DNA of 64,000 nucleotides, taken from positions 1-64,000 of the forward strand of contig NZ_BCWP01000017.1 in NCBI RefSeq assembly GCF_001592265.1, in the 5' to 3' direction. The notes beneath the pieces are model-generated. The model had not been told where the DNA came from. It made no database searches and was given only the letters and a program-made list of their open reading frames with translations. Shown in pieces: positions 1-64,000 of the stretch. How positions within the stretch are numbered: position 1 is the first letter of the stretch; every line of letters starts with the position of its first letter. Source of the DNA: Curvibacter delicatus NBRC 14919 (lineage in GTDB: Bacteria; Pseudomonadota; Gammaproteobacteria; Burkholderiales; Burkholderiaceae_C). Position numbers and translations under genes: made by a program.

Positions 1-686
1 AGGTACTTCTGGACCTCGTAGAACTTGGAGCTGTCAATGGTCACAAAAGGATTTTCCTGGCCGTCGATGGTGCGGGTCTCCAGCGCGGTGAACACCTCAC
101 CAAAGGACATGGGCACGGCGTTGGTGCCCAAGGTCTTGAAAGTGTCAAGGAAGACGTTATTCTGCATCACGCGCACCTTGACGCCTTCAAAGTCTTCCAC
201 CTTGTTCACCGGGCGCTTGCTGTTGGTCAGATTTCGGAAACCGTTTTCCCAGTAAGCCAGATTCACCAGGCCTGCGGCTTCGAGCTTTCTGTTGAAGTAC
301 TGGCCGGCCGGTCCATCAAGCACGGCGTCTGCCTCTTTCTCGTTGGCGAACAGGAAGGGCAGGTCAAACACCCCCAGCTCCTTGACGATACCCACCAGCG
401 GCGAACTCGAGGTGCAGACCATTTCCTGGGTACCGGCGCGCAGCGCCTGAGTGGCCTGCAAATCACCACCGGCCGCGCCACCCCAGAAGACATTGAGCTT
501 GATCTTGCCGCCGGTCTTGGCGTCCAGCACTTCCTGCATGCGCTTCACACCCGCGCTCACCGGATGGTCGGCATTCACTCCATTGGTAAGCTTGATCGTG
601 CGCTCCGTGAACTGGGCGTGGGCCGATGTCGCCGCGACCAGCACGGCGCCAGCGAGCATCGAAGCGATAGTTCTGCGTTTCAGCAT
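1..686 (-). CDS. TRAP transporter substrate-binding protein, DctP family (3' end beyond window)
   Basis: Periplasmic solute receptor of a TRAP transporter. It should bind an organic acid or sugar acid and deliver it to the two membrane subunits encoded just upstream on the same strand. I translated it by hand. The start ATG at 684-686 follows a GGAG ribosome site. The N-terminus is a signal peptide (MLKRRTIASMLAGAVLVAAT, cut after SAHA). The mature part has DctP-family features, including a GGAAGGD stretch, a GTQEMVCTSSSP-like stretch, and an LKVRVMQ-type segment (here VKVRVMQN) followed by NAVPMSFGEVFTALE. About 228 codons are visible and the last quarter is missing. Substrate is inferred only from neighbours, which suggest an aldonic acid. 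Confidence 0.9.
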   Translation of the reverse strand, partial: MLKRRTIASMLAGAVLVAATSAHAQFTERTIKLTNGVNADHPVSAGVKRMQEVLDAKTGGKIKLNVFWGGAAGGDLQATQALRAGTQEMVCTSSSPLVGIVKELGVFDLPFLFANEKEADAVLDGPAGQYFNRKLEAAGLVNLAYWENGFRNLTNSKRPVNKVEDFEGVKVRVMQNNVFLDTFKTLGTNAVPMSFGEVFTALETRTIDGQENPFVTIDSSKFYEVQKY

Positions 687-729
687 ATGTGTCTCCTTTG
701 GTAATAACGGCAGAGGGTTGAGGGAACTG

Positions 730-2028
730 TCAGTGCATCCACCACTTCAGCGGGACGAGAACAATGTCGGGCACCAGCACCAGCAGGAACAGCACAGCCA
801 GTTCCGCCAGCAAAAAGGGCAGCACGCCCCGGAAGGCCTCTCCCATGCTGATGCGGGCCACGCCGCAGACCACGTTGAGCACAGTCCCCACCGGCGGCGT
901 GATCAGACCGATGGCGTTGTTCATGATGAACAGGACACCAAAATAGACCGGGTCGATGCCTGCCGCCTTGACCACTGGCATCAACACCGGCGTGAGGATC
1001 AGCACCGTGGGTGTGAAGTCCAGTGCGGTACCGACGATGACGATCAGCAGCATCATCACCAGCATGAGCAGGATCTTGCTGCCCATGAAGGGCTGCAGCA
1101 GCCGGGCGACTTCATCCGGAATGTTGGCCACCGTGATGAGCCAGGCGCTGACCATGGCGGCCGCCACGAGGAACATCACCACGGCTGTGGTCTTGCCGGC
1201 GGCCAACGTGAGGCCATAGAGTTCCTTGAGCTTGAGCTCGCGGTAACAGAACATACCGACGACGAAGCTATAGACCGCCGCCACCACGGCCGCCTCGGTG
1301 GGCGTGAAGATGCCGATCTTCATGCCGCCGATGATGACCACCGGCAAGGCCAGCGCCAGCGAACCCTCGACCGTGACCTTCAGACGCTGCCCCAAGGGCA
1401 TGCGCGGTGCGGGCTGCACTTTTTCCGTCTTGGCCACCCACCACCAGGCTACCCCGATGGTAGCTCCCATCAGGACGCCCGGCACGATACCGGCTAGAAA
1501 CAGCTTGGTGATCGAGACGTTGCCGGCCACGCCGAAGATGATGAAGCCGATCGATGGCGGGATCACTGGCGCGATGATGCCGCCCGCCGAGATCAGACCA
1601 GCTGAGCGACCGATGTCGTAACCGGCCGCGCGCATCATGGGGATCAGCAATGCAGCCAGCGCGGCGGTATCGGCCACGGCCGAGCCGGACAGCGAGGCCA
1701 TGATGATGGCGGCAATCACCGCCACATAACCCAGTCCGCCGCGGAAGTGGCCGACCCAGGCCATGGCGAAGTTGACGATGCGCCGGCTCAGGCCGCCTGC
1801 GTTCATGAACTCGCCGGCCAGCAGGAAAAAAGGCACGGCCAGCAGGGGGAAGTTGTCGGCCCCGTCAACAAAACGCTGCGCCAGGATCTGGCTGTCGAAA
1901 CTGACCAGCGTGGTGGTGGCACCAAGAAAGGCCATCAACGCGACACCGCACACCAGCAAGGCGTAGGCAATGGGCATGCCGATCGCCATGGCACCCAGCA
2001 GACTGAATACAAAAACAGCAACAGTCAT
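730..2028 (-). CDS. TRAP transporter large permease, DctM family
   Basis: Large membrane subunit of the TRAP transporter, which couples ion flow to solute uptake through the inner membrane. It has 432 residues, the usual DctM length, and is almost entirely hydrophobic with about a dozen membrane segments. Family signatures include PFFLLAGEFMNAGGLSRRIV near residue 65 and the conserved GLITPPVGTVLNV stretch near residue 375. It starts 9 bases after the small-permease gene ends and is followed after 43 bases by the binding-protein gene, so the three form one operon. Confidence 0.94.
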   Translation of the reverse strand: MTVAVFVFSLLGAMAIGMPIAYALLVCGVALMAFLGATTTLVSFDSQILAQRFVDGADNFPLLAVPFFLLAGEFMNAGGLSRRIVNFAMAWVGHFRGGLGYVAVIAAIIMASLSGSAVADTAALAALLIPMMRAAGYDIGRSAGLISAGGIIAPVIPPSIGFIIFGVAGNVSITKLFLAGIVPGVLMGATIGVAWWWVAKTEKVQPAPRMPLGQRLKVTVEGSLALALPVVIIGGMKIGIFTPTEAAVVAAVYSFVVGMFCYRELKLKELYGLTLAAGKTTAVVMFLVAAAMVSAWLITVANIPDEVARLLQPFMGSKILLMLVMMLLIVIVGTALDFTPTVLILTPVLMPVVKAAGIDPVYFGVLFIMNNAIGLITPPVGTVLNVVCGVARISMGEAFRGVLPFLLAELAVLFLLVLVPDIVLVPLKWWMH

Positions 2029-2037
2029 GACAGGGCC

Positions 2038-2583
2038 TCAGGTCTTGACTTCACGGAGCTGCTCCTCGGCGTCGGCCAGGCCCTCGGCCTCCCTCACCTG
2101 CACCAGCTCGTCGGTGCGCAGACGGCCGCTCAGCAACTCGTACAGCACATTCAGATTGATCCACCCCATAACCACGCTGACCACGTAGCCGATGCCGTAC
2201 ACCCAGATCATGGAGATGCCCAGCACCGGCGATTCATTGGTTACCTGAAGCTCGTGCATCTTCCAGGTCCCCAGCAGGAACAGGCCGTTGCAGAACAGCA
2301 TGAGGCATTCGCTCAGGAACAGGCAGGCCTTCTTGCCCAACAGCGGCAGGTGCTGGACCAGGGTGTCCACGCCCAGGTGCCCTCCTTCGCGCATGGCGAT
2401 CATGGCGCCCAGGTAGGTCAGCCAGATGAAGCAGTAGCGCGACAACTCGTCCGACACGTCGATGCCCGAGTTGAAGCCGTAGCGCAACACGACGTTGCCA
2501 AACACCATCACCACCATGGCCACCATGCAGATGACGACCAGGAGTTCCAGCAGCTTGAAAAAAAGATGTACCAGCTTGTGCAT
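2038..2583 (-). CDS. TRAP transporter small permease, DctQ family
   Basis: Small membrane subunit of the TRAP system, 181 residues with four hydrophobic segments and the typical LSRYCFIWLTYLGAMIAMREGGHLGVD region of DctQ proteins near residues 47-73. It lies between the regulator and the large permease on the minus strand. The ATG is 22 bases below the end of the regulator's open frame (counting through its internal amber codon). No strong ribosome site is visible, so translation may be coupled to the regulator. Confidence 0.9.
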   Translation of the reverse strand: MHKLVHLFFKLLELLVVICMVAMVVMVFGNVVLRYGFNSGIDVSDELSRYCFIWLTYLGAMIAMREGGHLGVDTLVQHLPLLGKKACLFLSECLMLFCNGLFLLGTWKMHELQVTNESPVLGISMIWVYGIGYVVSVVMGWINLNVLYELLSGRLRTDELVQVREAEGLADAEEQLREVKT

Positions 2584-2605
2584 CGGAATTCTTGCGTGAT
2601 GAATT

Positions 2606-3349
2606 TCAGACGGCCTTGAGCACCGAGGCCGGTGTATTCAGCCGTGGCAACCGGCGGCGCGAGGCCAGGATTTCCTCGATGTCCTCGTGCGCGCCGTCGA
2701 TAAGGACGAGGATGGCTTTCTAGGCCTTGGCCGGTTGATGGGCAATCACGGCGTCCAGTACGGCCCGGTGCAACGGCAGCGAACGCGCAGGACCGTCTTT
2801 CTTCTTGGTGGCCAACTCGAAACTGGTGTGCAACAAGGCACCCAGGGCCTTGCTCATCTGCATGAGCATGCGGTTGCGGCTGGCACGCAACAGCCCTTGG
2901 TGAAAACGCAAGTCGTGTGTGACGTAATCACCACCCTCCTTCACCGCGCGGGCCATGCCGGCGTAGGCTTCCTCCACAAACGCGATGTCCTCGGGCATGG
3001 CGCGCTGCGCGGCCAGGCGCATGGCGGCAGGCTCCACCACGCGCCTCAGATCCATCAGATCACGCAGGAATTCGGGGGTAAGGCCAGCCTGGGCCTGCCA
3101 GGCAATGATGTCGGGGTCGAACCAGTTCCACTGATGCTCGGACAGCACGCGCGTGCCCACCTTGGGTCCTGCGCTCACCAACCCTTTAGCGATGAGCGAC
3201 TTCACCGCCTCACGCACCACGGTGCGGCTGACGCCGAGTTCTTCGCACAACAAGGGTTCGGGCGGAATGGAGGCACCCGGGGCGTAGTGGCCGGCAACGA
3301 TGGCTGCCCCCAGGTGATCGACAGTATTGCCGTGGACATTTTTGATCAT
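2606..3349 (-). pseudogene. GntR/FadR-family regulator interrupted by an in-frame amber codon
   Basis: DNA-binding regulator with an N-terminal winged helix (ELGVSRTVVREAVKSLIAKGLV, residues about 35-56) and a C-terminal FCD ligand domain. It would be expected to control the transporter and the divergent dehydratase operon. The ATG at 3347-3349 is preferred over a longer frame that would run into the divergent gene. The frame meets TAG at 2720-2722 after HQPAKA, but continues without shift for 37 more sense codons (KAILVLIDGAHEDIEEILA and so on) to a TGA at 2606-2608. Those codons look like the normal last FCD helix. A single GAG to TAG change explains the break, as would a base-call error. 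The 209-residue product would lack its final helix. Confidence 0.8.
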
Positions 3350-3374
3350 GGTTTTTACTAAGCGCTTTTCCCAA

Positions 3375-3385
3375 TGGTATGACGA
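3375..3385. promoter_or_regulatory. Likely FadR-family operator between the divergent operons
   Basis: TGGTATGACGA matches the half-site pattern TNGT-N3-ACNA bound by FadR-subfamily GntR regulators. It lies in the 66-base gap between the regulator start (3349) and the dehydratase start (3416), so binding could govern both directions. The pattern is short and assignment rests on position. Confidence 0.5.
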
Positions 3386-3415
3386 TAATATGTTTTTCTG
3401 TCCCGGATTTACCCT

Positions 3416-5158
3416 ATGTCGAACGCCGACCGTCCCAAGAAGAAGCCCCAGGAACTCCGCAGCCAGCAATGGTTAGGCCGCCAGGACCGCGATGGGTTTG
3501 CCTACCGCAGCTGGGTCAAGGGCAAAGGGGTTCCGCATGACCAGTTCGACGGCCGGCCTGTCATCGGCATCTGCAACACCTTCAGCGAGCTGACACCCTG
3601 CAACTCGCATTTCCGCACCTTGGCCGAGCAGGTCAAGATCGGCGTGTACGAGGCCGGCGGCTTCCCGCTGGAATTCCCCGTGATGTCACTGGGCGAGACG
3701 CTGCTGCGCCCCACGGCCATGCTGTACCGCAACCTGGCCAGCATGGACGTGGAGGAAAGCATCCGCGGCAATCCGATCGACGGTGTGGTACTGCTCATGG
3801 GTTGCGACAAGACCACCCCTTCCTTGTTGATGGGCGCCTCAAGCGTCAACCTGCCCACCATCGGCGTCTCCGGTGGCCCCATGCTCAACGGCAAGTGGCG
3901 CGGCCAAGAGCTCGGCTCCGGCACCGGCGTGTGGAGCATGAGCGAACAGGTACGCGCCGGCACCTTGAAACTGCAGGACTTTTTCGAGGCCGAGAGCTGC
4001 ATGCACCGCAGCCACGGCCACTGCATGACCATGGGCACGGCCTCCACCATGGCCAGCATGGTTGAGGCCCTGGGCATCGGCCTACCCGGCAATGCGGCCT
4101 ATCCTGCGGTGGATGGCCGGCGCAATGTACTGGCGCGCAACGCGGGCCGGCGCATCGTCGAGATGGTGCACGCCGACCAGACCATCTCCAAGGTGCTCAC
4201 GCGCGAGGCCTTTGAGAACGCGATCAAGACACTCGCCGCCATCGGCGGTTCGACCAATGCCGTCATCCACCTGATTGCCATCGCCGGACGGCTGGGCATC
4301 AAGCTCACCTTGGATGATTTCGATCGCCTCGCCAGCGAGCTGCCTTGCCTGGTGAACCTCCAGCCCTCAGGCCAGCATCTGATGGAAGACTTCTGCTACG
4401 CCGGTGGCCTGCCAGTGGTGATGAAAGAGATACTGCATCTGCTGCACAAGGACATCATCACAGCAAACGGAAAAACCGTCGCCGAAAACGTGGGCGACGC
4501 ACAGAACTACGACCCGCGGGTCATCAAGACGTTTCCCAAGCCCTTCAAGGACAAGGCCGGCATCGCCATGTTGCGCGGCAACCTGGCACCGCGCGGCGCC
4601 GTCATCAAACCCAGCGCCGCCACCCCGGCGTTGATGGTGCACAAGGGCCGCGCCGTGGTGTTCGAGAACAGTGACGATTTCCATAAGCGCATTGACGACG
4701 AGCAGCTGGACGTGGATGAGAACTGCATCCTTGTGCTGAAGAACTGCGGCCCCAAGGGCTACCCGGGCATGGCCGAGGTCGGCAACATGCCCCTGCCCCC
4801 CAAGATCCTGAGAAAAGGCATCACGGACATGGTGCGCATCAGCGATGCGCGCATGAGTGGGACAGCCTATGGCACGGTGGTGCTACACACGGCGCCTGAG
4901 GCGGCCGCCGGCGGGCCTCTGGCCGTGGTGCAGAACGGCGACATGATCGAGCTCAATGTGCCCGAGCGCCGGCTGCAGCTGCTGATCAACGACGAGGAGC
5001 TGAAGGCCCGCCTGGACCGCTGGAAGGCCCCCCAGCCGCCGCTGCAGTCCGGCTACTGGAAACTGTATGTGGACCATGTGCTGCAGGCCGATGAAGGTGC
5101 TGATCTGGATTTCCTGGTTGGTCAACGCGGTGCCTTCGTTCCGAAGGACAACCACTGA
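3416..5158 (+). CDS. IlvD/Edd-family sugar-acid dehydratase (L-arabinonate dehydratase-like)
   Basis: Iron-sulfur dehydratase that removes water from a sugar acid to give a 2-keto-3-deoxy acid. It has 580 residues, usual for the aldonate branch of the family. Cluster-binding motifs are visible: LTPCN near residue 59, MGCDKTTPS near 128, and AESCMHRSHGHCMTMGTAS near 191. The C-terminal half has CGPKGYPGMAEVGNMP and ISDARMSGTAYGT, which are signatures of the IlvD/Edd superfamily. The kinase immediately downstream fits a pathway in which the keto-deoxy acid is phosphorylated. True dihydroxy-acid dehydratase (IlvD) is less likely in this context. The exact sugar acid cannot be read from sequence. 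Confidence 0.9.
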   Translation: MSNADRPKKKPQELRSQQWLGRQDRDGFAYRSWVKGKGVPHDQFDGRPVIGICNTFSELTPCNSHFRTLAEQVKIGVYEAGGFPLEFPVMSLGETLLRPTAMLYRNLASMDVEESIRGNPIDGVVLLMGCDKTTPSLLMGASSVNLPTIGVSGGPMLNGKWRGQELGSGTGVWSMSEQVRAGTLKLQDFFEAESCMHRSHGHCMTMGTASTMASMVEALGIGLPGNAAYPAVDGRRNVLARNAGRRIVEMVHADQTISKVLTREAFENAIKTLAAIGGSTNAVIHLIAIAGRLGIKLTLDDFDRLASELPCLVNLQPSGQHLMEDFCYAGGLPVVMKEILHLLHKDIITANGKTVAENVGDAQNYDPRVIKTFPKPFKDKAGIAMLRGNLAPRGAVIKPSAATPALMVHKGRAVVFENSDDFHKRIDDEQLDVDENCILVLKNCGPKGYPGMAEVGNMPLPPKILRKGITDMVRISDARMSGTAYGTVVLHTAPEAAAGGPLAVVQNGDMIELNVPERRLQLLINDEELKARLDRWKAPQPPLQSGYWKLYVDHVLQADEGADLDFLVGQRGAFVPKDNH

Positions 5159-5189
5159 CATGCGCCGCTTCCCCTTGCGCTGAGTCAAC

Positions 5190-6119
5190 ATGGACAAGAC
5201 ACTGGACGTGGTCGCCTTGGGCGAGGCCATGCTGGAATTCAACCAGACAGAGGCCGCTCAGCCGAACTATCTGCAGGGTTTTGGTGGCGACACCAGCAAT
5301 GTGGTCATTGCCGCCGCCCGTGCCGGCGCGCGCACCGCCTACCTCAGCCGCGTTGGCGCCGACGCCTTCGGCACCCGCCTGTTAGAACTCTGGGCCGACG
5401 AGGGTGTGGACACTCGGGGCGTAGAGCGCGACGCGCAGGCGCCCACTGGCATCTACTTCGTCACCCACGGCGCCCACGGCCACGACTTCAGCTACTACCG
5501 CGCAGGCTCGGCAGCCAGCCACATGACGCCGGTTTGGCTGCAGGCCGGACCGGCCGCGCAGATGATTGTCTCCGCGCGTTTCCTTCATGTCTCCGGCATC
5601 TCGCTGGCGATTTCCGACAGTGCCCGCGAGACCGTCTACACGGCCATTCAGCTGGCGCGCGAAGCCGGCACCCGCGTGGCGTTTGATGCCAATCTGCGTC
5701 TCAAGCTCTGGCCGCTGGACAAGGCCCGCGCCTGCATTCAACGCGCTGTGGCACTGTGCGATGTGTTCCTCCCCAGCCTGGAGGACATCACGACGCTGAC
5801 CGGCCTGAGCAACCCCGACGCCATCGTTGACTGGAGTCATGCGCTGGGCGCGCATGAGGTGGTTCTCAAGCTGGGCGATCACGGCGTGATGAGCAGCATG
5901 AACGGCGAACGCCACTACCTCCCCGCCCTGCCTGTGCCTCTGATCGACGCAACAGGAGCGGGAGACTGCTTCTGCGGGAACCTGCTGGCGCAACGGTCGC
6001 TCGGCACCCCACTCCCGGAGGCCGCACGTTACGCCAACGCCGCAGCCGCTCTGTCTGTACAGGGTTATGGCGCAGTCGCCCCGCTGCCCCGCCCGACCCA
6101 GGTAAAAGCGCTGCTGTGA
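5190..6119 (+). CDS. kdgK: PfkB-family sugar kinase, probably 2-keto-3-deoxygluconate kinase
   Basis: ATP-dependent kinase expected to phosphorylate the 2-keto-3-deoxy acid made by the preceding dehydratase. The 309 residues show the N-terminal GFGGDTSNVVIAAARAGA sugar-binding region, the FDANLRLKLWPL segment typical of KdgK-like enzymes, VKLGDHGV, and PfkB signature 2 DATGAGDCFCGNLLA with the catalytic Asp near residue 255. It starts 31 bases after the dehydratase stop on the same strand. Substrate assignment depends on context, so a related 2-keto-3-deoxy sugar acid is possible. Confidence 0.82.
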   Translation: MDKTLDVVALGEAMLEFNQTEAAQPNYLQGFGGDTSNVVIAAARAGARTAYLSRVGADAFGTRLLELWADEGVDTRGVERDAQAPTGIYFVTHGAHGHDFSYYRAGSAASHMTPVWLQAGPAAQMIVSARFLHVSGISLAISDSARETVYTAIQLAREAGTRVAFDANLRLKLWPLDKARACIQRAVALCDVFLPSLEDITTLTGLSNPDAIVDWSHALGAHEVVLKLGDHGVMSSMNGERHYLPALPVPLIDATGAGDCFCGNLLAQRSLGTPLPEAARYANAAAALSVQGYGAVAPLPRPTQVKALL

Positions 6120-6314
6120 GCCCCTTGCCCGCAAACCATGTTCCATCGACAATCAACTCGCCGGCACGGACAGACCTGGGATACGCTGGAACAAGGCTTG
6201 GCACTATGTGCAAAGATCGGCCTGTGCCGTCTCGCAGGCCTGCCTTGTCTGCGACAGGCCCCCCCACACAATCGCGCTAAAGTTGTCTAATCTCCGACCC
6301 CGCAGGTACACACC

Positions 6315-7799
6315 ATGGACATGAAAACCTCTCCGCTTTCCTTGCTGAAAGACCCATCCCTTCTCAAGACCGATGCGCTGATCAACGGCCGATGGGTCAA
6401 GGGGGCCGCCGCTAGCCGTTTCGACGTACTGGATCCGGCCACCGGGACCAAGCTGGCTGACGTGGCCAACCTCGGCCCCTCGGATGCCGAACTGGCCATC
6501 AAGGCAGCCAACGCCGCCTGGCCGGCCTGGCGCACCAAAACCGCCAAGGAGCGCAGCATCATCCTGCGCAAATGGTTCGAGCTGCTGATGGCCAACCAGG
6601 AAGACCTGGGCCGCATCATGACCGCCGAGCAGGGCAAGCCCTTCCCGGAGGCCAAGGGTGAAGTGGCCTACGGCGCCAGCTTCGTCGAGTGGTTTGCCGA
6701 GGAAGCCAAGCGCGTCAACGGCGAAACCCTGCCACAGTTCGACAACAACCGCCGCCTGATGGTCATCAAGCAGCCGATCGGCGTCTGTGCCGCCATCACG
6801 CCGTGGAACTTCCCGCTGGCCATGATCACGCGCAAGGTGGCGCCGGCGCTGGCCGCCGGCTGCCCGGTGATCATCAAGCCGGCCGAGCTGACGCCGCTGA
6901 CTGCTCTGGCGGTGGCTGAACTGGCCATCCGCGCCGGCATTCCGGCCGGCGTGCTCAACCTGATCACCGCCGATGGCGACAACTCGATCGCTGTGGGCAA
7001 GGTGTTCTGCGCCAGCGAGGTGGTGCGCCACATCAGCTTCACCGGCTCCACCGAAGTCGGCCGCATCCTGATGGCTCAGAGCGCCCCGACCGTCAAGAAA
7101 CTCTCGCTGGAACTCGGCGGCAACGCGCCCTTCATCGTGTTTGATGACGCCGACATCGATTCCGCGGTGGAAGGCGCCATGGCCAGCAAGTACCGCAACG
7201 CCGGCCAGACCTGCGTCTGCGCCAACCGCATCTACGTGCAGGACGGCGTGTATGACGAGTTCGTGCAGAAGTTCGCCGCCAAGGTCAAGGCAGTCAAGGT
7301 CGGCAACGGCTTCGAAGACGGCGTGTCGCAGGGTCCACTGATCGAGGATGCTGCGGTACAGAAAGTGGAACGCCACGTAGCCGATGCCGTGGCCAAGGGC
7401 GGCAAAGTGTTGGCCGGCGGCAAGAAGCTGGGCGGCCAGTTCTTTGAGCCAACCGTGATTGCCGAGGCCAACGCCAGCATGCTGTGCGCCACCGAAGAGA
7501 CCTTCGGCCCCTTCGCCCCGGTGTTCCGCTTCAAGACCGAGCAGGAGGTCATCGATGCGGCCAACGCCACCATCTTCGGCCTGGCCAGCTACTTCTACAG
7601 CCGCGACATCGGCCGCATCTTCCGCGTCAGCGAGGCACTGGAGTACGGCATGGTCGGCATCAACGTCGGCATCATCGCCACCGAACACGTGCCGTTTGGC
7701 GGTGTCAAGCAGTCGGGCCTGGGCCGCGAGGGCTCCAGCCACGGCATGGAAGACTATGTGGAGATGAAGTACCTCTGCCTGGGTGACATCCTGAAATAG
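6315..7799 (+). CDS. gabD: NAD(P)-dependent succinate-semialdehyde dehydrogenase
   Basis: Cytosolic aldehyde dehydrogenase, 494 residues, oxidising succinate semialdehyde to succinate. Motifs in order: TPWNFPLAM (cofactor fold), LELGGNAPFIVFDDAD with the general-base Glu, GQTCVCANRIYVQ with the catalytic Cys, EETFGPFAPV, and FGGVKQSGLGREGS near the C-terminus. The GQTCVCANR form of the active site is typical of GabD rather than of ketoglutarate-semialdehyde dehydrogenases. It lies 195 bases after the kinase and may have its own promoter. A link to the upstream sugar-acid pathway is possible but unproven. Confidence 0.9.
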   Translation: MDMKTSPLSLLKDPSLLKTDALINGRWVKGAAASRFDVLDPATGTKLADVANLGPSDAELAIKAANAAWPAWRTKTAKERSIILRKWFELLMANQEDLGRIMTAEQGKPFPEAKGEVAYGASFVEWFAEEAKRVNGETLPQFDNNRRLMVIKQPIGVCAAITPWNFPLAMITRKVAPALAAGCPVIIKPAELTPLTALAVAELAIRAGIPAGVLNLITADGDNSIAVGKVFCASEVVRHISFTGSTEVGRILMAQSAPTVKKLSLELGGNAPFIVFDDADIDSAVEGAMASKYRNAGQTCVCANRIYVQDGVYDEFVQKFAAKVKAVKVGNGFEDGVSQGPLIEDAAVQKVERHVADAVAKGGKVLAGGKKLGGQFFEPTVIAEANASMLCATEETFGPFAPVFRFKTEQEVIDAANATIFGLASYFYSRDIGRIFRVSEALEYGMVGINVGIIATEHVPFGGVKQSGLGREGSSHGMEDYVEMKYLCLGDILK

Positions 7800-7812
7800 C
7801 CACCCACGGCTA

Positions 7813-8451
7813 TCAAGGTGTTGTGGGCGATAACGTTCCCGTGTCCACAGGCGGTGTGATGGTGCCCGAGGTCGTGCTGCCGGGATTCATCGTCGAGCCG
7901 TCCACCGGATTGGGCTGAGGCGCCGCAGCTACCGGCTGCGGCAGGGCCGGCGCCATGGGCGTTGCCGCCAATGCCGCATTGCCGGTGGATACCTGTGTCT
8001 TGGAAATCGTGACGATCGCGTCCAGGAACTGCTGATAGATCCTCAACTCCGTCGCAGGATCGGCATTGACGTTGGACGCCAGTTCGCACGCACGGTAAAG
8101 CAACTCGCGCGAAATCAGTACCGCCGGGTTGCGCCCGCCCAGATCAACCCCCCCTCTGGCGGAACTGCTGCCAATGGCGCCCACGCCTCCCGATTGGGCT
8201 GGCACGCCAAGCTCAACCCCTGAACTGCTGGTCGTGATCGCATCAGGTCCCGGCCCACGGCAGTAACGCTCCTTCGCGCCATGCGCCTTGAAATACGTGA
8301 ACTGGCGCGCGTAGTCAGCCGCCACCACGTCAATGCCCTGGCGATCGATCACCATTTCCGGCCGGGCATTCCTGTCTCCCGGGCCGGCGCAGCCCGCAAG
8401 CACCAAGCTTGCGGCAACGCCGCTGAATTGCAGAAGATTTCTTGTTCTCAT
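7813..8451 (-). CDS. Lipoprotein of unknown function
   Basis: 212-residue protein with a lipoprotein signal (LVLAGC, lipidated Cys21). The middle has an YARQFTYFKAHGAKERYC segment and a helical region around LLYRACELASNVNADPATELRIYQQFLDAIV. The last 55 residues are rich in Pro, Thr and Ser and probably disordered. It converges on gabD with only 13 bases between the stops. I do not recognise a family beyond its being an exported lipoprotein. In the 280 bases between its start and the tRNA gene I see nothing but the tRNA promoter. Confidence 0.7.
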   Translation of the reverse strand: MRTRNLLQFSGVAASLVLAGCAGPGDRNARPEMVIDRQGIDVVAADYARQFTYFKAHGAKERYCRGPGPDAITTSSSGVELGVPAQSGGVGAIGSSSARGGVDLGGRNPAVLISRELLYRACELASNVNADPATELRIYQQFLDAIVTISKTQVSTGNAALAATPMAPALPQPVAAAPQPNPVDGSTMNPGSTTSGTITPPVDTGTLSPTTP

Positions 8452-8731
8452 GCCAATCTCCCCCTTTGTACCGGTTCAGGTCAGTATAGAGCCGCGACTG
8501 ACGGGAAAGGCTCATCCACAAAGCATATGGGTTGCGTATAGGCTTCGACCACGCCAGACACAACAGAACGATCTGCAGCCCGGCTTTGCGGATAGTTGCG
8601 GTTCTTGCAGTCATGGAGCACCCTGCAGGTTTCGGAGTTTCGCAGCATAAACCCTCACCCCCCGGCCTGTATACCCGTCACCCGCCCAGGGAAACCCTCA
8701 TTCTTGCCTCCTGTAGAATCTCTGCCAGTTC

Positions 8732-8805
8732 GCGGGTGTAGTTCAATGGTAGAACGGCAGCTTCCCAAGCTTCATACGAGGGTTCGATTCCCTTCACCCG
8801 CTCCA
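8732..8805 (+). tRNA. tRNA-Gly, anticodon CCC
   Basis: 74 bases including an encoded CCA end. The acceptor arm GCGGGTG pairs with CACCCGC, the D stem is GTTC/GAAC, the anticodon loop is TTCCCAA (CCC at 8764-8766), and the T stem is GAGGG/CCCTT. The anticodon stem is GCAGC against GCTTC, which leaves one C-U mismatch (positions 28 and 42). A TAGAAT box at 8714-8719 may be its -10 element. The 3' end is the integration target of the adjacent ICE, as known for ICEclc-type elements. Confidence 0.95.
8785..8805 (+). other. Probable ICE attachment site (left junction) in the tRNA 3' end
   Basis: ICEs with this type of integrase recombine at the last bases of a tRNA-Gly gene. The integrase gene begins 239 bases beyond, and ICE genes then continue to the window end. 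The matching right-end copy is not in the window, so the exact crossover segment cannot be defined. Confidence 0.7.
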
Positions 8806-8931
8806 CTGCATCGTTCCAGGGAATTCTGAGGAAGTCCAAGAGGCATCGTAAGTCGTTGATTCTGGTTGAGTTTTCGACACCTCGATGTTCCAGTGGGCTC
8901 CACGGAAATCCACCTGAAGCCACGACGTTTA

Positions 8932-8955
8932 TGTCCATTTTTGTGTCCATTTTTG
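8932..8955 (+). repeat. Tandem 12-base repeat upstream of the integrase
   Basis: TGTCCATTTTTG occurs twice back to back, about 90 bases before the integrase start and 127 bases from the tRNA end. Position between attachment core and integrase is where arm-type integrase sites or excisionase sites usually lie. No other gene is seen in 8806-9043. Confidence 0.5.
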
Positions 8956-9043
8956 CGGGCACGACGGCTTCCGGATTGTTGCTAGGGCGCTGAGGTCGAT
9001 GGGTTAAGCATCTGGTTCCTGACTCATGTTCAGGAGCTAGAGC

Positions 9044-10900
9044 ATGGCACTCTCAGACTTGGTGGTCCGCCAAGCCAAAGCCACCGGCAAGGCCTACACA
9101 CTTCCAGACATCGATGGTCTCTCCCTGGCCGTGACGGCCACGGGCAGCAAGAGCTGGCACTTCCGTTACTACTGGATGAAGGAGCCCAAGCGCATGTCGC
9201 TGGGCACCTATCCCGAGGTGTCCCTTCGTGAGGCACGCGCCCTGCGTGACGAGGCGCGCGCCTTGGTGGCCAAGGACATCAACCCGCGCCTTCACCGCAA
9301 GCAAAAGCGCGCCGCGGTCAAACTCGCCGGTGAAAACACCTTCGAGGCGATCTACAAGAAGTGGCTTGCCCACCGCGAACTCGGCCTCAAGAAGGGCCGG
9401 CAGACCACCCTCTCGATCCTCCCTCGCGTCTTCGCCAAGGATGTGCTGCCCTTGCTGGGCAAGCGCTCGATCTACGACATCAAACGCCCTGACCTGCTGG
9501 AAGTGATCGCCAGGATCGAGCGGCGCAAGGCGCTCTCCGTCGCCGAGAAAGTCAGGACGTGGTTCAACCAGATGTTCCGCTACGCGCTGGTGGTCGTGCC
9601 GGGCCTGGAGCAGAACCCGGCTTCCGACCTCGACGTGGTGGCGCTGCCGCTGCCCCCGGTGAACCACAACCCGTTCCTGCGCATGGCCGAGTTGCCGAAG
9701 CTGTTGCAGCGCCTGCGCAAGTATCGTGGCCGGCTGCAGACCCAGCTCGGTCTGCGGCTGCTGCTATTCACCGGCGTGCGCACGGGCGAGCTGCGCCTGG
9801 CGACGCCGGATCAGTTCGACCTCGATCGGGGCCTCTGGATCATCCCGCCCGAGGTCGTGAAGCAGCTCCAGGTGGACATGCGCAGGAAGCGCCAGTTGCC
9901 CAAGGACATTCCACCCTACATCGTGCCGCTGTCGGTGCAGGCCATCGAGATCGTCCGGCACCTGCTCGAACAGCTCAAACCGGCCCAGCACTATCTGTTC
10001 CGCCACGACAGCGAGTTGAAGAAGCGCATGAGCGAGAACACGCTCAACGGCGCGCTCAAGCGCATGGGCTATCGCGACCTGCTGACCGGGCACGGCATCC
10101 GGGGCACGATGTCCACCGCGCTCAACGAGATCGGCTACCCGAAGGTGTGGGTGGACGCGCAACTCTCGCACGTCGATCCCAACAAGGTCAGTGCCACCTA
10201 CAACCACGCCGAGTACGTCGAGCAGCGGCGGCGGATGATGCAGGATTGGGCCGACCGGCTCGATCTCTTCGAGCAGAACATGGTCGAGGCAGCGAGCATG
10301 CCGCTCACCATTCATTTGGAGGGCGTGCCCGTCCTCTCGGATGAGGAAGCCGCGAGTGCGCCACCCAAACCAGCGGCCGCGTCGGCGCCGCTCCTGATCG
10401 TGACCAGGCCGGGAGACGCGATGCCACTGGTGTCAGCCGAGACGCATCGGCTGCCCGCAGTGCCGTTGCCGCGTTCCGTCATGGAGGAACCGCTGTCCGA
10501 CATACAGCGCCAGCGGATGGAACTGGTCGATGTCTTCGAGGCACCACACAACCTGCCAGTCGCCGAGTACGCGAAGATGGCGGGCAAGTCCCGCCGGTGG
10601 ATCAGCTACGAGATCAAGGCCGGCAACCTGCTGGCGCTGAACCTGGGCAACCGTGGTCAGCGCGTGCCGGATTGGCATCTCGATCCGGTCAAGCACGCGC
10701 TGATCCAGGCGGTCCTCAAGCTGACCAGGGGCGCCGACCCTTGGCAGATCTACAACGCGCTCCTGCAGCCGCGCGCGAAGCTGCGCGGCGGCTCGGCTCT
10801 GGAAAGCGTCAGTGCCACAAATCTCGACAAGATCATCATGGCGGTGAGCACGACGGTGAAGGAAAGCGAGTGGTCCCCGCAGCAGGTGGCGTTTGCGTAG
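9044..10900 (+). CDS. ICE integrase, tyrosine recombinase of the P4/IntB13 type
   Basis: Site-specific recombinase that integrates and excises the ICE at tRNA-Gly. Residues 1-90 form the DUF4102 arm-binding domain (DGLSLAVTATGSKSWHFRY). Catalytic residues are visible: Arg in TGVRTGELRL near 245, HGIRG near 350, His in QLSHVDPNK near 377, and the nucleophile Tyr in ATYNHAEYVEQRR. At 618 residues it carries about 200 extra C-terminal residues beyond the catalytic domain, as in the long ICEclc-family integrases. The extension includes a PVAEYAKMAGKSRRWISYEIK segment that looks like a helix-turn-helix. The orientation, reading away from the tRNA, matches related elements. Confidence 0.95.
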   Translation: MALSDLVVRQAKATGKAYTLPDIDGLSLAVTATGSKSWHFRYYWMKEPKRMSLGTYPEVSLREARALRDEARALVAKDINPRLHRKQKRAAVKLAGENTFEAIYKKWLAHRELGLKKGRQTTLSILPRVFAKDVLPLLGKRSIYDIKRPDLLEVIARIERRKALSVAEKVRTWFNQMFRYALVVVPGLEQNPASDLDVVALPLPPVNHNPFLRMAELPKLLQRLRKYRGRLQTQLGLRLLLFTGVRTGELRLATPDQFDLDRGLWIIPPEVVKQLQVDMRRKRQLPKDIPPYIVPLSVQAIEIVRHLLEQLKPAQHYLFRHDSELKKRMSENTLNGALKRMGYRDLLTGHGIRGTMSTALNEIGYPKVWVDAQLSHVDPNKVSATYNHAEYVEQRRRMMQDWADRLDLFEQNMVEAASMPLTIHLEGVPVLSDEEAASAPPKPAAASAPLLIVTRPGDAMPLVSAETHRLPAVPLPRSVMEEPLSDIQRQRMELVDVFEAPHNLPVAEYAKMAGKSRRWISYEIKAGNLLALNLGNRGQRVPDWHLDPVKHALIQAVLKLTRGADPWQIYNALLQPRAKLRGGSALESVSATNLDKIIMAVSTTVKESEWSPQQVAFA

Positions 10901-10932
10901 CGCGCCAGCGCCCAGCAGTGCGCGCCCCTGTC

Positions 10933-11559
10933 TCAGGACACGGAGCGCGCGCGGCGGGCGAATCTTTCCTGGGGCTCGGTCAAGGACGAGGACGGGCGAA
11001 GCAGGTAGGCCATCACGATGATGGGTGCGCCAGCCAATGGCCGCGCGGCGATGCCGCGACGCAGGTAGCAGGTCAGTCTCGCGGCGGGTGCGACGGCAAT
11101 GCCGTAGCCCGCGGAGACGAGCGTCATCGCCATGTCGAAGGTGCTGACGGTCTGCTCATGGCCCTGCGGTGCATCCTCGACCAGGCCATGCGCCACCGCG
11201 CGCCACGGCTCGTCGGCCGTTGACTGCGCGCAGATCAACGGCTGCTTGAGCAGCTCTTGGCGAGGCACTTCACGGTAGGACAGCAGGTGCGAGCGCTTGG
11301 CGACGGCGACTGCCAGCGTGTCATGCCACAACGGCTCGCACACCCAGCCTGGCCACTCCCAGGCGGCTGTGGACAGGGCCAAGTCAAAGTTATCGTGCGG
11401 CAGTTCCTGCGCCTGCGCTGTGGAACTGCATCCGATCAAGGCGGTGGCGGTCTCTGGCTCTTCGGCGCGCTGCAACGCCAGCAAGTCGGCAAGCGGTGAA
11501 GGCACCCACTCGCCGAGCACAGCCACCCGGATTTCAGTGGAGGCATCGCTCGATTTCAC
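10933..11559 (-). CDS. LysR-type substrate-binding domain protein without DNA-binding domain
   Basis: 208 residues resembling only the effector-binding half of LysR regulators (VAVLGEWVPSPLADLLALQRAEEPETA, then VSTFDMAMTLVSAGYGIAVAPAARL). The usual N-terminal helix-turn-helix is absent and no upstream frame supplies it. It converges on the integrase (32 bases between stops) and is divergent from the XRE gene. It may act as a ligand-binding partner or be a decayed LysR gene. The intact frame argues for retention. Confidence 0.75.
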   Translation of the reverse strand: MKSSDASTEIRVAVLGEWVPSPLADLLALQRAEEPETATALIGCSSTAQAQELPHDNFDLALSTAAWEWPGWVCEPLWHDTLAVAVAKRSHLLSYREVPRQELLKQPLICAQSTADEPWRAVAHGLVEDAPQGHEQTVSTFDMAMTLVSAGYGIAVAPAARLTCYLRRGIAARPLAGAPIIVMAYLLRPSSSLTEPQERFARRARSVS

Positions 11560-11610
11560 GTCCAGTTCCTCCAGGCAGTGAACTCGCGGCGACCGATGAA
11601 GTCGCTTCTA

Positions 11611-11638
11611 TTGAGTTAAGTTTAACGTGGTTTATATC
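11611..11638 (+). promoter_or_regulatory. Candidate promoter with palindromic operator before the XRE gene
   Basis: TTGAGT at 11611-11616 and TATATC at 11633-11638, 16 bases apart, resemble a sigma-70 promoter. A palindrome GTTAAGTTTAAC (11615-11626) overlaps the spacer and could be the operator of the XRE protein encoded 26 bases downstream or of the divergent gene. Confidence 0.4.
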
Positions 11639-11663
11639 GTGTCAATCCTCGACGCTTTTGGCA

Positions 11664-11969
11664 ATGCAAAAGCGTTCGATTCAAAGAGGCCGGCCCACCG
11701 GGACAACAACCTACGAAGCGGAACCAGCCATCGCGTTTGGGGCCTCCGTGCGCGAAGAAAGAACCAGTCAAGGCATCGCCCAGGAAACGCTGGCTCATCT
11801 GTCAGGAATCGAGCGTTCGCACATGGGAAAGATCGAGCGTGGCGAGCATGTCCCCACGCTCCCCCTCATTCTCAAAATCGCCCGTGCGCTGAAATGCAGT
11901 TCTGCCCACTTGATGGCGCTGACTGAAGCCAAGCTGGCAGAGACGGCTCCGCCTAAATCAGCGGACTGA
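11664..11969 (+). CDS. XRE-family (Cro/CI-like) transcriptional regulator
   Basis: 101-residue repressor-like protein with one helix-turn-helix of the XRE type (VREERTSQGIAQETLAHLSGIERSHMGKIERGEHVP, residues about 29-64). The start MQKRSIQRGRP was chosen because the longer frame extends into the divergent LysR-like gene without homology. It probably controls its own promoter or ICE functions. It converges on the relaxase gene. Confidence 0.85.
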   Translation: MQKRSIQRGRPTGTTTYEAEPAIAFGASVREERTSQGIAQETLAHLSGIERSHMGKIERGEHVPTLPLILKIARALKCSSAHLMALTEAKLAETAPPKSAD

Positions 11970-11995
11970 AGCCGGCCCGCGCCGTGGCTCCTTGT

Positions 11996-13843
11996 CTACC
12001 CCTGTTCGTTGTCGTTCTTATTACCGGCGGCTGAATTTTCGCGCTTTACGGCCTCGGTGAGGAGGCGCAGGTATGGATTGTCCGGAGGCATTTCCTGGAA
12101 CAGCGCTTCGGGAGCGCTCAGCAGGTAGCCGTGCAGTCGCCTGGATTTGCGCGGCCCCGTGACTTCGCAGGTCCAGATATTCAGCCCGCTGGCTTGCTTG
12201 CGGTGCAGGCCTAGCTTCTCGAAACGCTTCTGCACCCACTGCCATCCCTCCAGGTTCTCCGGTTTCGCCAGTGCGGCGATTTGCAGATGTTCCTGCGCAT
12301 AGCGCTGGAAGACGCCGGGGCTCACCAGGTAGGCCGTTCCGGCGACGCTGTGCACCAAGGCTTTGGCGTCGTTGATGATGAGCTTGTGCGTCTGGATGCC
12401 CTGACGCAGCCAGGCCATGAAATGCTCGCCGGATGGCTCCGGCCGATCCTGAAATGGCGCGAGGCTTATCTGCGGCAGCACCGTAGGCGCCGGTGGCGAG
12501 GCAGGCTCGGGTTCGCTCGGGGCCTCCGGCGCTACGGGTGGGGCCGTGTCACTCAGCAGATCGAGCAGCGCAGCCACGCCGTTGTCGGTGGGCATAGGGA
12601 CGGTCGGCGCGATGCTTGGTGGCGCCGTATCGGCGCTTTCCAAGCCTGGCGCTTCGGATGCCGGTGCCTGCGGTGTCGGCGCCCCTTGTTCCTCGTCGGC
12701 CTGCACGCGACCCGCGAACGGCGCCGGCCGGTCGGCCGCATCCCAGACCATGGCCGGAGACAGTTTCAGGAAGGTGAAGCTGTGCGACCAGCCGGCATCG
12801 CTGGTGACGGTGGCCTTCCAGATCGCCTTGCCGTCCGGTGTGGCCAAGGCGATGCCGTGATCCTGCAGCACGTTGAACACCGCCGTGTTGCTGGCCGGGA
12901 TGCCGTCGATGCCCTGCGACAGCAGATGCGCGCGCAGCTTGTCCGAGACGGTCTTGCTCACCAGCCAGAGCGCGTCCTGGGTCAGCCAGCCATCCGAGGC
13001 CTGGGGCTGGTTCAGCTTGAATTCTTCCTTCAGGAGGTAGCGCAGGCCATCGAGCAGCTTGCGCTGCAGTGCGTGCCGGGGCGCTGCCAGGGCCTTGCTC
13101 GGATCGCCGCCGAGTTCCTGGGCGACGGATGCCTGGTCCGCCTGCACGACCAGTTCGCCGAGCATGCCGGCGTGCTCGTACTGGCCGGCCAGGACGTACA
13201 GCAGCGCGGCCCACAGGTCGGGGTAGTCGGCGAGCCAGTCGAAGATGCCCGGATCGAGCAGCCGGGCGTAGAGCAGCCCGGTGGCGGCGCTGTGCAGCCG
13301 GTATTCGCGCTCCCTGCGGTAGCGGAAGCGGTACGGCCGCCGCAGCGGGCCGTGCCAGGGATGCCAGACCGTGCCGTCCGCGTACTCGACGTGCAGGTCG
13401 ACCGCGATCTTGCCGATGTCGTGCAGCAGCGCAGCATAGGCGGTGCCTGCGGTCCAGGCCTCGGCCTGGGCGGCTTGCGCCTCCGGCGTGGCGCCGGCGG
13501 GCAGCAGATGCGACTGCCGCAGCTTGAGCGCGTAGGCGACGATCTCCAGGCCGTGGTCCAGCATGCCGCCCGGATAGGCGTGGTGATGGGCCTCCGACGC
13601 GGGGAATTGCTGGACCAGCTCGGCGTAGCGTTCCAGCGGGGCGAGGTACAGCGTGGCGAACTGCCGGCGCGACAGCGAGGTGCGCTGCCAGATGTGTTCC
13701 AGCAGCTTCTGCCGGCGCGGCGTCGCCAGCAGCGATGCGGCCGGCTCCGGCCGCATCAGCCCTTTGCCGGGCTCGGCGGGAGGTTTGGGCGGTGGCGCAC
13801 TGGCGGCAGGTGGCACCCGTTTGCGTTGGAACAGCGAGAGCAT
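11996..13843 (-). CDS. traI: MobH-family relaxase (TraI_2 domain)
   Basis: Conjugative relaxase expected to nick the ICE at its origin of transfer and lead the strand out. The MobH HD-type metal site is visible in HHHAYPGGMLDHGLEI near residue 85 and LLHDIGKIAVD near 145. The C-terminal 120 residues (LAPFQDRPEPSGEHFMAWLR onward) match the second conserved domain of this family, and a Pro/Ala-rich linker separates the two. The start at 13843 (MLSLFQRKRV) is preferred over a longer frame whose extra part is low-complexity. 615 residues is normal for ICEclc-type relaxases. It is transcribed opposite to the toxin-antitoxin pair upstream. Confidence 0.9.
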   Translation of the reverse strand: MLSLFQRKRVPPAASAPPPKPPAEPGKGLMRPEPAASLLATPRRQKLLEHIWQRTSLSRRQFATLYLAPLERYAELVQQFPASEAHHHAYPGGMLDHGLEIVAYALKLRQSHLLPAGATPEAQAAQAEAWTAGTAYAALLHDIGKIAVDLHVEYADGTVWHPWHGPLRRPYRFRYRREREYRLHSAATGLLYARLLDPGIFDWLADYPDLWAALLYVLAGQYEHAGMLGELVVQADQASVAQELGGDPSKALAAPRHALQRKLLDGLRYLLKEEFKLNQPQASDGWLTQDALWLVSKTVSDKLRAHLLSQGIDGIPASNTAVFNVLQDHGIALATPDGKAIWKATVTSDAGWSHSFTFLKLSPAMVWDAADRPAPFAGRVQADEEQGAPTPQAPASEAPGLESADTAPPSIAPTVPMPTDNGVAALLDLLSDTAPPVAPEAPSEPEPASPPAPTVLPQISLAPFQDRPEPSGEHFMAWLRQGIQTHKLIINDAKALVHSVAGTAYLVSPGVFQRYAQEHLQIAALAKPENLEGWQWVQKRFEKLGLHRKQASGLNIWTCEVTGPRKSRRLHGYLLSAPEALFQEMPPDNPYLRLLTEAVKRENSAAGNKNDNEQG

Positions 13844-13864
13844 GGCGAACCCCAGACGGCGGGC

Positions 13865-13985
13865 CGGTCGGGAGAGCCTTTTGGCCTTTTCGGGTAGGGC
13901 CTTTCCCCTTGGCCCCATTCCCTTGCCCCTTCCCCAGCCCTTTGGCCTTTGGCCTTTACGGAAACCTTTGGATATAGGGCAACGA
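13865..13985. repeat. TTTGGCC/GGCCTTT repeat tract upstream of the relaxase
   Basis: A short, strand-skewed tract of repeated pyrimidine-rich units (TTTTGGCCTTTT, GGGCCTTTCC, CCTTTGGCCTTTGGCC) occupies the gap between the relaxase start and the prlF promoter. No gene is convincing here. Position near a relaxase gene makes a role in origin-of-transfer function or relaxase regulation possible. Confidence 0.4.
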
Positions 13986-14114
13986 CGCCTGCCGAACCAC
14001 AACCAATGCGGGTTTGGCCCAAGTCGGATTGATGCGGGAAGGCTGGCTGTGCCGCCCCTACGATGGAGCCGTTTCATCGACCGGACGGAGCACCATGCAC
14101 ACCCAGATTGACAA

Positions 14115-14134
14115 GGTAAGGAAACTTCCTTACC
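14115..14134. promoter_or_regulatory. Palindromic operator of the PrlF-YhaV pair
   Basis: Perfect inverted repeat with arms GGTAAGGAA and TTCCTTACC around AC, 30 bases before the prlF start. Type II toxin-antitoxin pairs repress their own promoters, so this is the natural autoregulatory site. Confidence 0.6.
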
Positions 14135-14163
14135 ATCCAGGCATTGCCATCAGGAGTGCCGCC

Positions 14164-14481
14164 ATGCCCGAAATCCACGAAGTCGCGACGCTGACCTCCA
14201 AGGGTCAGATCACGCTGCCCAAGTCCATCCGGCAAGCGCTGGGCGTGGACACCGGCGGCAAGGTGGCGTTCGACCTGCGCGGCGGCGAAGTCGTCGTGAC
14301 CCGCGCCGACGCCGACCATGAAGACCCGGCCATCGGCGCCTTCCTGGGGCTGCTGGAAGCGGACATCCGGGCCGGGCGGCACGTCCAGTCCCTGCCGGAC
14401 GATCTGGCGCGGGCCATGCTGGCCAACGCGCACCACGCGGTGAACCTCGATGAAGACATCGAAGGCGAAGTGGCGCTCTGA
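14164..14481 (+). CDS. prlF: PrlF-type antitoxin
   Basis: 105-residue antitoxin with an AbrB/SpoVT-like DNA-binding fold (EVATLTSKGQITLPKSIRQALGV, residues 4-26), which binds and neutralises the YhaV RNase and represses the operon. The start MPEIHEV follows the palindrome by 30 bases. A longer frame would include the operator. Its stop overlaps the toxin start. Confidence 0.88.
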   Translation: MPEIHEVATLTSKGQITLPKSIRQALGVDTGGKVAFDLRGGEVVVTRADADHEDPAIGAFLGLLEADIRAGRHVQSLPDDLARAMLANAHHAVNLDEDIEGEVAL

Positions 14482-14945
14482 TGCAGCGGCACGGTTGGAC
14501 GCTCCTGTTCCACGAGGGCGTGATCGAGCAGTTGCGCAAGCTGCACGCGGCCGCGGAACGGGCCGAACAGAACGACCCGCAGGGGTTCGAGAGCAACGCC
14601 AACGTCAAGCTGTTCCGGGCGTTGAGCCAGTTGATCATGGATGTCGTGCCGAGCGATCCTGCGCGCGACGAATTCCGCCAGGGCAACACCTTGGGGCCGG
14701 CCTACCGGCACTGGCGGCGCGCAAAGATCGGGAGGCGGTTCCGGCTGTTCTTCCGCTTCGACTCCAAGGCCAAGGCGATCGTGTTCGCCTGGGTCAACGA
14801 CGAGCAGACCTTGCGGTCGTCGGGCAGCAAGTCCGACCCCTATGCGGTGTTCGAGAAGATGTTGGGACGCGGCAACCCGCCGGACGATTGGGCGGCGCTG
14901 GTGGCCGCAAGCCAGGCCGACTGGCGCGCAGCAGACAAGGACTAG
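14481..14945 (+). CDS. yhaV: YhaV-family toxin (ribosome-dependent mRNA interferase)
   Basis: 154-residue toxin of the RelE superfamily that cleaves mRNA when free of PrlF. Family features include WTLLFHEGVIEQL at the N-terminus, FRQGNTLGPAYRHWRRAKIG and RFRLFFRFDSKAKAIVFAWVND. Translation starts within the antitoxin stop (overlapping ATG/TGA), which is usual for coupled pairs. The pair probably stabilises the ICE in its host lineage. Confidence 0.9.
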   Translation: MQRHGWTLLFHEGVIEQLRKLHAAAERAEQNDPQGFESNANVKLFRALSQLIMDVVPSDPARDEFRQGNTLGPAYRHWRRAKIGRRFRLFFRFDSKAKAIVFAWVNDEQTLRSSGSKSDPYAVFEKMLGRGNPPDDWAALVAASQADWRAADKD

Positions 14946-15031
14946 ACCGCGGTTGAAGAACAGCACAGGTTTCAATCGCGACACGGACAGGGATCACAGC
15001 CACACGACAGGATGAACATGAGGTAGCCACC

Positions 15032-15403
15032 ATGAAGACCGCCGCACAGACCACCTTCGCAGAACGCCTCGGCCGGACACTGGGCCGGGCGTGGAGAGGC
15101 TGCGCGCGTCTGGATCGGCGGGCGCAGGGCTGGCTGCTCGCGCAGGGATGGGCGCCTGGCATTGCCAAGGCCGCGCTGCTGGCCGTCAAGCTCGCTGCGA
15201 TCGGTGTCCTGCTCTACACCGCGTTCTGGCTGGCACTGCTGCTTGCGTTCGCGCTGGTCGGCGCCTGGGTAGTCCGCAACGACGATGGGAGCTACGACGA
15301 GGAACACAAGCCGGAATGGCGATACGGCCCTGCCGGGTACGGCCTCTACACCCATGACGATTACCGGATCGACCCCCACGATCCAGAAGACGAGCAAGCC
15401 TAG
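15032..15403 (+). CDS. DUF3742 family membrane protein
   Basis: 123-residue ICE protein with a basic N-terminus, one long hydrophobic stretch (KAALLAVKLAAIGVLLYTAFWLALLLAFALVGAWVV, residues 46-81) that may cross the membrane twice, and an acidic Tyr/Pro-rich tail. The family is common in ICEclc-type elements near the relaxase and TraG-like genes. Its function is unknown. It converges on the TraG-like gene with 5 bases between stops. Confidence 0.75.
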   Translation: MKTAAQTTFAERLGRTLGRAWRGCARLDRRAQGWLLAQGWAPGIAKAALLAVKLAAIGVLLYTAFWLALLLAFALVGAWVVRNDDGSYDEEHKPEWRYGPAGYGLYTHDDYRIDPHDPEDEQA

Positions 15404-15408
15404 AGGCG

Positions 15409-16926
15409 TTACTTCGCTGCTTTCATAGCGACACCCGCACCCCTGCCGCCAGCAGCTTGGGCATCCCTGGTTCCTGCCGCCAGCCCTTGAATTGCCGTTC
15501 CCGCGCGCACGCCTACCCAGCCCAGCGCAGCCACCCAGAAGGTAGGCAGCACGATGAACATCGTCGCCATGACGAAGTTCAGCAGCATGTCGCCGAAGGC
15601 GTTGTTCAGGCCGATCAGCGGATCGAAGTTGCTGTGCGGCCGGTTCGCGCCGAACCCCCAGCCGTAGAGCGCGTCGAGGATCGTGCTGTCCAGCCAGCGC
15701 GCGAGCTGGAACCAGAAATCCACGAAGAACAGCGCGAACTGCACGCAGCTCACCGCGACCAGCGCCTTCAGCTCGTAGGTGCCGAAGACCAGCACCAGCG
15801 GGATGCAGATCACCAGCGCCATCTTGAGCAGCGACAGCACCATCGGCAGCGCCTGGCGTACCACGTCCATCGCCGGAAAGAAGCCCAGCGAGCCCATGGT
15901 CAGCCCCAGGTCGCCGGCGCCGCGCGTCACGACGTTGGGCAGCGTCTTCTCGATCTGGCCGCCGTAGTCGGTGTAGACCGAGCCCTGGTTCATCTTCTGC
16001 TGCCGCGGCGAGACCACGGCGCGGATCACCGAGTCGTTCACCTCGCTCTGCGACAGGAAGCCCGCCCAGCGGCCGATGCGCGTCAGCAGGTCGGGATCGA
16101 CCTGGGCCAGCAGGCGCGCGCGCAGGCCGCTGCCGCCGTCCGACCACCACTGCCGGCACGTGGGGTAGCCCCCGCCGCTATCCACCTGGGCCAGCCCCGC
16201 ATCGCGCGTCGCGTCGTAGGGCCAGGCCGTGCGTGGCGTGTTCGAGTGGTAGGTGTCGTAGAAGCCCGCGTTGTTCAGGAAGTAGCTCGAACCGATCCAG
16301 GTCACGTCATTCATCTGCTCGTCGGAGAGCGTGGGCCGAGACATGAACAGCTTGGCGCGCGAGGGGCCGTAGCAGTCATGCACGAAGTCGCCGACCTCCT
16401 GGGCCAGCACCGGGTCATCGATGCGCGTGGCATCCACGTCCATGCGCATCTGACGCAGATCCGTTCCGCAGGGGATGGCCGCCACCGCGCCGCCCGTCAC
16501 CGCCTTCGAGATGGCGTGCATGAAGAACCACCACACCGGCACCAGCGCGCTCTGGTTGTTGAGCGTGGTGTAGGCGTTCGACCAGCCCGTGTCGGTGGGC
16601 TGCGGGACGCTGACCTGGCATTGCGCGGAGCGCGTCGTGTCGAACTTGATGGTGCTGAGGTCGACCGGAATGAAGGGGATGCCGGCGAACAGGATGACGA
16701 CGATCGCCACCCACACGCGGTTCTCGATGCGCATCGATGACAGCACCCCCTTGTTGCCCTCGTCCGCACCCTCGGCCCGCGCGCGCAGCCATTCCTGCAC
16801 CACCATGACCACGAAGGGCAGCGCGAATACGCCGCTGGCCACGAGGATGTTCCAGATGCCGTTGCTGACGATCCACCCGACCAGGGTCAGGTAATACTCC
16901 AGGTAGTCCGTTGTGTTGAGCGTCAT
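15409..16926 (-). CDS. TraG N-terminal-like conjugative transfer membrane protein
   Basis: 505-residue inner-membrane protein of the conjugation apparatus, resembling the membrane half of F-plasmid TraG, which acts in mating-pair formation. Hydrophobic segments lie near residues 20-45, 70-85, 135-155 and in the C-terminal third (LLKMALVICIPLVLVFGTYELKALVAVSCVQFALFFVDFW). The Gly/Ala-rich tail is probably disordered. It starts 15 bases after the small membrane gene upstream. Confidence 0.85.
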   Translation of the reverse strand: MTLNTTDYLEYYLTLVGWIVSNGIWNILVASGVFALPFVVMVVQEWLRARAEGADEGNKGVLSSMRIENRVWVAIVVILFAGIPFIPVDLSTIKFDTTRSAQCQVSVPQPTDTGWSNAYTTLNNQSALVPVWWFFMHAISKAVTGGAVAAIPCGTDLRQMRMDVDATRIDDPVLAQEVGDFVHDCYGPSRAKLFMSRPTLSDEQMNDVTWIGSSYFLNNAGFYDTYHSNTPRTAWPYDATRDAGLAQVDSGGGYPTCRQWWSDGGSGLRARLLAQVDPDLLTRIGRWAGFLSQSEVNDSVIRAVVSPRQQKMNQGSVYTDYGGQIEKTLPNVVTRGAGDLGLTMGSLGFFPAMDVVRQALPMVLSLLKMALVICIPLVLVFGTYELKALVAVSCVQFALFFVDFWFQLARWLDSTILDALYGWGFGANRPHSNFDPLIGLNNAFGDMLLNFVMATMFIVLPTFWVAALGWVGVRAGTAIQGLAAGTRDAQAAGGRGAGVAMKAAK

Positions 16927-16941
16927 GGCGTTCTCCAGGGC

Positions 16942-17295
16942 TCAGCCATTGCGCAGTAGCTGGCTGCCTTCGAGCAGCACGAGGGTGGCGACGGCCGCGA
17001 TCTCGGCGCGCAGCAGGCGCTGATGGGTCTCGGCCAATGGCTCGCGTTCGCGCAGGCGCCGACGCATCCACCACCAGCCGTAGGCCGTCGCCGCGTAGAG
17101 CAGCAGCCGCCAGACGAGGAAGTGGCCCGAGTGCTCGCGCAGCCACTGCTCCCAGCCGTCGATGCTGCCGACGATGTGGAGGCCGACGACGTTCACGCCG
17201 ACCGCGATGCCCGCCACCAGCAGCACCCACAGCAGCACGATGCCGACGCGGCGGCCGAGCAGCCGTGCCGGCCGCAGCCAGGCCCGGCTGGTCAT
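16942..17295 (-). CDS. Small ICE membrane protein of unknown function
   Basis: 117 residues with a basic N-terminus and membrane segments near residues 18-40 and 62-78, followed by an Arg-rich stretch and a final hydrophobic helix. The ATG overlaps the stop of the PFL_4711-type gene (ATGA), so it is co-translated within the secretion operon. It lies between two mating-pair formation genes. I recognise no named family. Confidence 0.7.
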   Translation of the reverse strand: MTSRAWLRPARLLGRRVGIVLLWVLLVAGIAVGVNVVGLHIVGSIDGWEQWLREHSGHFLVWRLLLYAATAYGWWWMRRRLREREPLAETHQRLLRAEIAAVATLVLLEGSQLLRNG

Positions 17296-18695
17296 GGCCC
17301 GCTCCGCGGCTTCTGCACTTCCTTGAGCCGGTCGCGCGTCGTGTCGCCCTCGAAGATGCCGCGCGAGCCCGCGGCGCGGGTGCCGTGGCGCTGCACGATC
17401 GCCATCGCCGAATTGCCGGCCAGCGTGCGCCGCAGCTCCAGCTCGGTCTTGAGGTTGTTGATCTCCTGCTCCAGCGCGTTGTTCTCCTGATCGACCGCCT
17501 TCACGGCCAGCTCGTTGGCGGCGACGTTCGGCTCCTTCTTGCCGGTCAGCAGCGTGCGCTGCAACAGCAGGGCCTTCTCCAGCACGCTCGACAGCGCGGC
17601 TTCGGACGCCAGGCGCTTGCCGAGCAGGTCTTGATCGGGCTCGTCGCGCAGCGCCTCGATCACGCCGCGCGTGATCGGCAGCGAGTTGCTGCCGGCGGCT
17701 TCGAGGTTTGCCACCGTCATCGGCGTCGAGCCCGTCACGAGGCCCTGCAGTGCCTGCAGCTTGGTCTCGTACTCTTCCTGGATCACCGGCGTCAGGCCGA
17801 CGCCAGGCGTGGTCTGCGTCTTGGTGCAGGTCTCGCAGGTGCGTTGCTCGCGCTCGCCGAGCACGCGGGTTGCGAAGTCCGCTGCGGCCTGCGGCGAGGA
17901 CCAGGTTTGGCAGGTCAGCCGGTTGCCGCAGGACGCGCGCGGGATGGATGAGGTGTCGCTGACGCCGCGGCTGTTGAGCAGGTTGTAGCCGGCACGGGTC
18001 ACGTCGCCGACCACCTTGATGGAACCCTGGCCCGAGCCGCCCGCGTTGCCGCCGCCCACCCAGGGCACGCCGTTGTTGCCCTTGTTCGATTCGGCCTGCT
18101 CGACGGCGGACACCGCATCGGTGCTGCTCACCGCATCGCGCAGCGCGAAACCTTCGGCGAGCTGATCCCACCCGGCCTGGCCGCCGGCCATGTCCGCCAT
18201 CCGGTTGGCCATCGCCTTGCACGTCAACTTGCTGCGGTCGAAATCGAGCCGAGCCTGCAGCACGCCGTTGGTCAGCAGGTTGTAGAGGCCCGGATCGGCG
18301 CGCTGGATGATCAGGGCCGGCAGCGACGCCACGGCGCTGGTGGCGCTCTGGATCACCGAGGACATGATCTGCTGAAAGCCATTGGTGAGGCCGTTCAACT
18401 GGTTCTGCAGCGTCGTCGTGATGCTCATGTTTCCGCAGATCAGGTTGCTGTTCCAGCCGATGCCCACGCCGATGCTCTGCATGTTCCCGGCGCCGCCCAT
18501 GGACACGGCCCGGCCGCCGCCGATGCTGTAGAGCACGTCGTCGCCGATGACGCTGCCGCTCACGCCGACGCCGGTGGGGCTGATGCGGGTCTGCGCCCAC
18601 GCGACGCCGGCTGCGGCCGTGACGGCGCAGGCGAGCGCGATGCTGAGCGCGTAGGGCCTGGCGCGCTGTGCGAAACGGGAGAGAGACGCTTTCAT
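17292..18695 (-). CDS. ICE protein, PFL_4711 family (TraH-like)
   Basis: 467-residue exported protein of the G-type conjugation system. It has a signal peptide (ALSIALACAVTAAAGVAWA) and a region rich in Gly, Ser and Asn. Cysteines lie in SCGNRLTCQTW and RTCETCTK and probably form disulfides in the periplasm. The C-terminal third (KALLLQRTLLTGKKEPNVAANELAVKAVDQENNALEQEINNLKTELELRRTL) predicts a coiled coil. Related F-type systems use TraH in this position for pilus assembly. Confidence 0.85.
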   Translation of the reverse strand: MKASLSRFAQRARPYALSIALACAVTAAAGVAWAQTRISPTGVGVSGSVIGDDVLYSIGGGRAVSMGGAGNMQSIGVGIGWNSNLICGNMSITTTLQNQLNGLTNGFQQIMSSVIQSATSAVASLPALIIQRADPGLYNLLTNGVLQARLDFDRSKLTCKAMANRMADMAGGQAGWDQLAEGFALRDAVSSTDAVSAVEQAESNKGNNGVPWVGGGNAGGSGQGSIKVVGDVTRAGYNLLNSRGVSDTSSIPRASCGNRLTCQTWSSPQAAADFATRVLGEREQRTCETCTKTQTTPGVGLTPVIQEEYETKLQALQGLVTGSTPMTVANLEAAGSNSLPITRGVIEALRDEPDQDLLGKRLASEAALSSVLEKALLLQRTLLTGKKEPNVAANELAVKAVDQENNALEQEINNLKTELELRRTLAGNSAMAIVQRHGTRAAGSRGIFEGDTTRDRLKEVQKPRSGP

Positions 18696-18704
18696 CGGAA
18701 TACC

Positions 18705-19655
18705 TCAGAGGAAATCGACGCTGCCGAGGAAGACCTGCCCGCGGCGCTGGCAGCAGGCATAGGGCCGCCACAGCGCCCAGGCGTAGTCGCCTTGCTGGGC
18801 CTGCACGCGCGTGTTGGAGTGGGGGAACACGGCGCAGGAGTTGGAGAGGGTCGGCGTCAGCTCCTGCCACTTGCCGGTGGAGGCATCGCTCTCCACCAGG
18901 GCGCCGGCCGGCCAATAGCCGTCGCTCGAACTCGCGAGCAGCGGCTGGTAGACGTGCGGCTGCATGCGCCGCGTGACGACATCGCCCGCGCGCTGCGCGA
19001 CGACGGCGCCGCTCTTGTAGTCGTCGGTCTGATGCAGGAAGCCGCCGCGCGGATAGACGTTGCCCCACAGGTTGAGCGTCGTGCGGCCGCCGATCTCGCG
19101 CATGCCGGGGATCACCGCCTCGGGGTACACCATCTCCGGGACGTTGTAGCGCCAGGCCAGCGTGTCGAGGGTGCTCAGCAGGTACGGCATGAAGGCCGTG
19201 CCTGCGCCCTGGCAGGCGTAGCCGGACGCGCTGGCGAACTGGCTGAACACCGAACCGCCGGGATGCCCGATCACGTCGGCGTTCTTGAACTTCGCCAGGT
19301 TGTTCTCGTTGTCGTGGTTCGTCGTCCCGTCGCCGCCGGCCTGCGCCGTGGGATTGGGCATGCTCATGGCGCGCACCTCGATCCACGGGTTCTCGCCGGT
19401 GTTGCTGTAGCTCGACACCACCGCGTCGGGAATGTAGTGGCGCACCTTCACCGAGGTGCGCACCGTGCAGCCCGTCCAGGTGCAGAACAGCCAGTAGCAG
19501 ATGCCGACGACGCGATATTCCAGGCAGTCGGGCGACAGGGCCGAGGACACGATGGTAGCCGTGTTCAGCGCGAAGCTCGAAGCGGCGCCGCCGAGCAGCA
19601 CCGAAGCGATGGCAAGGCGGGCCCGGCGCGACGACGCCGACAGCAGGCGGTTCAT
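18705..19655 (-). CDS. ICE protein, PFL_4710 family (TraU-like)
   Basis: 316-residue secreted protein with signal peptide (ARLAIASVLLGGAASSFA) and many cysteines (CLEYRVVGICYWLFCTWTGC, residues about 42-61, and ACCQRR near the end). This is the pattern of TraU-type pilus assembly proteins that need disulfide formation. A DsbA-like gene lies two genes upstream. The start at 19655 overlaps the preceding stop by four bases. Confidence 0.85.
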   Translation of the reverse strand: MNRLLSASSRRARLAIASVLLGGAASSFALNTATIVSSALSPDCLEYRVVGICYWLFCTWTGCTVRTSVKVRHYIPDAVVSSYSNTGENPWIEVRAMSMPNPTAQAGGDGTTNHDNENNLAKFKNADVIGHPGGSVFSQFASASGYACQGAGTAFMPYLLSTLDTLAWRYNVPEMVYPEAVIPGMREIGGRTTLNLWGNVYPRGGFLHQTDDYKSGAVVAQRAGDVVTRRMQPHVYQPLLASSSDGYWPAGALVESDASTGKWQELTPTLSNSCAVFPHSNTRVQAQQGDYAWALWRPYACCQRRGQVFLGSVDFL

Positions 19656-20098
19656 GGCTGTGCCCTCCGATGTGATTCGATGCGTGCCACGGCGCGCGCG
19701 ACATCGGGCTCGCCGTAGACCACGTAGCGGCGATCGACCACCACGGCAGGCACCTTGGCCAGCCCCAAGCCCCAGGCATCGGCGACGCCCTGGTAGGCGC
19801 TGCCGATGCGGCGCTGTAGTGCCTGGCTGCCATCGCGCAGGCGTTGCTGCACGAGCGCGGCCGCGCGGCCCGGATCGGCAGGCAGGCCCGCGGCCAGTTC
19901 GGCCTCGATGCGCTCGGGCAGATCCAGCTCGATCACGCGCGCGCCGGATGCGGACTGCACGGGATGGCGGCTGTCGGTCACGACCAGCACGTCGGCTGCG
20001 GATGCGTCCTGGCCGAGCAGGCACAGCAGCAGCCCTCCCGCGCAGGCGATGCGCGTACACCGCAGCCGCGGGATGGGTTTCAAGAAGGGAGCCGTCAT
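19652..20098 (-). CDS. ICE protein, TIGR03757/PFL_4709 family (TrbC-like periplasmic protein)
   Basis: 148-residue exported protein with a signal peptide ending near DASAA and a thioredoxin-like C-terminal half (LGLAKVPAVVVDRRYVVYGEPDVARAVARI). TrbC/TraW-type proteins of F-like systems share this layout and partner TraU in pilus assembly. It starts the TraU/TraH-like gene block. The next gene upstream (radC) ends 157 bases away, beyond a terminator. Confidence 0.82.
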   Translation of the reverse strand: MTAPFLKPIPRLRCTRIACAGGLLLCLLGQDASAADVLVVTDSRHPVQSASGARVIELDLPERIEAELAAGLPADPGRAAALVQQRLRDGSQALQRRIGSAYQGVADAWGLGLAKVPAVVVDRRYVVYGEPDVARAVARIESHRRAQP

Positions 20099-20204
20099 GG
20101 CGGGTGTCCTGGGAATGAGAGCAAGGCTCTAGTCGAACGCCGAAGGCAGTCCAACCGCGACAAGGAATGCGCACCGCGCGCGCTCCGCTTTGGGCAGACA
20201 GGCG

Positions 20205-20232
20205 AAAGAAAAGCGGGAGCCGAGGCTCCCGC
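20205..20232 (-). terminator. Rho-independent terminator after radC
   Basis: Stem GCGGGAGCC/GGCTCCCGC at 20213-20232, followed on the minus strand by TTTTCTTT. It lies 23 bases past the radC stop, so transcription from radC should stop before the TrbC-like gene. Confidence 0.8.
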
Positions 20233-20254
20233 GGGGACCAGGCGGTCAGCGGCG

Positions 20255-20749
20255 CTACAGCAGGCCGAATTCGGCGAAGGAGTACGGCGTGCCCTTGCCG
20301 ACGATGAAGTGATCCACCACCCGGACATCGACTATCGCCAGGGCGGCTTTGAGCCGGTCGGTCAGCGCCTGATCGGCGGCCGAAGGCACGGTCATGCCAG
20401 ATGGATGCTGGTGGGCCAGGATGACCGCCGAGGCGTTGAGGGCCAGGGCGCGCTGCACCAGCACCCGCGGGTACATCGAGGTTTGATCGACCGTGCCCTT
20501 GAACATCGGCTCGTAGGCGAGGACTTGGTGCTGAGAGTTGAGGAACACGACGGCGAAGACCTCGTTGGGCTCCGCGACCAGCTTCAGATGCAGGTAGTCG
20601 CGCACGGCGGCGGGACTGTTCAGCATCGGGCCGGCCTTGAAGATGCGTTGTTCCAGCAAGGCGATGGCCTGGCGGATGATCCAGTCTTCGTGCTGGGCGG
20701 CGATCAGGCTGAGCGACTCGGGACGCGAGTCGGCGACGACATAGGACAT
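20255..20749 (-). CDS. radC: RadC-like JAB-domain protein
   Basis: 164-residue protein of the RadC/YicR family. The JAMM metal motif is visible as AHQHPSG followed by an Asp in SAADQALTDRL (residues about 118-134). The N-terminal helix-hairpin-helix of long RadC proteins is absent, as usual for mobile-element copies. Its biochemical role is uncertain despite the name. It has its own leader hairpin (20774-20811) and a three-hairpin repeat further upstream, so it probably starts its own transcription unit inside the secretion cluster. Confidence 0.85.
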   Translation of the reverse strand: MSYVVADSRPESLSLIAAQHEDWIIRQAIALLEQRIFKAGPMLNSPAAVRDYLHLKLVAEPNEVFAVVFLNSQHQVLAYEPMFKGTVDQTSMYPRVLVQRALALNASAVILAHQHPSGMTVPSAADQALTDRLKAALAIVDVRVVDHFIVGKGTPYSFAEFGLL

Positions 20750-20773
20750 GGCGAACCTCCACGGGATGAAGTC

Positions 20774-20811
20774 GGAGGACGCCTGTCCCGGGAGGGACAA
20801 ACCCTCCGGGG
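20774..20811 (-). promoter_or_regulatory. CCC/GGG leader hairpin before radC
   Basis: On the minus strand CCC, then GGAGGG, a five-base loop, CCCTCC and GGG. Downstream GTCCTCC could pair with GGAGG instead. It ends 24 bases before the start codon. It is one of nine leaders of this architecture in the ICE. Confidence 0.6.
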
Positions 20812-20904
20812 ACGATGAAGAACAAGCGGCAGAAGAGCGGGCATCCGCCACCGCATGCACAGTGGCTGTTCGCGTCCAGGGATGCGCAGCGAACGGGGTC
20901 GATC

Positions 20905-20971
20905 AGCACGGCCAAGCCGCGTCGTAGCCTTGAAGATCGTGGCTACCTGGGCATGTCTCCGAGAGACTCGG
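20905..20971 (-). repeat. Three-hairpin repeat, copy 1
   Basis: On the minus strand: CCGAG/CTCGG hairpin (20959-20971), the linker CATGCCCAGG, GTAGCC/GGCTAC hairpin (20924-20946) and a GCGGC/GGCCGT-type hairpin (20908-20921). The first hairpin and linker coincide with the last codons of the DsbA-like gene, so the repeat supplies that gene's stop codon. Confidence 0.65.
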
Positions 20972-21689
20972 CAGGCATTTCCTTCGATGCGGGCTCGGCC
21001 GCTGCACTGGCCGCCAGCAGGTCGATCGCGGACAGCAAGGCATCTCCTTCGACCGGGCCGTGCAGCAGCAGCGTCTTGCCGGACTGGCGATCCTGCAGGC
21101 GCAGCGTGGGCGTGACCTTGATGCCCTCCTGCGCCGCGCTCGCCGACTGTGCGCGGATCAGCGCATCGGGGCGGTCGCTGTCGAGGCACTGCTGCGCGGC
21201 CGGCGTGAGGTCGGGATAGCGCAGGCCCTCGGGCAGGCCCTGACCGTCGCCGCGGGTGTGCGTGTAGACCCACTCGGCGGCCTGCCAGAACGCGGCCTGG
21301 CCGCCGGCCTCGCCGACGCACTCCACCAGGCGCGCACCGGCAGACGCGGCCGGCTCGTGCAACGGCAACGGCAGGTGATGCCATTGCCAGCTCACGTCCG
21401 GGTGCGCGTCGATCCAGCGCTTGAGCACTGCGAAGTAGGCGCGGCAGAACGGGCATTCGAGGTCGGCGTACTCGACCACCGTGAAGCGCGCATCGGCGCG
21501 GCCATAGCGCCAGGGCGGGCCGGCTGGTGCCGTTGCCGGCGCAGGCGTTGCTTCTGCCGAAGGAAAATCGGGTTCGGCGGGCGGCGACTGCGGCCGCAGG
21601 CCGAGCCATGCGGCCGTTGTCAGGGCCGCGGCCATCAGCAGCGCGACGACAAGGACGGTGCGGGACGGCGCGAAGCGAGGGATGCGCAT
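20943..21689 (-). CDS. DsbA/DsbC-like thiol-disulfide oxidoreductase
   Basis: Membrane-anchored periplasmic thioredoxin-fold protein, 248 residues. A single N-terminal membrane segment (VLVVALLMAAALTTAAWLGL) is followed by EYADLECPFCRAYFAVLKRW with the redox pair CPFC near residue 93, and a cis-Pro loop KVTPTLRL near 195. It probably forms or rearranges disulfides in the Cys-rich TraU/TraH-like pilus proteins encoded downstream. The start MRIPRF has a GGGGAG ribosome site. The last residues come from the three-hairpin repeat. Confidence 0.85.
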   Translation of the reverse strand: MRIPRFAPSRTVLVVALLMAAALTTAAWLGLRPQSPPAEPDFPSAEATPAPATAPAGPPWRYGRADARFTVVEYADLECPFCRAYFAVLKRWIDAHPDVSWQWHHLPLPLHEPAASAGARLVECVGEAGGQAAFWQAAEWVYTHTRGDGQGLPEGLRYPDLTPAAQQCLDSDRPDALIRAQSASAAQEGIKVTPTLRLQDRQSGKTLLLHGPVEGDALLSAIDLLAASAAAEPASKEMPAESLGDMPR

Positions 21690-21702
21690 CGTGGACTCCC
21701 CG

Positions 21703-24597
21703 TCACGCCAGCGCATCGAGCACCAGCGGCTCGATGCTGCGGGCGCGGTCGATCTTCTCGGCGATCTTGAAAGCGGCGTCCAGTTCGCCGATGCCGTACT
21801 GCTGCATCAACTGGAAACGCTCGGCCTTCTCTTCCGGCTCGGTCTGAGCCAGCGCCAGGTACAGGCTGGGCGGCACCGCGCGGAATAGCACTTCCATGCT
21901 CTTGGAAAGGATCACGCCCTCGCTGAACTTGCCGGCCTCCTTGCGGGCCGACAGCATCAGCGCCTTCTGCGCCGCGTTCAGCTCGCGAAAGCGCGCGATC
22001 TTCTCCACCTCGTCGGGCGGCATCGAGAGGCAGATCCACCACTCGATCATGTTGAGCATGGGCTCGGCGGCCTTGGGCAGGTCGTCGATGTTCTGCGTCG
22101 CCAGCCAGTACCAGGCGCCGAGCTTGCGCCACATCTTCGTGATCTTGACGACGTAGGGCGCAAGCAGCGGGTTCTTGGTGATGATGTGCCCCTCGTCAGT
22201 CACGTTGATGATCGGCCGGCCGAGGAACTGGTCGCGCTCGGCGATGTTGTTGACCGTGTTGATAAGGCTGATGTAGGCGATGGAAAGCTGCGCGTTGTAG
22301 CCCTCGCGTGCGAAGGTCGCCAGATCGACGATGGTGATGTCGGCCTCGGGCCAGGGCGTGCCGGGCCGGTCGAACATCTCGCCGTCCACGCCCTGGCAGA
22401 ACATATCCATCGCGTCGGCCATTTCCAGCAGCCGCGCGCGCCGCACCTCGGGTAGTGCCGTATCGCGGGCGCGCTCGCGCAGCGCATCGCGCACGTCGCG
22501 CGTCAGGACGGTGCGCTGGTTGGCCACGCAACGCTGGGCCGCATCGAGGATGCACTGGCGGATCAGGCTGCGGTCGGCGCGCGTCATGCGCGCCTCTTCC
22601 TTGTCCTCGCCACCGGTGATCATCAGCCGCGCGGTGATTTCCAGCTCGCCGAGCACGTCGCGCTGCTCGTCCACTTCGTCGCTGCGGCTCGCCGCCTGCG
22701 CTGCGGGCTCCTGGTCCTCGTCCAGCGCATCGGCATCCAAGGTCTGCACCTGGCTGGGCGTATCGACCAGCCGGTGCGCGTCGGCGAACGGCGCGAGACT
22801 GACGCCGGCGCCGGGCGCGAGCTTCACGCGATGCACCTTGAGGCCGAGCCGCGTGGCGAAGTCGCCGAACAGACCGTAGCTATTGCCAGCCTCCACGATG
22901 AACAGCCTCGGCCGATAGATGGCCGTGACCTGGTTCAAGATGTTGTTGAGCGTTGCCGACTTGCCAGAGCCGGTCGGCCCGAACAGGAACAGGTGCGCGT
23001 TCATCTGGCGGTCGAGCCGGTTCAAGGGATCGAAGGTGATCGGCCCGCCGCCGCGGTTGAAGAACGTGATGCCCGGATGCCCCGTGCCCTGGCTGCGGCC
23101 CCACACCGGCGCAAGGTTCGCGGCGTGCTGCGCGAACATCAGTTGCGTGTACCACTGGCGCTTGTCCAGCGCCGGATCGAACACGCACGGGAGCCAGCGC
23201 AGGTAGCTGTTCAGCGGCGCCACCTCGTCTTCCTCGCGCACCGGCTGCAGACCGGCGTTGAGCATGACGTTGACCAGTTGCAGGCCGCGGGCGTCGAGCT
23301 GCGTCAGGTCGCGCCCGCGCAGGTAGAAGGCGAGCGCGCCGCGGTACAGCTTGTGCGCGCTGCCGATCAGCCCGCGCGCTTCCTGCACGTCGCGGCGTGT
23401 CTGCTCCGAGGCCAGCGTCTCGCCGACCGACTTCTTGCTCAGGTGGTTCAGGTGAGCTTCGAGCACGTCCTGCGGCGTCGCGACGACCGTCAGGCACATC
23501 ACCGTGTCCTCGGGCATCTGGTCGAACAGCGCATTGACCGCATCGCCGCCCTTGCGGGTTTCGCCGGTGACGTGGCCGGTGGCGGGCGGCATGCGCAGCC
23601 GGTCCATCACGATGACCCGGTGCGGCATGCCGTCGAACACCCAGGTGCCGTTCGCCATGTCCGAGCGCGGCTGGCCGAAGAACAGGCGGTGCGCGAAGTC
23701 CCCGCTGGCCAGCTCGATCTCGCCTTGCTCGGTTTCCTCGGGGTAACGGGTCAGCTCGTAGAAGCGCTCGCGGTCATCGGCGCTGGGGCCGAGCAGCGTC
23801 GGGTGCGGGTTGAACCAGCGCAGCAGCCAGTCGTGGATGTCGTCGGCCGCCATGCGCCGGGACTTCACGCCCGCGTTGGCGAGGCCGCCCACGAGCCGGT
23901 CGCAGATCGTCGTCAGTGCCTGCTCGGGCGACTGACCGCGCCGCGATGCGGTCGTAGCGCTCGCACGCCGGTAGACCACCATGCGCACGCGCCGCACCTG
24001 GCCGCGCCACGGCAGGCGCGTCACCGTCGTGTCCTCGAACAGGCCGCCGGGCTTGGCGATGGCGCGCAGGTGATGGCCGAAGAAGCGCAGGTAGAAGTCG
24101 GTGAAGGCGCTGTCCTGGGCGCGCGGCCGAACGTAGTCGGCCAGCCCGCGCAGGTAGTTGTCCCAGCTCGATTCGTCCTGGGCATAGAGCTGCACCACCC
24201 AGGGGTTCTCGTCGAGTTCGTCGAAGGAGTCCTGCAGTGCGTTCTCCAGCGCATCGCGCGCCTGCCACAGCCAGGCCATCTCGCGGCCCTCGGTGCCCAC
24301 CGGCGCCAGCTCGAAGAAGCCCGCCACCGACTGGCCGTCTTCCAGCAGCATGCTCTTGGAACCCGGCAGGTACTCCACCCAAGGCAGCAGGTCGGCGAAG
24401 GACGGCGCCACACCGTAGAGCGCCTGCTGGTCCGCCTCGGTAGCAGGACGGTGCCGCCGGTCATCCGCGACGGTGCCCGGCTCCGGGATGCCGTGTGCCG
24501 CCAGTGTCGTCACATGCCGCGACCAGGCATCCTCGTCGTGCAGCTCAGGGCCAGCCGATGCGAGGGCCTTGCGCGGCCAGGGCAAGGTCCAGGCCAT
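21703..24597 (-). CDS. traC: Conjugative transfer ATPase, VirB4/TraC-type (PFL_4706 family)
   Basis: 964-residue cytoplasmic ATPase that powers pilus assembly and secretion. The Walker A motif FGPTGSGKSATLNN lies near residue 540. A Walker B-like ITIVDLATF stretch and NVTDEGHIITKNPLLAPYVVKI follow in the C-terminal half, with WYWLATQNIDDLP near 845. The start MAWTLPWPRK overlaps the stop of the upstream lipoprotein gene (ATGA), and the longer open frame is rejected. The length is normal for the family. Confidence 0.93.
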   Translation of the reverse strand: MAWTLPWPRKALASAGPELHDEDAWSRHVTTLAAHGIPEPGTVADDRRHRPATEADQQALYGVAPSFADLLPWVEYLPGSKSMLLEDGQSVAGFFELAPVGTEGREMAWLWQARDALENALQDSFDELDENPWVVQLYAQDESSWDNYLRGLADYVRPRAQDSAFTDFYLRFFGHHLRAIAKPGGLFEDTTVTRLPWRGQVRRVRMVVYRRASATTASRRGQSPEQALTTICDRLVGGLANAGVKSRRMAADDIHDWLLRWFNPHPTLLGPSADDRERFYELTRYPEETEQGEIELASGDFAHRLFFGQPRSDMANGTWVFDGMPHRVIVMDRLRMPPATGHVTGETRKGGDAVNALFDQMPEDTVMCLTVVATPQDVLEAHLNHLSKKSVGETLASEQTRRDVQEARGLIGSAHKLYRGALAFYLRGRDLTQLDARGLQLVNVMLNAGLQPVREEDEVAPLNSYLRWLPCVFDPALDKRQWYTQLMFAQHAANLAPVWGRSQGTGHPGITFFNRGGGPITFDPLNRLDRQMNAHLFLFGPTGSGKSATLNNILNQVTAIYRPRLFIVEAGNSYGLFGDFATRLGLKVHRVKLAPGAGVSLAPFADAHRLVDTPSQVQTLDADALDEDQEPAAQAASRSDEVDEQRDVLGELEITARLMITGGEDKEEARMTRADRSLIRQCILDAAQRCVANQRTVLTRDVRDALRERARDTALPEVRRARLLEMADAMDMFCQGVDGEMFDRPGTPWPEADITIVDLATFAREGYNAQLSIAYISLINTVNNIAERDQFLGRPIINVTDEGHIITKNPLLAPYVVKITKMWRKLGAWYWLATQNIDDLPKAAEPMLNMIEWWICLSMPPDEVEKIARFRELNAAQKALMLSARKEAGKFSEGVILSKSMEVLFRAVPPSLYLALAQTEPEEKAERFQLMQQYGIGELDAAFKIAEKIDRARSIEPLVLDALA

Positions 24598-25031
24598 CAG
24601 TAGTCCTCCAGGCGTTCGCCGGGCATGGCGTACTGGACCCTCTGATACAGGGGAAAGACGGTGGTGTAGCCAGGCACTGGCACCGGATCGCTGCCAGCCA
24701 GGTGCGGGAACACGTACATGACCAGATCGGGGTTGGGGAGCCGGTGGAACTGGCGGTAGATCTCGTTGGCCGCGGTGCGCGTGTAGGCGGTAGCGGCGGC
24801 GGGCGCCGCATGCACGTCGGCCTCCGTCAGCGGCCGGCGCAGGCCCTGGCGTGCATCGAGCAGTTGCCGCGCCGCTTGCCCGCCGCCGGCACTGCCGCCC
24901 GTCTCCTGGTTCCACACGTCGAGCATGGTGTAGTCGCCGTGCGGGAGTACCTTGTCCTTGCTGGTGGCGCAGCCGCCCAGCACCACGACCGCGCACAGCA
25001 CCACGGCCGATTCAATCCAAATCCGACGCAT
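24597..25031 (-). CDS. ICE lipoprotein, TIGR03751 family (TraV-like)
   Basis: 144-residue lipoprotein with lipobox VLGGC (Cys near residue 21). It probably sits in the outer membrane as the TraV/VirB7-like part of the secretion core. The rest is helical with conserved AANEIYRQFHRLPNPDLVMYVFPHLAG. It overlaps the TraC gene by its stop and the TraB-like gene by its start. Confidence 0.85.
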   Translation of the reverse strand: MRRIWIESAVVLCAVVVLGGCATSKDKVLPHGDYTMLDVWNQETGGSAGGGQAARQLLDARQGLRRPLTEADVHAAPAAATAYTRTAANEIYRQFHRLPNPDLVMYVFPHLAGSDPVPVPGYTTVFPLYQRVQYAMPGERLEDY

Positions 25032-26478
25032 GCTTGCCTCCGATGCGGTGATTGACCCGGCGCCCCTTGGCGTCGTAGTCGATGTTGAGCGGCTGCTCCA
25101 GGTGCACGGCGACCTTGGCGCCGGGGCGCACGTAGACGGCGGCGAAGGCCTGCCCGTAAAGCTTGTTGACCCAATCGGCCATGTCGCGCACACCGCCGGC
25201 CAGGATGCGGCCCATGGCCTCGTTGCCGGTAATGCCCACCGTGCCGAGCGAGCCGTTGCTGTTGGCGACCACGGCCACGCTGCCGTTGTCCGACTTGATG
25301 AGGGAGGCCGCACCGGCACCGGCCGCGGTGATGAGGGCCTGCGAACCGAGGTACTGCTGCGCGTTGCTGCGCCGTTCCCCGCTGACGCAGGGGACGCCGT
25401 AGGGGTCGCTGATCCAGCCCAGGCCGCCGTGCGTGGTGCTGTTCGCGTTGCCGCCCGAGCCGCCGTTCTGGTTGCGGTTGCCGTCCTCCGGCATGGTGCG
25501 CACCGTGCCGTCGTTGAAGACGAACGTCACCGAGCGGATTTGCCCGCGCACGCAGGAAAGCGTCCAGTCGCCCGAGGCCGTGCCGCTGACCACCGCGCCC
25601 GCCACGTCGGGAATGTCGATGCCGTTGGCGGTGAGGTTGTCCGGGCCGATCAGCACCTTGAAGGGGTACGGGTCGTTGACCGTGCCGTCGATCGGCACGC
25701 GGCCGATCAGCGCGGTCATCGCGATGGAGCCCATCAGCGTCGAGTTCGACGGCACCGTGTAGACCGGCTTGGACGACGTGCCCACGGCGCGGCTGCCTGC
25801 ATCCGCGACGGTGCTGGCCACGTTGTCGGCCGTGTCGGAAAGCGTCTTCTGCGCCGGCCCGAAGCTGGTCGGAAAGTTCAGGCCGCCGCTGCTGCCGTTC
25901 TTCGCCGAAGGCTTCGCATCGTCCGGTTCCACCCAGCGCGTGCCGCTGGTGCTGCGCGCGGCGCCGCCCTGGCTGCCGCTGAAGCCCTTGCCGTCGCCGT
26001 CCTCCAGGCCGAGCCCGACCGGCAGATCGGCCTGGCCGCCCTTGCCGGAAAGCCCATCCAGGCGCCGCTGCAGGTCTTGCAGCAGGCCCTGGGTCTGCTG
26101 GCGGTCGCCGGCCAACTGCTCGCGGTCCTGCTGCAGGCGGCCGCGTTCACCATCCAGCGCGGACTGGATGCGCTGGTCGATCGCGCTTTCCCGCGCGCGC
26201 ATACGCTCGTTCTCGCTCTTCTGGTTCTTGTTGTCGTTGAGCGCCGTCTGCAGCTCGTTGCGCAACTGCTTGACCTGGGCCACCAGTGTGGCAACGGTAT
26301 CGCGCGGCGTGTCGCCCTCGATGCCCAGCGCCTTCATCTCTTCGGGCGTGAGCGAGTTGGCGCTGCCGGCCGGAACGGGCTTGGCGCCGCGATCCCCGGA
26401 GAACATCTTGATGCCGACGAACAGCAGCACCAGCGCCATCGGGATCAGCAGCCACTTCAGGAGGGGGTTACTTTTCAT
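25012..26478 (-). CDS. ICE protein, TIGR03752 family (TraB/VirB10-like)
   Basis: 488-residue core-complex protein spanning inner membrane and periplasm. It has one N-terminal membrane segment (LLKWLLIPMALVLLFVGI), a coiled coil at residues about 60-140 (VKQLRNELQTALNDNKNQKSENERMRARE), a Gly/Ser-rich linker, and a VirB10-like beta-rich C-terminal domain (VYTVPSNSTLMGSIAMTALIGRVP near 250). It overlaps both neighbours by a few bases, consistent with one polycistronic message. Confidence 0.88.
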   Translation of the reverse strand: MKSNPLLKWLLIPMALVLLFVGIKMFSGDRGAKPVPAGSANSLTPEEMKALGIEGDTPRDTVATLVAQVKQLRNELQTALNDNKNQKSENERMRARESAIDQRIQSALDGERGRLQQDREQLAGDRQQTQGLLQDLQRRLDGLSGKGGQADLPVGLGLEDGDGKGFSGSQGGAARSTSGTRWVEPDDAKPSAKNGSSGGLNFPTSFGPAQKTLSDTADNVASTVADAGSRAVGTSSKPVYTVPSNSTLMGSIAMTALIGRVPIDGTVNDPYPFKVLIGPDNLTANGIDIPDVAGAVVSGTASGDWTLSCVRGQIRSVTFVFNDGTVRTMPEDGNRNQNGGSGGNANSTTHGGLGWISDPYGVPCVSGERRSNAQQYLGSQALITAAGAGAASLIKSDNGSVAVVANSNGSLGTVGITGNEAMGRILAGGVRDMADWVNKLYGQAFAAVYVRPGAKVAVHLEQPLNIDYDAKGRRVNHRIGGKHASDLD

Positions 26479-27388
26479 GGCGGGCACCTCCTTCGGCCTG
26501 GCCGGCCGCCGCGGCCGGCGGCAGGTTCACCGTCGCGTCGATCGGTGAGAGCTTGGGCAGCAGCGACTCGGCCAGGCCGTGGCCACGGGTCACGAGGTAG
26601 ACCACCGTGGTGTCGGCGGCGCGGCCGGCCGGCGCCAGATTCGGGTGCTGGAAGGTCGCGGCGAGAAAGTCGCCCTGCAGCGCGCGGGGATCGAGGTCGA
26701 GCCAGCGCCCGGAGGCGTTGGTGAGCTTCACCGCCGTCACCCACTGGTCTTCGAGCCGCCAAGCGGCCAGCGCCTGCGCACGCACCGGCAGTGTGGGCAG
26801 CAAGGTGGAAAGCTCCAGCCCACGGCGCAGATTGACGCGGCCGAGGCCGGGAACGGGCTCCACGGTGCGCAGCGGCGCGTAGAGGTTCTGCGCCGCATAG
26901 CGCGTGAGCACAACCGCCACCGGCGTGGCGCGCTTCGCTGCGGGTACGGTGCGCTCCGCATCGTCGTCCGCCGGCTTGGCCGGCTCGCCGTAGCGCGTCG
27001 CCGGCACGTCGCCTTCGACGATGCGCACGGGTTCGAGTGCAGGCTGGCCCGCCTTCGCCGGCTCGGCCGCGATGTCCAGCAGGATCAGCGCGCCCGACTC
27101 CACGTCCTGCAGTTGCAGCCGTGTGGGCGGGATCGGCGCGCTCGCGCGCAGGTAGATCGCGCCACCAGCGCTCTGCACGCGCAACTGCTCGCCAACCGTG
27201 GGCGGCACACCGATGCGCACGTTGCGCTCGATGAACACCACGCGCTCCTGGCCGACCACCAGCGGCACCGCCAGCGGCAGGCGCTCCCAGCGCAGGATTT
27301 CGACGGCATGGGCCGCAGGCACGAAGGCCAGGCACAGCAGCAGGCCAGCCAGGGCCGCCGCAGATGAACGCTTCACGAGGGACTTCAT
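26468..27388 (-). CDS. ICE protein, TIGR03749 family (TraK/VirB9-like)
   Basis: 306-residue secreted protein with signal peptide (ALAGLLLCLAFVPAAHA). Its predicted beta-rich domain (EILRWERLPLAVPLVVGQERVVFIERNVRIGVPPTVGEQLRVQ) resembles the TraK/VirB9 role in the outer-membrane core. The C-terminal region ends in a probable OM-complex contact segment (DTTVVYLVTRGHGLAESLLPKL). The start at 27388 overlaps the stop of the VirB8-like gene. Confidence 0.85.
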   Translation of the reverse strand: MKSLVKRSSAAALAGLLLCLAFVPAAHAVEILRWERLPLAVPLVVGQERVVFIERNVRIGVPPTVGEQLRVQSAGGAIYLRASAPIPPTRLQLQDVESGALILLDIAAEPAKAGQPALEPVRIVEGDVPATRYGEPAKPADDDAERTVPAAKRATPVAVVLTRYAAQNLYAPLRTVEPVPGLGRVNLRRGLELSTLLPTLPVRAQALAAWRLEDQWVTAVKLTNASGRWLDLDPRALQGDFLAATFQHPNLAPAGRAADTTVVYLVTRGHGLAESLLPKLSPIDATVNLPPAAAAGQAEGGARHEK

Positions 27389-28077
27389 GGGGTGTCTCCC
27401 TGCAAGTTGGAGCCGGCGCTTGCGGCCCGGCCGGGCGGCGCCGCAGGCGGCGGGGTCTCGATGCGCTCCGGCGCGCGTGCATGGCAGTCCAGCGCCAGGC
27501 CGAAGGGGTTGCGCTCGGGGTCCACGTCCATGCGCACAACCTTGAGTGCATAGCGCACGAGCGCGCGCTTGACCTGCTCGGCGCCCAGGTACTCGTCGGC
27601 GCTCACGTCCAGCGTGACGATCCAGTTGTTGGCCGACACGGTGCGCACGCGCATGGCCGGCTCGTCGCCGTAGCCGCGGCCGGGAATCTCGTAGATGCCG
27701 CGCACGCGCTGGCGTAGCTCGCCGTTGCTGCGCCGGAATTCGTAGTCCTGCTGCAGGAAGGCACGGCAGCTCGGCGTGAAGTACGCAGACAGTGCATGCA
27801 GGTTGCGCGGGTAGTCCTGCTCGCCATTGGTCGGCCAGCGCTGGGCCTGCTGCCAAATGTAGAAGGTGAAGGCGTAGACGCTCTCCGGCGGCACGTCCCA
27901 CCACTTGCGCGTGCTGCCCGAGCGCAGGTCGGGTGGCACGTGGATGGTCAGGCTCTTGGGTGCGCTCCACCAGCCGAAGCCGAGCAGCAGCGCCACGACG
28001 AACAGTGCGGCGCCAGCCAGGCGCAAGGTCTTCACATGCGCCTGCAGGTGCGCGACCTCGTTCTTGAATCGGCTCAT
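27385..28077 (-). CDS. ICE protein, TIGR03746/PFL_4703 family (TraE/VirB8-like)
   Basis: 230-residue protein with a short cytoplasmic N-terminus, one membrane helix (LAGAALFVVALLLGFGWW, residues 19-36) and a periplasmic domain typical of the VirB8/TraE assembly factors. ANNWIVTLDVSADEYLGAEQVKRALVRYALKV fits the conserved core. The Pro-rich tail is probably disordered. It overlaps both adjacent genes. Confidence 0.87.
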   Translation of the reverse strand: MSRFKNEVAHLQAHVKTLRLAGAALFVVALLLGFGWWSAPKSLTIHVPPDLRSGSTRKWWDVPPESVYAFTFYIWQQAQRWPTNGEQDYPRNLHALSAYFTPSCRAFLQQDYEFRRSNGELRQRVRGIYEIPGRGYGDEPAMRVRTVSANNWIVTLDVSADEYLGAEQVKRALVRYALKVVRMDVDPERNPFGLALDCHARAPERIETPPPAAPPGRAASAGSNLQGDTP

Positions 28078-28502
28078 AGTCTACCTCGACGCAGGGACGG
28101 ATCGGGCCGCAGGCGCCGCGTGGACCACCAGCCCGACCGGGTGATGAGCTGGCCCCCGCCCGCATGCGCAGCCAGCGCGGGGTAGCGCAGCGCGAGGCGC
28201 CACTGGAGCTGGCGGTACAGCCAGGTGTCGGGCCGGCCGCGCTTCCACCGCCGCAGCAGGCCGCCGCCCACGAAGACACCGACACCGATGCCGGCGACGA
28301 TCAGCGTGGGCACCATCGCGATGCTGTGCGTCAGCCAGGCCAGCGGTACGCCGGCCACGAGACCGGCCGCGCCGGACAGCCCGGCGCAGACCCACAGCTC
28401 GTCGGCCGTGAGCCCGCGCACGACCACCGGGTGGCGGTTGAGGCGGTGCGGCAGGAAGGTCACGAGCCCGTCGCGCGACGGACTCTCCAGGGCGCCGGCC
28501 AT
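28074..28502 (-). CDS. ICE protein, TIGR03750 family (TraL-like membrane protein)
   Basis: 142-residue protein with conserved N-terminal VTFLPHRLNRHPVVVRGLTADELW, then two membrane helices (residues about 38-58 and 64-84) and a basic cytoplasmic tail with KRGRPDTWLYRQLQWRL. The pattern is that of TraL/VirB3-type inner-membrane assembly proteins. It is co-directional with and overlaps the VirB8-like gene. Confidence 0.85.
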   Translation of the reverse strand: MAGALESPSRDGLVTFLPHRLNRHPVVVRGLTADELWVCAGLSGAAGLVAGVPLAWLTHSIAMVPTLIVAGIGVGVFVGGGLLRRWKRGRPDTWLYRQLQWRLALRYPALAAHAGGGQLITRSGWWSTRRLRPDPSLRRGRL

Positions 28503-28514
28503 CGTTGCCGGGCC

Positions 28515-28892
28515 TTACAGGACGCCGGTAGCCTTGGTCAGCAGCCAGATGCCGACGACCAGCAGGATCGCGCCCACCGCGACGGTCAACCCGAACTGCC
28601 CCCACGTTGCGCGGCCGGTGTGGATCTCGGCGTAGCGCGTGTAGGCGTGGTAGCAGACGCCGACGAACATCGAGGCGACGACGAGCAGCGCGATCAGCAG
28701 CACGATGTCGTAGCCGTAGTTTTGCAGCGTCTGCATGATGCCGCTGCCGGTGCCGCGCGACGGGTCTTCCAGCGTGGGAAGGTCGGCGAACGACGGCAGC
28801 GGCGTGGCGGCGATGCCCAGCGGGATCAGCAGCGCGGCGATGCGCGCGGCGGGCCGCGACGTGGGACGGCGAGAAGTAGCGGGAGCGTTCAT
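28515..28892 (-). CDS. ICE protein, TIGR03745 family (pilin-like, TrbC/VirB2 type)
   Basis: 125-residue small protein with a long N-terminal export signal ending near SFA, and two membrane helices (IVLLIALLVVASMFVGVCYHAY and FGLTVAVGAILLVVGIWLL) separated by a short loop. This is the shape of VirB2/TraA-like pilins, so it may be the conjugative pilus subunit. Function is inferred from topology and operon position. Confidence 0.8.
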   Translation of the reverse strand: MNAPATSRRPTSRPAARIAALLIPLGIAATPLPSFADLPTLEDPSRGTGSGIMQTLQNYGYDIVLLIALLVVASMFVGVCYHAYTRYAEIHTGRATWGQFGLTVAVGAILLVVGIWLLTKATGVL

Positions 28893-28913
28893 GGCGAAGT
28901 ACCTTTCATGGGG

Positions 28914-29153
28914 TCAGGACAGGAGGAAAAAGCCCAGCACCAGGTACATCGCGACGAAGCGCACGATGACGCCGAGGAACTGGCGTTGGGTCAGGTGGTG
29001 CTCGGCCCAGCCGACATAGGCAGTGCGCATCGCCCACACGCCCCACAGCAGCAGGATGGCGAAGACGAAGCCGAGCACGACGGTGGAGACGGCCCCGGGC
29101 GCGAAGCCGCCGTTGGCCGTGAAGGCGGCGACCTGATCGGCGGAAGGCGTCAT
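28914..29153 (-). CDS. ICE small membrane protein, TIGR03758 family
   Basis: 79 residues with two hydrophobic helices (AVSTVVLGFVFAILLLWGVWA and FLGVIVRFVAMYLVLGFFLL). Like its downstream neighbour it resembles a pilin or pilin-partner. The stop of the RAQPRD gene overlaps its start, and the next gene begins 21 bases further on. Confidence 0.82.
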   Translation of the reverse strand: MTPSADQVAAFTANGGFAPGAVSTVVLGFVFAILLLWGVWAMRTAYVGWAEHHLTQRQFLGVIVRFVAMYLVLGFFLLS

Positions 29154-29557
29154 GGCGACGGCGCCTCCTTGGGCGACGTCGCAGGCGCCGCGTTACTGCG
29201 CGTGTAGTCACCGGCCAGCGGCACGGGATCACGCGGCTGGGCGCGTTGCGGAACGAGGTAGTCGCGCACGCCGGTGCGCACGCGCTCCAGGTCGGCGCGC
29301 AGCCGCGCGTAGTCGAAGTGGTAGCGGGCGCGCTCCTGCGGCGCGGTGGTGGCGGCGTGCTCGGCGAGGCGGTCCAGCAGTTCGAGCTGGCGCGTTACCG
29401 CGGCGAGCATCTCGCGCTCCGCAGCGTTGTCGGAGGCGTCAGCGGCGATGGCGGGCTGCAATCCGGCAGCGGCAAGCAGCAGCGCGGCAACACGCACGGC
29501 CCAGGGTGCCTCGACGGCGAAGCGCCGAACCTGCGCGGGATTGCGAGTGGTTTCCAT
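29150..29557 (-). CDS. RAQPRD-family ICE protein
   Basis: 135-residue exported protein named for the conserved RAQPRDP motif, present here near residue 107. It has an N-terminal hydrophobic export segment and a helical middle (EREMLAAVTRQLELLDRLAEHAATTAPQERARYHFDYARLRADLERVR). It is a standard member of G-type conjugation clusters with no known biochemical role. It is now the first gene of its secretion block, because the CBASS cargo separates it from TIGR03747. The 200 bases upstream hold no other gene and must contain its promoter. Confidence 0.88.
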   Translation of the reverse strand: METTRNPAQVRRFAVEAPWAVRVAALLLAAAGLQPAIAADASDNAAEREMLAAVTRQLELLDRLAEHAATTAPQERARYHFDYARLRADLERVRTGVRDYLVPQRAQPRDPVPLAGDYTRSNAAPATSPKEAPSP

Positions 29558-29762
29558 CGAGCCGTTCTCCGAGGGATGCGGATGGCTCGATGCTCAAACG
29601 GCCGGTCTTCCGGCGCCGCAATCAATCGGAACCGGCCAGCCACCGCTTTCCGCGGCAAACTCCGCTGCAGAGGAAGGAATTTCCCCGATGACGTCGTCTT
29701 TAATGCACTACCGTCTGAGTGGAGGTGCAAGTCAAGACGATGATGGTTGTTGCGCTAGTGCT

Positions 29763-30248
29763 CTACTCCACGGGGAAGAATATCGACCCTTCGCCTGATC
29801 TCGGCACCAACTCTGCATACAGAGATCTACGCCCGATGATGACAGCGAGCACTGGCCGCTTGTCCCGACGCTGCGCTGCCAACAAAGTCCATTCAGATCT
29901 GTCAAGGCTAGAAGGCTGGGGATGGTCTTCCGGGTGGGTATGCCATTCGCCTAAATAGCGGACAGTTCCCTGACTCGCCGTCCATCGCGACAACGCAATA
30001 GCCTCATGACCAAACGGCATCCGCTCGAACAGATAGCGAAACCGCTTGTCCCACGCGGTAGGAACCGTCGCCTGCTCAATGAGCAAATGGGCTCCATGTA
30101 CAGAACCAAGCAAGAGTCCGCCCGCTTCGCAGTCGGCATCACTAGCCTGGATATGCTGACTGAATGTCTCCAGCGTCTGGGTCGAAAAATGCAGCAACCT
30201 GCTCTTGTCGCCAGTTGCCCAGGACCCTAGGAATTGCATAGAGGGCAA
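29763..30248 (-). CDS. cap3: Cap3, JAB/JAMM isopeptidase of CBASS
   Basis: 161-residue deubiquitinase-like metalloprotease of type II CBASS. It removes the conjugate that Cap2 attaches to the cyclase and so tunes signalling. The JAMM motif is complete: Glu41, His103 and His105 in EWHTHP, Ser113 and Asp116. Translation starts inside the cap2 gene (22-base overlap). An internal Met4 is an alternative start. Last gene of the operon. GC content is lower than in the ICE core. Confidence 0.92.
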   Translation of the reverse strand: MPSMQFLGSWATGDKSRLLHFSTQTLETFSQHIQASDADCEAGGLLLGSVHGAHLLIEQATVPTAWDKRFRYLFERMPFGHEAIALSRWTASQGTVRYLGEWHTHPEDHPQPSSLDRSEWTLLAAQRRDKRPVLAVIIGRRSLYAELVPRSGEGSIFFPVE

Positions 30249-31855
30249 TCATGATCTCGCAGAGGATCGCAGTCAGGCGTGGCCAGATGATGGGTCTGGT
30301 CGATCAGCCGGGTCCGCAATGCAGGAGAGTGGACGCCCTTGACCCAATCAAGGGCCATCTCAGCACCCAAGCTGGCTGCCTGCACCGACACCGAAGCCGG
30401 AAATGGCACATACAAGCCCTCGCACCCGTGGCCTGCCAAGATGTTAGGCAGAGCATCAATGGTCGAGCGAAGTTCGCCTCTTCTGTGGCTCTGCCATAGG
30501 CATCGGTAGCACGCACCCGATGCGTTCGTTCTCAGGAGCGCACGCACAGCCGTTCCCGGCCCTTCGATCCAAACAGAAAGCATGGGCGTGGGAGCCCTGT
30601 AGCGGCCGCACAGCCAATGCCCGAGGGATTCTTCGCCGGTGGCATCGATGAGTAGGTCCAGCTTTCCCAGTTGGGCCTGTCTCACGTCCACGGGGAGCGC
30701 ATGAACCTCGACGCCTGGCGACAAGCGCTTGAGTTCCTTCGCCATCGCCTCAGCCTTGTTCGACAACAGGTCCGGGAAGCCGAGCCGATGCCGTCCGATG
30801 TTCTGTGGAAGGAGGCCATCAAAATCCACCAGCGTGAGTTTCCCTCCGCATGATCCTGCCCCGGCCTTGACCAGCATGTCCGAGAGGTATCCGCCGATCG
30901 TGCCGCAACCCACAAGTGCGATTCGTTTCCCCGCCAACGTTTTCGACTTGGGGATGTTGCGCTGGGCCAGATACCGTTCATCGATCCTGATCACTGAGAC
31001 GGGCATTACCTTCAGCCCAAAACTCGAATCCCTGCGATCAGCAAGCTTGGTCTTTTGACTCACTTGGTGGTCAAAGAGCACGGCAAAGCCGTAGGTCATC
31101 AGTGGCGATTCGATGATGATCAGGACGCCATTTGCTTTTTTGCTTTGCCCTTCCTTGATTCGTTCGTGAATCTTGCGCCGACACCGTGGGTCCAGGGTGC
31201 TTTGCCAAGCCAAGACGTCCCCCACCGTTTCGGGGGGCCAGTGGCTGGTTAGTGGGCGGGGTTGCGCGGTGGTCTTGACCCGGTATGTCAGCACCGTTTT
31301 ATCAGTGACCTGGTAGCCGAGTGAATGCAACTTTCTTGTTGTTCGATCTTCGTTGTCGGTGATGAACCAGAGTGGATTCCCATTGGCTTGCGCAACGATA
31401 CAGTTTTGTCGCCCCAGATCTTCGCCTTGCATGTCCACAAAACAAAGCCAGCCGTTCCAGTAGGCAAAGAACTCTTCGGCGAGATCTTCGATCATCTCGC
31501 CCTTCAAGATCTGCCCGAGCACCGCTGCCGCCCGTTGCAGGCACGCCAAGGACTGCCCTACAGGATCGTAGATGTCCAGCACGACAGTTCCCTTGGCCAG
31601 ATAGCAAAGGCCGCCCTCCGCGCCAAGATGAGGAACTGCATTGGGCAGTTCAGGCGGAATTTCGAGCAGCCGAATGCGAGGCAGGTCGAAGAAGGTAGGG
31701 TCGAGCTGAACCTCACATGGAATGCCATCGTCCGCGCCGCACGGGATCAACGGCCCCCTCAGCTTGAACCAGCCGTCGTCCGTCTTGCCGACAAACTCGA
31801 AGCCTTGCAGCCTGAAGGCTTCGACCACATCGGAGACCACGGCGACGCTGCTCAT
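30227..31855 (-). CDS. cap2: Cap2, E1-E2 fusion protein of type II CBASS
   Basis: 542-residue ubiquitin-conjugation-like enzyme that activates the cyclase C-terminus and transfers it to targets, priming cyclic nucleotide synthesis. The N-terminal E2-like domain has catalytic Cys84 in [13 protein letters not shown]. The E1 domain has the nucleotide loop VGCGTIGG at 315-322 and the probable catalytic Cys478 in AGHGCEG. Cys449/452 (CYRC) and Cys537/540 (CPLC) make a typical E1 zinc site. It overlaps the dncV stop (ATGA). All catalytic residues I can identify are intact. Confidence 0.93.
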
Positions 31856-32994
31856 CCGGCCTTCGTGCGCCCGACCAATTCGCTCGGACCAGCCGTAGCC
31901 GGCGCTGCGGCAATGGTGGCGACAACGGATACCACCTTGACCCGGTCCGGCTCGTTCGGAAAACGCGGACCGAATTCGCCTTGCATCCAGACGCAGGCCT
32001 GTGAAGGGCTGCCGGCGTTGGTGGCTCCGCGCAGCACTTTTTCGAATGCTTCGAACGCTTTCGCAGCCTCTTCGACGCCCTCTTTACCAAGGCGTGCAGT
32101 AAGCGACTCCGACTCATCAACGGGGTTGTTCACCCCCGCGCGCAGCCGGGCCGGCAATGCCGCGACGACATCCAGCAACGCCAGGTCGTCGCGCCGATCC
32201 CGCTTCTCGAATAGCGGAGCCGCAGCGGCCATCAACAGAATCGAAGCCGGTCCACCGCTCGACCACCGCCAATCGCGAAACGCCTTCAAGTAGCGAATCA
32301 CGCGGCGGAACTGTTCGCCCCTGGCCTCCACCTCGCCCAAAAACCATTCCTTCACAGGCCTGGGGTCGGAGGGCATCCAGTTGCACTCGCGGTGAGCCAG
32401 GAGCACTTTATCAGCGGGCAATGCCGTCCAGGCATCCCGCTCTGCCATGTTCACCGCCTCCGTCAGCGAGTCATAGCCGTATCGCTCCATCGAGGCTTTC
32501 GCGAGCGTGACGAATTCTTCGTCGGGGATGGCGTACAACGGAATGTCGATGTGGGCATAGGCCGCAATGACAATCCGGATGCATGTCGGCTTGTCGGTGA
32601 CAAGCTTCCAGTGCTTCTCCTCGACCAACAGCCTCAAGGCTTCTTCAGCAGCTGCAAAGAACACCGTTGTGGCCCTGCTGGGACGCTTCGTCTGCGAGAC
32701 AAAACTCAACGGCAGATAGCAACCATCATCGACATCCGCCTGCTGGGGCCATTGTGCCGGGCCGTTCAAGGTCTTGTACGCCCACGATCCTTGCGTGAAG
32801 AAGCGTGGCTGCGGCACGTCGTCCGTGTACCCGCGTTCGCGCAGCACGCGCGGAATTCCGGTGCGAAGGCAGTTCCTGACATCATTTCGGGCGCTGGCGA
32901 TCCAGGCTCGTTGCTCGGGCGACAGATCCAGCTCGTCATGCATGCAGGATTCGTCATCGACGGTGGTAAAGAAAAGCGGGCTCAGGTTCAGCAT
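31852..32994 (-). CDS. dncV: DncV-like cyclic-dinucleotide synthase (CBASS CD-NTase, clade A)
   Basis: 380-residue nucleotidyltransferase that makes the second messenger of the CBASS response, probably 3',3'-cGAMP by similarity to Vibrio DncV. Catalytic features are [12 protein letters not shown] (Gly69-Ser70), [11 protein letters not shown] (Asp87 and Asp89) and [14 protein letters not shown] (Asp150), each nearly as in DncV. The C-terminus ends in KAG, a free Gly suitable for Cap2-dependent conjugation. It overlaps the capV stop by seven bases. Confidence 0.93.
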
Positions 32995-33989
32995 TCGGCC
33001 TCCGGCACATTCTTGTTGGGGCCGTGATAGAAGGTGGGTGCGCCGGCCTGGTGCGCTCGAAACGGTTGGAAAAGAGGGTCGCCAAGCGCGCGCTGCGCTG
33101 CATGATTGCCGCGGTCCTTCAGCGTATTCGTGGCGCCGATGGAAACCCGGTCCAGCGCCTTTACGTCCTTGCTTTGATCGGGCGTGGCCTTGTCGTCGAT
33201 CTGGAAGTAGTTGCTACCCAACGACTGGCGCAGCATGTAGTCCACCGACGACTCCTGGGCAGAGATCACCAGATCGAACAGCCCTCCGCGCCACTTGCCG
33301 AATCCGCGGTCGAGGCTGGCGCCGCCACGGACGGTTGCACCGATCGTCATCGTGCCGATGGACAGCACCCGGACCAGTGCATTCTGTTTCGGCGCGAGGA
33401 ACGTATTGACTTCGTGCAGCCCGAACAGTCCTGGCGCATTGCCGACCAGTCCTCCATCCGCAAAGACGCCACGATCGTTGCGCGCTAGCGGAAAGTAAAC
33501 GGGCGCAGCGGCGGTCGCCAACGCCACATCCACGATCCTCATGCGGTGGTCCATCTCAAATGAGGGATGGTGAGGCGTTTTGAAGAACTGGCCGCGCCCC
33601 GTCGAGTAGTTGACGGCTGGCACGAGAACGCGGTGCTTCAAGTTGCCGATCGTGGCGTCTTGAAAGCGCTCGGTCAGCACGCCCCGCAACCCTGCGGAGT
33701 CGTGCTTGGCGGTCAACCAGAAGCCCAGAAGGCGCCGAGCGAGACTTCGGCAACCAAAGATGCGGGAGCCCTGTCGTTCGAACAAGGCTTTGAGTTCAAT
33801 GGCGGGGATTTCCGCGGCCAGCCCCAAGGCCAGCATCCCGCCTGCAGAGGTGCCGCAGATCAGGTCGAAGTGCGAAGCGATGGGGCGGCCTAGCACGGCT
33901 TCAAGCTCGGCAAGAACCGTCGCTGTGTACAAGCCGCGATAGCCGCCCCCAGACAGGGCGAGCACATGGTAGGTGGGCACGCCCATCAT
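32988..33989 (-). CDS. capV: CapV, patatin-like phospholipase effector of CBASS
   Basis: 333-residue phospholipase that degrades the cell membrane when activated by the cyclic dinucleotide, killing the infected cell. The patatin signature is complete: oxyanion loop GGGYRG (14-19), nucleophile Ser48 in GTSAGG and Asp178 in ADGG. Its gene order with dncV, cap2 and cap3 is that of the Vibrio VSP-1 system. It starts 5 bases after the DUF2188 gene stop. Confidence 0.93.
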
Positions 33990-33994
33990 GGCAC

Positions 33995-34219
33995 TCAGCC
34001 CTTCGGCGGGAAGGAGTCGTTACCGTGGCTGTCCTTGTCACGGATGCGACCGTCCGGACGGTGGATGACCAGTTCGGACTGCTGGTTGCGTGCGATGTCC
34101 CGCGCCGCGTCAATGGCCTGCTGCTGCGTATCGTGCACGGAGGTTGCCCGTTGATTGCCGGCACCCTTGACGGCCCAACCGTCCTGGTGAGGAACTACAT
34201 GCTGATTTTTGCCTGTCAT
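33995..34219 (-). CDS. DUF2188 family protein, first gene of the CBASS operon
   Basis: 74-residue protein of the DUF2188 family (KNQHVVPHQDGWAVKGAGNQRATSVHDT, then AIDAARDIARNQQSELVIHRPDGRIRDKDSHGNDSFPPKG). The ATG at 34217-34219 is preferred over a TTG start further upstream. It lies 5 bases before capV on the same strand and is therefore the promoter-proximal gene of the defence operon. The family has no established function. A CBASS role is an inference from linkage alone. Confidence 0.8.
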   Translation of the reverse strand: MTGKNQHVVPHQDGWAVKGAGNQRATSVHDTQQQAIDAARDIARNQQSELVIHRPDGRIRDKDSHGNDSFPPKG

Positions 34220-34364
34220 GGCGAATTTCCTAAAGTTGAACCATCGAGACCCCGGCCAGCCGGCCGGGTTGCCAATGACCACCGGTTGAAGCAAAATTCG
34301 TTGCTCTTGCAGACAACGGGCGAGTCAAGCCAAATCAACTTGCTGCAGTCGTAGAACTCACTTC

Positions 34365-34384
34365 TGTTGTCTGGCTGGACAACA
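34365..34384. promoter_or_regulatory. Inverted repeat between the CBASS operon and the CapH/CapP-like pair
   Basis: TGTTGTC and GACAACA separated by six bases. Extra half-sites GACAAC (34312-34317) and GTTGTC (34464-34469) flank it in the same 276-base divergent gap. The placement suits an operator bound by the XRE protein encoded at 34496. Confidence 0.6.
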
Positions 34385-34495
34385 ATGTATCAGACTTGGT
34401 GCCAAGCTGCAAATGGTGGGCTTGGTGCCGCAGAACGCAACTGCTTCGGACCGGACACACACCGTTGTCCGCCGCAGCCACAAGGAACGGAACGG

Positions 34496-34882
34496 ATGTC
34501 ACAAACAGGCCTGGGCGTCGCCCTCAAGACGCTACGCGAGCGCAGAACCCTCTCATTGCGCGAAATCGGTCAACTGTCTTCGGTGGACCATGCCTATGTC
34601 CACCGGCTGGAGTCCGGCGAAAAGACAAATCCGTCAGTGGACTTAGTCGAGAAGCTGCTGAAGGTTCTCAAACCAGGTGAAAGAGATGCTGCGCTGGTGA
34701 TGTGGCTTGTCGACCATGCGGAGGCCGATCCCCGCCTTGTTGAATTCGTGCTGAACGATCCTTCCATCAGCATCGACATCTTTTCGGCTGCAGCAGGCGT
34801 GAGGCATCGTGGAAATACAAGGCCCGATCCCGCGACACTGATCGCCCGGATACAGCGAGCATTCGAGGACGAGGACGACTGA
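34496..34882 (+). CDS. XRE-family repressor, CapH-like CBASS regulator
   Basis: 128-residue protein with an N-terminal XRE helix-turn-helix (LRERRTLSLREIGQLSSVDHAYVHRLESGEKTNPS, residues 13-47). The C-terminal half (DPSISIDIFSAAAGVRHRG onward) could be the segment cut by the adjacent protease. The ATG follows AAGGA by about 9 bases. CapH repressors paired with CapP proteases control some CBASS operons, and this pair is divergent from one. A general ImmR-type regulator is the alternative. Confidence 0.75.
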   Translation: MSQTGLGVALKTLRERRTLSLREIGQLSSVDHAYVHRLESGEKTNPSVDLVEKLLKVLKPGERDAALVMWLVDHAEADPRLVEFVLNDPSISIDIFSAAAGVRHRGNTRPDPATLIARIQRAFEDEDD

Positions 34883-34884
34883 AT

Positions 34885-35754
34885 ATGGATGAAGCGGATG
34901 TCACACAGAAAGCACGGGCCTTTGTTGCGAAGGTTGATGTGTCCGGCATCCGAGAAGACCTGACGCCCTATGTGGTCGCGGCCAACGCCAAAGTCAAGAA
35001 AGAGGAGCTTAGTGAGGGGGAGTCCGGCTACACGATCACCAAGCCGAATGGCAAGCACGTGATCACGGTGAATTCGCTGGAGACAGAAGAACGCCAACGC
35101 TTCACCATCTGCCACGAAATTGCGCATATCGTCCTTGCGCTGGAATCGAGCCACGAAGAGGTGCCGTCCTGGTCCTATGCGAAGCGGCATCCGAACGAAA
35201 TCGCATGCGACACTTTCGCCGCCGAGTTGCTGATGCCGTATCAGCAATGGCTATCGCTTGTGCCCAAGGAAGAACCTTCGCTGGAGCTGATCCAGGGCAT
35301 GGCGGCGCTTTTCAGCACATCATTTCCCGCCGCTGCGTCGCGGTTCGCCTCCCTCAGCGACATCCCTTGCGCCTTCGTCACCATGGAGCGCGGTGCAGTG
35401 CGCTACGCGGCACGCTCCACCAGTTTGCGACAGGCTGGGGCTTGGATATCTCCCAGGTCTGCCATTCCTGTCGGCTCTGTGGCTCACCGTCTCCGTTCTT
35501 CAGGCAGCAGTGCTGCCGACACAGATGAGGTTGCACAAGACATCTGGTTCGACAACTGGGAAAAGGGCCTCGATCTCTGGGAACTCTCCAGGCACTACGC
35601 ACGTACTGACACCACGACCTCGCTGCTCTGGTTCGACAGCGACGATTTACCTGAGGTCGAAGTGAACCGCTTCGGTGTACGCGTCGAGGACGACGGTGGC
35701 TTGGCTGAACTCACTGGGCAGCTACCGTGGCCGGGACGCAGCAGGCGCCGCTGA
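34885..35754 (+). CDS. ImmA/IrrE-family metallopeptidase, CapP-like
   Basis: 289-residue zinc protease with HEIAH (His77, Glu78, His81) and a downstream Glu in NEIACDTFAAELLMP, as in ImmA/IrrE proteins. The C-terminal half may sense a signal. It starts 2 bases after the XRE gene, so the two are co-translated. In CapP systems, DNA damage products activate cleavage of CapH and release the CBASS promoter. The role here is inferred from linkage and domain content. Confidence 0.8.
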   Translation: MDEADVTQKARAFVAKVDVSGIREDLTPYVVAANAKVKKEELSEGESGYTITKPNGKHVITVNSLETEERQRFTICHEIAHIVLALESSHEEVPSWSYAKRHPNEIACDTFAAELLMPYQQWLSLVPKEEPSLELIQGMAALFSTSFPAAASRFASLSDIPCAFVTMERGAVRYAARSTSLRQAGAWISPRSAIPVGSVAHRLRSSGSSAADTDEVAQDIWFDNWEKGLDLWELSRHYARTDTTTSLLWFDSDDLPEVEVNRFGVRVEDDGGLAELTGQLPWPGRSRRR

Positions 35755-35889
35755 GGCCATTTGCGTTCGTGTGTCTGAGTGGCCACATGGCCTCGAAGAT
35801 GTAGGCTGGATGCAGTGTCAAAGGTCAAAAGATGTTTGGTGTCGATGAGTCGCCATGAAGAGTGAGACGGAGATTATCTTGAACCGCTT

Positions 35890-36639
35890 TCACAGATACT
35901 TCTTGAACGTCGCCGACGCGATGCACACCGCGACGCCGAGCAGCGCCGCGCTGGGCAGCAGGATCAGCAGCGGATGCACGCTGACCGGCAGCGCGAGGTA
36001 AGTGACCCAGGGCAGCACCGCCAGCGGCATCAGGCTGGCTCTCGCCCGGTGGTAGACGAAGCCCGATTCGCGGCCGGCGCCGAAGCCGCGCACGTCGCGG
36101 CGCACGAGCCCGTCCACCAGGCCGGTGAAGGCCGCCATCAGGAACAGCGGCAAGGTCAGGACCAGCACCAGCAGCCGCACGAGGAACACCAGCACTGTGT
36201 ACGCCGAGGCGATCAGGTAGCTCTCGACATGCACGTAGAGCTGACCGATGTAGTAGCGGAAGTCCTGCGCCTGGCTGCGCGCGCCGGCACGCGATTGCGC
36301 CGCCGCGTCGCGTATCCAGTCCAGCAGGCCCGTTTTCACGAACAGTCCTTGGTAGGCCCACTCGACGAGCTGGAGGGCGCTGCGCCCCGGCTCCTGCACC
36401 AGCACGCTTTGCGTGAAATGCTCCGAGACCTGCGACAGCTCGTAGTTCAGCATGCCCTGCGCATGGCGCCAGCCCTGCTCGGGCCAGAAGAAGTGCATGC
36501 CGATGCACTCGATCGCGATGCACAGCACCAGCGAACCGGCCAACACCCCGAACAGCCGGAACGGGAGCGTGATGAGGCCTGCGATCAGGCCCTGCTGGCG
36601 AACCTGCTGGCGCTGGACGGCGACGGCGGGGTCGCTCAT
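35890..36639 (-). CDS. ICE membrane protein, TIGR03747 family (DUF4400)
   Basis: 249-residue protein with four to five membrane helices (residues about 20-50, 145-185 and 205-235) and a conserved ECIGMHFFWPEQGWRHAQGMLNYELSQVSEHF region. It usually sits beside the coupling protein in G-type ICEs. The start overlaps the TraD stop. Downstream, the normal RAQPRD gene is displaced 6.3 kb by the defence cargo. The 135 bases past its stop hold a GAGGCCAT/ATGGCCTC inverted repeat at about 35752-35793. Confidence 0.88.
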   Translation of the reverse strand: MSDPAVAVQRQQVRQQGLIAGLITLPFRLFGVLAGSLVLCIAIECIGMHFFWPEQGWRHAQGMLNYELSQVSEHFTQSVLVQEPGRSALQLVEWAYQGLFVKTGLLDWIRDAAAQSRAGARSQAQDFRYYIGQLYVHVESYLIASAYTVLVFLVRLLVLVLTLPLFLMAAFTGLVDGLVRRDVRGFGAGRESGFVYHRARASLMPLAVLPWVTYLALPVSVHPLLILLPSAALLGVAVCIASATFKKYL

Positions 36640-38795
36640 GCCGTGGCCCCTTCATCCGCGCTGGCCATCTGCTTGAAGTCGGCCAGCAGATCGTCGGGCA
36701 GCGCCTGGTCCTGCAGGCCGGGAAGCCCCTTGTTGTCCCACCACTCGCCGGCCTCGACGTAGTGCTGCCGCATGTAGCCGGCCAGTTCCTGCAGATCCTT
36801 GGGCATGGCCTCGTCGGGGTCGGGCGCCGGCAGTGGCATGCGCACCTTCCACAGGTGGCCGCCCTCGATCAGCGCGAAGCATTGGCCCTTGGGCAGGCCC
36901 ACGACGTGCGCTGGTTCGATCAGCGGCACGCTGTTGCTGCTGATGCGGTCCTGCGTGTTCGACGTGAAGGCGGTGTTGCCGGTCGGGTCTGAGCTGTCGG
37001 TGGCGCCGCTCATCACCGTCGTCGTGTAGACCTCGACCTTGGGCAGTTGGCGCGTCAGCAGTTCGGCCGTGGTGGTCTCGCGCACGCGCAGCATGAACAG
37101 GTTGTTGAAGTTGCCGACGACCTGGCCCGCCTTCGCGCGGTTGCCGATGCGCGCCTCGATGTCCGAGAGGGTCTGCGTGTAGGCCGTGACCTGGACGCCC
37201 GCGCCGCCGCCCTTGTTGACCATGGGTATGAACTCGTCGCCCATGAGTTCGTTGAACTCGTCGGCATGGACGTTGATGGGCACCTTGATGCCCGTCGCGG
37301 CACCCGGCAGGCCGTCGTCGATGCCGAACTTGTAGATGTGACCCGCGACGGATACGAGGTCGGAGAACATCGAATTGCCGACCGCCGCCGCGACTTCCGC
37401 GTCCGATAGTGCATCGAGGCCGACATAGACCACGGCCCGCTTCCTGATGATCTGCATCCAGTCGAAGATCGGGCGTGGGTCGGCGAGGTCCGAATAGTTC
37501 GGCGCCAGCAACTGCGCGATCTTGCCGGTGGTCAGCTTCTCCAGCAGCGGTAGGAGCGATGCGACGATCTTGTCGAAGTACGTCCTGTCGTAGCGCACCG
37601 CGCTGCGCAGGCCGTCGAGCACAGGGTCGTAGATGCGCACCTGCGACAGGTACTGCTCCAGCGCGACGACGCGCTTCTCGCGGCCGATCATGTTGCGCGG
37701 GATGTTCTTGTCGTTCAGCTTGGCTTCGAGCTGGACGATGACCTCCCAGGCCTTGGGCTCGTTCCGGGCGAAGTAGTGCTGGGCGTACTCGATGAACAGC
37801 GCATCGATGTTGATGACATGGCGCTGGATCAGCAGGTAGTCGGGCCGCTGCCCCAGCTCGACCAACGCCCGCGCGATGATGTTGACGAAGCGCCAGGCGA
37901 ACTCGCGGAACGCCGCGCTGTTGCCTTCACCGGAAAGCTGGCCGGCGATGCGCGTGGCAACTTCCGAGATGCGCCCGAAGCGTCCCACCGCGTTGTAGCG
38001 CGCGGAGATGTCCGGCCAGCCCAGGTGGAACACATAGAACTCGCCCTCGCGCCCGGCACGCTTGGCCTCCACGTACATGCGCTTCAGGAGGTCCGCATCG
38101 CCTTTGGGATCGAAGACGATCACGACCTCGTGCTGTCCGTTGAGCTTGCGCCGTATGTCCTGGGTGATGAACAGCTCGGCCAACCTCGTCTTGCCGACGC
38201 GGGTCGTACCTAACACCAGGCTATGGCCGACGCGCTCGGCCAATGGCAGCGTGACGTCGACCTCGTGCGGTTCGATACCGTGTAGCCGCGGCATACCGCC
38301 CACCGGCGGCAGCGGACGCGCCGGGTTGAGCGGGTTGTCCCAGGCCAGGGCCTTCGCCATCTTGGACAACGGGTACGGCGCGAACTCCAGGCGCTCTTCC
38401 ATGCGCCGCGCCATCCGGTAGATCGCCGTCGGCTCGACGTAGCGTCGGAACTCCGGCCGGTAGGTCTGCATCAGCCGGTGCGTGTGGCGCTGGTCCCAGC
38501 GAAAGCCCCGGCCGACGAAGAGCCGCTGCTGGCTGACCGGCACGTCGCGGCTGGTCATCACATAGCGCGGCAGGCGCCGGATGTTGCGCCGGTAGCGCAA
38601 GATGGCCCAGGCGTCGTGCAAGCGCAGCGCGCCGAAGGTCAGGAAGGCCAGCGCGCTGCCCAGGCCCAGCAAGGGGCTCAGCGCGAGCGACCACGGGGCC
38701 ACCAGGCACAGAAACGCGGCGCCCGCACAGACCGCGACGGTGTATAGCTCCACCGCTGGCCGCAGCAGGACTTCGACGGCTTGGGACTGGGCCAT
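36636..38795 (-). CDS. traD: Type IV coupling protein TraD
   Basis: 719-residue ATPase that links the relaxase-DNA complex to the secretion channel. Two N-terminal membrane helices (TVAVCAGAAFLCLVAPWSLALSPLLGLGSALAFL) precede Walker A LGTTRVGKTRLAE near residue 200. The TraG/TraD signatures VPINVHADEFNELMGDEFIPM and GVQVTAYTQTLSDIEARI follow. It begins 20 bases after the TIGR03765 gene. The length fits the family. Confidence 0.94.
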   Translation of the reverse strand: MAQSQAVEVLLRPAVELYTVAVCAGAAFLCLVAPWSLALSPLLGLGSALAFLTFGALRLHDAWAILRYRRNIRRLPRYVMTSRDVPVSQQRLFVGRGFRWDQRHTHRLMQTYRPEFRRYVEPTAIYRMARRMEERLEFAPYPLSKMAKALAWDNPLNPARPLPPVGGMPRLHGIEPHEVDVTLPLAERVGHSLVLGTTRVGKTRLAELFITQDIRRKLNGQHEVVIVFDPKGDADLLKRMYVEAKRAGREGEFYVFHLGWPDISARYNAVGRFGRISEVATRIAGQLSGEGNSAAFREFAWRFVNIIARALVELGQRPDYLLIQRHVINIDALFIEYAQHYFARNEPKAWEVIVQLEAKLNDKNIPRNMIGREKRVVALEQYLSQVRIYDPVLDGLRSAVRYDRTYFDKIVASLLPLLEKLTTGKIAQLLAPNYSDLADPRPIFDWMQIIRKRAVVYVGLDALSDAEVAAAVGNSMFSDLVSVAGHIYKFGIDDGLPGAATGIKVPINVHADEFNELMGDEFIPMVNKGGGAGVQVTAYTQTLSDIEARIGNRAKAGQVVGNFNNLFMLRVRETTTAELLTRQLPKVEVYTTTVMSGATDSSDPTGNTAFTSNTQDRISSNSVPLIEPAHVVGLPKGQCFALIEGGHLWKVRMPLPAPDPDEAMPKDLQELAGYMRQHYVEAGEWWDNKGLPGLQDQALPDDLLADFKQMASADEGATA

Positions 38796-38815
38796 GGCGG
38801 GCGCTTCACGTCACG

Positions 38816-39382
38816 TCAGGGCTCGATGCCCGTGGCGGTGATCAGCACCGGGTAGTGCTTGATGCCCAGGCGTTGCGCCAGGTCGTCGCCCGAGACGGGC
38901 AACAGCACTAAGCCCGGCGCGAGGCGGCGCAGCGCGGCCAGTGCTTCGGGTGTCGCGACGTTGACCACCAGCCCCACGGCGCGCAGCGCCTGTAAGTCCT
39001 TGCCCCGCTGTTGGAGCCAGTCGCGCGAGCGGTCGTCGTCGCCGACCAGGAACAGCGGCGTCAGGCCCGGCGCGCGGATCACGCGGCGCGGCTCGTCGCC
39101 GGGTGTCAGCCGCATCGAGCGCACCGGCAGCATGGCCGCCTCGGCATCGGTCGGGCCGCCAATGCGCGGCCTGGATTGCGGCGCTGGTTGCGGCGTGGCT
39201 GGCTGACTGGGCTGCGCATCCTGCGGGTTCAAGGCCCGGTAGTGCGGCAGTGCCGAGCTGCCGCCCTTGTCCTCGACGACGATCAACGGCGGGGAGCTGC
39301 TCTTGATGACCGGGCCGCGGCCCTGTGCGTGGGCCGTGGCGGCCAGCAGTGCCGCCATGGCGGCAAGGAGGATGCGGTTCAT
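38816..39382 (-). CDS. ICE protein, TIGR03765/PFL_4695 family
   Basis: 188-residue exported protein with a signal peptide (ILLAAMAALLAATAHA), a Pro/Gln-rich low-complexity middle (residues 45-85) and a conserved C-terminal domain of about 100 residues (VRSMRLTPGDEPRRVIRAPGLTPLFLVGDDDRS). Function unknown. The family always neighbours TraD and the lytic transglycosylase. The start overlaps the transglycosylase stop. Confidence 0.85.
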   Translation of the reverse strand: MNRILLAAMAALLAATAHAQGRGPVIKSSSPPLIVVEDKGGSSALPHYRALNPQDAQPSQPATPQPAPQSRPRIGGPTDAEAAMLPVRSMRLTPGDEPRRVIRAPGLTPLFLVGDDDRSRDWLQQRGKDLQALRAVGLVVNVATPEALAALRRLAPGLVLLPVSGDDLAQRLGIKHYPVLITATGIEP

Positions 39383-39978
39383 GACATGGGGCTCCGGGCA
39401 GTGGGAAGTGCAGCGCCCGGCCCGAGCACGCGGGTCAGGTGCTGGTGGACACAGCGGCGGTAGCGGGCGGCAGGCGCCCCGCCCGCGGGGCGGTGGTAGC
39501 GGCCGATGGCGATCAACCAGTCCTCGCCCGGCGTGTGCTGCTCCTGCAGGATTTCCGCGGCGATGGCGAGGTTGCGGTACGGGTCGAGCAGTTCGCAGGG
39601 ATGCTCGTAGCGCTGCGCGTGGTAGCCGAGGTTGACTTGGCCGAGTCCGGCGTCGATGCGATTGGCCGGCACGCGGGCGAGCGCCTGGCGAATGCCGGCG
39701 CAGGCCCCGGCCCGTGTGGCGTAGCGTTCGGCGCGGCCGGCGACGTTGAGCGTCCAAGGCCAGGGGATCAGGCGGCCACGCAGCCGCGCGCCGCTCTCCT
39801 GCAGCGCCACCGCGTACAGCACCGGCGACGGCACACCCGCCTGCTGGGCGGCGAGCTGGTAGGCGGGTGGTGGCACCTCCTGGCCGAAGGCGATGGCCGT
39901 GCAGGCGCAGAGCACCAGGGCCACTGCCGCGCGGCCGGCGCGGCGAGCCAAACTCGATGCCGCTATTGGCGCTGCCAT
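39379..39978 (-). CDS. Lytic transglycosylase (VirB1-like, SLT domain)
   Basis: 199-residue periplasmic muramidase that opens peptidoglycan for the secretion channel. Signal peptide near residues 10-32, then YQLAAQQAGVPSPVLYAVALQESG with the catalytic Glu near residue 62, and AGLGQVNLGYHAQRY typical of the SLT fold. It overlaps the TIGR03759 gene upstream by 16 bases. Confidence 0.88.
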   Translation of the reverse strand: MAAPIAASSLARRAGRAAVALVLCACTAIAFGQEVPPPAYQLAAQQAGVPSPVLYAVALQESGARLRGRLIPWPWTLNVAGRAERYATRAGACAGIRQALARVPANRIDAGLGQVNLGYHAQRYEHPCELLDPYRNLAIAAEILQEQHTPGEDWLIAIGRYHRPAGGAPAARYRRCVHQHLTRVLGPGAALPTARSPMS

Positions 39979-40694
39979 TGGCCGTTGACCTCGCGCACCA
40001 CGGCGGGCAGATCGCCGGGCAGGCCGAGTGACAGCCAGCGCCCGGCGTCATGGTTGAGCGTGATGGCGCGCGAGCGCACGCGGCCGGCGTCGATGCCAGC
40101 CTGCGTCGCCCACTGGCGGATGCGGGCGTCCTCCTGGCGGCTGCCGACCATGTAGAGGTCGAAGGCGGTGCCGGCCACCTGCAGCTGGCGCACGCGCTGC
40201 TCGCACGACGGGCACTCGGCCTTCACGAAAACCGCCAGCCGGCCCGAGCCCCGGTTGCCGGCGCCCGGCGCCTTCGCACCCGGCATGTTCACGCGCTGCT
40301 GTCCCGGATAGAGCCGCTTCCACGCCGCGTCGTAGGCCCGCTGGTAGGCCAGCGTCTTGCCCACGCGCTTCGATTCCGCCTGCACCTGCAGCTCCGCATA
40401 GCGGTTGCGTTCCTCGTCGCTGCGCGCCTCGATGCCCAGCGCCGTGAGCGGATCGAGGTTCGGGGAATAGATGCCCAGCGGCCCCTGCATCAGTTGGCGG
40501 TAGCGCGCCCACTCATCGGAGCGCAGGCCCCAATCGCGCGCCAGCCGTTCGTCCAGCGCGGCGTCGCTGCTGTTCTGAATCTGGGCGGGCACCGTGCGCG
40601 AGGACGCGACCGGCGCCGACTGTGCCGAGGCCGTGCCTGCCGTTCCTGCGACAGCGGCGAGGATGGCGGCGAAGCAGATCGCGGCGTGCTTCAT
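39963..40694 (-). CDS. ICE protein, TIGR03759/PFL_4693 family
   Basis: 243-residue secreted protein: signal peptide (AICFAAILAAVAGTAGTASA), conserved WGLRSDEWARYRQLMQGPLGIYSPNLDPLTALGIEARSDEER, and a thioredoxin-like C-terminal part with CPSC near residue 160. It may handle disulfides or fold envelope proteins of the conjugation system. Role unproven. Confidence 0.85.
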   Translation of the reverse strand: MKHAAICFAAILAAVAGTAGTASAQSAPVASSRTVPAQIQNSSDAALDERLARDWGLRSDEWARYRQLMQGPLGIYSPNLDPLTALGIEARSDEERNRYAELQVQAESKRVGKTLAYQRAYDAAWKRLYPGQQRVNMPGAKAPGAGNRGSGRLAVFVKAECPSCEQRVRQLQVAGTAFDLYMVGSRQEDARIRQWATQAGIDAGRVRSRAITLNHDAGRWLSLGLPGDLPAVVREVNGQWQRQ

Positions 40695-40703
40695 GGCCGG
40701 CCC

Positions 40704-41348
40704 CTACGGCAGCGCGAGGCGCTGGGTCTGGCCGTCCACGCGGAACACGGCGGCGCGTGCCTCGATCGCCAGCAGATGCCACGCGCCCACGGCATCGCCT
40801 TCGCGCAGCAGCCACACGTCCAGCACCGACGACGCCTTGGGTGCCGTCACCGACAGGAAGCGCTCGCCGCCGCGCAGCTCCACACCCACGACGTGGAATG
40901 GCGGTTCGGGCACCTTGGGCTTGGCCGGCTCGGCGGTGCGCTGGGGTGCTGCGGCAGGCGCGGCGGTTCGCTTCATGCGGGCTTCGATGTCGCCCACGCG
41001 GGCCTGCAGCGCCTGCACGTCGCCGGCATGGGCGTCTGTGGCCTGGGCCTGCTCCACCTGTGCCAGGCGTTCGTCCAGCGCCTTGCGGGTGGCCTCGAAG
41101 TCGGGCTGGGTGACAGGCTTGGGCTGATTCTTCGAGGTCGCCGCCTGCTGTTCGAGTTCGGCGACGCGCGTGTTGAGCGCCTGCACGTGCGCGTCCTGGG
41201 CGCTGGCCTGGCTCTGCTCGCTCAGGCGCGACAGGCCCACGCTGTTGACCACCGCGAGGATGCTCACGAGCAGCAGCCACGCGGCCGCTGTGATCTTCAA
41301 CCAGCGCGCGCGGCCGGCATTCTCGTCGGGAAGCTGCGGGATGGTCAT
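40704..41348 (-). CDS. ICE membrane-anchored coiled-coil protein
   Basis: 214 residues: one N-terminal membrane helix (WLKITAAAWLLLVSILAVVN), a periplasmic coiled coil (SEQSQASAQDAHVQALNTRVAELEQQ and on to about residue 125), and a small C-terminal domain (FHVVGVELRGGERFLSVTAPKASSVLDVWLLREGDAVG). The layout resembles pilus-biogenesis inner-membrane proteins of the PilL-to-PilV type in ICEs. Overlaps the PilL-like gene by four bases. Confidence 0.75.
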   Translation of the reverse strand: MTIPQLPDENAGRARWLKITAAAWLLLVSILAVVNSVGLSRLSEQSQASAQDAHVQALNTRVAELEQQAATSKNQPKPVTQPDFEATRKALDERLAQVEQAQATDAHAGDVQALQARVGDIEARMKRTAAPAAAPQRTAEPAKPKVPEPPFHVVGVELRGGERFLSVTAPKASSVLDVWLLREGDAVGAWHLLAIEARAAVFRVDGQTQRLALP

Positions 41349-41956
41349 GGCTGGGCCTCCTGGGGCACATGGGGATCGGCGGGTTCGTCGGCCGGCGCGC
41401 TCGGTGCCGGAGGCGCGGGAATCGGGCTTGCACTCGGCGCACGCGCAGTCGTCACGCGCGCGAAGCACACCGCGCGCGCAGCGTCATCGACGGACAACTC
41501 CCAGGCCGGCCCGGCGAGCGCCAGCAAGGCATCGCGCAACGGCAGTGGCCCGAGCCGCAGATGCGCCGCCGGCAGCGGCAGCGTGAACAGCGAAGCGGCG
41601 TCCGGCGCGTCGCAAAGGCGGTAGCCGGTGCGCAGCAGCACGTGCCGTAGCGCATCGCCGACGCTCGCGTCCAAGGTCGGCGGAATCGAAATCTCGATCA
41701 CCTGCCGCAGCAGGTCGCGCTGCGCCGGCTCGGGCACCATCTCGACCAGCGTGTAGCGCCCGTAGCGCGCCACCGGGATCAGGTTCGGCTCAGACTCCGG
41801 GGCGATGGCCCTGACAAACGCCGAAGGCTCGGGCGCGGTGGCAGCGGCCGTCGGGGGATTCGCCACGCCCGTGGTGGCGCAGCCGGCCATCAGTACGCAG
41901 CCGGCGAGCAATGCAGGCACAGCCAGGCGGTGGGCGACGCAGGTGAGTGGTTGCAT
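41345..41956 (-). CDS. PilL N-terminal-like lipoprotein (ICE type IV pilus family)
   Basis: 203-residue lipoprotein with lipobox VLMAGC and a domain matching the N-terminal part of PilL proteins in PFGI-1-class ICEs (RYGRYTLVEMVPEPAQRDLLRQVIEISIPPTLDASVGDALRHVLLRTGYRLC). The beta-rich LRLGPLPLRDALLALAGPAWEL segment is secretin N-domain-like. It is the first gene of the secretion block 41956 to 35890. The remaining pil genes of larger ICEs are absent here. Confidence 0.78.
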   Translation of the reverse strand: MQPLTCVAHRLAVPALLAGCVLMAGCATTGVANPPTAAATAPEPSAFVRAIAPESEPNLIPVARYGRYTLVEMVPEPAQRDLLRQVIEISIPPTLDASVGDALRHVLLRTGYRLCDAPDAASLFTLPLPAAHLRLGPLPLRDALLALAGPAWELSVDDAARAVCFARVTTARAPSASPIPAPPAPSAPADEPADPHVPQEAQP

Positions 41957-42067
41957 GGGGCAAGTTCCCTGGAACACGGAGCCCTCACCATCGCCGCCGC
42001 GAAGCGTTCGGGCAGCAAACAAAGGGAACTGGCAGGCGCCCGACTTCATCGCGCGCCATCGATGCAC

Positions 42068-42103
42068 GGAAAAAAGAAGCCGGCGCCCCGAAGGGCAGCC
42101 GGC
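42068..42103 (-). terminator. Rho-independent terminator after the helicase gene
   Basis: On the minus strand GCCGGC, GCCC, tetraloop TTCG, GGGC, GCCGGC, then TTCTTTTTT. It lies 14 bases past the helicase stop and isolates the helicase/methyltransferase unit from the PilL-led secretion block. Confidence 0.9.
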
Positions 42104-42116
42104 GTGGGTGGGTGGA

Positions 42117-44399
42117 TCAGGCCGCGACGAGTTGCCGGGCCAGTGCTACCTCGACGGAATCACCGTCCTGGTTCAGCACGTCCAATCCCGACTCGGGCAC
42201 GTCTCCCGACGTGCTCTGCGAGACCATGATCTTTCGCGCCATCAGCCCCAGGCAGGTCATCTGCGAGGAAGCCGCATAGCCGAGGTAGATCACGAGAACC
42301 GGCAGCTTCTGGCCGATGCGCCATGAGCGCCGGGCCGCCTGCTGCAGGCTGTAGACGTTGTAGCCCGACTGCATGAACACGATCGTCGGAAACTCCAACA
42401 GGTCGAGACCCGTCTTGACCAGCTCCGGGTTCGTGATCAGCACGTCGATGCCGCGGTCCAACTGCTCGGCGATCCAGTCCTCGCGGCGGGAGGCATCCAC
42501 GCTTGCGCGCAGCACCGCCACCTTGAAGCCTTCCTGCTCCAGCAGCACCTTCAGGCGCGACGTGGTGTCGCGCGTGCCGGTGTAGACCGAATAGACCAGC
42601 GTCTTGCGACCCGCAGACTTCTCCTGCTTGCAGATCTCGATCAGCTCGCGCTCCTTGGGCATCACCTCCAGCTCGTTGAACTGAGCCGGAACGAAGGCCA
42701 AGGTCTGGCGCGTGCGCGGGTGCACCACCGCCTCCGACCGGAAGCAGCAATCCGGCCAGGCCAGCAGCACGTTGAGGACCACGCCGAGCAGCGTCGTGTC
42801 GCGCTTCGCCAGCGCTTCTTTCAGCGCTGTGGTCAGCCGACCTGACAGATCGCGATAGGCCGCGGCTTGCGCCGTGTCCATCGCCACCTCGCGGAACTCC
42901 TCGTCGTAGGGCGACAGCACATTGCCGCCGATGTCCTTCAACTTGAGGAAGACCGTGAACGGCAGCACGCAACGCAGCACGCCCTTCGGGCCGAAGCCCG
43001 GCGCCTTGACGGTGCGCACCGAAATCTTGTTGCCCTTGGCCGTCTTGTGCGCCGTGCCGGTGCTCTCGGAATAGATGTCCTTGAGGACGCCGTGATCGCG
43101 CATGAACGCCATCGCGGCCGAGGTCATGCTGCCGCTCTTGGTCGGGCGGTAGCCATCTTCGATCATTCGCCCCGGCAGGGCTCGGAACAGCAGGTGGAAA
43201 AGGTCGTCGCCGTAGCCGCCCATCAGCGTGCCGGTGAGCAGCAGCGTCTTGCGTGCCTTGGCCGCCAACACCCCCATCGCTTGGCCCTGTGCGGAGCCGC
43301 CGTTCTTGTACTCGTGCGCCTCGTCGGCGATGAGCAGGTCGAACGTGCCTTGCGGCAGGTAGCGCTTGATGAACTCGGACGGCTGGTAGCCGCCCTCGCC
43401 GAAGCCGAACTCCATGTTCGCCATCGCCCGCTCCATGCGGTGCGCTTGGCGATCCGAGAAGACCAGCTCGCCGTTGGCATCCATGAGGTTGATGAACTCG
43501 TGGATGTTGTCGCCGAGCATGGACGCCAGGAAGGAGTCGCCGAACTTGCGCATCAGCTTCTGCGCGGTGACTTCCCCGATGGTCGGGATGCGCTGCAAGG
43601 CTTTGAAGACGGCCGTGGACTGGTCGCTGGCGGACAGGCTCCTCGGTCGCATCAGCGTCCACAGCGGTGCGGCGCAATGGCTGCACCGGCGGCGGTAGTC
43701 CTCGGCTTCGAGTTCGACCGGGTTGATCGGCTCGCCGTCGAGGTTGGTGATGACCTGGCCGCAGTCCGGGCATGCGCCTACTTCGCCGTGCCGCGTGCGC
43801 CGCACGTTGAAGACGGGCTTCCAGTGGAAACCCATGCGCATCCGCACGCGCCCGAGCACGAAGAACTCCTGGCCGCGCGCCGGTACGCCCAACTGCTCGC
43901 GCAGCTTGATGAGCTTGACCAGCGTGTCCGGGCCGTTGAGCACCCAGACCTTGGCACCGGCCACCGTCTCCTGGATTTCGCGGCGCCACTTGTAGACCAG
44001 GTGGGGCGGCGACAGCACCAGAGTGCGGCGGTAGCCTTCGGCGTGCAGCACGGCGGCCGTGGCGATGCCGACGGTCGTCTTGCCGCAGCCCATCTCGCCA
44101 TTGACGATCGCGGCGCGTTCGCCACGGTCGGCCAACAGCTCGGTGACGGCATGTACCACCTCGGCCTGCGCCTGGAACAGCTTGCGCTTGAGACTGGCCA
44201 GCACGAGCTGGCGGTGCGACCGGGCCTGGCCGGTGTAGACGGGAGGGTTGGCGCGGTTGAGCGAATCCAGCAGCTCGTCGCCGAACTCGGCGACGAAATC
44301 CTGAAGGCTCAAGGCCAAGGGAGAAGCGGCCGCTTCGAGCAGGTCGCCCTGGATGGGCGTGCTGTCGGCGGCGGGAACAACGTCGGTATCGAGGGACAT
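42117..44399 (-). CDS. SNF2/DEAD-type helicase of ICE accessory block
   Basis: 760-residue superfamily 2 helicase-like ATPase. Walker A NGEMGCGKTTVGIA lies near residue 100, the Walker B box IADEAHEY near 350, and the C-terminal helicase part has TNPELVKTGLDLLEFPTIVFMQSGYNVYSLQQAARRSWRIGQ, the SNF2 motif V-VI region. An inserted zinc-ribbon-like segment (CPDCGQV...CSHCAAPLW) is near residues 205-245. The start has a GGAG site. Neighbours are a methyltransferase and ICE unknowns. A role in DNA processing or counter-defence is possible but undetermined. Confidence 0.88.
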   Translation of the reverse strand: MSLDTDVVPAADSTPIQGDLLEAAASPLALSLQDFVAEFGDELLDSLNRANPPVYTGQARSHRQLVLASLKRKLFQAQAEVVHAVTELLADRGERAAIVNGEMGCGKTTVGIATAAVLHAEGYRRTLVLSPPHLVYKWRREIQETVAGAKVWVLNGPDTLVKLIKLREQLGVPARGQEFFVLGRVRMRMGFHWKPVFNVRRTRHGEVGACPDCGQVITNLDGEPINPVELEAEDYRRRCSHCAAPLWTLMRPRSLSASDQSTAVFKALQRIPTIGEVTAQKLMRKFGDSFLASMLGDNIHEFINLMDANGELVFSDRQAHRMERAMANMEFGFGEGGYQPSEFIKRYLPQGTFDLLIADEAHEYKNGGSAQGQAMGVLAAKARKTLLLTGTLMGGYGDDLFHLLFRALPGRMIEDGYRPTKSGSMTSAAMAFMRDHGVLKDIYSESTGTAHKTAKGNKISVRTVKAPGFGPKGVLRCVLPFTVFLKLKDIGGNVLSPYDEEFREVAMDTAQAAAYRDLSGRLTTALKEALAKRDTTLLGVVLNVLLAWPDCCFRSEAVVHPRTRQTLAFVPAQFNELEVMPKERELIEICKQEKSAGRKTLVYSVYTGTRDTTSRLKVLLEQEGFKVAVLRASVDASRREDWIAEQLDRGIDVLITNPELVKTGLDLLEFPTIVFMQSGYNVYSLQQAARRSWRIGQKLPVLVIYLGYAASSQMTCLGLMARKIMVSQSTSGDVPESGLDVLNQDGDSVEVALARQLVAA

Positions 44400-44419
44400 G
44401 GTGATGCTCCAAAGAAAAT

Positions 44420-44462
44420 GGGGCATGCACCTCCCCTGCGGGGCGATGGCATGCCCCGGGGT
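44420..44462 (-). promoter_or_regulatory. CCC/GGG leader hairpin before the helicase gene
   Basis: Minus strand: ACCC, GGGGC, loop, GCCCC, GCA, GGGG. Downstream GCATGCCCC is complementary to GGGGCATGC of the 5' side, so an alternative or pseudoknotted pairing is possible. It ends 20 bases before the start codon, just before TTTTCTTTGGAG. Confidence 0.65.
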
Positions 44463-44531
44463 GGGAAGAGGGGAACGGCGCGAAGCCGCAGTGGAAGAAC
44501 AGATCGACGGCGAACCGTCAGGGAACAGCGA

Positions 44532-45650
44532 TCAGCGGATGGTCAACACCTCGCCGCAGGTCGGCGAGCCTGGTGTCATGTCCCAGGCACGGATGACCGG
44601 CACGAACTTGTCGGTCAGGATGCGCGTCTCGGCCACGGAGCCGTCGTCGCGTTCGGTGTATTCCGTCTGCAGCGTCTTCTCCTTGTGGGTGTCGCCCTTG
44701 ACGACGAGCACGCGGCCCGTCTTGGACTTCACCACGCCGGAGATCGCGCCGGCAGCAAGCGCCAAGGCAAGATGCCAGTGCGACAAGGCCCGCGCCGGAG
44801 GCCGCAGCGATTGCTGCGCGGCGCCCAGGTGCGTGTCGAGCGTCGGCCAGAGCCCTTGCAGCCGGCCGACTTCATCGGCGAACTGCTCGGGCTCCATCGT
44901 CACGCGGTAGAAGTGCTCCGGCTCGGCCGGGCTGGCAGGCACCGTGTACGGCAGGAACGGCCATTCGACCGGCAGCTCCTCCGCTTCGGCGTCGCCTTGC
45001 CCGATCTGCAGCAGCAGCGCGCGCGTGGCTTTGACCGAATCCGATGCCTGGTCGCGCTGACGAACACGGCGGCCGAAGATCACCACCTGCTTGAACTGCG
45101 CTTCCACCGCGCGGTAGATGCGCAGATCGGCGAAGTGCCGGGTCAGCCACCCGACCAGCTCGGCATCGAGCACGTAGTGCGGCACGATGTAGATCAGCAC
45201 GCCGCCGTACTGCAGCAGTGGCAGCGCCTTTTGATAGAACAGCTTTTCCAGCCGCGCGCGGCCCTGGCCCTGGTAGCCGACGTTGCCGTTGGTGTCCTTG
45301 GCCAGGTCGCCATACGGCGGGTTGAGCCACAGCAGGCCAAAGCTCTGCCGACTGATCAGCGTGTCCATCAGGTCGCCGTGGATGCAGCGATCGACCAGTT
45401 GCCGGGCGTGGTGCGCACGCTCGGCCTCGTACTCGACGGCGAAGGCCTGGACCTGCTCGCGCCCGAGGGCGTGCGCGGCTTCGGCGATCGCCACGCCTTC
45501 GCCGGCGCAGGGATCGATGATGCACAGCGGCCCGTTCGAGGATTCGGCGGGCGCCAGTGCGGCGAGTGCTCTTTCGAGCGTGGGTTCATCCGTGGGGAAG
45601 TACCCGTTCTTGACGAAGTTGCGGGCGAGCCGCGGGAACATGAGGGCCAT
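44532..45650 (-). CDS. DNA adenine methyltransferase-like protein (DUF6094 type)
   Basis: 372-residue SAM-dependent methyltransferase. Motif I CIIDPCAGEGVAIAEAA is near residue 45 and the catalytic NPPYGD near 108, the hallmark of N6-adenine or related amino-methyltransferases. No target-recognition domain is obvious. The gene lies directly upstream of the SNF2-like helicase on the same strand (132 bases). It may protect ICE DNA from host restriction. This is an inference. Confidence 0.85.
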   Translation of the reverse strand: MALMFPRLARNFVKNGYFPTDEPTLERALAALAPAESSNGPLCIIDPCAGEGVAIAEAAHALGREQVQAFAVEYEAERAHHARQLVDRCIHGDLMDTLISRQSFGLLWLNPPYGDLAKDTNGNVGYQGQGRARLEKLFYQKALPLLQYGGVLIYIVPHYVLDAELVGWLTRHFADLRIYRAVEAQFKQVVIFGRRVRQRDQASDSVKATRALLLQIGQGDAEAEELPVEWPFLPYTVPASPAEPEHFYRVTMEPEQFADEVGRLQGLWPTLDTHLGAAQQSLRPPARALSHWHLALALAAGAISGVVKSKTGRVLVVKGDTHKEKTLQTEYTERDDGSVAETRILTDKFVPVIRAWDMTPGSPTCGEVLTIR

Positions 45651-45717
45651 GGGAATCTCCTGGCATTGAAGATGAAGGGATGCGGACACGCGCGCGTGCA
45701 TGTCCGATGCGAAAACC

Positions 45718-46374
45718 TCAAGCCACCGCTTCGAGCGGTCGTGCCGAAGGGGTGCGGCTGGCGGGTGTGCCCGCGACGAGCGCGCCGCTGCGGATCAGGC
45801 CGCCCAGCACCTGGGTCAGCGTCGGCACGTCGATGGCGAGTCGATGGCCCTCCAGAGGTCCGAGGGCGAACGGCAGGCGCGTCAGCATCGACTTCGCCTG
45901 CAGCAGCTCCAGCACGGGTTCGCGCCAGGGATCAAGAAGCGGCAGCGGGCAGGTATCCCGCACCAGCTTCCACAGCCGGTCGAGCCGGTGCGTGGAATCG
46001 CGAGGCAGGAGCGCCAGCGCGCTGGCGTTGGCCTTGTCGGGCTTGACGCAGCGCCGATCGAACAGCCAGATGTTGGTCAGCGAGCCGAACAGCGTGCGTC
46101 GGTAGGCGCGTGCGCTGCGCTTTTCCAGGTTCTCGACGTTGCTGACGAAGATCGGAATGCTCGCGCCCTGCTCGGTGATGAGGTGGAACTGATCCAGTCC
46201 CTGTTCGTCCCGGCCCAGGGTAAGGCGGGCCAGGAATTCCTGGACGGCGGTGTCGCGCGCCCAGAGGGAGATGAAGACCAGGTTGCCGTTCTCGTCACCG
46301 ACGACGCCATCGGCCATCAGGTCGGGGCATTCGTCGATGCGATAGAGCGTCTTAGGGGAAGAAGGTGCAGGCAT
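45718..46374 (-). CDS. ICE protein of unknown function
   Basis: 218-residue soluble protein, not recognised. Visible features are an acidic N-terminal part (YRIDECPDLMADGVVGDENGNLVFISLWARDTAVQEFLARLTLG) and SLTNIWLFDRRCVKPDKANASALALLPRD in the middle. The start follows GAGG after the leader hairpin 46409-46439. It heads the transcription unit that continues into the methyltransferase and helicase genes. Confidence 0.75.
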   Translation of the reverse strand: MPAPSSPKTLYRIDECPDLMADGVVGDENGNLVFISLWARDTAVQEFLARLTLGRDEQGLDQFHLITEQGASIPIFVSNVENLEKRSARAYRRTLFGSLTNIWLFDRRCVKPDKANASALALLPRDSTHRLDRLWKLVRDTCPLPLLDPWREPVLELLQAKSMLTRLPFALGPLEGHRLAIDVPTLTQVLGGLIRSGALVAGTPASRTPSARPLEAVA

Positions 46375-46408
46375 GGTGATGTCCTCGAAGTGAGCGGAGA
46401 CAGCACCG

Positions 46409-46439
46409 CCCGCGAGGGCAGTCACTGCCCCAGGGGGAT
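46409..46439 (-). promoter_or_regulatory. CCC/GGG leader hairpin before the 218-residue unknown gene
   Basis: Minus strand CCC, GGGCAG, loop TGA, CTGCCC, then GGG after a four-base bulge. Same architecture as the other eight leaders but with its own helix sequence. Ends 34 bases before the start codon. Confidence 0.55.
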
Positions 46440-46481
46440 GGAAGAAGACGCGGTGAGCGTCGTGGTGAAGAATCAGACCGT

Positions 46482-46552
46482 GCGTCGCAACGCGCCGTAG
46501 CCTTGAAGGTCTGGGCTACCTGGGCATGTTGTCGGCAACGCCGACGGACATG
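46482..46552 (-). repeat. Three-hairpin repeat, copy 2
   Basis: Minus strand hairpins GTCGGC/GCCGAC (46531-46545), GTAGCC/GGCTAC (46497-46519) and GCGT/ACGC (46482-46493), with the shared linkers CATGCCCAGG and CTTCAAGG. It lies 43 bases above the leader hairpin of the next gene. Confidence 0.65.
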
Positions 46553-46658
46553 GGACATAGCCTGCGCTAAGGTGCGCGTGTCGCGGGAGCGGAAAACCGA
46601 CCCGGCGCGCAACCCTGTTTGCTCTGGCGCATCGCCCGCGGCGCCGGAAGGACGGCCA

Positions 46659-46691
46659 CAAAAGAAAACCGCCCCGGGGACACCGAGGCGG
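46659..46691 (-). terminator. Rho-independent terminator (second of a tandem pair)
   Basis: Stem CCGCCTCGG/CCGGGGCGG on the minus strand (one G-U pair) followed by TTTTCTTTT. It backs up the terminator at 46833-46869. Confidence 0.75.
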
Positions 46692-46832
46692 CAAAGATGA
46701 CTGCTTGGCTCAGGGAGGAAAAGCCAGGGAGGTATGCAGTCGAACCGCAATTTTCGCGGCGGCAGCGAATTGCCGCATTAGGGTTACACCGAGCCAAACT
46801 GAACGTGGTGCGCTGGCAGCACAGCGCCGCCA

Positions 46833-46869
46833 AAGAAAAAGCGGACCATGCCGCGAGGCACGATCCGCT
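46833..46869 (-). terminator. Rho-independent terminator after the DUF932 gene
   Basis: On the minus strand AGCGGA and TGCC pair with GGCA and TCCGCT, followed by TTTTTCTTT. It begins 7 bases after the DUF932 stop. Confidence 0.85.
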
Positions 46870-46875
46870 TGTGGG

Positions 46876-47703
46876 TCAGGCTTTGAGCTGACGCAGGCCA
46901 TCCGCGAGCAGCCAAAGCGCCCGGTTGAGCCGGACGTTCTGGTCGATGCCCTGAACGGGTCGCGTGCGCTGCTGGCGCCCGTTGGCGGCACAGCCGGTCA
47001 GGCCGCCCTTGACAAGGTTCTCCTGAACCCGGTTGAAGACCGACCAAAGATCGGCACGGTTGTCGTCGAAACGACGAGGCCGCAGGATCTGCGTCTCCGT
47101 GATGGGCAAGGCCTTGCCCGACTCGTCGTACTTTAAGGTCAGCGCCGACCTGGCGAAGACTTCGGCCTCGCCGTCGTCGAGGGTGATGACGCGCATGGCG
47201 TCGCGCGAGTCCTGCACGCGCTCGAAGCCGTGCAGCACCTCGTAGGCGCCTTCGATCACGTGATCGGTGACGTTGCCCTTGTGGGGCACGCGCACGTCGG
47301 CGAAGGTGTCGCCGCACACCAGACCGTTGTGGCAGACGAATCTGAACATGCCCGCGAGCATCTGGTAGCTGCTGGTGCCGTCGTGCGAGTTGAGCAGGAT
47401 GATCTCGTTCGCCTCGGCGCCGTTGATCTGGCTGGCGTGGCGAAGGCGCAGCATGTGCTTGGTGTAGTCGCGGCGATCCTCGTGTCGCACGCGGGTCTGG
47501 CACACCATGAACGGCTGGAAACCTTCTCTGCGCAGTTCGGTCAGCACAGCCGCCGTGGGGATGTAGCTGTACCGTTCGGAGCGGCTTTCGTGCGGGGTGT
47601 CCGCGAAGATGGATGGGGCCACGGTGCGAATCTGATCGTCCGACAACGGATGGTCGGCGCGCAGCACCGGGGAACGAGGGGCGAAGCGGGATGCGAGTTG
47701 CAT
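46876..47703 (-). CDS. DUF932 family protein
   Basis: 275-residue protein of the DUF932 (phage/plasmid-like) family, found widely on ICEs and plasmids. Conserved parts include YSYIPTAAVLTELRREGFQPFMVCQTRVR, HMLRLRHASQINGAEANEIILLNSHDGTSSYQMLAGMFRFVCHNGLVCG and VIEGAYEVLHGFE. Function unknown. The start follows AAGGAG. The leader holds a different hairpin (AATCG/CGATT with nested CATCC/GGATG, about 47718-47755). Confidence 0.85.
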   Translation of the reverse strand: MQLASRFAPRSPVLRADHPLSDDQIRTVAPSIFADTPHESRSERYSYIPTAAVLTELRREGFQPFMVCQTRVRHEDRRDYTKHMLRLRHASQINGAEANEIILLNSHDGTSSYQMLAGMFRFVCHNGLVCGDTFADVRVPHKGNVTDHVIEGAYEVLHGFERVQDSRDAMRVITLDDGEAEVFARSALTLKYDESGKALPITETQILRPRRFDDNRADLWSVFNRVQENLVKGGLTGCAANGRQQRTRPVQGIDQNVRLNRALWLLADGLRQLKA

Positions 47704-47774
47704 GATGATCTCCTTGCGGAATGGAGCAATCGGCATCCAGCGGCCGAGGCCGGATGCGCGCGATTGCGTAGGAC

Positions 47775-47799
47775 GAAGAAAAGCCCTGCTGAACAGGGC
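47775..47799 (-). terminator. Rho-independent terminator between the 89-residue gene and DUF932
   Basis: Stem GCCCTG/CAGGGC with a five-base loop, followed on the minus strand by TTTTCTTC, 41 bases past the upstream stop. Confidence 0.75.
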
Positions 47800-47840
47800 C
47801 TGATGAAAGGGATGAAGAAGTGCGCCGCGTGAAGGCCGGC

Positions 47841-48110
47841 CTATGGGTTCGGAACCGGCTCCCAGCCGCGGCTGTGCGGGTTGAAGCAAAGCGCTTCCTG
47901 GCCTTTGAGGATCGGCGTGAAGCCGTCGAGGAAGACGTGTCGCAGGTACAGCGCGCGGTAGGTCAGTGCCTGCCACGCCTGTTCTTCGCTCAGGCCGTTG
48001 GCGATGAAGTGCTCGCGCAGTTCGTCGTCGTCGGAAACCTCGTTGTTGGCCAACTGGTCTTCGACGAAGCGAAGCAGCTCGGGCGGCAAGGACGACATGA
48101 GGGTGTCCAT
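47841..48110 (-). CDS. Small ICE protein of unknown function
   Basis: 89 residues, acidic and helical at the N-terminus (MDTLMSSLPPELLRFVEDQLANNEVSDDDELREHFIANGLSEEQAWQALTYR), with a C-terminal PILKGQEALCFNPHSRGWEPVPNP. Similar small proteins follow DUF6927-like genes in related ICEs, as I recall. It begins 7 bases after the upstream stop, so it is translated from the same message. Confidence 0.65.
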   Translation of the reverse strand: MDTLMSSLPPELLRFVEDQLANNEVSDDDELREHFIANGLSEEQAWQALTYRALYLRHVFLDGFTPILKGQEALCFNPHSRGWEPVPNP

Positions 48111-48117
48111 GTTCGCC

Positions 48118-48510
48118 TCAGTCGGTGGCTGCATCGCCGGCCGCTTTGCGCGTCGGCTGCTGGTGGAAGGCATGCACCCTTGCGCGCCAGGTGGCGCAGC
48201 GCTGCGGCGCCATGTCGAGATAGCGCAGCGGGCACGAGTAGTAGTACGGGTGCTCGGCCTCGACCAGGAACTTGTAGCCCCATTCGCGGCCCTCGCTTTC
48301 CAGCAGATGGCAGCCGATCAAGGTGGCCGACTCGCCGGGTGCGAGACCCAGGACGCCGGCCTGCTTGGCGGTGACGCGCGCCACCGTCCACAGCACGTTG
48401 CCGACCAGCGTGTGGTCGATGACCTCACTGCGCGACCGCTCGGTTTCCTCGGTTGCGGTCAGCTCGCGGATCAACTGATCGCGCGTCAATCGAACGAATG
48501 TCCAGCCCAT
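48118..48510 (-). CDS. ICE protein of unknown function (possibly DUF6927)
   Basis: 130-residue soluble protein beginning MGWTFVRLTRDQLIRELTATEE, with HTLVGNVLWTVARVTAKQ and a Tyr/Cys-containing AEHPYYYSCPLRYLDMAPQRC segment. It is a compact protein common to this ICE type, with no known role. The assignment to DUF6927 is from memory and tentative. It has its own CCC/GGG leader. Confidence 0.7.
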   Translation of the reverse strand: MGWTFVRLTRDQLIRELTATEETERSRSEVIDHTLVGNVLWTVARVTAKQAGVLGLAPGESATLIGCHLLESEGREWGYKFLVEAEHPYYYSCPLRYLDMAPQRCATWRARVHAFHQQPTRKAAGDAATD

Positions 48511-48530
48511 GGAATGACTCCTGTGAGAAA

Positions 48531-48570
48531 GGGCCGGAGTCCTCCCGCCGGGGAAGGAGCCCCGGCGGGT
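48531..48570 (-). promoter_or_regulatory. CCC/GGG leader hairpin before the 130-residue gene
   Basis: Minus strand ACCCGCCGGGG, loop CTCCTT, CCCCGGCGGG. The two helices are continuous in this copy. The loop CTCCT can pair with AGGA just downstream. Ends 20 bases before the start codon. Confidence 0.65.
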
Positions 48571-48611
48571 GGTGGAAAGCCGCAGGCATGCGGCGTGAAA
48601 TGGCGATGGGA

Positions 48612-49241
48612 TCAGACCCTGGTGAGGTGCCAGTCCTGGGACAGCGGAGCGAACTCGTAGCCCAGGTCGCCGAGGCGGTCGCGCTGCTGACGCAGCACGC
48701 GCCGATCCACGGTGGCATCGAGCTTGACGACATCGCCCAGCGGCCAGAGTGTGCCGAACAGCGCCGCGTCGCCGTCGTCGTCCGCATGGGCCGTAGCCTC
48801 GGCAGACGCAGCAGCCGGCTCGCTGCCGAACGGCGTGGTATCGACCAGCGGGTCGCGCGAGCTGCGCGCCTTCTTCCGGCCGGCCGCCTTGGGGGCGGTC
48901 GTCGGCGTCGGCGTGGCGGTCTGCGCTTCCTCGTCGATCGGATCGACTTCCTGCGGACTCAGCCGGCGGGCGTCGTCACGGCTCAGGGCGTCGATGTTGG
49001 ACAAAGTCATCCCACCCAGGAGGGCGCGGATCTCAATGACCATGCGGCCGTTGGCGGTGTACGTGGACGGGCGAATCTCCGCGATGGCGAAATCGCCCTC
49101 GTACTTGCCTTCGGCGTACTGGTCGAGTTCGGCGTTCTTCACGACGAACTCGCCGATGGAGGTCGCAAGGCGCCCGACGTTGAAGTCGCCGTTACGGCCG
49201 TGGATGGTCTTGATGGCCAATTGGCCGGGAATGGTGATCAT
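48612..49241 (-). CDS. DUF3275 family protein
   Basis: 209-residue ICE protein. The N-terminal conserved part (ITIPGQLAIKTIHGRNGDFNVGRLATSIGEFVVKNAELDQYAEGKYEGDF) looks like a small beta-rich nucleic-acid-binding or structural domain. An Ala/Thr/Pro-rich linker spans residues about 105-155, and a short C-terminal domain follows (LGDVVKLDATVDRRVLRQQRDRLGDLGYEF). Function unknown. It starts 111 bases after the STY4534-type gene and is likely in the same unit. Confidence 0.82.
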   Translation of the reverse strand: MITIPGQLAIKTIHGRNGDFNVGRLATSIGEFVVKNAELDQYAEGKYEGDFAIAEIRPSTYTANGRMVIEIRALLGGMTLSNIDALSRDDARRLSPQEVDPIDEEAQTATPTPTTAPKAAGRKKARSSRDPLVDTTPFGSEPAAASAEATAHADDDGDAALFGTLWPLGDVVKLDATVDRRVLRQQRDRLGDLGYEFAPLSQDWHLTRV

Positions 49242-49324
49242 GAAGAACTCCTGCGGACGAAGCTGCGATCACGCACACGGCCGTCATGGCGACGGTCGCA
49301 TGCGCACGCGAGTGGGAAGAAGAC

Positions 49325-49347
49325 AAGGCCCCAGGGGACGGGGCCTT
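49325..49347 (-). terminator. Possible terminator or attenuator after the STY4534-type gene
   Basis: AAGGCCCC/GGGGCCTT hairpin with a seven-base loop, followed on the minus strand by the weak run GTCTTCTTCC. It lies 5 bases past the stop. Confidence 0.45.
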
Positions 49348-49352
49348 GCGGA

Positions 49353-49925
49353 TCAGAACGACTCGGCAACTTCCAATGCAGGCGCATCGGCAGTGGCTTC
49401 GTCGGCAGCTTCGGCGGCGGGCCTGGCGGGCTCGAACGCAGCGGCTTGCGGCTCAGCGAACGTCGCGGGGACATCCGTGTTACGCACGTCGCGTTCGTCG
49501 CGTTCGTCGCGCTGGTCGGCATCGGTCGGCTTGGGCTCGGCCTTGTAGACGAGCTTGCCGTCGACCTTGATCCAACTGACGAACAGCAGGCGGGCCTTGA
49601 AGCTCACCCCCTGCTCGCCGGCACGCTTGCCCTTGGAGTAGGTGAAGGTGTCGGCCCACAGGTCGCCCAGACGGAAGCCGATCATCACTTTCTTCTCGGC
49701 ATCGACCGCTTGGATGCAGCGGCGCACGAGGTGCTGCGCTTCGGAGCCCGAGACGCGCGTGTCGAAACGCACGTAGGCCACGTCATCGCTGGGGCCGTTG
49801 AGCGCCGCGATGTCGCAGGCCAGGAACGCATCGCCTTTCTTGGGCTTCACTTCGCGGATGCGATTGAGATACCCGAGTCCGGTGATGTGCAGGTCGAAGT
49901 AGGACTTGTCGGTGGAAGTGGTCAT
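49353..49925 (-). CDS. STY4534-family ICE replication protein (DUF3577)
   Basis: 190-residue protein of a family annotated as ICE replication proteins. The conserved N-terminal domain (KSYFDLHITGLGYLNRIREVKPKKGDAFLACDIAALNGPSDDVAYVRFDTRVSGSEAQ) is OB-fold-like in pattern. A repetitive acidic-basic stretch DQRDERDERDVRN near residue 140 and an Ala/Glu-rich tail follow. It is preceded by three-hairpin repeat 3 and a CCC/GGG leader, so it heads a unit. Confidence 0.82.
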   Translation of the reverse strand: MTTSTDKSYFDLHITGLGYLNRIREVKPKKGDAFLACDIAALNGPSDDVAYVRFDTRVSGSEAQHLVRRCIQAVDAEKKVMIGFRLGDLWADTFTYSKGKRAGEQGVSFKARLLFVSWIKVDGKLVYKAEPKPTDADQRDERDERDVRNTDVPATFAEPQAAAFEPARPAAEAADEATADAPALEVAESF

Positions 49926-49956
49926 GGTGAATCTCCTGAGAACAATGAGGCGGAGA

Positions 49957-50001
49957 CACACCCGACCCAAGGCGGGGAAGGTGTGGAACCCCCGCGTGGG
50001 T
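49957..50001 (-). promoter_or_regulatory. CCC/GGG leader hairpin before the STY4534-type gene
   Basis: Minus strand ACCCA, GCGGGG, a loop containing CACACC, CCCCGC, TGGGT. GGTGTG just downstream can pair with the loop, forming a pseudoknot. Ends 31 bases before the start codon. Confidence 0.7.
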
Positions 50002-50084
50002 TGAAGGAACAGCTTGGGTGGCATCACCATCGGGAGAACCGATGGCTGTTCGCGCTGGGATGCCGGAGCGAACTGGTTGATCAA

Positions 50085-50160
50085 CGCGGTCGGAACCGCG
50101 TCGCAGTCTTGAAGATCGAGACTGCCTGGGCATGCTGCTGACGGGCGTCAGCGGAACATG
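50085..50160 (-). repeat. Three-hairpin repeat, copy 3
   Basis: Minus strand hairpins GCTGACG/CGTCAGC (50137-50152), GCAGTC/GACTGC (50103-50125) and CGCGGT/ACCGCG (50085-50100). The middle stem differs from copies 1 and 2 at two base pairs but keeps pairing. Similarity to copy 4 extends beyond the first hairpin toward 50215. Confidence 0.7.
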
Positions 50161-50223
50161 GCGGCAGCGTGGCGCCAGGCGCGCGCCCGCGCGAGCGGCA
50201 ATCGGCACAGGCGGCTGTCCGCA

Positions 50224-50568
50224 TTAGTGGCACCCTCTCGCCACCGGGTTGGGCAGGTACTGCCGCTTGCGGACCAGCATCTCGAAGGGCTCGCCCGCGC
50301 GGCTGGCGGTATCGAAGTCCACCACCACGAAGCCCGGTTCGATGGGCCGGTACTCCAGCCAGTGGATCGGCACTTGCCAGTGCTCGGCGCAGTCGCGCAC
50401 GAAGCGCAAGGTGGCTTCCACTTCTTTTCCGGTGTTGGCGAAGCAGACGACGGCATCTGCGGGCAGGCCGCCGTTGGCTTGCAGCACGCGCCAGAGCATG
50501 TACGCGCTGGTGCGGCCGCCGCTGAAGCTGATGCAGGTCGGTTGCTCGATCTTGAACGGGTCTCGCAT
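50224..50568 (-). pseudogene. Truncated PAPS-reductase-like (adenine nucleotide alpha-hydrolase fold) protein
   Basis: 114 residues with the nucleotide loop SGGRTSAYMLWRVL (residues 15-28), FANTGKEVEATLRFVRDCAEHW, and an end at YLPNPVARGCH. Full-length relatives in similar ICEs continue past the NPVAR region with a Cys-containing C-terminal half, as I recall, and are over twice this length. Here a stop is reached, and the sequence beyond belongs to the three-hairpin repeat module. The truncated product may be inactive. Confidence 0.65.
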
Positions 50569-50711
50569 GCAGGCGTCACCAGGCGGTGGCACCGGCAGAT
50601 GCCGGCGTGAGCGGCCCGAGCCGGACTGGAGACGAGCGCGTGCGATGCGGCCATGGGCCGCGGCACGAGATAAAGAGAAGCCCCCGTGAAGGGGGCTGGG
50701 AAGCAGTACGG

Positions 50712-51077
50712 TCAGTGGCCGGCCGGTGCAGCGGATACCGCCTGCATCGACAGGTGCGTGACCGTGGCCGACACTTCGAGGTCGTCCTCGCTGTGCAGGA
50801 TACGGGTGAGGACCCGTTCCTGCAGGGCGAAGAACTCGCCGAAGTCGTCGCCGCCGAATTCGGCGCGCGCCAGTTCCCACCAGTCGTCGAACGCATCGAC
50901 ATCGGGGTTGCAGCCCACGGCGTAGGCGATGGTCTTGCGCCGCCCATCGGGCCGGCTCTCGCCGTGCTCGGCCATGAAATACACGCCCTGGTCCTTGACC
51001 AGGATGACGCGGCACTGGTTGGCCGCCGCCTCGGCAAGCACGGGCCGAAGCTCGGTGCCTTTGAATCGAACAGTCAT
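50712..51077 (-). CDS. DUF3085 family protein
   Basis: 121-residue protein of the DUF3085 family (MTVRFKGTELRPVLAEAAANQCRVILVKDQGVYFMAEHGE, then IAYAVGCNPDVDAFDDWWELARAEFGGDDFGEFF). Found on ICEs and plasmids, with unknown function. The start MTVRFKG is preferred because a GGAG lies at the right distance. The leader contains a simple TTCCCG/CGGGAA hairpin (about 51109-51130). Confidence 0.85.
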   Translation of the reverse strand: MTVRFKGTELRPVLAEAAANQCRVILVKDQGVYFMAEHGESRPDGRRKTIAYAVGCNPDVDAFDDWWELARAEFGGDDFGEFFALQERVLTRILHSEDDLEVSATVTHLSMQAVSAAPAGH

Positions 51078-51152
51078 GGAAGTGGTCTCCAACGGTGAAG
51101 GAAGAAGGTTTCCCGCCGCGAGGACGGGAAGCCGCTTGGGGACGTGAGGGGA

Positions 51153-51950
51153 TCAGTGCTGGACGGGCTTGCGACCGGACAGGCGCTGTACGCGGATGAG
51201 GCGCCAGCTCCCGTCGTCGATCAGCCGCTCCAGCACCTGGCCCAAGGTGTCGAAGAACACTTCATCGACCCGCTCGACCAGCTCGCCTTCGCGATGCAGC
51301 TCCACCGCGTAGGTGTCGAGGCCGCGTTCGTAGAGCACGGTGACGCGCCCCTGGAACTTCGCCGAAGCGACGGTGAAGCCGATGGCCGGCGGCGTGGCGA
51401 TGATGTTGCTGGGGCTCGGATCGACCACCGTGAAGTCCCGCGCGCCGGCATCCACCAGCAGGTGCGTGATGCGGCGGAATCCATCGGGCGCGGGCAACTG
51501 CTCCAGTTGGTGGATCAGCTCCTGCAGCTCGGGGCACTGCGGCTCGGGGATCGGCAGCTTGGCCGGCGCGGAACCCAGGATGAGCCGCTTCACCGTGTAC
51601 GGCTGGCCGTCGGCGGTGAACTCAGTGCTCTCCTCGGGCGTATCCGCGCGCAAGCCGTCGAAGCGGCGCCGCGCATACGGTTCGACCTGCACCTTGGCGC
51701 CTTCGTCGGGCACGTCGGTGACGAGGGCCTTGTCGAGCACCGCGAACTCGGCCCGCCCCGTCTTGACGACGATGGCCTCGTCGGTGGTGGCGATGACCTT
51801 GCCCTCGAAGGGCTTGGGATCAACGTGGAAGCCCAGCGTCGAAACCTTGGGCTGGCCGTCGAAGATGTTGAACTTGAAGCTGCGGACGTTGGAAGGCACG
51901 TGGCCGCGAACCAGCGTCGGCATCTGTGCGCGGATGGCTTGGGTATCCAT
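51153..51950 (-). CDS. ICE protein of unknown function
   Basis: 265-residue soluble protein. I recognise no family. It begins with VRSFKFNIFDGQPKVSTLGFHVDPKPFEGKVIATTDEAIVVKTGRAEFAVLDKALVTDVPDEGAKVQVEPYARRRFDG, a beta-rich domain. The C-terminal part (IGFTVASAKFQGRVTVLYERGLDTYAVELHREGELVERVDEVFFDTLGQVLERLIDDG) resembles the small KfrB-type repeats seen on plasmids, though this is weak. It has both a three-hairpin repeat and a leader hairpin upstream. Confidence 0.72.
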   Translation of the reverse strand: MDTQAIRAQMPTLVRGHVPSNVRSFKFNIFDGQPKVSTLGFHVDPKPFEGKVIATTDEAIVVKTGRAEFAVLDKALVTDVPDEGAKVQVEPYARRRFDGLRADTPEESTEFTADGQPYTVKRLILGSAPAKLPIPEPQCPELQELIHQLEQLPAPDGFRRITHLLVDAGARDFTVVDPSPSNIIATPPAIGFTVASAKFQGRVTVLYERGLDTYAVELHREGELVERVDEVFFDTLGQVLERLIDDGSWRLIRVQRLSGRKPVQH

Positions 51951-51969
51951 GGAAGACTCCTTGTGGCAA

Positions 51970-52012
51970 CCAAGGGACTTCCGCCCGCAAGGGAGGTGTG
52001 TCCCTTGGGGGT
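51970..52012 (-). promoter_or_regulatory. CCC/GGG leader hairpin before the 265-residue gene
   Basis: Minus strand ACCC, AAGGGA, loop CACACC, TCCCTT, GGG. GTCCCTTGG downstream is complementary to CCAAGGGAC, giving an alternative helix. Ends 19 bases before the start codon. Confidence 0.68.
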
Positions 52013-52057
52013 GAGGTGGATGGACGCGACATGCGCCCGGAGAAGGAATAGCAACCA

Positions 52058-52131
52058 GCACGGCGAACCGTGCCGCAGCCTCGAAGGTCTCGACTGCCTG
52101 GGCATGCTTGCCGGCAACGCCAGCGAACATG
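52058..52131 (-). repeat. Three-hairpin repeat, copy 4
   Basis: Minus strand hairpins GCTGGC/GCCGGC (52110-52124), GCAGTC/GGCTGC (52075-52097, one mismatch) and GCACGG/CCGTGC (52058-52073). Linkers CATGCCCAGG and TTCGAGG are kept. Confidence 0.65.
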
Positions 52132-52242
52132 CGAGCAGCGTGCGTCAGGCGTGGGCCAGCGACGCGGGGGAATCGGCACTGCGCGTCCACCGGCTTCGTC
52201 CAGAAAGAATACGAGCCCCGCGTGGGGGCTCGAAAGGTGGTG

Positions 52243-52959
52243 TCAGTCGTCGTAGATCGGCAGGCCGTCCAGCACCTGCGCATCGGCATCGAAGACCAGC
52301 ATGCGCACGTCGGCGAGCGCGGCCAGGTGCAGCACGTGCATGAGGGATTCCGGCATGCCCTTCTTGCGATGCTCCTGCATCAGCCGCTTGGCCGTGATGC
52401 CTTCGACCACACGCAGGTTCTCGTCGGTCCAGGGCGTGGCGATCAGCTTCAACCCAATGGCCGGGCTGTACGGGATGCGGAAGGCGACGAACAGGAACAG
52501 CGTCGGCGTGGCGATGTCCGCCAGCTCGGCGAGGAAGCGATGCGCGTCGACGTCGAGGTGCGCGCTGCTGATCTCCCAGCACCGGCTGTAGTAGCCGGTC
52601 TCGAAGCGCAGGCGCTGCACGACTTCGCGGGCTGATTCCTCGGAGTAGGTATCGCCCACGTGCAGCGGCTTGCCTTCTTCCTCGGCCATGACGGCATAGA
52701 CCACGTTGCGGGCGAGGCCGTGACTGCGGCATTGCGCTTCCAGCTCGGCAGGCACGGCCTGGTCTTCGGTGATTAGCGCGAAGTCGTCCGAGAAGACACA
52801 GCTACGCCGTTCGATCTGGCTGTCCGGTAGATTCGACTGCGAGGGATGCAGCGGCAGGTAGGTCAGTGGGCAGTCGTCATCGTAGGAGATGGCGAGCAGC
52901 CGCTCGACCGACAGGCCATCGTAGCCGCGGATAAAGGGATTGTTGTTCGAGTAGGACAT
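52243..52959 (-). CDS. ICE protein of unknown function (possibly DUF5983)
   Basis: 238-residue protein with an Asn/Tyr-rich start (MSYSNNNPFIRGYDGLSVERLLAISYDDDCPLTYLP) and a DUF5983-like part YAVMAEEEGKPLHVGDTYSEESAREVVQRLRFETGYYSRCWEISSAHL near residue 90-140. The assignment is from memory and tentative. It has its own CCC/GGG leader but no three-hairpin repeat. Confidence 0.68.
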   Translation of the reverse strand: MSYSNNNPFIRGYDGLSVERLLAISYDDDCPLTYLPLHPSQSNLPDSQIERRSCVFSDDFALITEDQAVPAELEAQCRSHGLARNVVYAVMAEEEGKPLHVGDTYSEESAREVVQRLRFETGYYSRCWEISSAHLDVDAHRFLAELADIATPTLFLFVAFRIPYSPAIGLKLIATPWTDENLRVVEGITAKRLMQEHRKKGMPESLMHVLHLAALADVRMLVFDADAQVLDGLPIYDD

Positions 52960-52992
52960 GGGATTTCTCCAGCAGAGGATGGCCGAGGCGAT

Positions 52993-53021
52993 CCCCTGCT
53001 GGGGATTGAACCCCAGCGGGT
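52993..53021 (-). promoter_or_regulatory. CCC/GGG leader hairpin before the 238-residue gene
   Basis: Minus strand ACCC, GCTGGGG, loop TTCAAT, CCCCAGC, then GGGG after a one-base bulge. No clear alternative partner is seen downstream. Ends 33 bases before the start codon. Confidence 0.6.
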
Positions 53022-53039
53022 GGATAAAGTGGCAGCCGG

Positions 53040-53504
53040 TCAGTCGGCAGCGGTAGAGGACGGGTCGCCCAGCGCCTTCAACAGGTCGAGCAGGCCGCCA
53101 TTCGCAAGCTGGTACAGGCGGTTGTAGTCGTCGCCGGTCGGCGCCTGCTCCAGGCGATCCAGCCGCGCATCCAGGTTGAGGATGCTCTGGTGCACGTTGC
53201 GGGCGATGCTCAGCGCGGAAGGTTTTCCGGCCGGCTTAGGTGCATCGAGCACCGAAAGGACTTCAGCGGGCGATGGGTAGCGGCAGTCGGGTCCGTACTC
53301 GACCGGGAACACCTCGCGCCCGGTCAATCCGGTATTCGGGGTTCCGCTGCTGACATGCAGCACATACTCGTCGGGCACATCATTGCCGGCGTAGTCGAGC
53401 ACCACGATGCGCGGCTTGCGCACGTCGGCCGGCCAGCCTTCAAGGATGACCGCATCGATGTCGTCGTCGGTCACGAGCAGACCGATGGAAAAGTCAGGGG
53501 ACAT
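53040..53504 (-). CDS. ICE protein of unknown function
   Basis: 154 residues, unrecognised. The first half is beta-rich (FSIGLLVTDDDIDAVILEGWPADVRKPRIVVLDYAGNDVPDEYVLHVSSG), and the second half is helical (SALSIARNVHQSILNLDARLDRLEQAPTGDDYNRLYQLANGGLLDLLKAL). It lies between two other unknown ICE genes and carries its own leader hairpin. Confidence 0.7.
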   Translation of the reverse strand: MSPDFSIGLLVTDDDIDAVILEGWPADVRKPRIVVLDYAGNDVPDEYVLHVSSGTPNTGLTGREVFPVEYGPDCRYPSPAEVLSVLDAPKPAGKPSALSIARNVHQSILNLDARLDRLEQAPTGDDYNRLYQLANGGLLDLLKALGDPSSTAAD

Positions 53505-53526
53505 GAATCACTCCTTTCAAGAAAAG

Positions 53527-53569
53527 GAGGGACATGGCCCCATGCAGGGACGCATGTCCCTCGTGGGGT
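53527..53569 (-). promoter_or_regulatory. CCC/GGG leader hairpin before the 154-residue gene
   Basis: Minus strand ACCCCA, AGGGAC, loop ATGC, GTCCCT, TGGGG. CATGTCCCTC downstream is a perfect complement of GAGGGACATG, so a mutually exclusive longer helix can form. Ends 22 bases before the start codon, with TTTTCTTGAAAGGAG between. Confidence 0.7.
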
Positions 53570-53607
53570 GGGAAGAAAAGAAGAACGTCGGCAGGCCGCA
53601 GCGCGGC

Positions 53608-54000
53608 TCACCAGCCGTTGTAGTTCAGCGTCAGGTCGGCGACGACCTTGCGCCGTTCCAGGTCGAGGCCGCCCAGGTCGGACAGACCCTCGAAGCCGCA
53701 ACGCTTGAGCATCGCCCCGCCCTCGCGGGCGTTGTAGAAGCTCACCATCGCGGACAGGAACATCCGCTGGCCGCTGCTCAGGACGCCGAGGGCATCGTTG
53801 AGCATCAGCAGCTTCGGCCGCAGATCCCACTTGGTGGTGGCACGCTGCAGGCCTTCGCGGGTGCCGTCGCCGAACCATTCGGCTCCGGCGATGTCGACGC
53901 CGCGTTTCCACGCCTCGAAGAAGGCTTGGGGCGCGGCGGCGAAGTGCTGGTGTTCCAGCTCGATCTGATCAAGTACCTCTTGAGGCAGGGCACGGTTCAT
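53608..54000 (-). CDS. ICE protein of unknown function
   Basis: 130-residue helical protein (ALPQEVLDQIELEHQHFAAAPQAFFEAWKRGVDIAGAEWFGDGTREGL, then LLMLNDALGVLSSGQRMFLSAMVSFYNAREGGAMLKRCGFEGLSDLGGLDLERRKVVADL). I do not recognise a named family. It starts 25 bases after the small gene at 54026 and shares its unit. Confidence 0.7.
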   Translation of the reverse strand: MNRALPQEVLDQIELEHQHFAAAPQAFFEAWKRGVDIAGAEWFGDGTREGLQRATTKWDLRPKLLMLNDALGVLSSGQRMFLSAMVSFYNAREGGAMLKRCGFEGLSDLGGLDLERRKVVADLTLNYNGW

Positions 54001-54025
54001 GACATGGGCTCCTGGTGGTTGGACA

Positions 54026-54277
54026 TCACGGGTGGAGGCGCTGCTGCCAGCGGCCCGTTTGCAGGGCGTGCTCGGCGGCGTGGTGCGAGCGGAAGTAGCT
54101 GACCGACTCCCGCGAGACCGGGCCGTCCGCATCGGCGGTGCCGATGTAGTGGCCGGCTGCGCTGCACAGCACTTGCAGGGGCAGGCGCTTGCCGACGCAG
54201 GCCAGGGCCTGGTAGCCGATGGATTCGGCTCGGGCCTGTTCAGCACTCAAAGGTGCCGATGCGAGCGCAAGGGACAT
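54026..54277 (-). CDS. Small ICE protein of unknown function
   Basis: 83 residues: LSAEQARAESIGYQALACVGKRLPLQVLCSAAGHYIGTADADGPVSRESVSYFRSHHAAEHALQTGRWQQR. The pattern resembles small proteins of plasmids that are annotated only as hypothetical. It heads a unit with three-hairpin repeat 5 and a leader hairpin upstream and an AGGAG site before the start. Confidence 0.68.
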   Translation of the reverse strand: MSLALASAPLSAEQARAESIGYQALACVGKRLPLQVLCSAAGHYIGTADADGPVSRESVSYFRSHHAAEHALQTGRWQQRLHP

Positions 54278-54300
54278 GGTTTTCTCCTGTTGGTTGAAGA

Positions 54301-54345
54301 CCGGGAGCACCACGCCCTGACGGGAGCGGATACCTCCCGAAGGGT
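54301..54345 (-). promoter_or_regulatory. CCC/GGG leader hairpin before the 83-residue gene
   Basis: Minus strand ACCC, CGGGAG, loop GTATCCG, CTCCCG, GGG. CTCCCGG downstream can pair with CGGGAG instead. Ends 23 bases before the start codon. Confidence 0.65.
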
Positions 54346-54419
54346 TGAACATGAAAAGCACCCGCGTCGTGGCGACGCGCGTCCGCGGTGGTCGGTGCGA
54401 AGCGGACTGGATCGGTCAA

Positions 54420-54493
54420 CGCGGCGAACCGCGTTGCAGCCTTGAGGACCGGGGCTGCCAGGGCATGGTGCTGACGACCGTCAGCGACACATG
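54420..54493 (-). repeat. Three-hairpin repeat, copy 5
   Basis: Minus strand hairpins GCTGACG/CGTCAGC (54470-54485), GCAGCC/GGCTGC (54436-54458) and CGCGG/CCGCG with loop TTCG (54420-54433). Confidence 0.68.
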
Positions 54494-55084
54494 CGGGAAG
54501 AATGAAAGCGCGGCGGCACTCCGTCGCTGATCAAACGGAACCGAACGCCGTCCAGTTTGGGCCGAGCGCTGGCAAGAGCAGCGATGCACGATTCCGTTCG
54601 CCCACGACAAAGGCGCCGAAGCCTCGCAAGGCTTCGGCTGGAGAGAAATCAATCCACCTGTGGGCTGCAAGCAGGCCAGGCCATCGTCAAAGCCATTCGC
54701 TGCGTCAGCAATCTCACCCGGCCCGTTTCGTGGCTGGGGCCGGCATCCTCTGGCGTGTATCCACACACAAAGGGAACCCGTTGTTCCGCCGGCGGGCACC
54801 GGCACCGAATACCGTCGACCGCAAACGGTCTCCTGACACCTCGCAGCCTTGCGGGCCAAGGCGTCAGGAGACCGCTCGCGGATGGACGGAAGCACGTCGA
54901 TCAGCGGAATCGCGGCGAGCGCGATTCGATGGAACAATGACCTTCTCGCCCTGCCAGCCGTGATCGGCCCGTGCAGGACGCGCACACCGTTGCAGAAGGG
55001 AACGCGCGCTGGGGAGTCCCGCGAGGCGCGGGAGGTTTGCCCCGCCGTCGGCAGCAGCCGGCGTGGCAGAGGGAGATGGGGGCG
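54494..55084. other. 591-base non-coding, hairpin-rich region after topB
   Basis: No reading frame here looks like a gene. Three strong inverted repeats are present: GCCGAAGCC/GGCTTCGGC (54615-54638), a 15-base-arm hairpin (54826-54874, one G-U pair, arms beginning CGGTCTCCTGAC) and TCCCGCG/CGCGGGA (55017-55033). None has a T-run on either strand. It could be an origin of transfer, a single-strand replication origin, or a non-coding RNA. Confidence 0.55.
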
Positions 55085-57127
55085 TCAGTTCGCCCTGGGG
55101 CGCCGACGCGGTGGGCCTGATGCACGGCTGGATGCGCCGCGCTTGCCTGCTCCGGTATCTTCGACCGGCTGCGTGCCCTTGCAGTCCGGGTAGCGGCTGC
55201 AAGACCAGAACGCGCCGCTCCTGCCGCTGCGCTGGCGCATCGGTGCGCCGCACTGCAGGCAGCTCGGTGCGGGCGGCAGTTTGAGGTTCAGCGTGGCGCC
55301 GCGGTACTGCTGCACGAGCTGGGCGACCCAGCTCGATTGCTTGGCGATGAAGGTGTCCAGCGTCATCTGGCCGACCTCGATCATGTCCAGCGCCTGCTCC
55401 CACACCGCCGTGGTGCCCGGGTCGGCGATGGCCGCAGGCACGGCGTCGATCAGCGTGAAGGCGGCATCCGACGCGCGGATGGACCGACCCCTCTTCAACA
55501 GATAACCGCGGGCCAGCAGCCCGCTGATGATGTTGGCGCGCGTGGCCTCGGTGCCAATGCCCGTGGTGTCCTTGAGCTTCTGCTTCAGGCGCGGGTCGGT
55601 CACGAGCTTTGCGACGCCCTTCATGGCCTTGACCAGCTCGCCTTGCGTGTAGGGCTTGGACGGCAGCGTCTTCAACGCCTTCAGTTCGACCTGGCCGACC
55701 TGGCAGGCGGCACCTGCCTGCAGCGCCGGCAACACCTGTCCGCGCTGTGCATCCTCACCGTCACCGTCACCGTCACCGTCCTCGGGCTCAGGCGCCGCCA
55801 GCACCTGGCGCCATCCGGCCACCGCGATCTGCTTGCCGACCGCCACCAGCGACTGCCCGCCGCACGTGAGCTGCGGCACCGTCCGGTCGAACTCGTGGTG
55901 CGGCAGGAACTGCGCGAGGTAATGGGCGCGGATCAGCCGGTAGACGGCCAGCTCCTTGTCGCTCATCGCCGAGAGATTGGCCGGCTCCAACGTCGGAATG
56001 ATGCCGTGGTGCGCCGTGACCTTGCCGTCATTCCAGGCCCGCGAACGCTGCTGGCGGTCCAGGCGGTCGATCAGCGGCCGCAGACCGGGATCGGTCTTGA
56101 CCAGGCTGTCGAGGACGGCCGGCACCTCGGCCAGCATGCTCTCGGGCAGGTAGCCCGAATCCGAGCGCGGATAGGTCGTTGCCTTGTACGTCTCGTACAG
56201 CGCCTGGGCAATGTCCAGCGTCTCCTGCACGTCGAGGCCCAACTGCTTGGAACACACTTCCTGCAAGGTGCCGAGGTCGAACGGCAGCGGCGGGCCTTCG
56301 CGAACGCGCTCGGTCTCTACCGACAGCACCTGGGCGGTGCCGGCCGCGCGCAGGCGTTCGGCGGCCTGCTGCGCCACCGGCTGCTGCAAGCAGCGGCCGG
56401 CGTCGTCGGTGCTGCCCTGTGGCGGCGTCCAGCTTGCAACGAAGGACTGGCCTGCATGCGAGAGCGCGACCTCGATGGCCCAGAACGGCACCGAGACGAA
56501 GCGTGCGATCTCGCGATCACGGTCCACGACCAGCTTGAGCGTCGGCGTCTGCACGCGCCCGACCGACAGCACGCCGTTGTAGCCGGCCTGGCGGCCCAGC
56601 AGCGTGAACAGGCGGCTCAGGTTCATCCCGATCAGCCAGTCGGCACGCGATCGGGCGAGCGCGGAGAAGTACAGCGGCAGTGTCTCGGCGGACGGCTTGA
56701 GCGTGCCCAGGGCCTTGCGGATCGACGCATCGTTGAGCGCCGACAGCCACAGGCGCTGGATCGGGCCGCGGTAGCCGCACAGCTCGATGATCTCGCGGGC
56801 AATCATCTCGCCCTCGCGGTCGGCGTCGGTCGCGATCACCAGTTCGCCCGCCTTGGCGACGAGCTGCTGCACGACCTTGAACTGCGCCGCGGTCGCCGCC
56901 TTGGGCTCGACACGCCAACGCTCGGGAAGAATAGGCAGTTGCTCGATGCCCCAGCGCTTGTACTGCTCGCCGTAGCCTTCGGGCGGAACCGCTTCGACCA
57001 GATGACCGATGCACCAGGTCACGACGACACCCGCACCGCTGTAGCAGCCGTTGCCGCGTTGGCCGGCGCCCAGCACACGGGCGATGTCCTTGCCCTGGGA
57101 CGGCTTCTCGCACAGGAACACGCGCAT
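55085..57127 (-). CDS. topB: DNA topoisomerase III
   Basis: 680-residue type IA topoisomerase that relaxes and decatenates DNA during ICE replication or transfer. The toprim part has VFLCEKPSQGKDIA at the start and ATDADREGEMIAREI near residue 103. The active-site Tyr is in TTYPRSDSGYLPE near 325. A C-terminal zinc finger (CLQCGAPM...CSRYPDCKG) follows. An acidic linker DGDGDGDGED near 455 is encoded by four GGTGAC hexamers. The start MRVFLCEK follows GGAGG. Confidence 0.93.
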   Translation of the reverse strand: MRVFLCEKPSQGKDIARVLGAGQRGNGCYSGAGVVVTWCIGHLVEAVPPEGYGEQYKRWGIEQLPILPERWRVEPKAATAAQFKVVQQLVAKAGELVIATDADREGEMIAREIIELCGYRGPIQRLWLSALNDASIRKALGTLKPSAETLPLYFSALARSRADWLIGMNLSRLFTLLGRQAGYNGVLSVGRVQTPTLKLVVDRDREIARFVSVPFWAIEVALSHAGQSFVASWTPPQGSTDDAGRCLQQPVAQQAAERLRAAGTAQVLSVETERVREGPPLPFDLGTLQEVCSKQLGLDVQETLDIAQALYETYKATTYPRSDSGYLPESMLAEVPAVLDSLVKTDPGLRPLIDRLDRQQRSRAWNDGKVTAHHGIIPTLEPANLSAMSDKELAVYRLIRAHYLAQFLPHHEFDRTVPQLTCGGQSLVAVGKQIAVAGWRQVLAAPEPEDGDGDGDGEDAQRGQVLPALQAGAACQVGQVELKALKTLPSKPYTQGELVKAMKGVAKLVTDPRLKQKLKDTTGIGTEATRANIISGLLARGYLLKRGRSIRASDAAFTLIDAVPAAIADPGTTAVWEQALDMIEVGQMTLDTFIAKQSSWVAQLVQQYRGATLNLKLPPAPSCLQCGAPMRQRSGRSGAFWSCSRYPDCKGTQPVEDTGAGKRGASSRASGPPRRRPRAN

Positions 57128-57334
57128 GAAGCCTCCTTGGAAGTGTGCGGTCATCGGATGGCCCCAGCTTGGCCGGGCCAGCGGATGACGGCAGCAAGGA
57201 AGCCGATTGGCGCAGACACCGCTTTGTGATCGGCAGGCGATGCGTTGCCGCAGCGGCATGCGCGAAGCCGCAACGGCTGGCGCAGCGGGAGCGTCGTTTC
57301 GGGAGGGCGGCTGGAACCCGGTGGAACACCCTGG

Positions 57335-57355
57335 AGCTATCCCCTGGGGATAGCT
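57335..57355. promoter_or_regulatory. AGCTATCCCC palindrome, copy 1 (upstream of topB)
   Basis: Perfect inverted repeat with 10-base arms AGCTATCCCC and GGGGATAGCT around one T. It lies in the 277-base gap between ssb and topB, 208 bases before the topB start. Confidence 0.6.
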
Positions 57356-57404
57356 GGTGCATGGCGGGCGTCTGACGGTTGCTACAGCCGCCCCCTGCGG
57401 GGAA

Positions 57405-57854
57405 TCAGCCCTTGGCCTTGGTTTCCTTCGACGCCTTCGTCCCCTTGGTCTCCTTCGGCGGCGGTACTGCGGCCTCGGGTTCCAGCGTCCTGGCGCTGAG
57501 GGTCACGGCCTGGATGCGGTACGGCAGAATGCCGATGCGGCGGGCCTCGATCTTGAAGGTCGTGCGCTCGTTGTCGTCGGCGTCCTCCCACTCGTCCTTC
57601 ACCGTGCGGCCTTCTACCAGCACGCGCATGCCCTTCTGGTACAGGTCTTTCCAGTGGTCGGCGTCGCGGTGCCACAGCTCCACCGGCGCCCAGAAGCCGC
57701 CGCGGTCCTCGAATTCACCGTCCTTCTTTGGGATCGGGTTGTCGAAGTAGACGTTCAGGCGCAGCAGCCGGCGCGGCTCGTCGTTGCCGTTAGGGAATTC
57801 GCGATAGTCCGGCGCGGAACCGATGTTGCCCTCGCCGACGAAGTGCGTGCTCAT
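57405..57854 (-). CDS. ssb: Single-stranded DNA-binding protein
   Basis: 149-residue OB-fold protein coating single-stranded DNA during transfer and replication. Typical elements are the N-terminal MSTHFVGEGNIGSAPDYREF, then RLNVYFDNPIPKKDGEFEDRGGFWAPVELW and LYQKGMRVLVEGRTVKDEWEDADDNERTTFKIEARRIGILPYRI. The usual acidic PF tail is replaced by a Lys/Thr/Glu-rich end, as in ICE-borne versions. Its start overlaps the DUF3158 gene stop. Confidence 0.9.
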   Translation of the reverse strand: MSTHFVGEGNIGSAPDYREFPNGNDEPRRLLRLNVYFDNPIPKKDGEFEDRGGFWAPVELWHRDADHWKDLYQKGMRVLVEGRTVKDEWEDADDNERTTFKIEARRIGILPYRIQAVTLSARTLEPEAAVPPPKETKGTKASKETKAKG

Positions 57855-58402
57855 GGAGACTCCTTGGGGGTGGTGGATGGAACCGACGCGGCATGCCCGT
57901 GGACACGTCGCAGGTAAGCCGCTTCGGCCTGCGCGGCCTTGCTGGCGCACTCCTGGGCCTGGCGGCCCAGCGTGTGAAGGAGGCTGATCTGCATGTTCAA
58001 AGCGATGCGCTGCAGCTCCATCGCGTACAGGTCGTCGATCAGCGAGGCAGGCGTCGCCGGGCGGTCGAGCAGCGATTCCCACAGCGCCACGCCCATGGAA
58101 GAACGGTCGTGGTTGCGCCAGCGCAGGAAGGTCGTGCCTGCGCCAGTGGTCTGCTGGGCCAGTTGCACGTCGAGCAGCGAGAAGGGGTAGGCCCGCGCCT
58201 GTTGCAGCACGCGCCGCTGCGCCAGCCCGATTAAGTCGTCGCGCAGCGCCGTGCACTGGTTGGCCCAGGCCTCCAGACTCCCCTTACCTTTAAAAGGCTG
58301 TAAAAGGCCTTTTAGGTAGGAGCCGTGTTCCAGGCGCTGGAAGTCCGCCTGTTCCAGCGGCAGGAAGCGCGCCGGTTGGCCGGTGGAAGACGATGCTGTC
58401 AT
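57851..58402 (-). CDS. DUF3158 family protein
   Basis: 183-residue ICE protein with conserved FLPLEQADFQRLEHGSYLKGLLQPFKGKGSLEAWANQC and TGAGTTFLRWRNHDRSSMGVALWESLL. The family accompanies ssb and the PFL_4669-type gene in this ICE class. Function unknown. It overlaps both neighbours by four bases. An A-rich segment encoding KGLLQPFKGKG is unlike the surrounding GC-rich sequence. Confidence 0.82.
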   Translation of the reverse strand: MTASSSTGQPARFLPLEQADFQRLEHGSYLKGLLQPFKGKGSLEAWANQCTALRDDLIGLAQRRVLQQARAYPFSLLDVQLAQQTTGAGTTFLRWRNHDRSSMGVALWESLLDRPATPASLIDDLYAMELQRIALNMQISLLHTLGRQAQECASKAAQAEAAYLRRVHGHAASVPSTTPKESP

Positions 58403-59178
58403 GCCTTCGTGCCTTCGCCGTCATGGTCGTGGTCGTCGTCCGCCACGTCGGCTGCGCCAGCGCTGGGTGCGGCATCCGCGGCTGTACCAGGCTTGCCCGA
58501 CCGCCGTGCGATCGGTGGCGCAAAGCGCGAGCGGCGCGTGCCTTCGAGCACGTCCTGCGGCAACTCGCCGAACTTCTCCAGCGCCGCCCGCGCCACCGCG
58601 TTCTTCGAGGCGAAGTCGTCGCGCGTCGCGCCGGAGTAGCGGTACTGCTGTGCCAGCGAGAACAGGCTGCGCAGCGCATGCGCGCCGTCGTTGAGCCAGC
58701 GTTCCAGCGTGCTGCGGTCGATCAGCGCGGTGTGGTGGGCGAGGATCAGCTTGCGGGCCAGGTCGTCGTAGTCGGCCAGCAGGTACACCGCCATGAAGCC
58801 GAGCTGCGCATTGACGAACAGCGGCAGCTTCACGGGCTGCACGTTCATGTTCTCGCCCAGCGACAGCGCGGGCGGCACGTCGGCCAGCGCCTGGTCCACG
58901 TGCTCACGCAGCGCCTGCAAGCTGTCCTTGGTCTGCGTCAGCTTGTCCTCGATGCGCAGCATCCAGAAATCCGAGTAGGGATCGTCCTGCTCGGCGCCGC
59001 GCTTCATCTTGTTCATCACGCTGATGTATCCGTTCAGGCCGATGATCCCGGGCCGGCCCTCGGCAGGCGCTCGGCCATGCCAGATGCGTGAAGCGTGGTG
59101 GGTGTGCAGCGTCAGCGACATCGCGCTGCGCAGCGATCCGAGATTCAACTGCAGGGGCGGCTGGGATTCATTGGCCAT
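58399..59178 (-). CDS. ICE protein, TIGR03761/PFL_4669 family
   Basis: 259-residue protein conserved in ICEclc/PFGI-1-class elements: LGSLRSAMSLTLHTHHASRIWHGRAP, then GIIGLNGYISVMNKMKRGAEQDDPYSDFWMLRIEDKL, and LERWLNDGAHALRSLFSLAQQYRYSGATRDD. The end is acidic and His/Asp-rich (DDDHDHDGEG). Probably part of ICE DNA processing, because it is co-transcribed with ssb. Two palindromes of the AGCTATCCCC type lie upstream. Confidence 0.85.
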   Translation of the reverse strand: MANESQPPLQLNLGSLRSAMSLTLHTHHASRIWHGRAPAEGRPGIIGLNGYISVMNKMKRGAEQDDPYSDFWMLRIEDKLTQTKDSLQALREHVDQALADVPPALSLGENMNVQPVKLPLFVNAQLGFMAVYLLADYDDLARKLILAHHTALIDRSTLERWLNDGAHALRSLFSLAQQYRYSGATRDDFASKNAVARAALEKFGELPQDVLEGTRRSRFAPPIARRSGKPGTAADAAPSAGAADVADDDHDHDGEGTKA

Positions 59179-59297
59179 GGTGACGACTCGCGGTACGGGA
59201 ACGAGCCGCCAGCATCGGCATCGCCCGGAAGGGCGTCAGTCAACAAACCGCAGCGGGTGCGCTCCCGGTTGTCGCCCCGGAAGGTCGCGTGTTCCGT

Positions 59298-59314
59298 CTA
59301 TCCCCAGGGGATAG
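59298..59314. promoter_or_regulatory. AGCTATCCCC palindrome, copy 2 (shorter arms)
   Basis: CTATCCCC/GGGGATAG around one A, 120 bases before the PFL_4669-type start. Confidence 0.55.
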
Positions 59315-59383
59315 GTCCGCGCCGGGCTGCGACCGTGCGACGCATGACAGAACCGAAGCCGATGCCTGGAAGGCTTCGTGTCC

Positions 59384-59406
59384 CAGCTATCCCCTGGGGA
59401 TAGCTG
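59384..59406. promoter_or_regulatory. AGCTATCCCC palindrome, copy 3
   Basis: Perfect 11-base arms CAGCTATCCCC and GGGGATAGCTG around one T, one base beyond the stop of the STY4528-type gene and 206 bases before the PFL_4669-type start. Confidence 0.6.
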
Positions 59407-59407
59407 C

Positions 59408-60658
59408 TCAGGAATCGCCCAGGGTTGAACGCAGTTTCGCCAGGTAGGCCCGCGCTGCCTCGCGGCCAGGGCCGTTCGGCGCGGGCGGTGGCGGTGCAGA
59501 CGGTGCCGGTGCGGCTGGCCGTGGCGGCGGCGCAGGCGGCGTCGATGGCGAACCGCCTTCGCCGGCCCAGGCCTTGAACTCGCCGCGGATCGCCTTCTGG
59601 ATGATGCCGAACAGATAGCCGGCCGGGTTGCGTACCGCGCTGTTGCGGCAGCGCGCATCCCATTCGTCCAACACCGCCTGCCGCAGCGACTCGTCCACCT
59701 GCTGCAAGGCCACCATCGCGCCGCTTTGCTGCTCGTCCTTCAAGCGCAGCAGGCGCTCGGGCAGGCGCAGGTGCTGCAACGACTTCGCGCGCGGTACTGT
59801 ACGTACTTGATTTATACGATCCATACGTACAGTACGGTCCTCCTTCGGATTCCGAAGTGAGCCGTCTGGCGCGGATTTCAGCCCTGCTTCGGATTCCGAA
59901 GACGGGCCTTCGAGATTCCGAAGCAGGCCGTCCTGGCCTTCTTCGGATTCGTGATCCACAGGCGCTTGTGGATAACTCGCGTCCGCCCATTCGTTGCGCG
60001 CCATGCGCTGTGCCAGCACCTGCAGCCGCGTGGGCAGCGTGCGGCCGTTGAGCATCGGGTCTTCGGCGATCTCGCGCAGGGTGTTCATGCCGACGATCTG
60101 CACCGCCTTCGCCGCATGGGTCAGCGCCTGGCCGACCAGGCCGAGGTAGTCGGGGTCGAGCTGCATCGCCTCGAAGGGTGTCAGCGGTTCGTCGTGCAGC
60201 ATGTAGAGGTTGCTCAGGATGCGCCCGGTCTTCGGGTCGCGGCGCCGTCGCACCAGGCTCAGCCAGCGCGTCAGCCGCAGCAGCGTCAAGGCGCGCGCCA
60301 CGGTCTCGTGCGAGGCCTGCGCCGCGCAGGGCATCGAGGCGAGGTAGGGGCGAAGCTGGTCGTAGGTCGGGAACGCCGTCACGCCGTCGCTCTGGAGCTG
60401 CAGGCGGAGCACCTGCCAGGCGTTGCGCTCCAGCGGCGTCAGGCGCCGGTCGAGGAACAGCGCACGCGGCACGCTCTCGTGCCGGTTGCCGCTGTAGAGG
60501 AAGCCGTCGCTGACCGGCGCGGCCGGCGATGCAGCAGCAGCGCCGCGCGGGGCTGGCGGTGTCGGTGGTGCCCGTGGCACCAGTTCCCGCAGCGCGTCGT
60601 CGAACAGTGCCGACAGCGCCACGGGGCCATCGCGCCGGGGTGCGCCGCCGGTCGCCAT
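59408..60658 (-). CDS. STY4528-family ICE replication protein
   Basis: 416-residue protein annotated in relatives as a pathogenicity-island replication protein. The N-terminal half (LFLDRRLTPLERNAWQVLRLQLQSDGVTAFPTYDQLRPYLASMPCAAQASHETVARALTLLRLTRWLSLVRR) looks like a winged-helix initiator domain. The region encoding residues 220-300 holds inverted repeats that may be an origin. The end is Pro/Ala-rich. It starts 3 bases after the DUF2857 gene stop. Confidence 0.82.
   Translation of the reverse strand: MATGGAPRRDGPVALSALFDDALRELVPRAPPTPPAPRGAAAASPAAPVSDGFLYSGNRHESVPRALFLDRRLTPLERNAWQVLRLQLQSDGVTAFPTYDQLRPYLASMPCAAQASHETVARALTLLRLTRWLSLVRRRRDPKTGRILSNLYMLHDEPLTPFEAMQLDPDYLGLVGQALTHAAKAVQIVGMNTLREIAEDPMLNGRTLPTRLQVLAQRMARNEWADASYPQAPVDHESEEGQDGLLRNLEGPSSESEAGLKSAPDGSLRNPKEDRTVRMDRINQVRTVPRAKSLQHLRLPERLLRLKDEQQSGAMVALQQVDESLRQAVLDEWDARCRNSAVRNPAGYLFGIIQKAIRGEFKAWAGEGGSPSTPPAPPPRPAAPAPSAPPPPAPNGPGREAARAYLAKLRSTLGDS
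59794..59835. repeat. 12-base inverted repeat inside the STY4528-type gene
   Basis: Arms GTACTGTACGTA and TACGTACAGTAC separated by 18 AT-richer bases, in an otherwise very GC-rich coding region. It forms the left part of an origin-like cluster. Confidence 0.65.
59843..59950. repeat. Cluster of CTTCGGA palindromes inside the STY4528-type gene
   Basis: CTTCGGATTCCGAAG occurs at 59843-59857 and 59887-59901, a near copy at 59908-59923 and a half copy at 59941-59950. Spacing of the full copies is 44 and 21 bases. Such iteron-like clusters within or beside initiator genes often mark replication origins. Confidence 0.6.
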
Positions 60659-60661
60659 GGC

Positions 60662-61222
60662 CTACACCAGCCCCTGGTCGATCCAGTTGCGTATCGCCGA
60701 CCAGATCACCGACATCGGCAGGTTCAAGGTCTCGGCCAGGTCCATGGTCAGCGTCAGCATCGCCACCTCATCGTCCAGCGCGATGCCGCGCTCCATGACG
60801 CCGGCCTTCCACTGCTTCCACAGCGCCGTGTCCTGCGCCTCGTCCAGCACCGGATGCCGCCCCTTGCGCTTGGGCAGGCCGAGGATGTCGCGGCGCAGGG
60901 CCACCTCCTGGTGCGTAAGCCCGTAGAAGCGGCTGACCATCTCCGTGCTGGCGCCCAGGCGCAGCATGCGGTCGACCGTCGCGATCTCTCGCTCCACGTC
61001 GTGCACTTGGCTCAGCAGCCGCTTCAGCACATCGCGGTTCACCGACACCGAACACCACGACACCGTGGCGTTCACCAGCATGCTCACGAGTTCGGGGTGC
61101 TTGAGCGCGTCCAGCTCCTCCTCGCCGAAGCCCATCGCCTTGCAGCGCCGCAGTTGCCCATTGCGCAGGTCGTGCAGCGCCTGTGCGATGACGGCCTGGT
61201 TGAGCGGATGCGGTGCCGACAT
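60662..61222 (-). CDS. DUF2857 family protein
   Basis: 186-residue helical protein of the DUF2857 family (LNQAVIAQALHDLRNGQLRRCKAMGFGEEELDALKHPELVSMLVNATVSWCSVSVNRDVLKRLLSQ, then LGASTEMVSRFYGLTHQEVALRRDILGLPKRKGRHP). The second half resembles a helix-turn-helix region, suggesting DNA binding. It lies between the ParB-type and STY4528-type genes in the usual order for this ICE class. Confidence 0.82.
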   Translation of the reverse strand: MSAPHPLNQAVIAQALHDLRNGQLRRCKAMGFGEEELDALKHPELVSMLVNATVSWCSVSVNRDVLKRLLSQVHDVEREIATVDRMLRLGASTEMVSRFYGLTHQEVALRRDILGLPKRKGRHPVLDEAQDTALWKQWKAGVMERGIALDDEVAMLTLTMDLAETLNLPMSVIWSAIRNWIDQGLV

Positions 61223-61234
61223 GATGGCCTCTGC

Positions 61235-62902
61235 TCAGGCGCCGTGGCCGGGGTTGCTGGAGGCCGCGCCGGTCTCCAGATCCAGCAGCCGGCGCGCCAT
61301 GCGCAGCAGCCGGAACAGCTTTACCAGCCCGGCATCGCTCAGGCGCGGATATGCGCCGCCGCCATGCAGCAAGGCCGCCAGGTCGTCGGCCAGCCGGGCG
61401 CCATCGAAGCCGGGGGCGGGTCGGGGCGCGGCGCACAGCGCATGCAGCAAGGTCAGCACCGCACACGCGAACGGAGGCAATGCGCGCACCGCCGGGGGCG
61501 CCACGCAGACGAAGCCCATGCCGCCTTCGCTGGGTTCGACCTGCCCGGCCACGTCGGCTTCCTCGGCGATCTCGCGCGCGAACTGCGCGATGTGCACCCG
61601 CAGCCGATCCGGCACATCCAGGCCGGGCTCGATGTACCAGACATCCGAGATGGGGTAGAGCCCGCCCGCCTGCACAGGGATCGCGCGCAGCGCGTCGGCC
61701 TCGAAGTCGGGCAGCTTGTCGCCCATCTGATCGGCCACCATGCGCTGGATGGATTGCAGGCGTTCGGTGGTCGGGGCCGGGGACACGATGTGACCCTGCA
61801 GGCGTTCGTCATCCTGCTGCATGCCCTTGTCGCTGGCGGCCGGCGTGGAACCGGCCTGCGCAGCCTGGCCAGGGCCAGGCTCCGACGACTGCACCGAGGG
61901 GCCGGGCGGCAGCGAAGGCGGTGACGGTGGTCGCGGTGGCCCGGCCGGCACCGCAGGTCTTGCCGCCTGCAGCGGCGCAGGATCGCTGGTCAATGCGCGC
62001 TGCCGGCTCTCGCTGTCGTCGATTTCCAGGCTCAGCGTGTCGTAGTCCGCTTCCAGCAGCTCGGCCATCTGGCCGACCAGCTCGTCCTGCACCCGCTGCG
62101 GTGAGAAGTTGTCGGGCTGCGTGTCGAACTGCGCCAGCACGTCCTGGAACAGCGTAGCGAAGTCCATCGACAGGTTGCGCCTCAGGGCACGCCGCTCCCA
62201 GGTGCGTTCGCAGGCCTTGCGCAGCACCGCGAGCCGTTCCACCTGATGCCGGCCGAGCCCGCCGTACAGCAGCGTGGGGATCGCCGGGAGCAGGTAGTGC
62301 ACGGCGTCCTGCATGCGGCTGATGTGCGACTGCGGCAGCGGGAAGCCATCGGCCGTAAGCCGCCGCGCCAGCTCGCTCTGCGACAGCGGCTGGCCGCTGT
62401 CCCGCCCCATTTCCTGCTCGTAGAACTCGCGCGCCTTCTCCACGCCCAAGGCCCGCTCGATGAAGCTGAGCCCGCCGCGCAACTCGTTCTCGGCCAGGTG
62501 CCCGGTCAGCATCACCACTTCGCCGCGCTGCGGCCACGGGCGGAACAGGCAGGGGATGCGGAAGAACCGTTCGTCTTTCGTCTCGCTCCACAGCTCGCGC
62601 AGGATCGCCAGGCGCGTGTTGCCGCCGTTGCGGATGATGTAGTGCGGTTCGCCGGGCCGGCGCGTGATCGCGGGCGGCGCATCGAGCCCGCGTTCGCGGA
62701 TCGAGGCCTTGATGTCCTCGTAGGCCGGGTTGCGCGTCACGCGCGGGTCGTGGTCGTAGTGGCGCAACTGGTCCAGCGTCACCACCATCGGCGTGTCGGC
62801 GATGGGGTCGCTCAGGGCCGCGACCGAAGGGCCGTTGCGCTCGAAGCCCGAGGCCAGCAGATTGGCGGCCATGTCCTGCGGCGTCAGGTCAGCCACGGCC
62901 AT
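61235..62902 (-). CDS. parB: ParB-family protein (PFGI-1-class ICE, TIGR03764)
   Basis: 555-residue partition-type DNA-binding protein. The ParB N-terminal domain has PMVVTLDQLRHYDHDPRVTRNPAYEDIKASIRERGLDAPPAITRRPGEPHYIIRNGGNTRLAILREL (residues about 40-105). A helix-turn-helix follows (LSQSELARRLTADGFPLPQSHISRMQ). A Pro-rich linker near 330-385 separates a C-terminal ICE-specific domain. It probably helps maintain the excised ICE. The start at 62902 overlaps the HicA-like gene. Confidence 0.88.
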   Translation of the reverse strand: MAVADLTPQDMAANLLASGFERNGPSVAALSDPIADTPMVVTLDQLRHYDHDPRVTRNPAYEDIKASIRERGLDAPPAITRRPGEPHYIIRNGGNTRLAILRELWSETKDERFFRIPCLFRPWPQRGEVVMLTGHLAENELRGGLSFIERALGVEKAREFYEQEMGRDSGQPLSQSELARRLTADGFPLPQSHISRMQDAVHYLLPAIPTLLYGGLGRHQVERLAVLRKACERTWERRALRRNLSMDFATLFQDVLAQFDTQPDNFSPQRVQDELVGQMAELLEADYDTLSLEIDDSESRQRALTSDPAPLQAARPAVPAGPPRPPSPPSLPPGPSVQSSEPGPGQAAQAGSTPAASDKGMQQDDERLQGHIVSPAPTTERLQSIQRMVADQMGDKLPDFEADALRAIPVQAGGLYPISDVWYIEPGLDVPDRLRVHIAQFAREIAEEADVAGQVEPSEGGMGFVCVAPPAVRALPPFACAVLTLLHALCAAPRPAPGFDGARLADDLAALLHGGGAYPRLSDAGLVKLFRLLRMARRLLDLETGAASSNPGHGA

Positions 62903-63146
62903 TCTCCTGAGATGCTGCAACACCCTGGGCCGCCTGTCGGTCGGCGCGGCGAAGCTGCGCACGGGCGTTGCGCTCGGCGCGGTGGTCGCTCGCCGTCGAG
63001 CTGGTGTAGATCGGCGCGCAGCCTTGCTTCGTGAACAGCAGGTGCCCGCCGCGGGTGCGCACCACCTTCCAACCTTCTCCCAGGGCGAACTCGATCAGCC
63101 CTCGCAGCCGCTTGTGGCCGCGGGCCAGGTCATGTGCGCTGGCCAT
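62889..63146 (-). CDS. HicA-like small protein
   Basis: 85-residue basic protein with a HicA-type dsRNA-binding fold pattern (LRGLIEFALGEGWKVVRTRGGHLLFTKQGCAPIYTSSTASDHRAERNARAQLRRADRQ), including the GGHLLF segment with the His typical of HicA mRNA interferases. No HicB antitoxin gene is adjacent. It overlaps parA at its start and parB at its end, so it is locked into the partition operon. Toxin activity is uncertain. Confidence 0.7.
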   Translation of the reverse strand: MASAHDLARGHKRLRGLIEFALGEGWKVVRTRGGHLLFTKQGCAPIYTSSTASDHRAERNARAQLRRADRQAAQGVAASQENGRG

Positions 63147-63996
63147 GGCCGGCCCCTCCCGCGTCGCCTCGGCCGGTGACGAGCGCAAAGCGCTCCTGCC
63201 ACGCCGGGAACAGCTCGCCGGCCAGCGCGCGCATGGTCTCCAATGCGGCAGGTGCCGTGCGGCCCGCCGGCTGGCGGTATTCCACCCGATGCACCGGCAG
63301 TCCGCGCGTCGCGGCGCGCTGATAGGCTTCAATCGCCGGCACGTCGGTGTCCAGCACGCGCACGCCAGGCTGCTCCTGGAATACCTGACGCAGCGCCTGC
63401 TGGATCAGCCGCGCATTCGACGACACCGGATGCACGCGGTTGATGAGCAGGTGCAGCGGCGGCGGCTCGATGCCGAGGTGGCGGTACGGCGCGATGTCCT
63501 CGATGAGTTGCAGCGTGCCGCGCCGCAGCTCGCGCGCCGCGAGGATTTCCGGCGTCACCGGCGAAAGCGCCAAGTTCGAGGCCAGCACCGCCATCTCCAG
63601 CAGCACGCTGCGCGCGCCCTGGGTGTCGATCAGCAGCAGGTCGTAGTGCGGCGCCAGCGTGGGCAGCAGGTGGCGCAGCCGCAATCTGCCATCGGGCGCG
63701 TGCAGCAGCAGCGTGTTCAGCTCGCCGCGGTCGTCGTTCGAGAGCACCAGGTCAAGCCGCTCGATCGCGGTGCGCGACACCAGTTGCTCGGCGCGCTGCT
63801 CGTTGTAGGCCAGCATCTCGTAGATGCCGGCCGGCGCGCGCTCGGCCAGCGTGAAGTAGCTCGACAGCGTGGGCTGCACGTCCAGGTCCAGCAGCAGCAC
63901 GCGCAGCCCGGTGTCGGCTGCGAAGCCGCCCAGGTTGGCCGCCGTCGTGGTCTTGCCGACGCCGCCCTTGGTCGAAATGATGGACACCACCTGCAT
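63130..63996 (-). CDS. parA: ParA-family partition ATPase
   Basis: 288-residue Walker-type ATPase. The deviant Walker A IISTKGGVGKTTTAANLGG is at residues 6-24, LLLDLDVQPTLSSY at about 34-47, and the Walker B LLLIDTQGA near 122. It partners the ParB-type protein in maintenance of the excised element. At the right edge of the window it is the first gene of the operon running to the STY4528-type gene. Its promoter lies beyond the window. Confidence 0.92.
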   Translation of the reverse strand: MQVVSIISTKGGVGKTTTAANLGGFAADTGLRVLLLDLDVQPTLSSYFTLAERAPAGIYEMLAYNEQRAEQLVSRTAIERLDLVLSNDDRGELNTLLLHAPDGRLRLRHLLPTLAPHYDLLLIDTQGARSVLLEMAVLASNLALSPVTPEILAARELRRGTLQLIEDIAPYRHLGIEPPPLHLLINRVHPVSSNARLIQQALRQVFQEQPGVRVLDTDVPAIEAYQRAATRGLPVHRVEYRQPAGRTAPAALETMRALAGELFPAWQERFALVTGRGDAGGAGHGQRT

Positions 63997-64000
63997 GGGC

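Follow-up and report, generated by a model that had tools for sequence, protein, structure and literature searches.

Five radC RNA leaders in an ICEclc-type element of Curvibacter delicatus and a putative translational switch at their 3' ends

The DNA considered in this study (the window) is a stretch of 64,000 nt from contig NZ_BCWP01000017.1 of Curvibacter delicatus NBRC 14919. It carries an ICE of the ICEclc type, as judged by BisC (DUF2857), TraI_2, a topoisomerase, STY4534, a ParA-type gene (called by sequence only) and a tRNA-Gly gene with an adjacent integrase. On its minus strand lie five copies of a repeat, where an earlier note had placed them, each followed by a gene (Table 1). The note denied that the repeat is an insertion sequence, and I agree. 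An unfiltered search of the window with my own model, R1, gave five matches (58.8 to 139.6 bits) and no further strong copies, the next match being partial (16.9 bits, E 0.006) and within a coding region at 22.5 kb.

Table 1. Features of the five radC RNA copies in the window and of the genes that follow them. Hairpins are predicted folds; bit scores are those of RF01754 and of R1.
Feature	Positions	Strand	Evidence or remark
Copy 1, radC RNA, D1 (P1-P3 + PK1) and D2 (PK2 + hairpin P4)	20838..20992	-	RF01754 111 bits at 20841-20989; R1 about 139.7 bits
Copy 1, D3 hairpin (X:X')	20785..20814	-	X misplaced here by automatic segmentation
Copy 1, Y:Z hairpin, pairs Shine-Dalgarno	20750..20783	-	predicted fold
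Gene after copy 1, RadC JAB protein, 164 aa, counterpart of ICEclc ORF58432	20255..20749	-	PF04002 7.8e-41
Copy 2, radC RNA, D1, different 3' part, no PK2 domain	46397..46565	-	RF01754 85.6 bits at 46408-46562; R1 58.8 bits
Copy 2, D3 hairpin	46413..46433	-	
Copy 2, Y:Z hairpin over Shine-Dalgarno	46375..46407	-	
Copy 2, promoter-like motif CGGTTT	46594..46599	-	34 nt 5' of element
Gene after copy 2, "g41", 218 aa	45718..46374	-	no Pfam or NCBIfam match
Copy 3, radC RNA, D1 + D2	50018..50173	-	RF01754 126 bits at 50021-50170; R1 128.1 bits
Copy 3, D3 hairpin (X:X')	49965..50001	-	loop CACACC able to pair Y
Copy 3, Y:Z hairpin	49926..49962	-	GGTGTGTCTCC / AGGAGATTCACC; ends at start codon
Copy 3, promoter-like motif GCCGATT	50200..50206	-	33 nt 5' of element
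Gene after copy 3, STY4534 / DUF3577 ICE replication protein, counterpart of ICEclc ORF81655	49353..49925	-	PF12101 2.3e-60; NF040584 2e-59
Copy 4, radC RNA, D1, no PK2 domain	52026..52144	-	RF01754 93.5 bits at 51981-52141; R1 61.4 bits
Copy 4, D3 hairpin	51984..52010	-	
Copy 4, Y:Z hairpin	51951..51982	-	GGAAGTCCCTTG / CAAGGAGTCTTCC
Copy 4, promoter-like motif GCCGATT	52171..52177	-	33 nt 5' of element
Gene after copy 4, "g49", 265 aa	51153..51950	-	no Pfam or NCBIfam match
Copy 5, radC RNA, D1 + D2	54355..54506	-	RF01754 120.7 bits at 54358-54503; R1 118.7 bits
Copy 5, D3 hairpin	54315..54345	-	
Copy 5, Y:Z hairpin	54278..54311	-	in local 49-nt fold; in 92-nt fold Shine-Dalgarno pairs nearer bases
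Copy 5, promoter-like motif CCGTTT	54533..54538	-	32 nt 5' of element
Gene after copy 5, "small", 83 aa	54026..54277	-	start picked by Shine-Dalgarno; no Pfam or NCBIfam match for the longer call, 54026-54310

All five copies match the Rfam family RF01754, "radC RNA", over model positions 1-149, with covariance-model scores of 85.6 to 126 bits (gathering cut-off, 40 bits); the identification is near certain, and the host assembly yielded no other copy above the cut-off. The repeat is thus no novelty but an RNA described in 2010 by Weinberg et al. (PMC2864571) from Proteobacteria, 5' of radC and other genes; no assigned function was found for it in the literature searched. Since every copy exceeds the RF01754 cut-off, the pieces of 67 to 76 nt recognised earlier are the 5' half of the curated 149-nt RNA. 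The real copies are longer (Table 1) and the leaders reach the start codons; the part near the start codon had been overlooked.

Each copy does form three successive hairpins. They are closed by a pseudoknot (PK1) into a domain D1, and in most copies a second pseudoknot makes up D2, which is absent from copies 2 and 4 (46.5 and 52.1 kb). The middle stem is GTAGCC/GGCTAC in the copies at 20.9 and 46.5 kb, GCAGTC/GACTGC at 50.1 kb, GCAGTC/GGCTGC with one G-U at 52.1 kb and GCAGCC/GGCTGC at 54.4 kb. The compensatory nature of such changes, proposed from the five copies, is borne out by an alignment of 27 diverse radC RNA copies (A3), in which 95.6% of cells pair and 23 of 47 pairs changed on both sides, compared with 12.2 +/- 1.8 in shuffles, none of which (0/500) reached 23. 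The supposed conserved linkers are more than spacers. In CATGCCCAGG, CATG forms the 3' strand of stem 1; CTTCAAGG supplies the loop of stem 2 together with its 3' strand, and the bases just 5' in that loop pair beyond stem 3 to form PK1. Unpaired residues of D1 and D2 are strongly conserved, and a G-U pair is conserved.

The consensus structure of RF01754 lacks PK1 and PK2b and stops before the D3 and Shine-Dalgarno hairpins. One of the two pseudoknots beyond the Rfam model covaries strongly. PK1 is double-changed in four of five pairs in alignment A5 and three of five in A4 (the two overlap, and the model used to fit both lacked PK1). Of five covariation measures taken for the pseudoknots on A5, two fail to beat shuffles (48/500 and 324/500 as high). 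The extra pairs are partly known already, since CaCoFold (PMC7657543) lists radC among RNAs whose database structure misses covarying pairs.

Matches to RF01754 lie in sense orientation in presumed 5' untranslated regions: an open reading frame of at least 50 aa starts no more than 300 nt downstream in 131 of 135 cases. This orientation favours RNA over folded single-stranded DNA, the two possibilities left side by side before. A start codon could be assigned at 128 of 140 positions (the 135 matches plus five in LB400), leading to radC in 77 cases, STY4534 in 18, g49 in 14, small in 11, g41 in 3, and two other genes in 3 and 2, with two of the gene assignments wrong. Most copies before genes other than radC are preceded at fixed spacing by a promoter-like motif. 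By my own count, a GCCGATT-like sequence 31 to 35 nt upstream occurs in 23 of 35 distinct non-radC upstream regions and in none of 15 of the radC type. Copy 1, which precedes radC, has no such motif upstream; it is inside an operon, and its sequence extends into the 3' end of ORF 20943-21689 (my own gene call), which lies upstream.

The copies cluster in conjugative elements, on one strand per cluster. Among 250 sampled genomes of the host's family, 11 carry the RNA, with 3 to 8 copies each. All 11 have STY4534, and a full-length BisC-type DUF2857 (E < 1e-38) occurs in 10 of the 250, all of them RNA-bearing, the eleventh having a piece cut by the contig end. In a sample of the order, two genomes each had one weak match that did not reach the cut-off. 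The RNA also occurs in other ICEs, and in several copies per ICE; it is not a randomly scattered repeat, its copies being leaders of different genes. The element of LB400, like the window, has five radC RNAs, two of which precede counterparts of ICEclc ORF58432 and ORF81655.

Papers describe the transcription of those two ICEclc genes, which carry the RNA, in transfer competence. For ORF81655 (STY4534), PMC2892462 reports a transcript among the most abundant, with an end about 250 bp upstream, a weak primer extension and no 5'RACE product. The leader of its counterpart in LB400 has the RNA at -235 to -90. According to PMC9286271, reads upstream of ORF81655 are the highest of all, yet the promoter fusion resembles Pint, for which the authors suggest post-transcriptional regulation; BisDC activates late promoters including P81655; and ORF58432 (radC) has a weak promoter of its own or none. 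The regulon papers (PMC9286271, PMC7423338) describe transcription and a 27-bp promoter motif, with which I do not equate the GCCGATT-like motif. The word radC is absent from the main texts of both and of PMC2892462, as are "hairpin" and "untranslated" from PMC9286271.

Beyond the 3' end of the Rfam model comes the D3 hairpin (X:X') and then a hairpin Y:Z, in which Z contains the Shine-Dalgarno sequence and what follows it as far as the start codon. In predicted folds the Shine-Dalgarno is paired in all 48 dereplicated leaders, as against 53 of 85 control genes (other genes from the window and from the LB400 regions), and its unpaired probability is 0.11 in leaders and 0.39 in controls (p 2.6e-12). 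When the 26 nt upstream alone are shuffled, it is still paired in 815 of 960 cases. The hairpin is therefore enriched rather than unique, being common in GC-rich genes.

The two pairings were assessed by comparing cognate with non-cognate strands. Cognate Y:Z pairing stands out over 30 families (p 7e-6) and among 20 STY4534 orthologues (permutation p 5e-5). Cognate X:Y beats half of the non-cognates in 27 of 30 families (p 3.7e-5; control X:Z, p 0.67) and exceeds them among the 20 diverse orthologues (permutation p 5e-5; X:Z, p 0.95). X':Y, where no signal was expected, likewise gave p 3.5e-4 in the orthologues, and in 12% of cases a shuffled X equals or betters the real one in pairing with Y. 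In some leaders (e.g., L052, L073, G010_50977 and window copy 1) the automatic segmentation puts X in the wrong place. Likeness of the D3 region to Z is not significant over all families (identity rank 13/120), and only 1 of 15 pairs of D3 and Y:Z is double-changed in radC leaders.

Both hairpins are present in the 20 segmented STY4534 orthologues, 13 of which lack radC RNA, and ICE genes with no radC RNA can have the module too. It is not clearly visible in the hatp and c9 leaders, and RNAalifold gave a different fold for the "small" group. In most leaders X:X' with Y:Z is more stable than X:Y. The predicted minimum contains X:Y in three (L037, L082, L231), where the Shine-Dalgarno pairs other bases, and no predicted fold leaves the Shine-Dalgarno open. 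Since X:X' with Y:Z is usually more stable and X:X' is transcribed first, switching would need a trigger.

I consider it somewhat more probable than the reverse that the repeat acts as a switch of translation whose default state is off, within the transfer programme of the ICE. Each copy forms the 5' untranslated leader of a core gene of the element, with the radC RNA as its 5' part and a putative two-hairpin translation module as its 3' part. The off state would be the usual predicted fold, with the Shine-Dalgarno hidden in Z; in the on state X would pair Y in the cell, taking it from Z and permitting translation. The balance would be set by D1/D2, or by a factor that binds either these or the UCAACCC-D3 hairpin, and the leaders would belong to a transfer-competence programme of the ICEclc type.

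A wider proposal is more tentative, and I put its chances at somewhat less than even: that in a large superfamily of ICEs many of the core genes have one three-strand switch in common. In it, the X arm of a UCAACCC-marked X:X' would mimic Z, the ribosome-binding site, and the strand Y, an anti-Shine-Dalgarno, would pair either with Z (off) or with X (on), the two pairings being exclusive. The radC RNA would be an upstream sensing domain grafted on in the ICEclc lineage, other lineages (leaders L173-L179) having in that position structured domains of other kinds, as yet unnamed, and together these might gate conjugation post-transcriptionally. No such shared switch was found in the databases or papers searched.

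Other readings account for part of the same evidence. D1/D2 could be the aptamer of a strict riboswitch that senses a second messenger or some other small molecule, with D3/Y:Z as its expression platform. The strongly conserved unpaired residues, the two pseudoknots and a possible platform of mutually exclusive helices with covarying Y:Z and X:Y would suit this, but I think it unlikely, given that copies 2 and 4 lack D2, that none of the genes downstream was recognised as a known metabolic one (several of the downstream families being uncharacterised), and that 3 to 8 copies per mobile element better suit a trans factor encoded by the element. Such a factor could be an RNA-binding protein of the ICE or host, perhaps STY4534 itself, binding the leaders and setting translation of the regulon. 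T4 gp32 and its pseudoknotted leader provide a model. A multi-copy regulon confined to one element and the constant company of STY4534, whose own leaders have both hairpins in the 20 orthologues segmented, are consistent with this reading, as is a resemblance of the predicted STY4534 structure to OB-folds, although the model is poor (mean pLDDT 57.8) and Foldseek found nothing at E of 0.001 or below; protein control of this kind seems to me rather unlikely, if less so than the riboswitch. CsrA, which among known proteins would be the obvious one for a CsrA/Rsm-controlled leader, was not found in the genomes searched: PF02599 matched none of 11 RNA-bearing genomes (10 of the 11 family genomes, and LB400) and 3 of 14 control genomes.

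If instead D1-D3 shield the 5' end of the message or mark a cleavage site, the Shine-Dalgarno hairpin merely lowering translation, one would expect the excess of reads over promoter fusion (PMC9286271) and the difficulties with 5'RACE and primer extension (PMC2892462). A stability or processing leader leaves unexplained both the covariation of X:Y and the occurrence of the module without D1/D2, and I judge it improbable, on a par with the riboswitch. Far less likely still is a DNA element that folds when single-stranded during transfer, such as a promoter or replication site. Clustering on one strand in conjugative elements is what it would predict, but the leaders stop at start codons and pair the Shine-Dalgarno, a G-U pair is conserved, transcripts have been published (PMC2892462), and positions 46000-55000 contain no sigma-70-like promoter hexamers (by a scan that reads duplex DNA only; a promoter of the Frpo type would form its hexamers in a hairpin).

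The radC RNA is now placed at the start of several mRNAs from a single conjugative element. The Shine-Dalgarno hairpin with its covarying alternative partner makes the translational switch testable in the laboratory system of ICEclc and P. putida. If the switch is real, the transfer programme, hitherto described in terms of transcription, would gain a layer of translational control. The switch may also explain the failed 5'RACE, the very high coverage of the leader and the motif-bearing region before radC that has no independent promoter.

Mutually exclusive helices around the Shine-Dalgarno are familiar from translational attenuators, such as the erm leaders, and from the expression platforms of riboswitches, where the Shine-Dalgarno is sequestered. 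The choice between X:X' with Y:Z and X:Y resembles these, but no leader peptide or ligand has been identified here, and the module is common to many genes of one mobile element.

A scan of Rfam 15 identified all five copies of the repeat as RF01754, the radC RNA (type Cis-reg), with scores of 126, 120.7, 111, 93.5 and 85.6 bits against a cut-off of 40 bits, and each match spans model positions 1-149. The five-copy structured repeat of the earlier note is confirmed, and its copies lie in the right places, although its coordinates cover only the 5' half of the RNA; the RNA family itself is a known one. No further copy was found in the host assembly, nor any credible weak copy within the window. 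In the source paper of the Rfam entry, radC RNA figures among the candidate structured RNAs and is placed in Proteobacteria (PMC2864571). Among the open-access papers listed for radC RNA, also with ICE, structured-RNA or riboswitch terms, and for STY4534/DUF3577, none assigns it a function in its title or the start of its abstract. What is added here is the extended leader, the view of an ICE regulon, and the X/Y/Z module.

Eight helices fit alignment A3, made up of 27 diverse copies aligned without structure: P1 (in two pieces), P2, P3, PK1, a GTTCGC/GCGAAC helix, PK2b and P4. PK1 joins bases of the P2 loop to those directly after P3, and PK2b (GCATCC/GGATGC) is interleaved with the GTTCGC/GCGAAC helix. 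I will refer to P1-P3 with PK1 as D1 and to PK2 with P4 as D2. In A3, 95.6% of cells are paired, slid registers are all far worse, and 23 of 47 pairs change on both sides, a number equalled by none of 500 shuffles; covariation thus exceeds chance, which bears out the compensatory changes of the earlier note. The two pseudoknots were retested on two alignments (52 distinct rows each, with records in common) fitted to R1, my own covariance model of radC RNA, which contains neither. Double changes occur in 4/5 pairs of PK1 in the first alignment (86.5% paired) and 3/5 in the second (95.3%). PK2b, for the most part conserved, is 91.5% and 97.8% paired, with one double-changed pair in each. In the first of these alignments, paired cells, double-changed cells and covariation score exceed all 500 shuffles; double-changed pairs (48/500 shuffles as high) and further pair types (324/500) do not. 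The authors of CaCoFold, where they treat radC, state that covarying pairs are missing from its database structure (PMC7657543). The lowest-scoring copies, at 46.5 and 52.1 kb, keep D1 and lack the PK2 domain. Five members of the 54-match radC RNA set were removed before counting (two fragments at tile edges and three with E > 0.3).

Beyond the Rfam boundary, the leaders carry a hairpin D3 (X:X'), followed by one over the Shine-Dalgarno sequence (Y:Z, with the Shine-Dalgarno in Z). In local minimum-energy folds, each of the 48 dereplicated leaders counted (54 less two of downstream family hatp, two of c9 and two with wrongly assigned starts) pairs its Shine-Dalgarno core with upstream bases. 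Of 85 control genes, drawn from the rest of the window and from LB400 regions, 53 do so; these controls equal the leaders in GC and lie partly outside ICEs (6/55 window and 16/110 LB400 genes, before the Shine-Dalgarno filter). The mean unpaired probability is 0.11 in leaders and 0.39 in the other genes (p 2.6e-12). When the upstream 26 nt are shuffled, the Shine-Dalgarno stays paired in 85% of cases, but the mean energy is only -11.7 kcal/mol, compared with -17.1 for the real sequences; the signal therefore lies in the strength of the hairpin. The two strands change together from family to family: GGTGTGTCTCC/GGAGATTCACC in STY4534, GGGAGTCCCTTG/CAAGGAGTCTCCC in g49 and GGCGCCCTCCGAT/TTGGAGGTTCGCC in radC. 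RNAalifold alone recovers both hairpins, with double-changed pairs in STY4534 (4/17), g49 (3/20) and radC (1/15); for the group called 'small' it gives a different fold. Whole window leaders fold below their dinucleotide shuffles (z -1.9 to -4.1), and longer folds keep Y:Z in four of the five copies, the Shine-Dalgarno of copy 5 pairing with nearer bases.

X comprises the 5' arm of D3 together with its loop and is complementary to Y, the anti-Shine-Dalgarno strand. In a first permutation among families, where the P and Y segments share 4 nt, Y:Z ranked 1/120, the segment pairing P:Y 2/120 and the control P:Z 117/120; with explicit segments X:Y ranked 2/120, yet 12% of shuffled X were equally good. 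Because the two-hairpin module, aligned with MAFFT (A10), proved too ragged for a covariance model, cognate and non-cognate pairings were compared. Over 70 leaders in 30 families, some of them homologous to each other, the mean rank of X:Y is 0.227, with 27/30 below 0.5 (p 3.7e-5); 8 of 78 leaders went uncounted for want of usable hairpins, three radC leaders among them, including window copy 1. The control X:Z shows no cognate preference in the 30 families (p 0.67), and the D3 loop alone against Y gives p 0.011 (25 families). Twenty-four extra leaders in this test, one of which (G126a_19839) does follow a radC RNA, were chosen by inspection of scans in which a Shine-Dalgarno hairpin was already required; Y:Z is therefore biased for them, and X:Y was no criterion. 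In a set of 20 STY4534 orthologues, of which 13 belong to ICEs that lack radC RNA, cognate X:Y averages -13.2 versus -9.7 kcal/mol for non-cognate (permutation p 5e-5); Y:Z likewise gives p 5e-5, the control X:Z p 0.95 and, unexpectedly, X':Y p 3.5e-4. These orthologues, chosen with no regard to X:Y, comprise 8 of 16 loci from other families (five duplicates or near-duplicates and three without a readable start left out), 5 of 8 RNA-less loci of the host's family (two near-duplicates and one without a located start left out) and seven RNA-bearing leaders. Mimicry of Z by X, tried as a general sequence rule, was not significant.

The explanation I favour, with moderate confidence, is a translational switch whose default state is off. 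The leader would rest with X:X' and Y:Z hiding the Shine-Dalgarno, and X:Y pairing would take Y from Z. Such switching would probably need help, because X:X' is stronger and X is made earlier. The predicted minimum contains X:Y in three leaders (L037, L082 and L231, with L231's two copies), where the Shine-Dalgarno pairs with other bases, and none of the predicted X:Y folds inspected frees it, a result that slightly lowers the odds of the switch. As a trans factor, CsrA is disfavoured, not being found in the 11 genomes searched. STY4534 is an attractive candidate for an autoregulator of the leaders; its assignment as an OB-fold is weak, as is the fold model.

The earlier note expected the element in other ICEs, and radC RNA indeed occurs, at 3-8 copies each, in 11 of the 250 genomes that make up a sample of the host's family (0/14 control genomes). 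An order-wide sample gave matches in 10/300, eight above the cut-off with 3-9 copies and two with one weak match. BisC-type DUF2857 (E < 1e-38) is present in 10 of the same 250, all among the RNA-bearing 11, and the eleventh, G231, has a piece of it cut by a contig end. STY4534 is found in 19, including all 11. The window ICE contains tRNA-Gly, integrase, TraI_2, TraG_N, TraC, topoisomerase, SSB, AcaB and DUF2857, and a ParA identified by sequence. The core pattern hits 76 stretches of named genomes, mostly Beta- and Gammaproteobacteria by title. Viral spread found little in its favour: the exact core pattern hit no stretch in viral contigs, and in a phage collection the one weak match concerned sequence outside the RNAs. 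A MAG labelled Phycisphaerae (L069) contains a nearly identical RNA and radC gene, through either binning contamination or very recent transfer. A downstream start was placed for 128 of 140 positions (135 hits plus LB400; two assignments wrong) by patterns requiring a Shine-Dalgarno, looser for two c9 cases, and leads mostly to RadC, STY4534 and proteins without family; the 135 hits are not independent, since several named-genome loci apparently overlap family-sample genomes. An anti-defence role of the downstream genes was considered and rejected: PADLOC matched none of the 10 proteins of that region. A type II CBASS-like anti-phage set lies between conjugation genes of the ICE, and one ORF of 114 aa looks shortened, its LB400 counterpart having 280 aa.

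Positions of features in the window
Feature	Position	Strand
radC RNA copy 1 (leads radC)	~20.9 kb	minus
CBASS-like set, whole	29763-35754	
CBASS-like JAB	29763-30248	minus
CBASS-like E1-E2	30227-31855	minus
CBASS-like cyclase	31852-32994	minus
CBASS-like phospholipase effector	32988-33989	minus
capP-like protein of the set	34885-35754	plus
radC RNA copy 2 (g41)	~46.5 kb	minus
anti-hemB sRNA match, below threshold	46661-46730	
radC RNA copy 3 (STY4534)	~50.1 kb	minus
ORF of 114 aa	50224-50568	
radC RNA copy 4 (g49)	~52.1 kb	minus
radC RNA copy 5 ('small')	~54.4 kb	minus

Among the 19 genomes with STY4534, eight are without radC RNA; their loci (L172-L179) score at most 12.1 bits with R1 and match no Rfam family above cut-off. 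In the seven with a located start, CAACCC or AACCC precedes a hairpin and the Shine-Dalgarno pairs with sequence shortly upstream; both features lie below a structured region of another kind. Such structured-looking regions without Rfam match stand upstream of STY4534 in ICEs that lack radC RNA (L173-L179, and the G159/G029 ICE stretches L189 and L191); G159 has a near copy 3.2 kb further on (93% over 144 nt) and G029 weak copies. Elsewhere in the class, 13 of 16 STY4534 loci taken from further families have a readable start, and only L222 of the 13 has radC RNA. A descriptor of the full module found 2/393 start sites in 20 host-chromosome stretches, both looking like chance inside genes; the window's ICE gave 2/90 and other ICE stretches as many as 3/20. 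With such low counts, and a descriptor that overlooks known cases, this supports but does not prove that the module is ICE-specific.

Terminator-like sites stand upstream of the copies at 46.5 and 52.1 kb. A below-threshold Rfam match to anti-hemB sRNA (36.3 bits, cut-off 49.5) overlies the terminator-like hairpin directly upstream of copy 2. Upstream of the non-radC copies an AATCGG-like half sometimes lies ~20 nt before a GCCGATT-like motif; the two form an imperfect inverted repeat, a possible activator site.

P. xenovorans LB400, a host of ICEclc, has five radC RNA copies. With its map anchored on radC as ORF58432, STY4534 falls 3 bases off the published number 81655, and the radC RNA preceding STY4534 occupies -235 to -90 relative to the start codon. 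The passages of PMC9286271 on these genes describe late ICEclc promoters, P81655 among them, as bistable, an independent promoter for ORF58432 as weak or absent, and reads upstream of ORF81655 as disproportionate to the promoter fusion, suggesting post-transcriptional regulation. On the question whether the 27-bp promoter motif of that paper might be the radC RNA core, the radC and ORF81655 upstreams have the RNA in common; the four other upstreams compared (67231, alpA, traI and one near 88 kb) match poorly. The GCCGATT-like motif, its variants picked after inspection, precedes the element by 31-35 nt in 23/35 distinct non-radC upstreams versus 0/15 of radC type by manual count, which is consistent with the published activity of P81655 and the weak or absent promoter of ORF58432.
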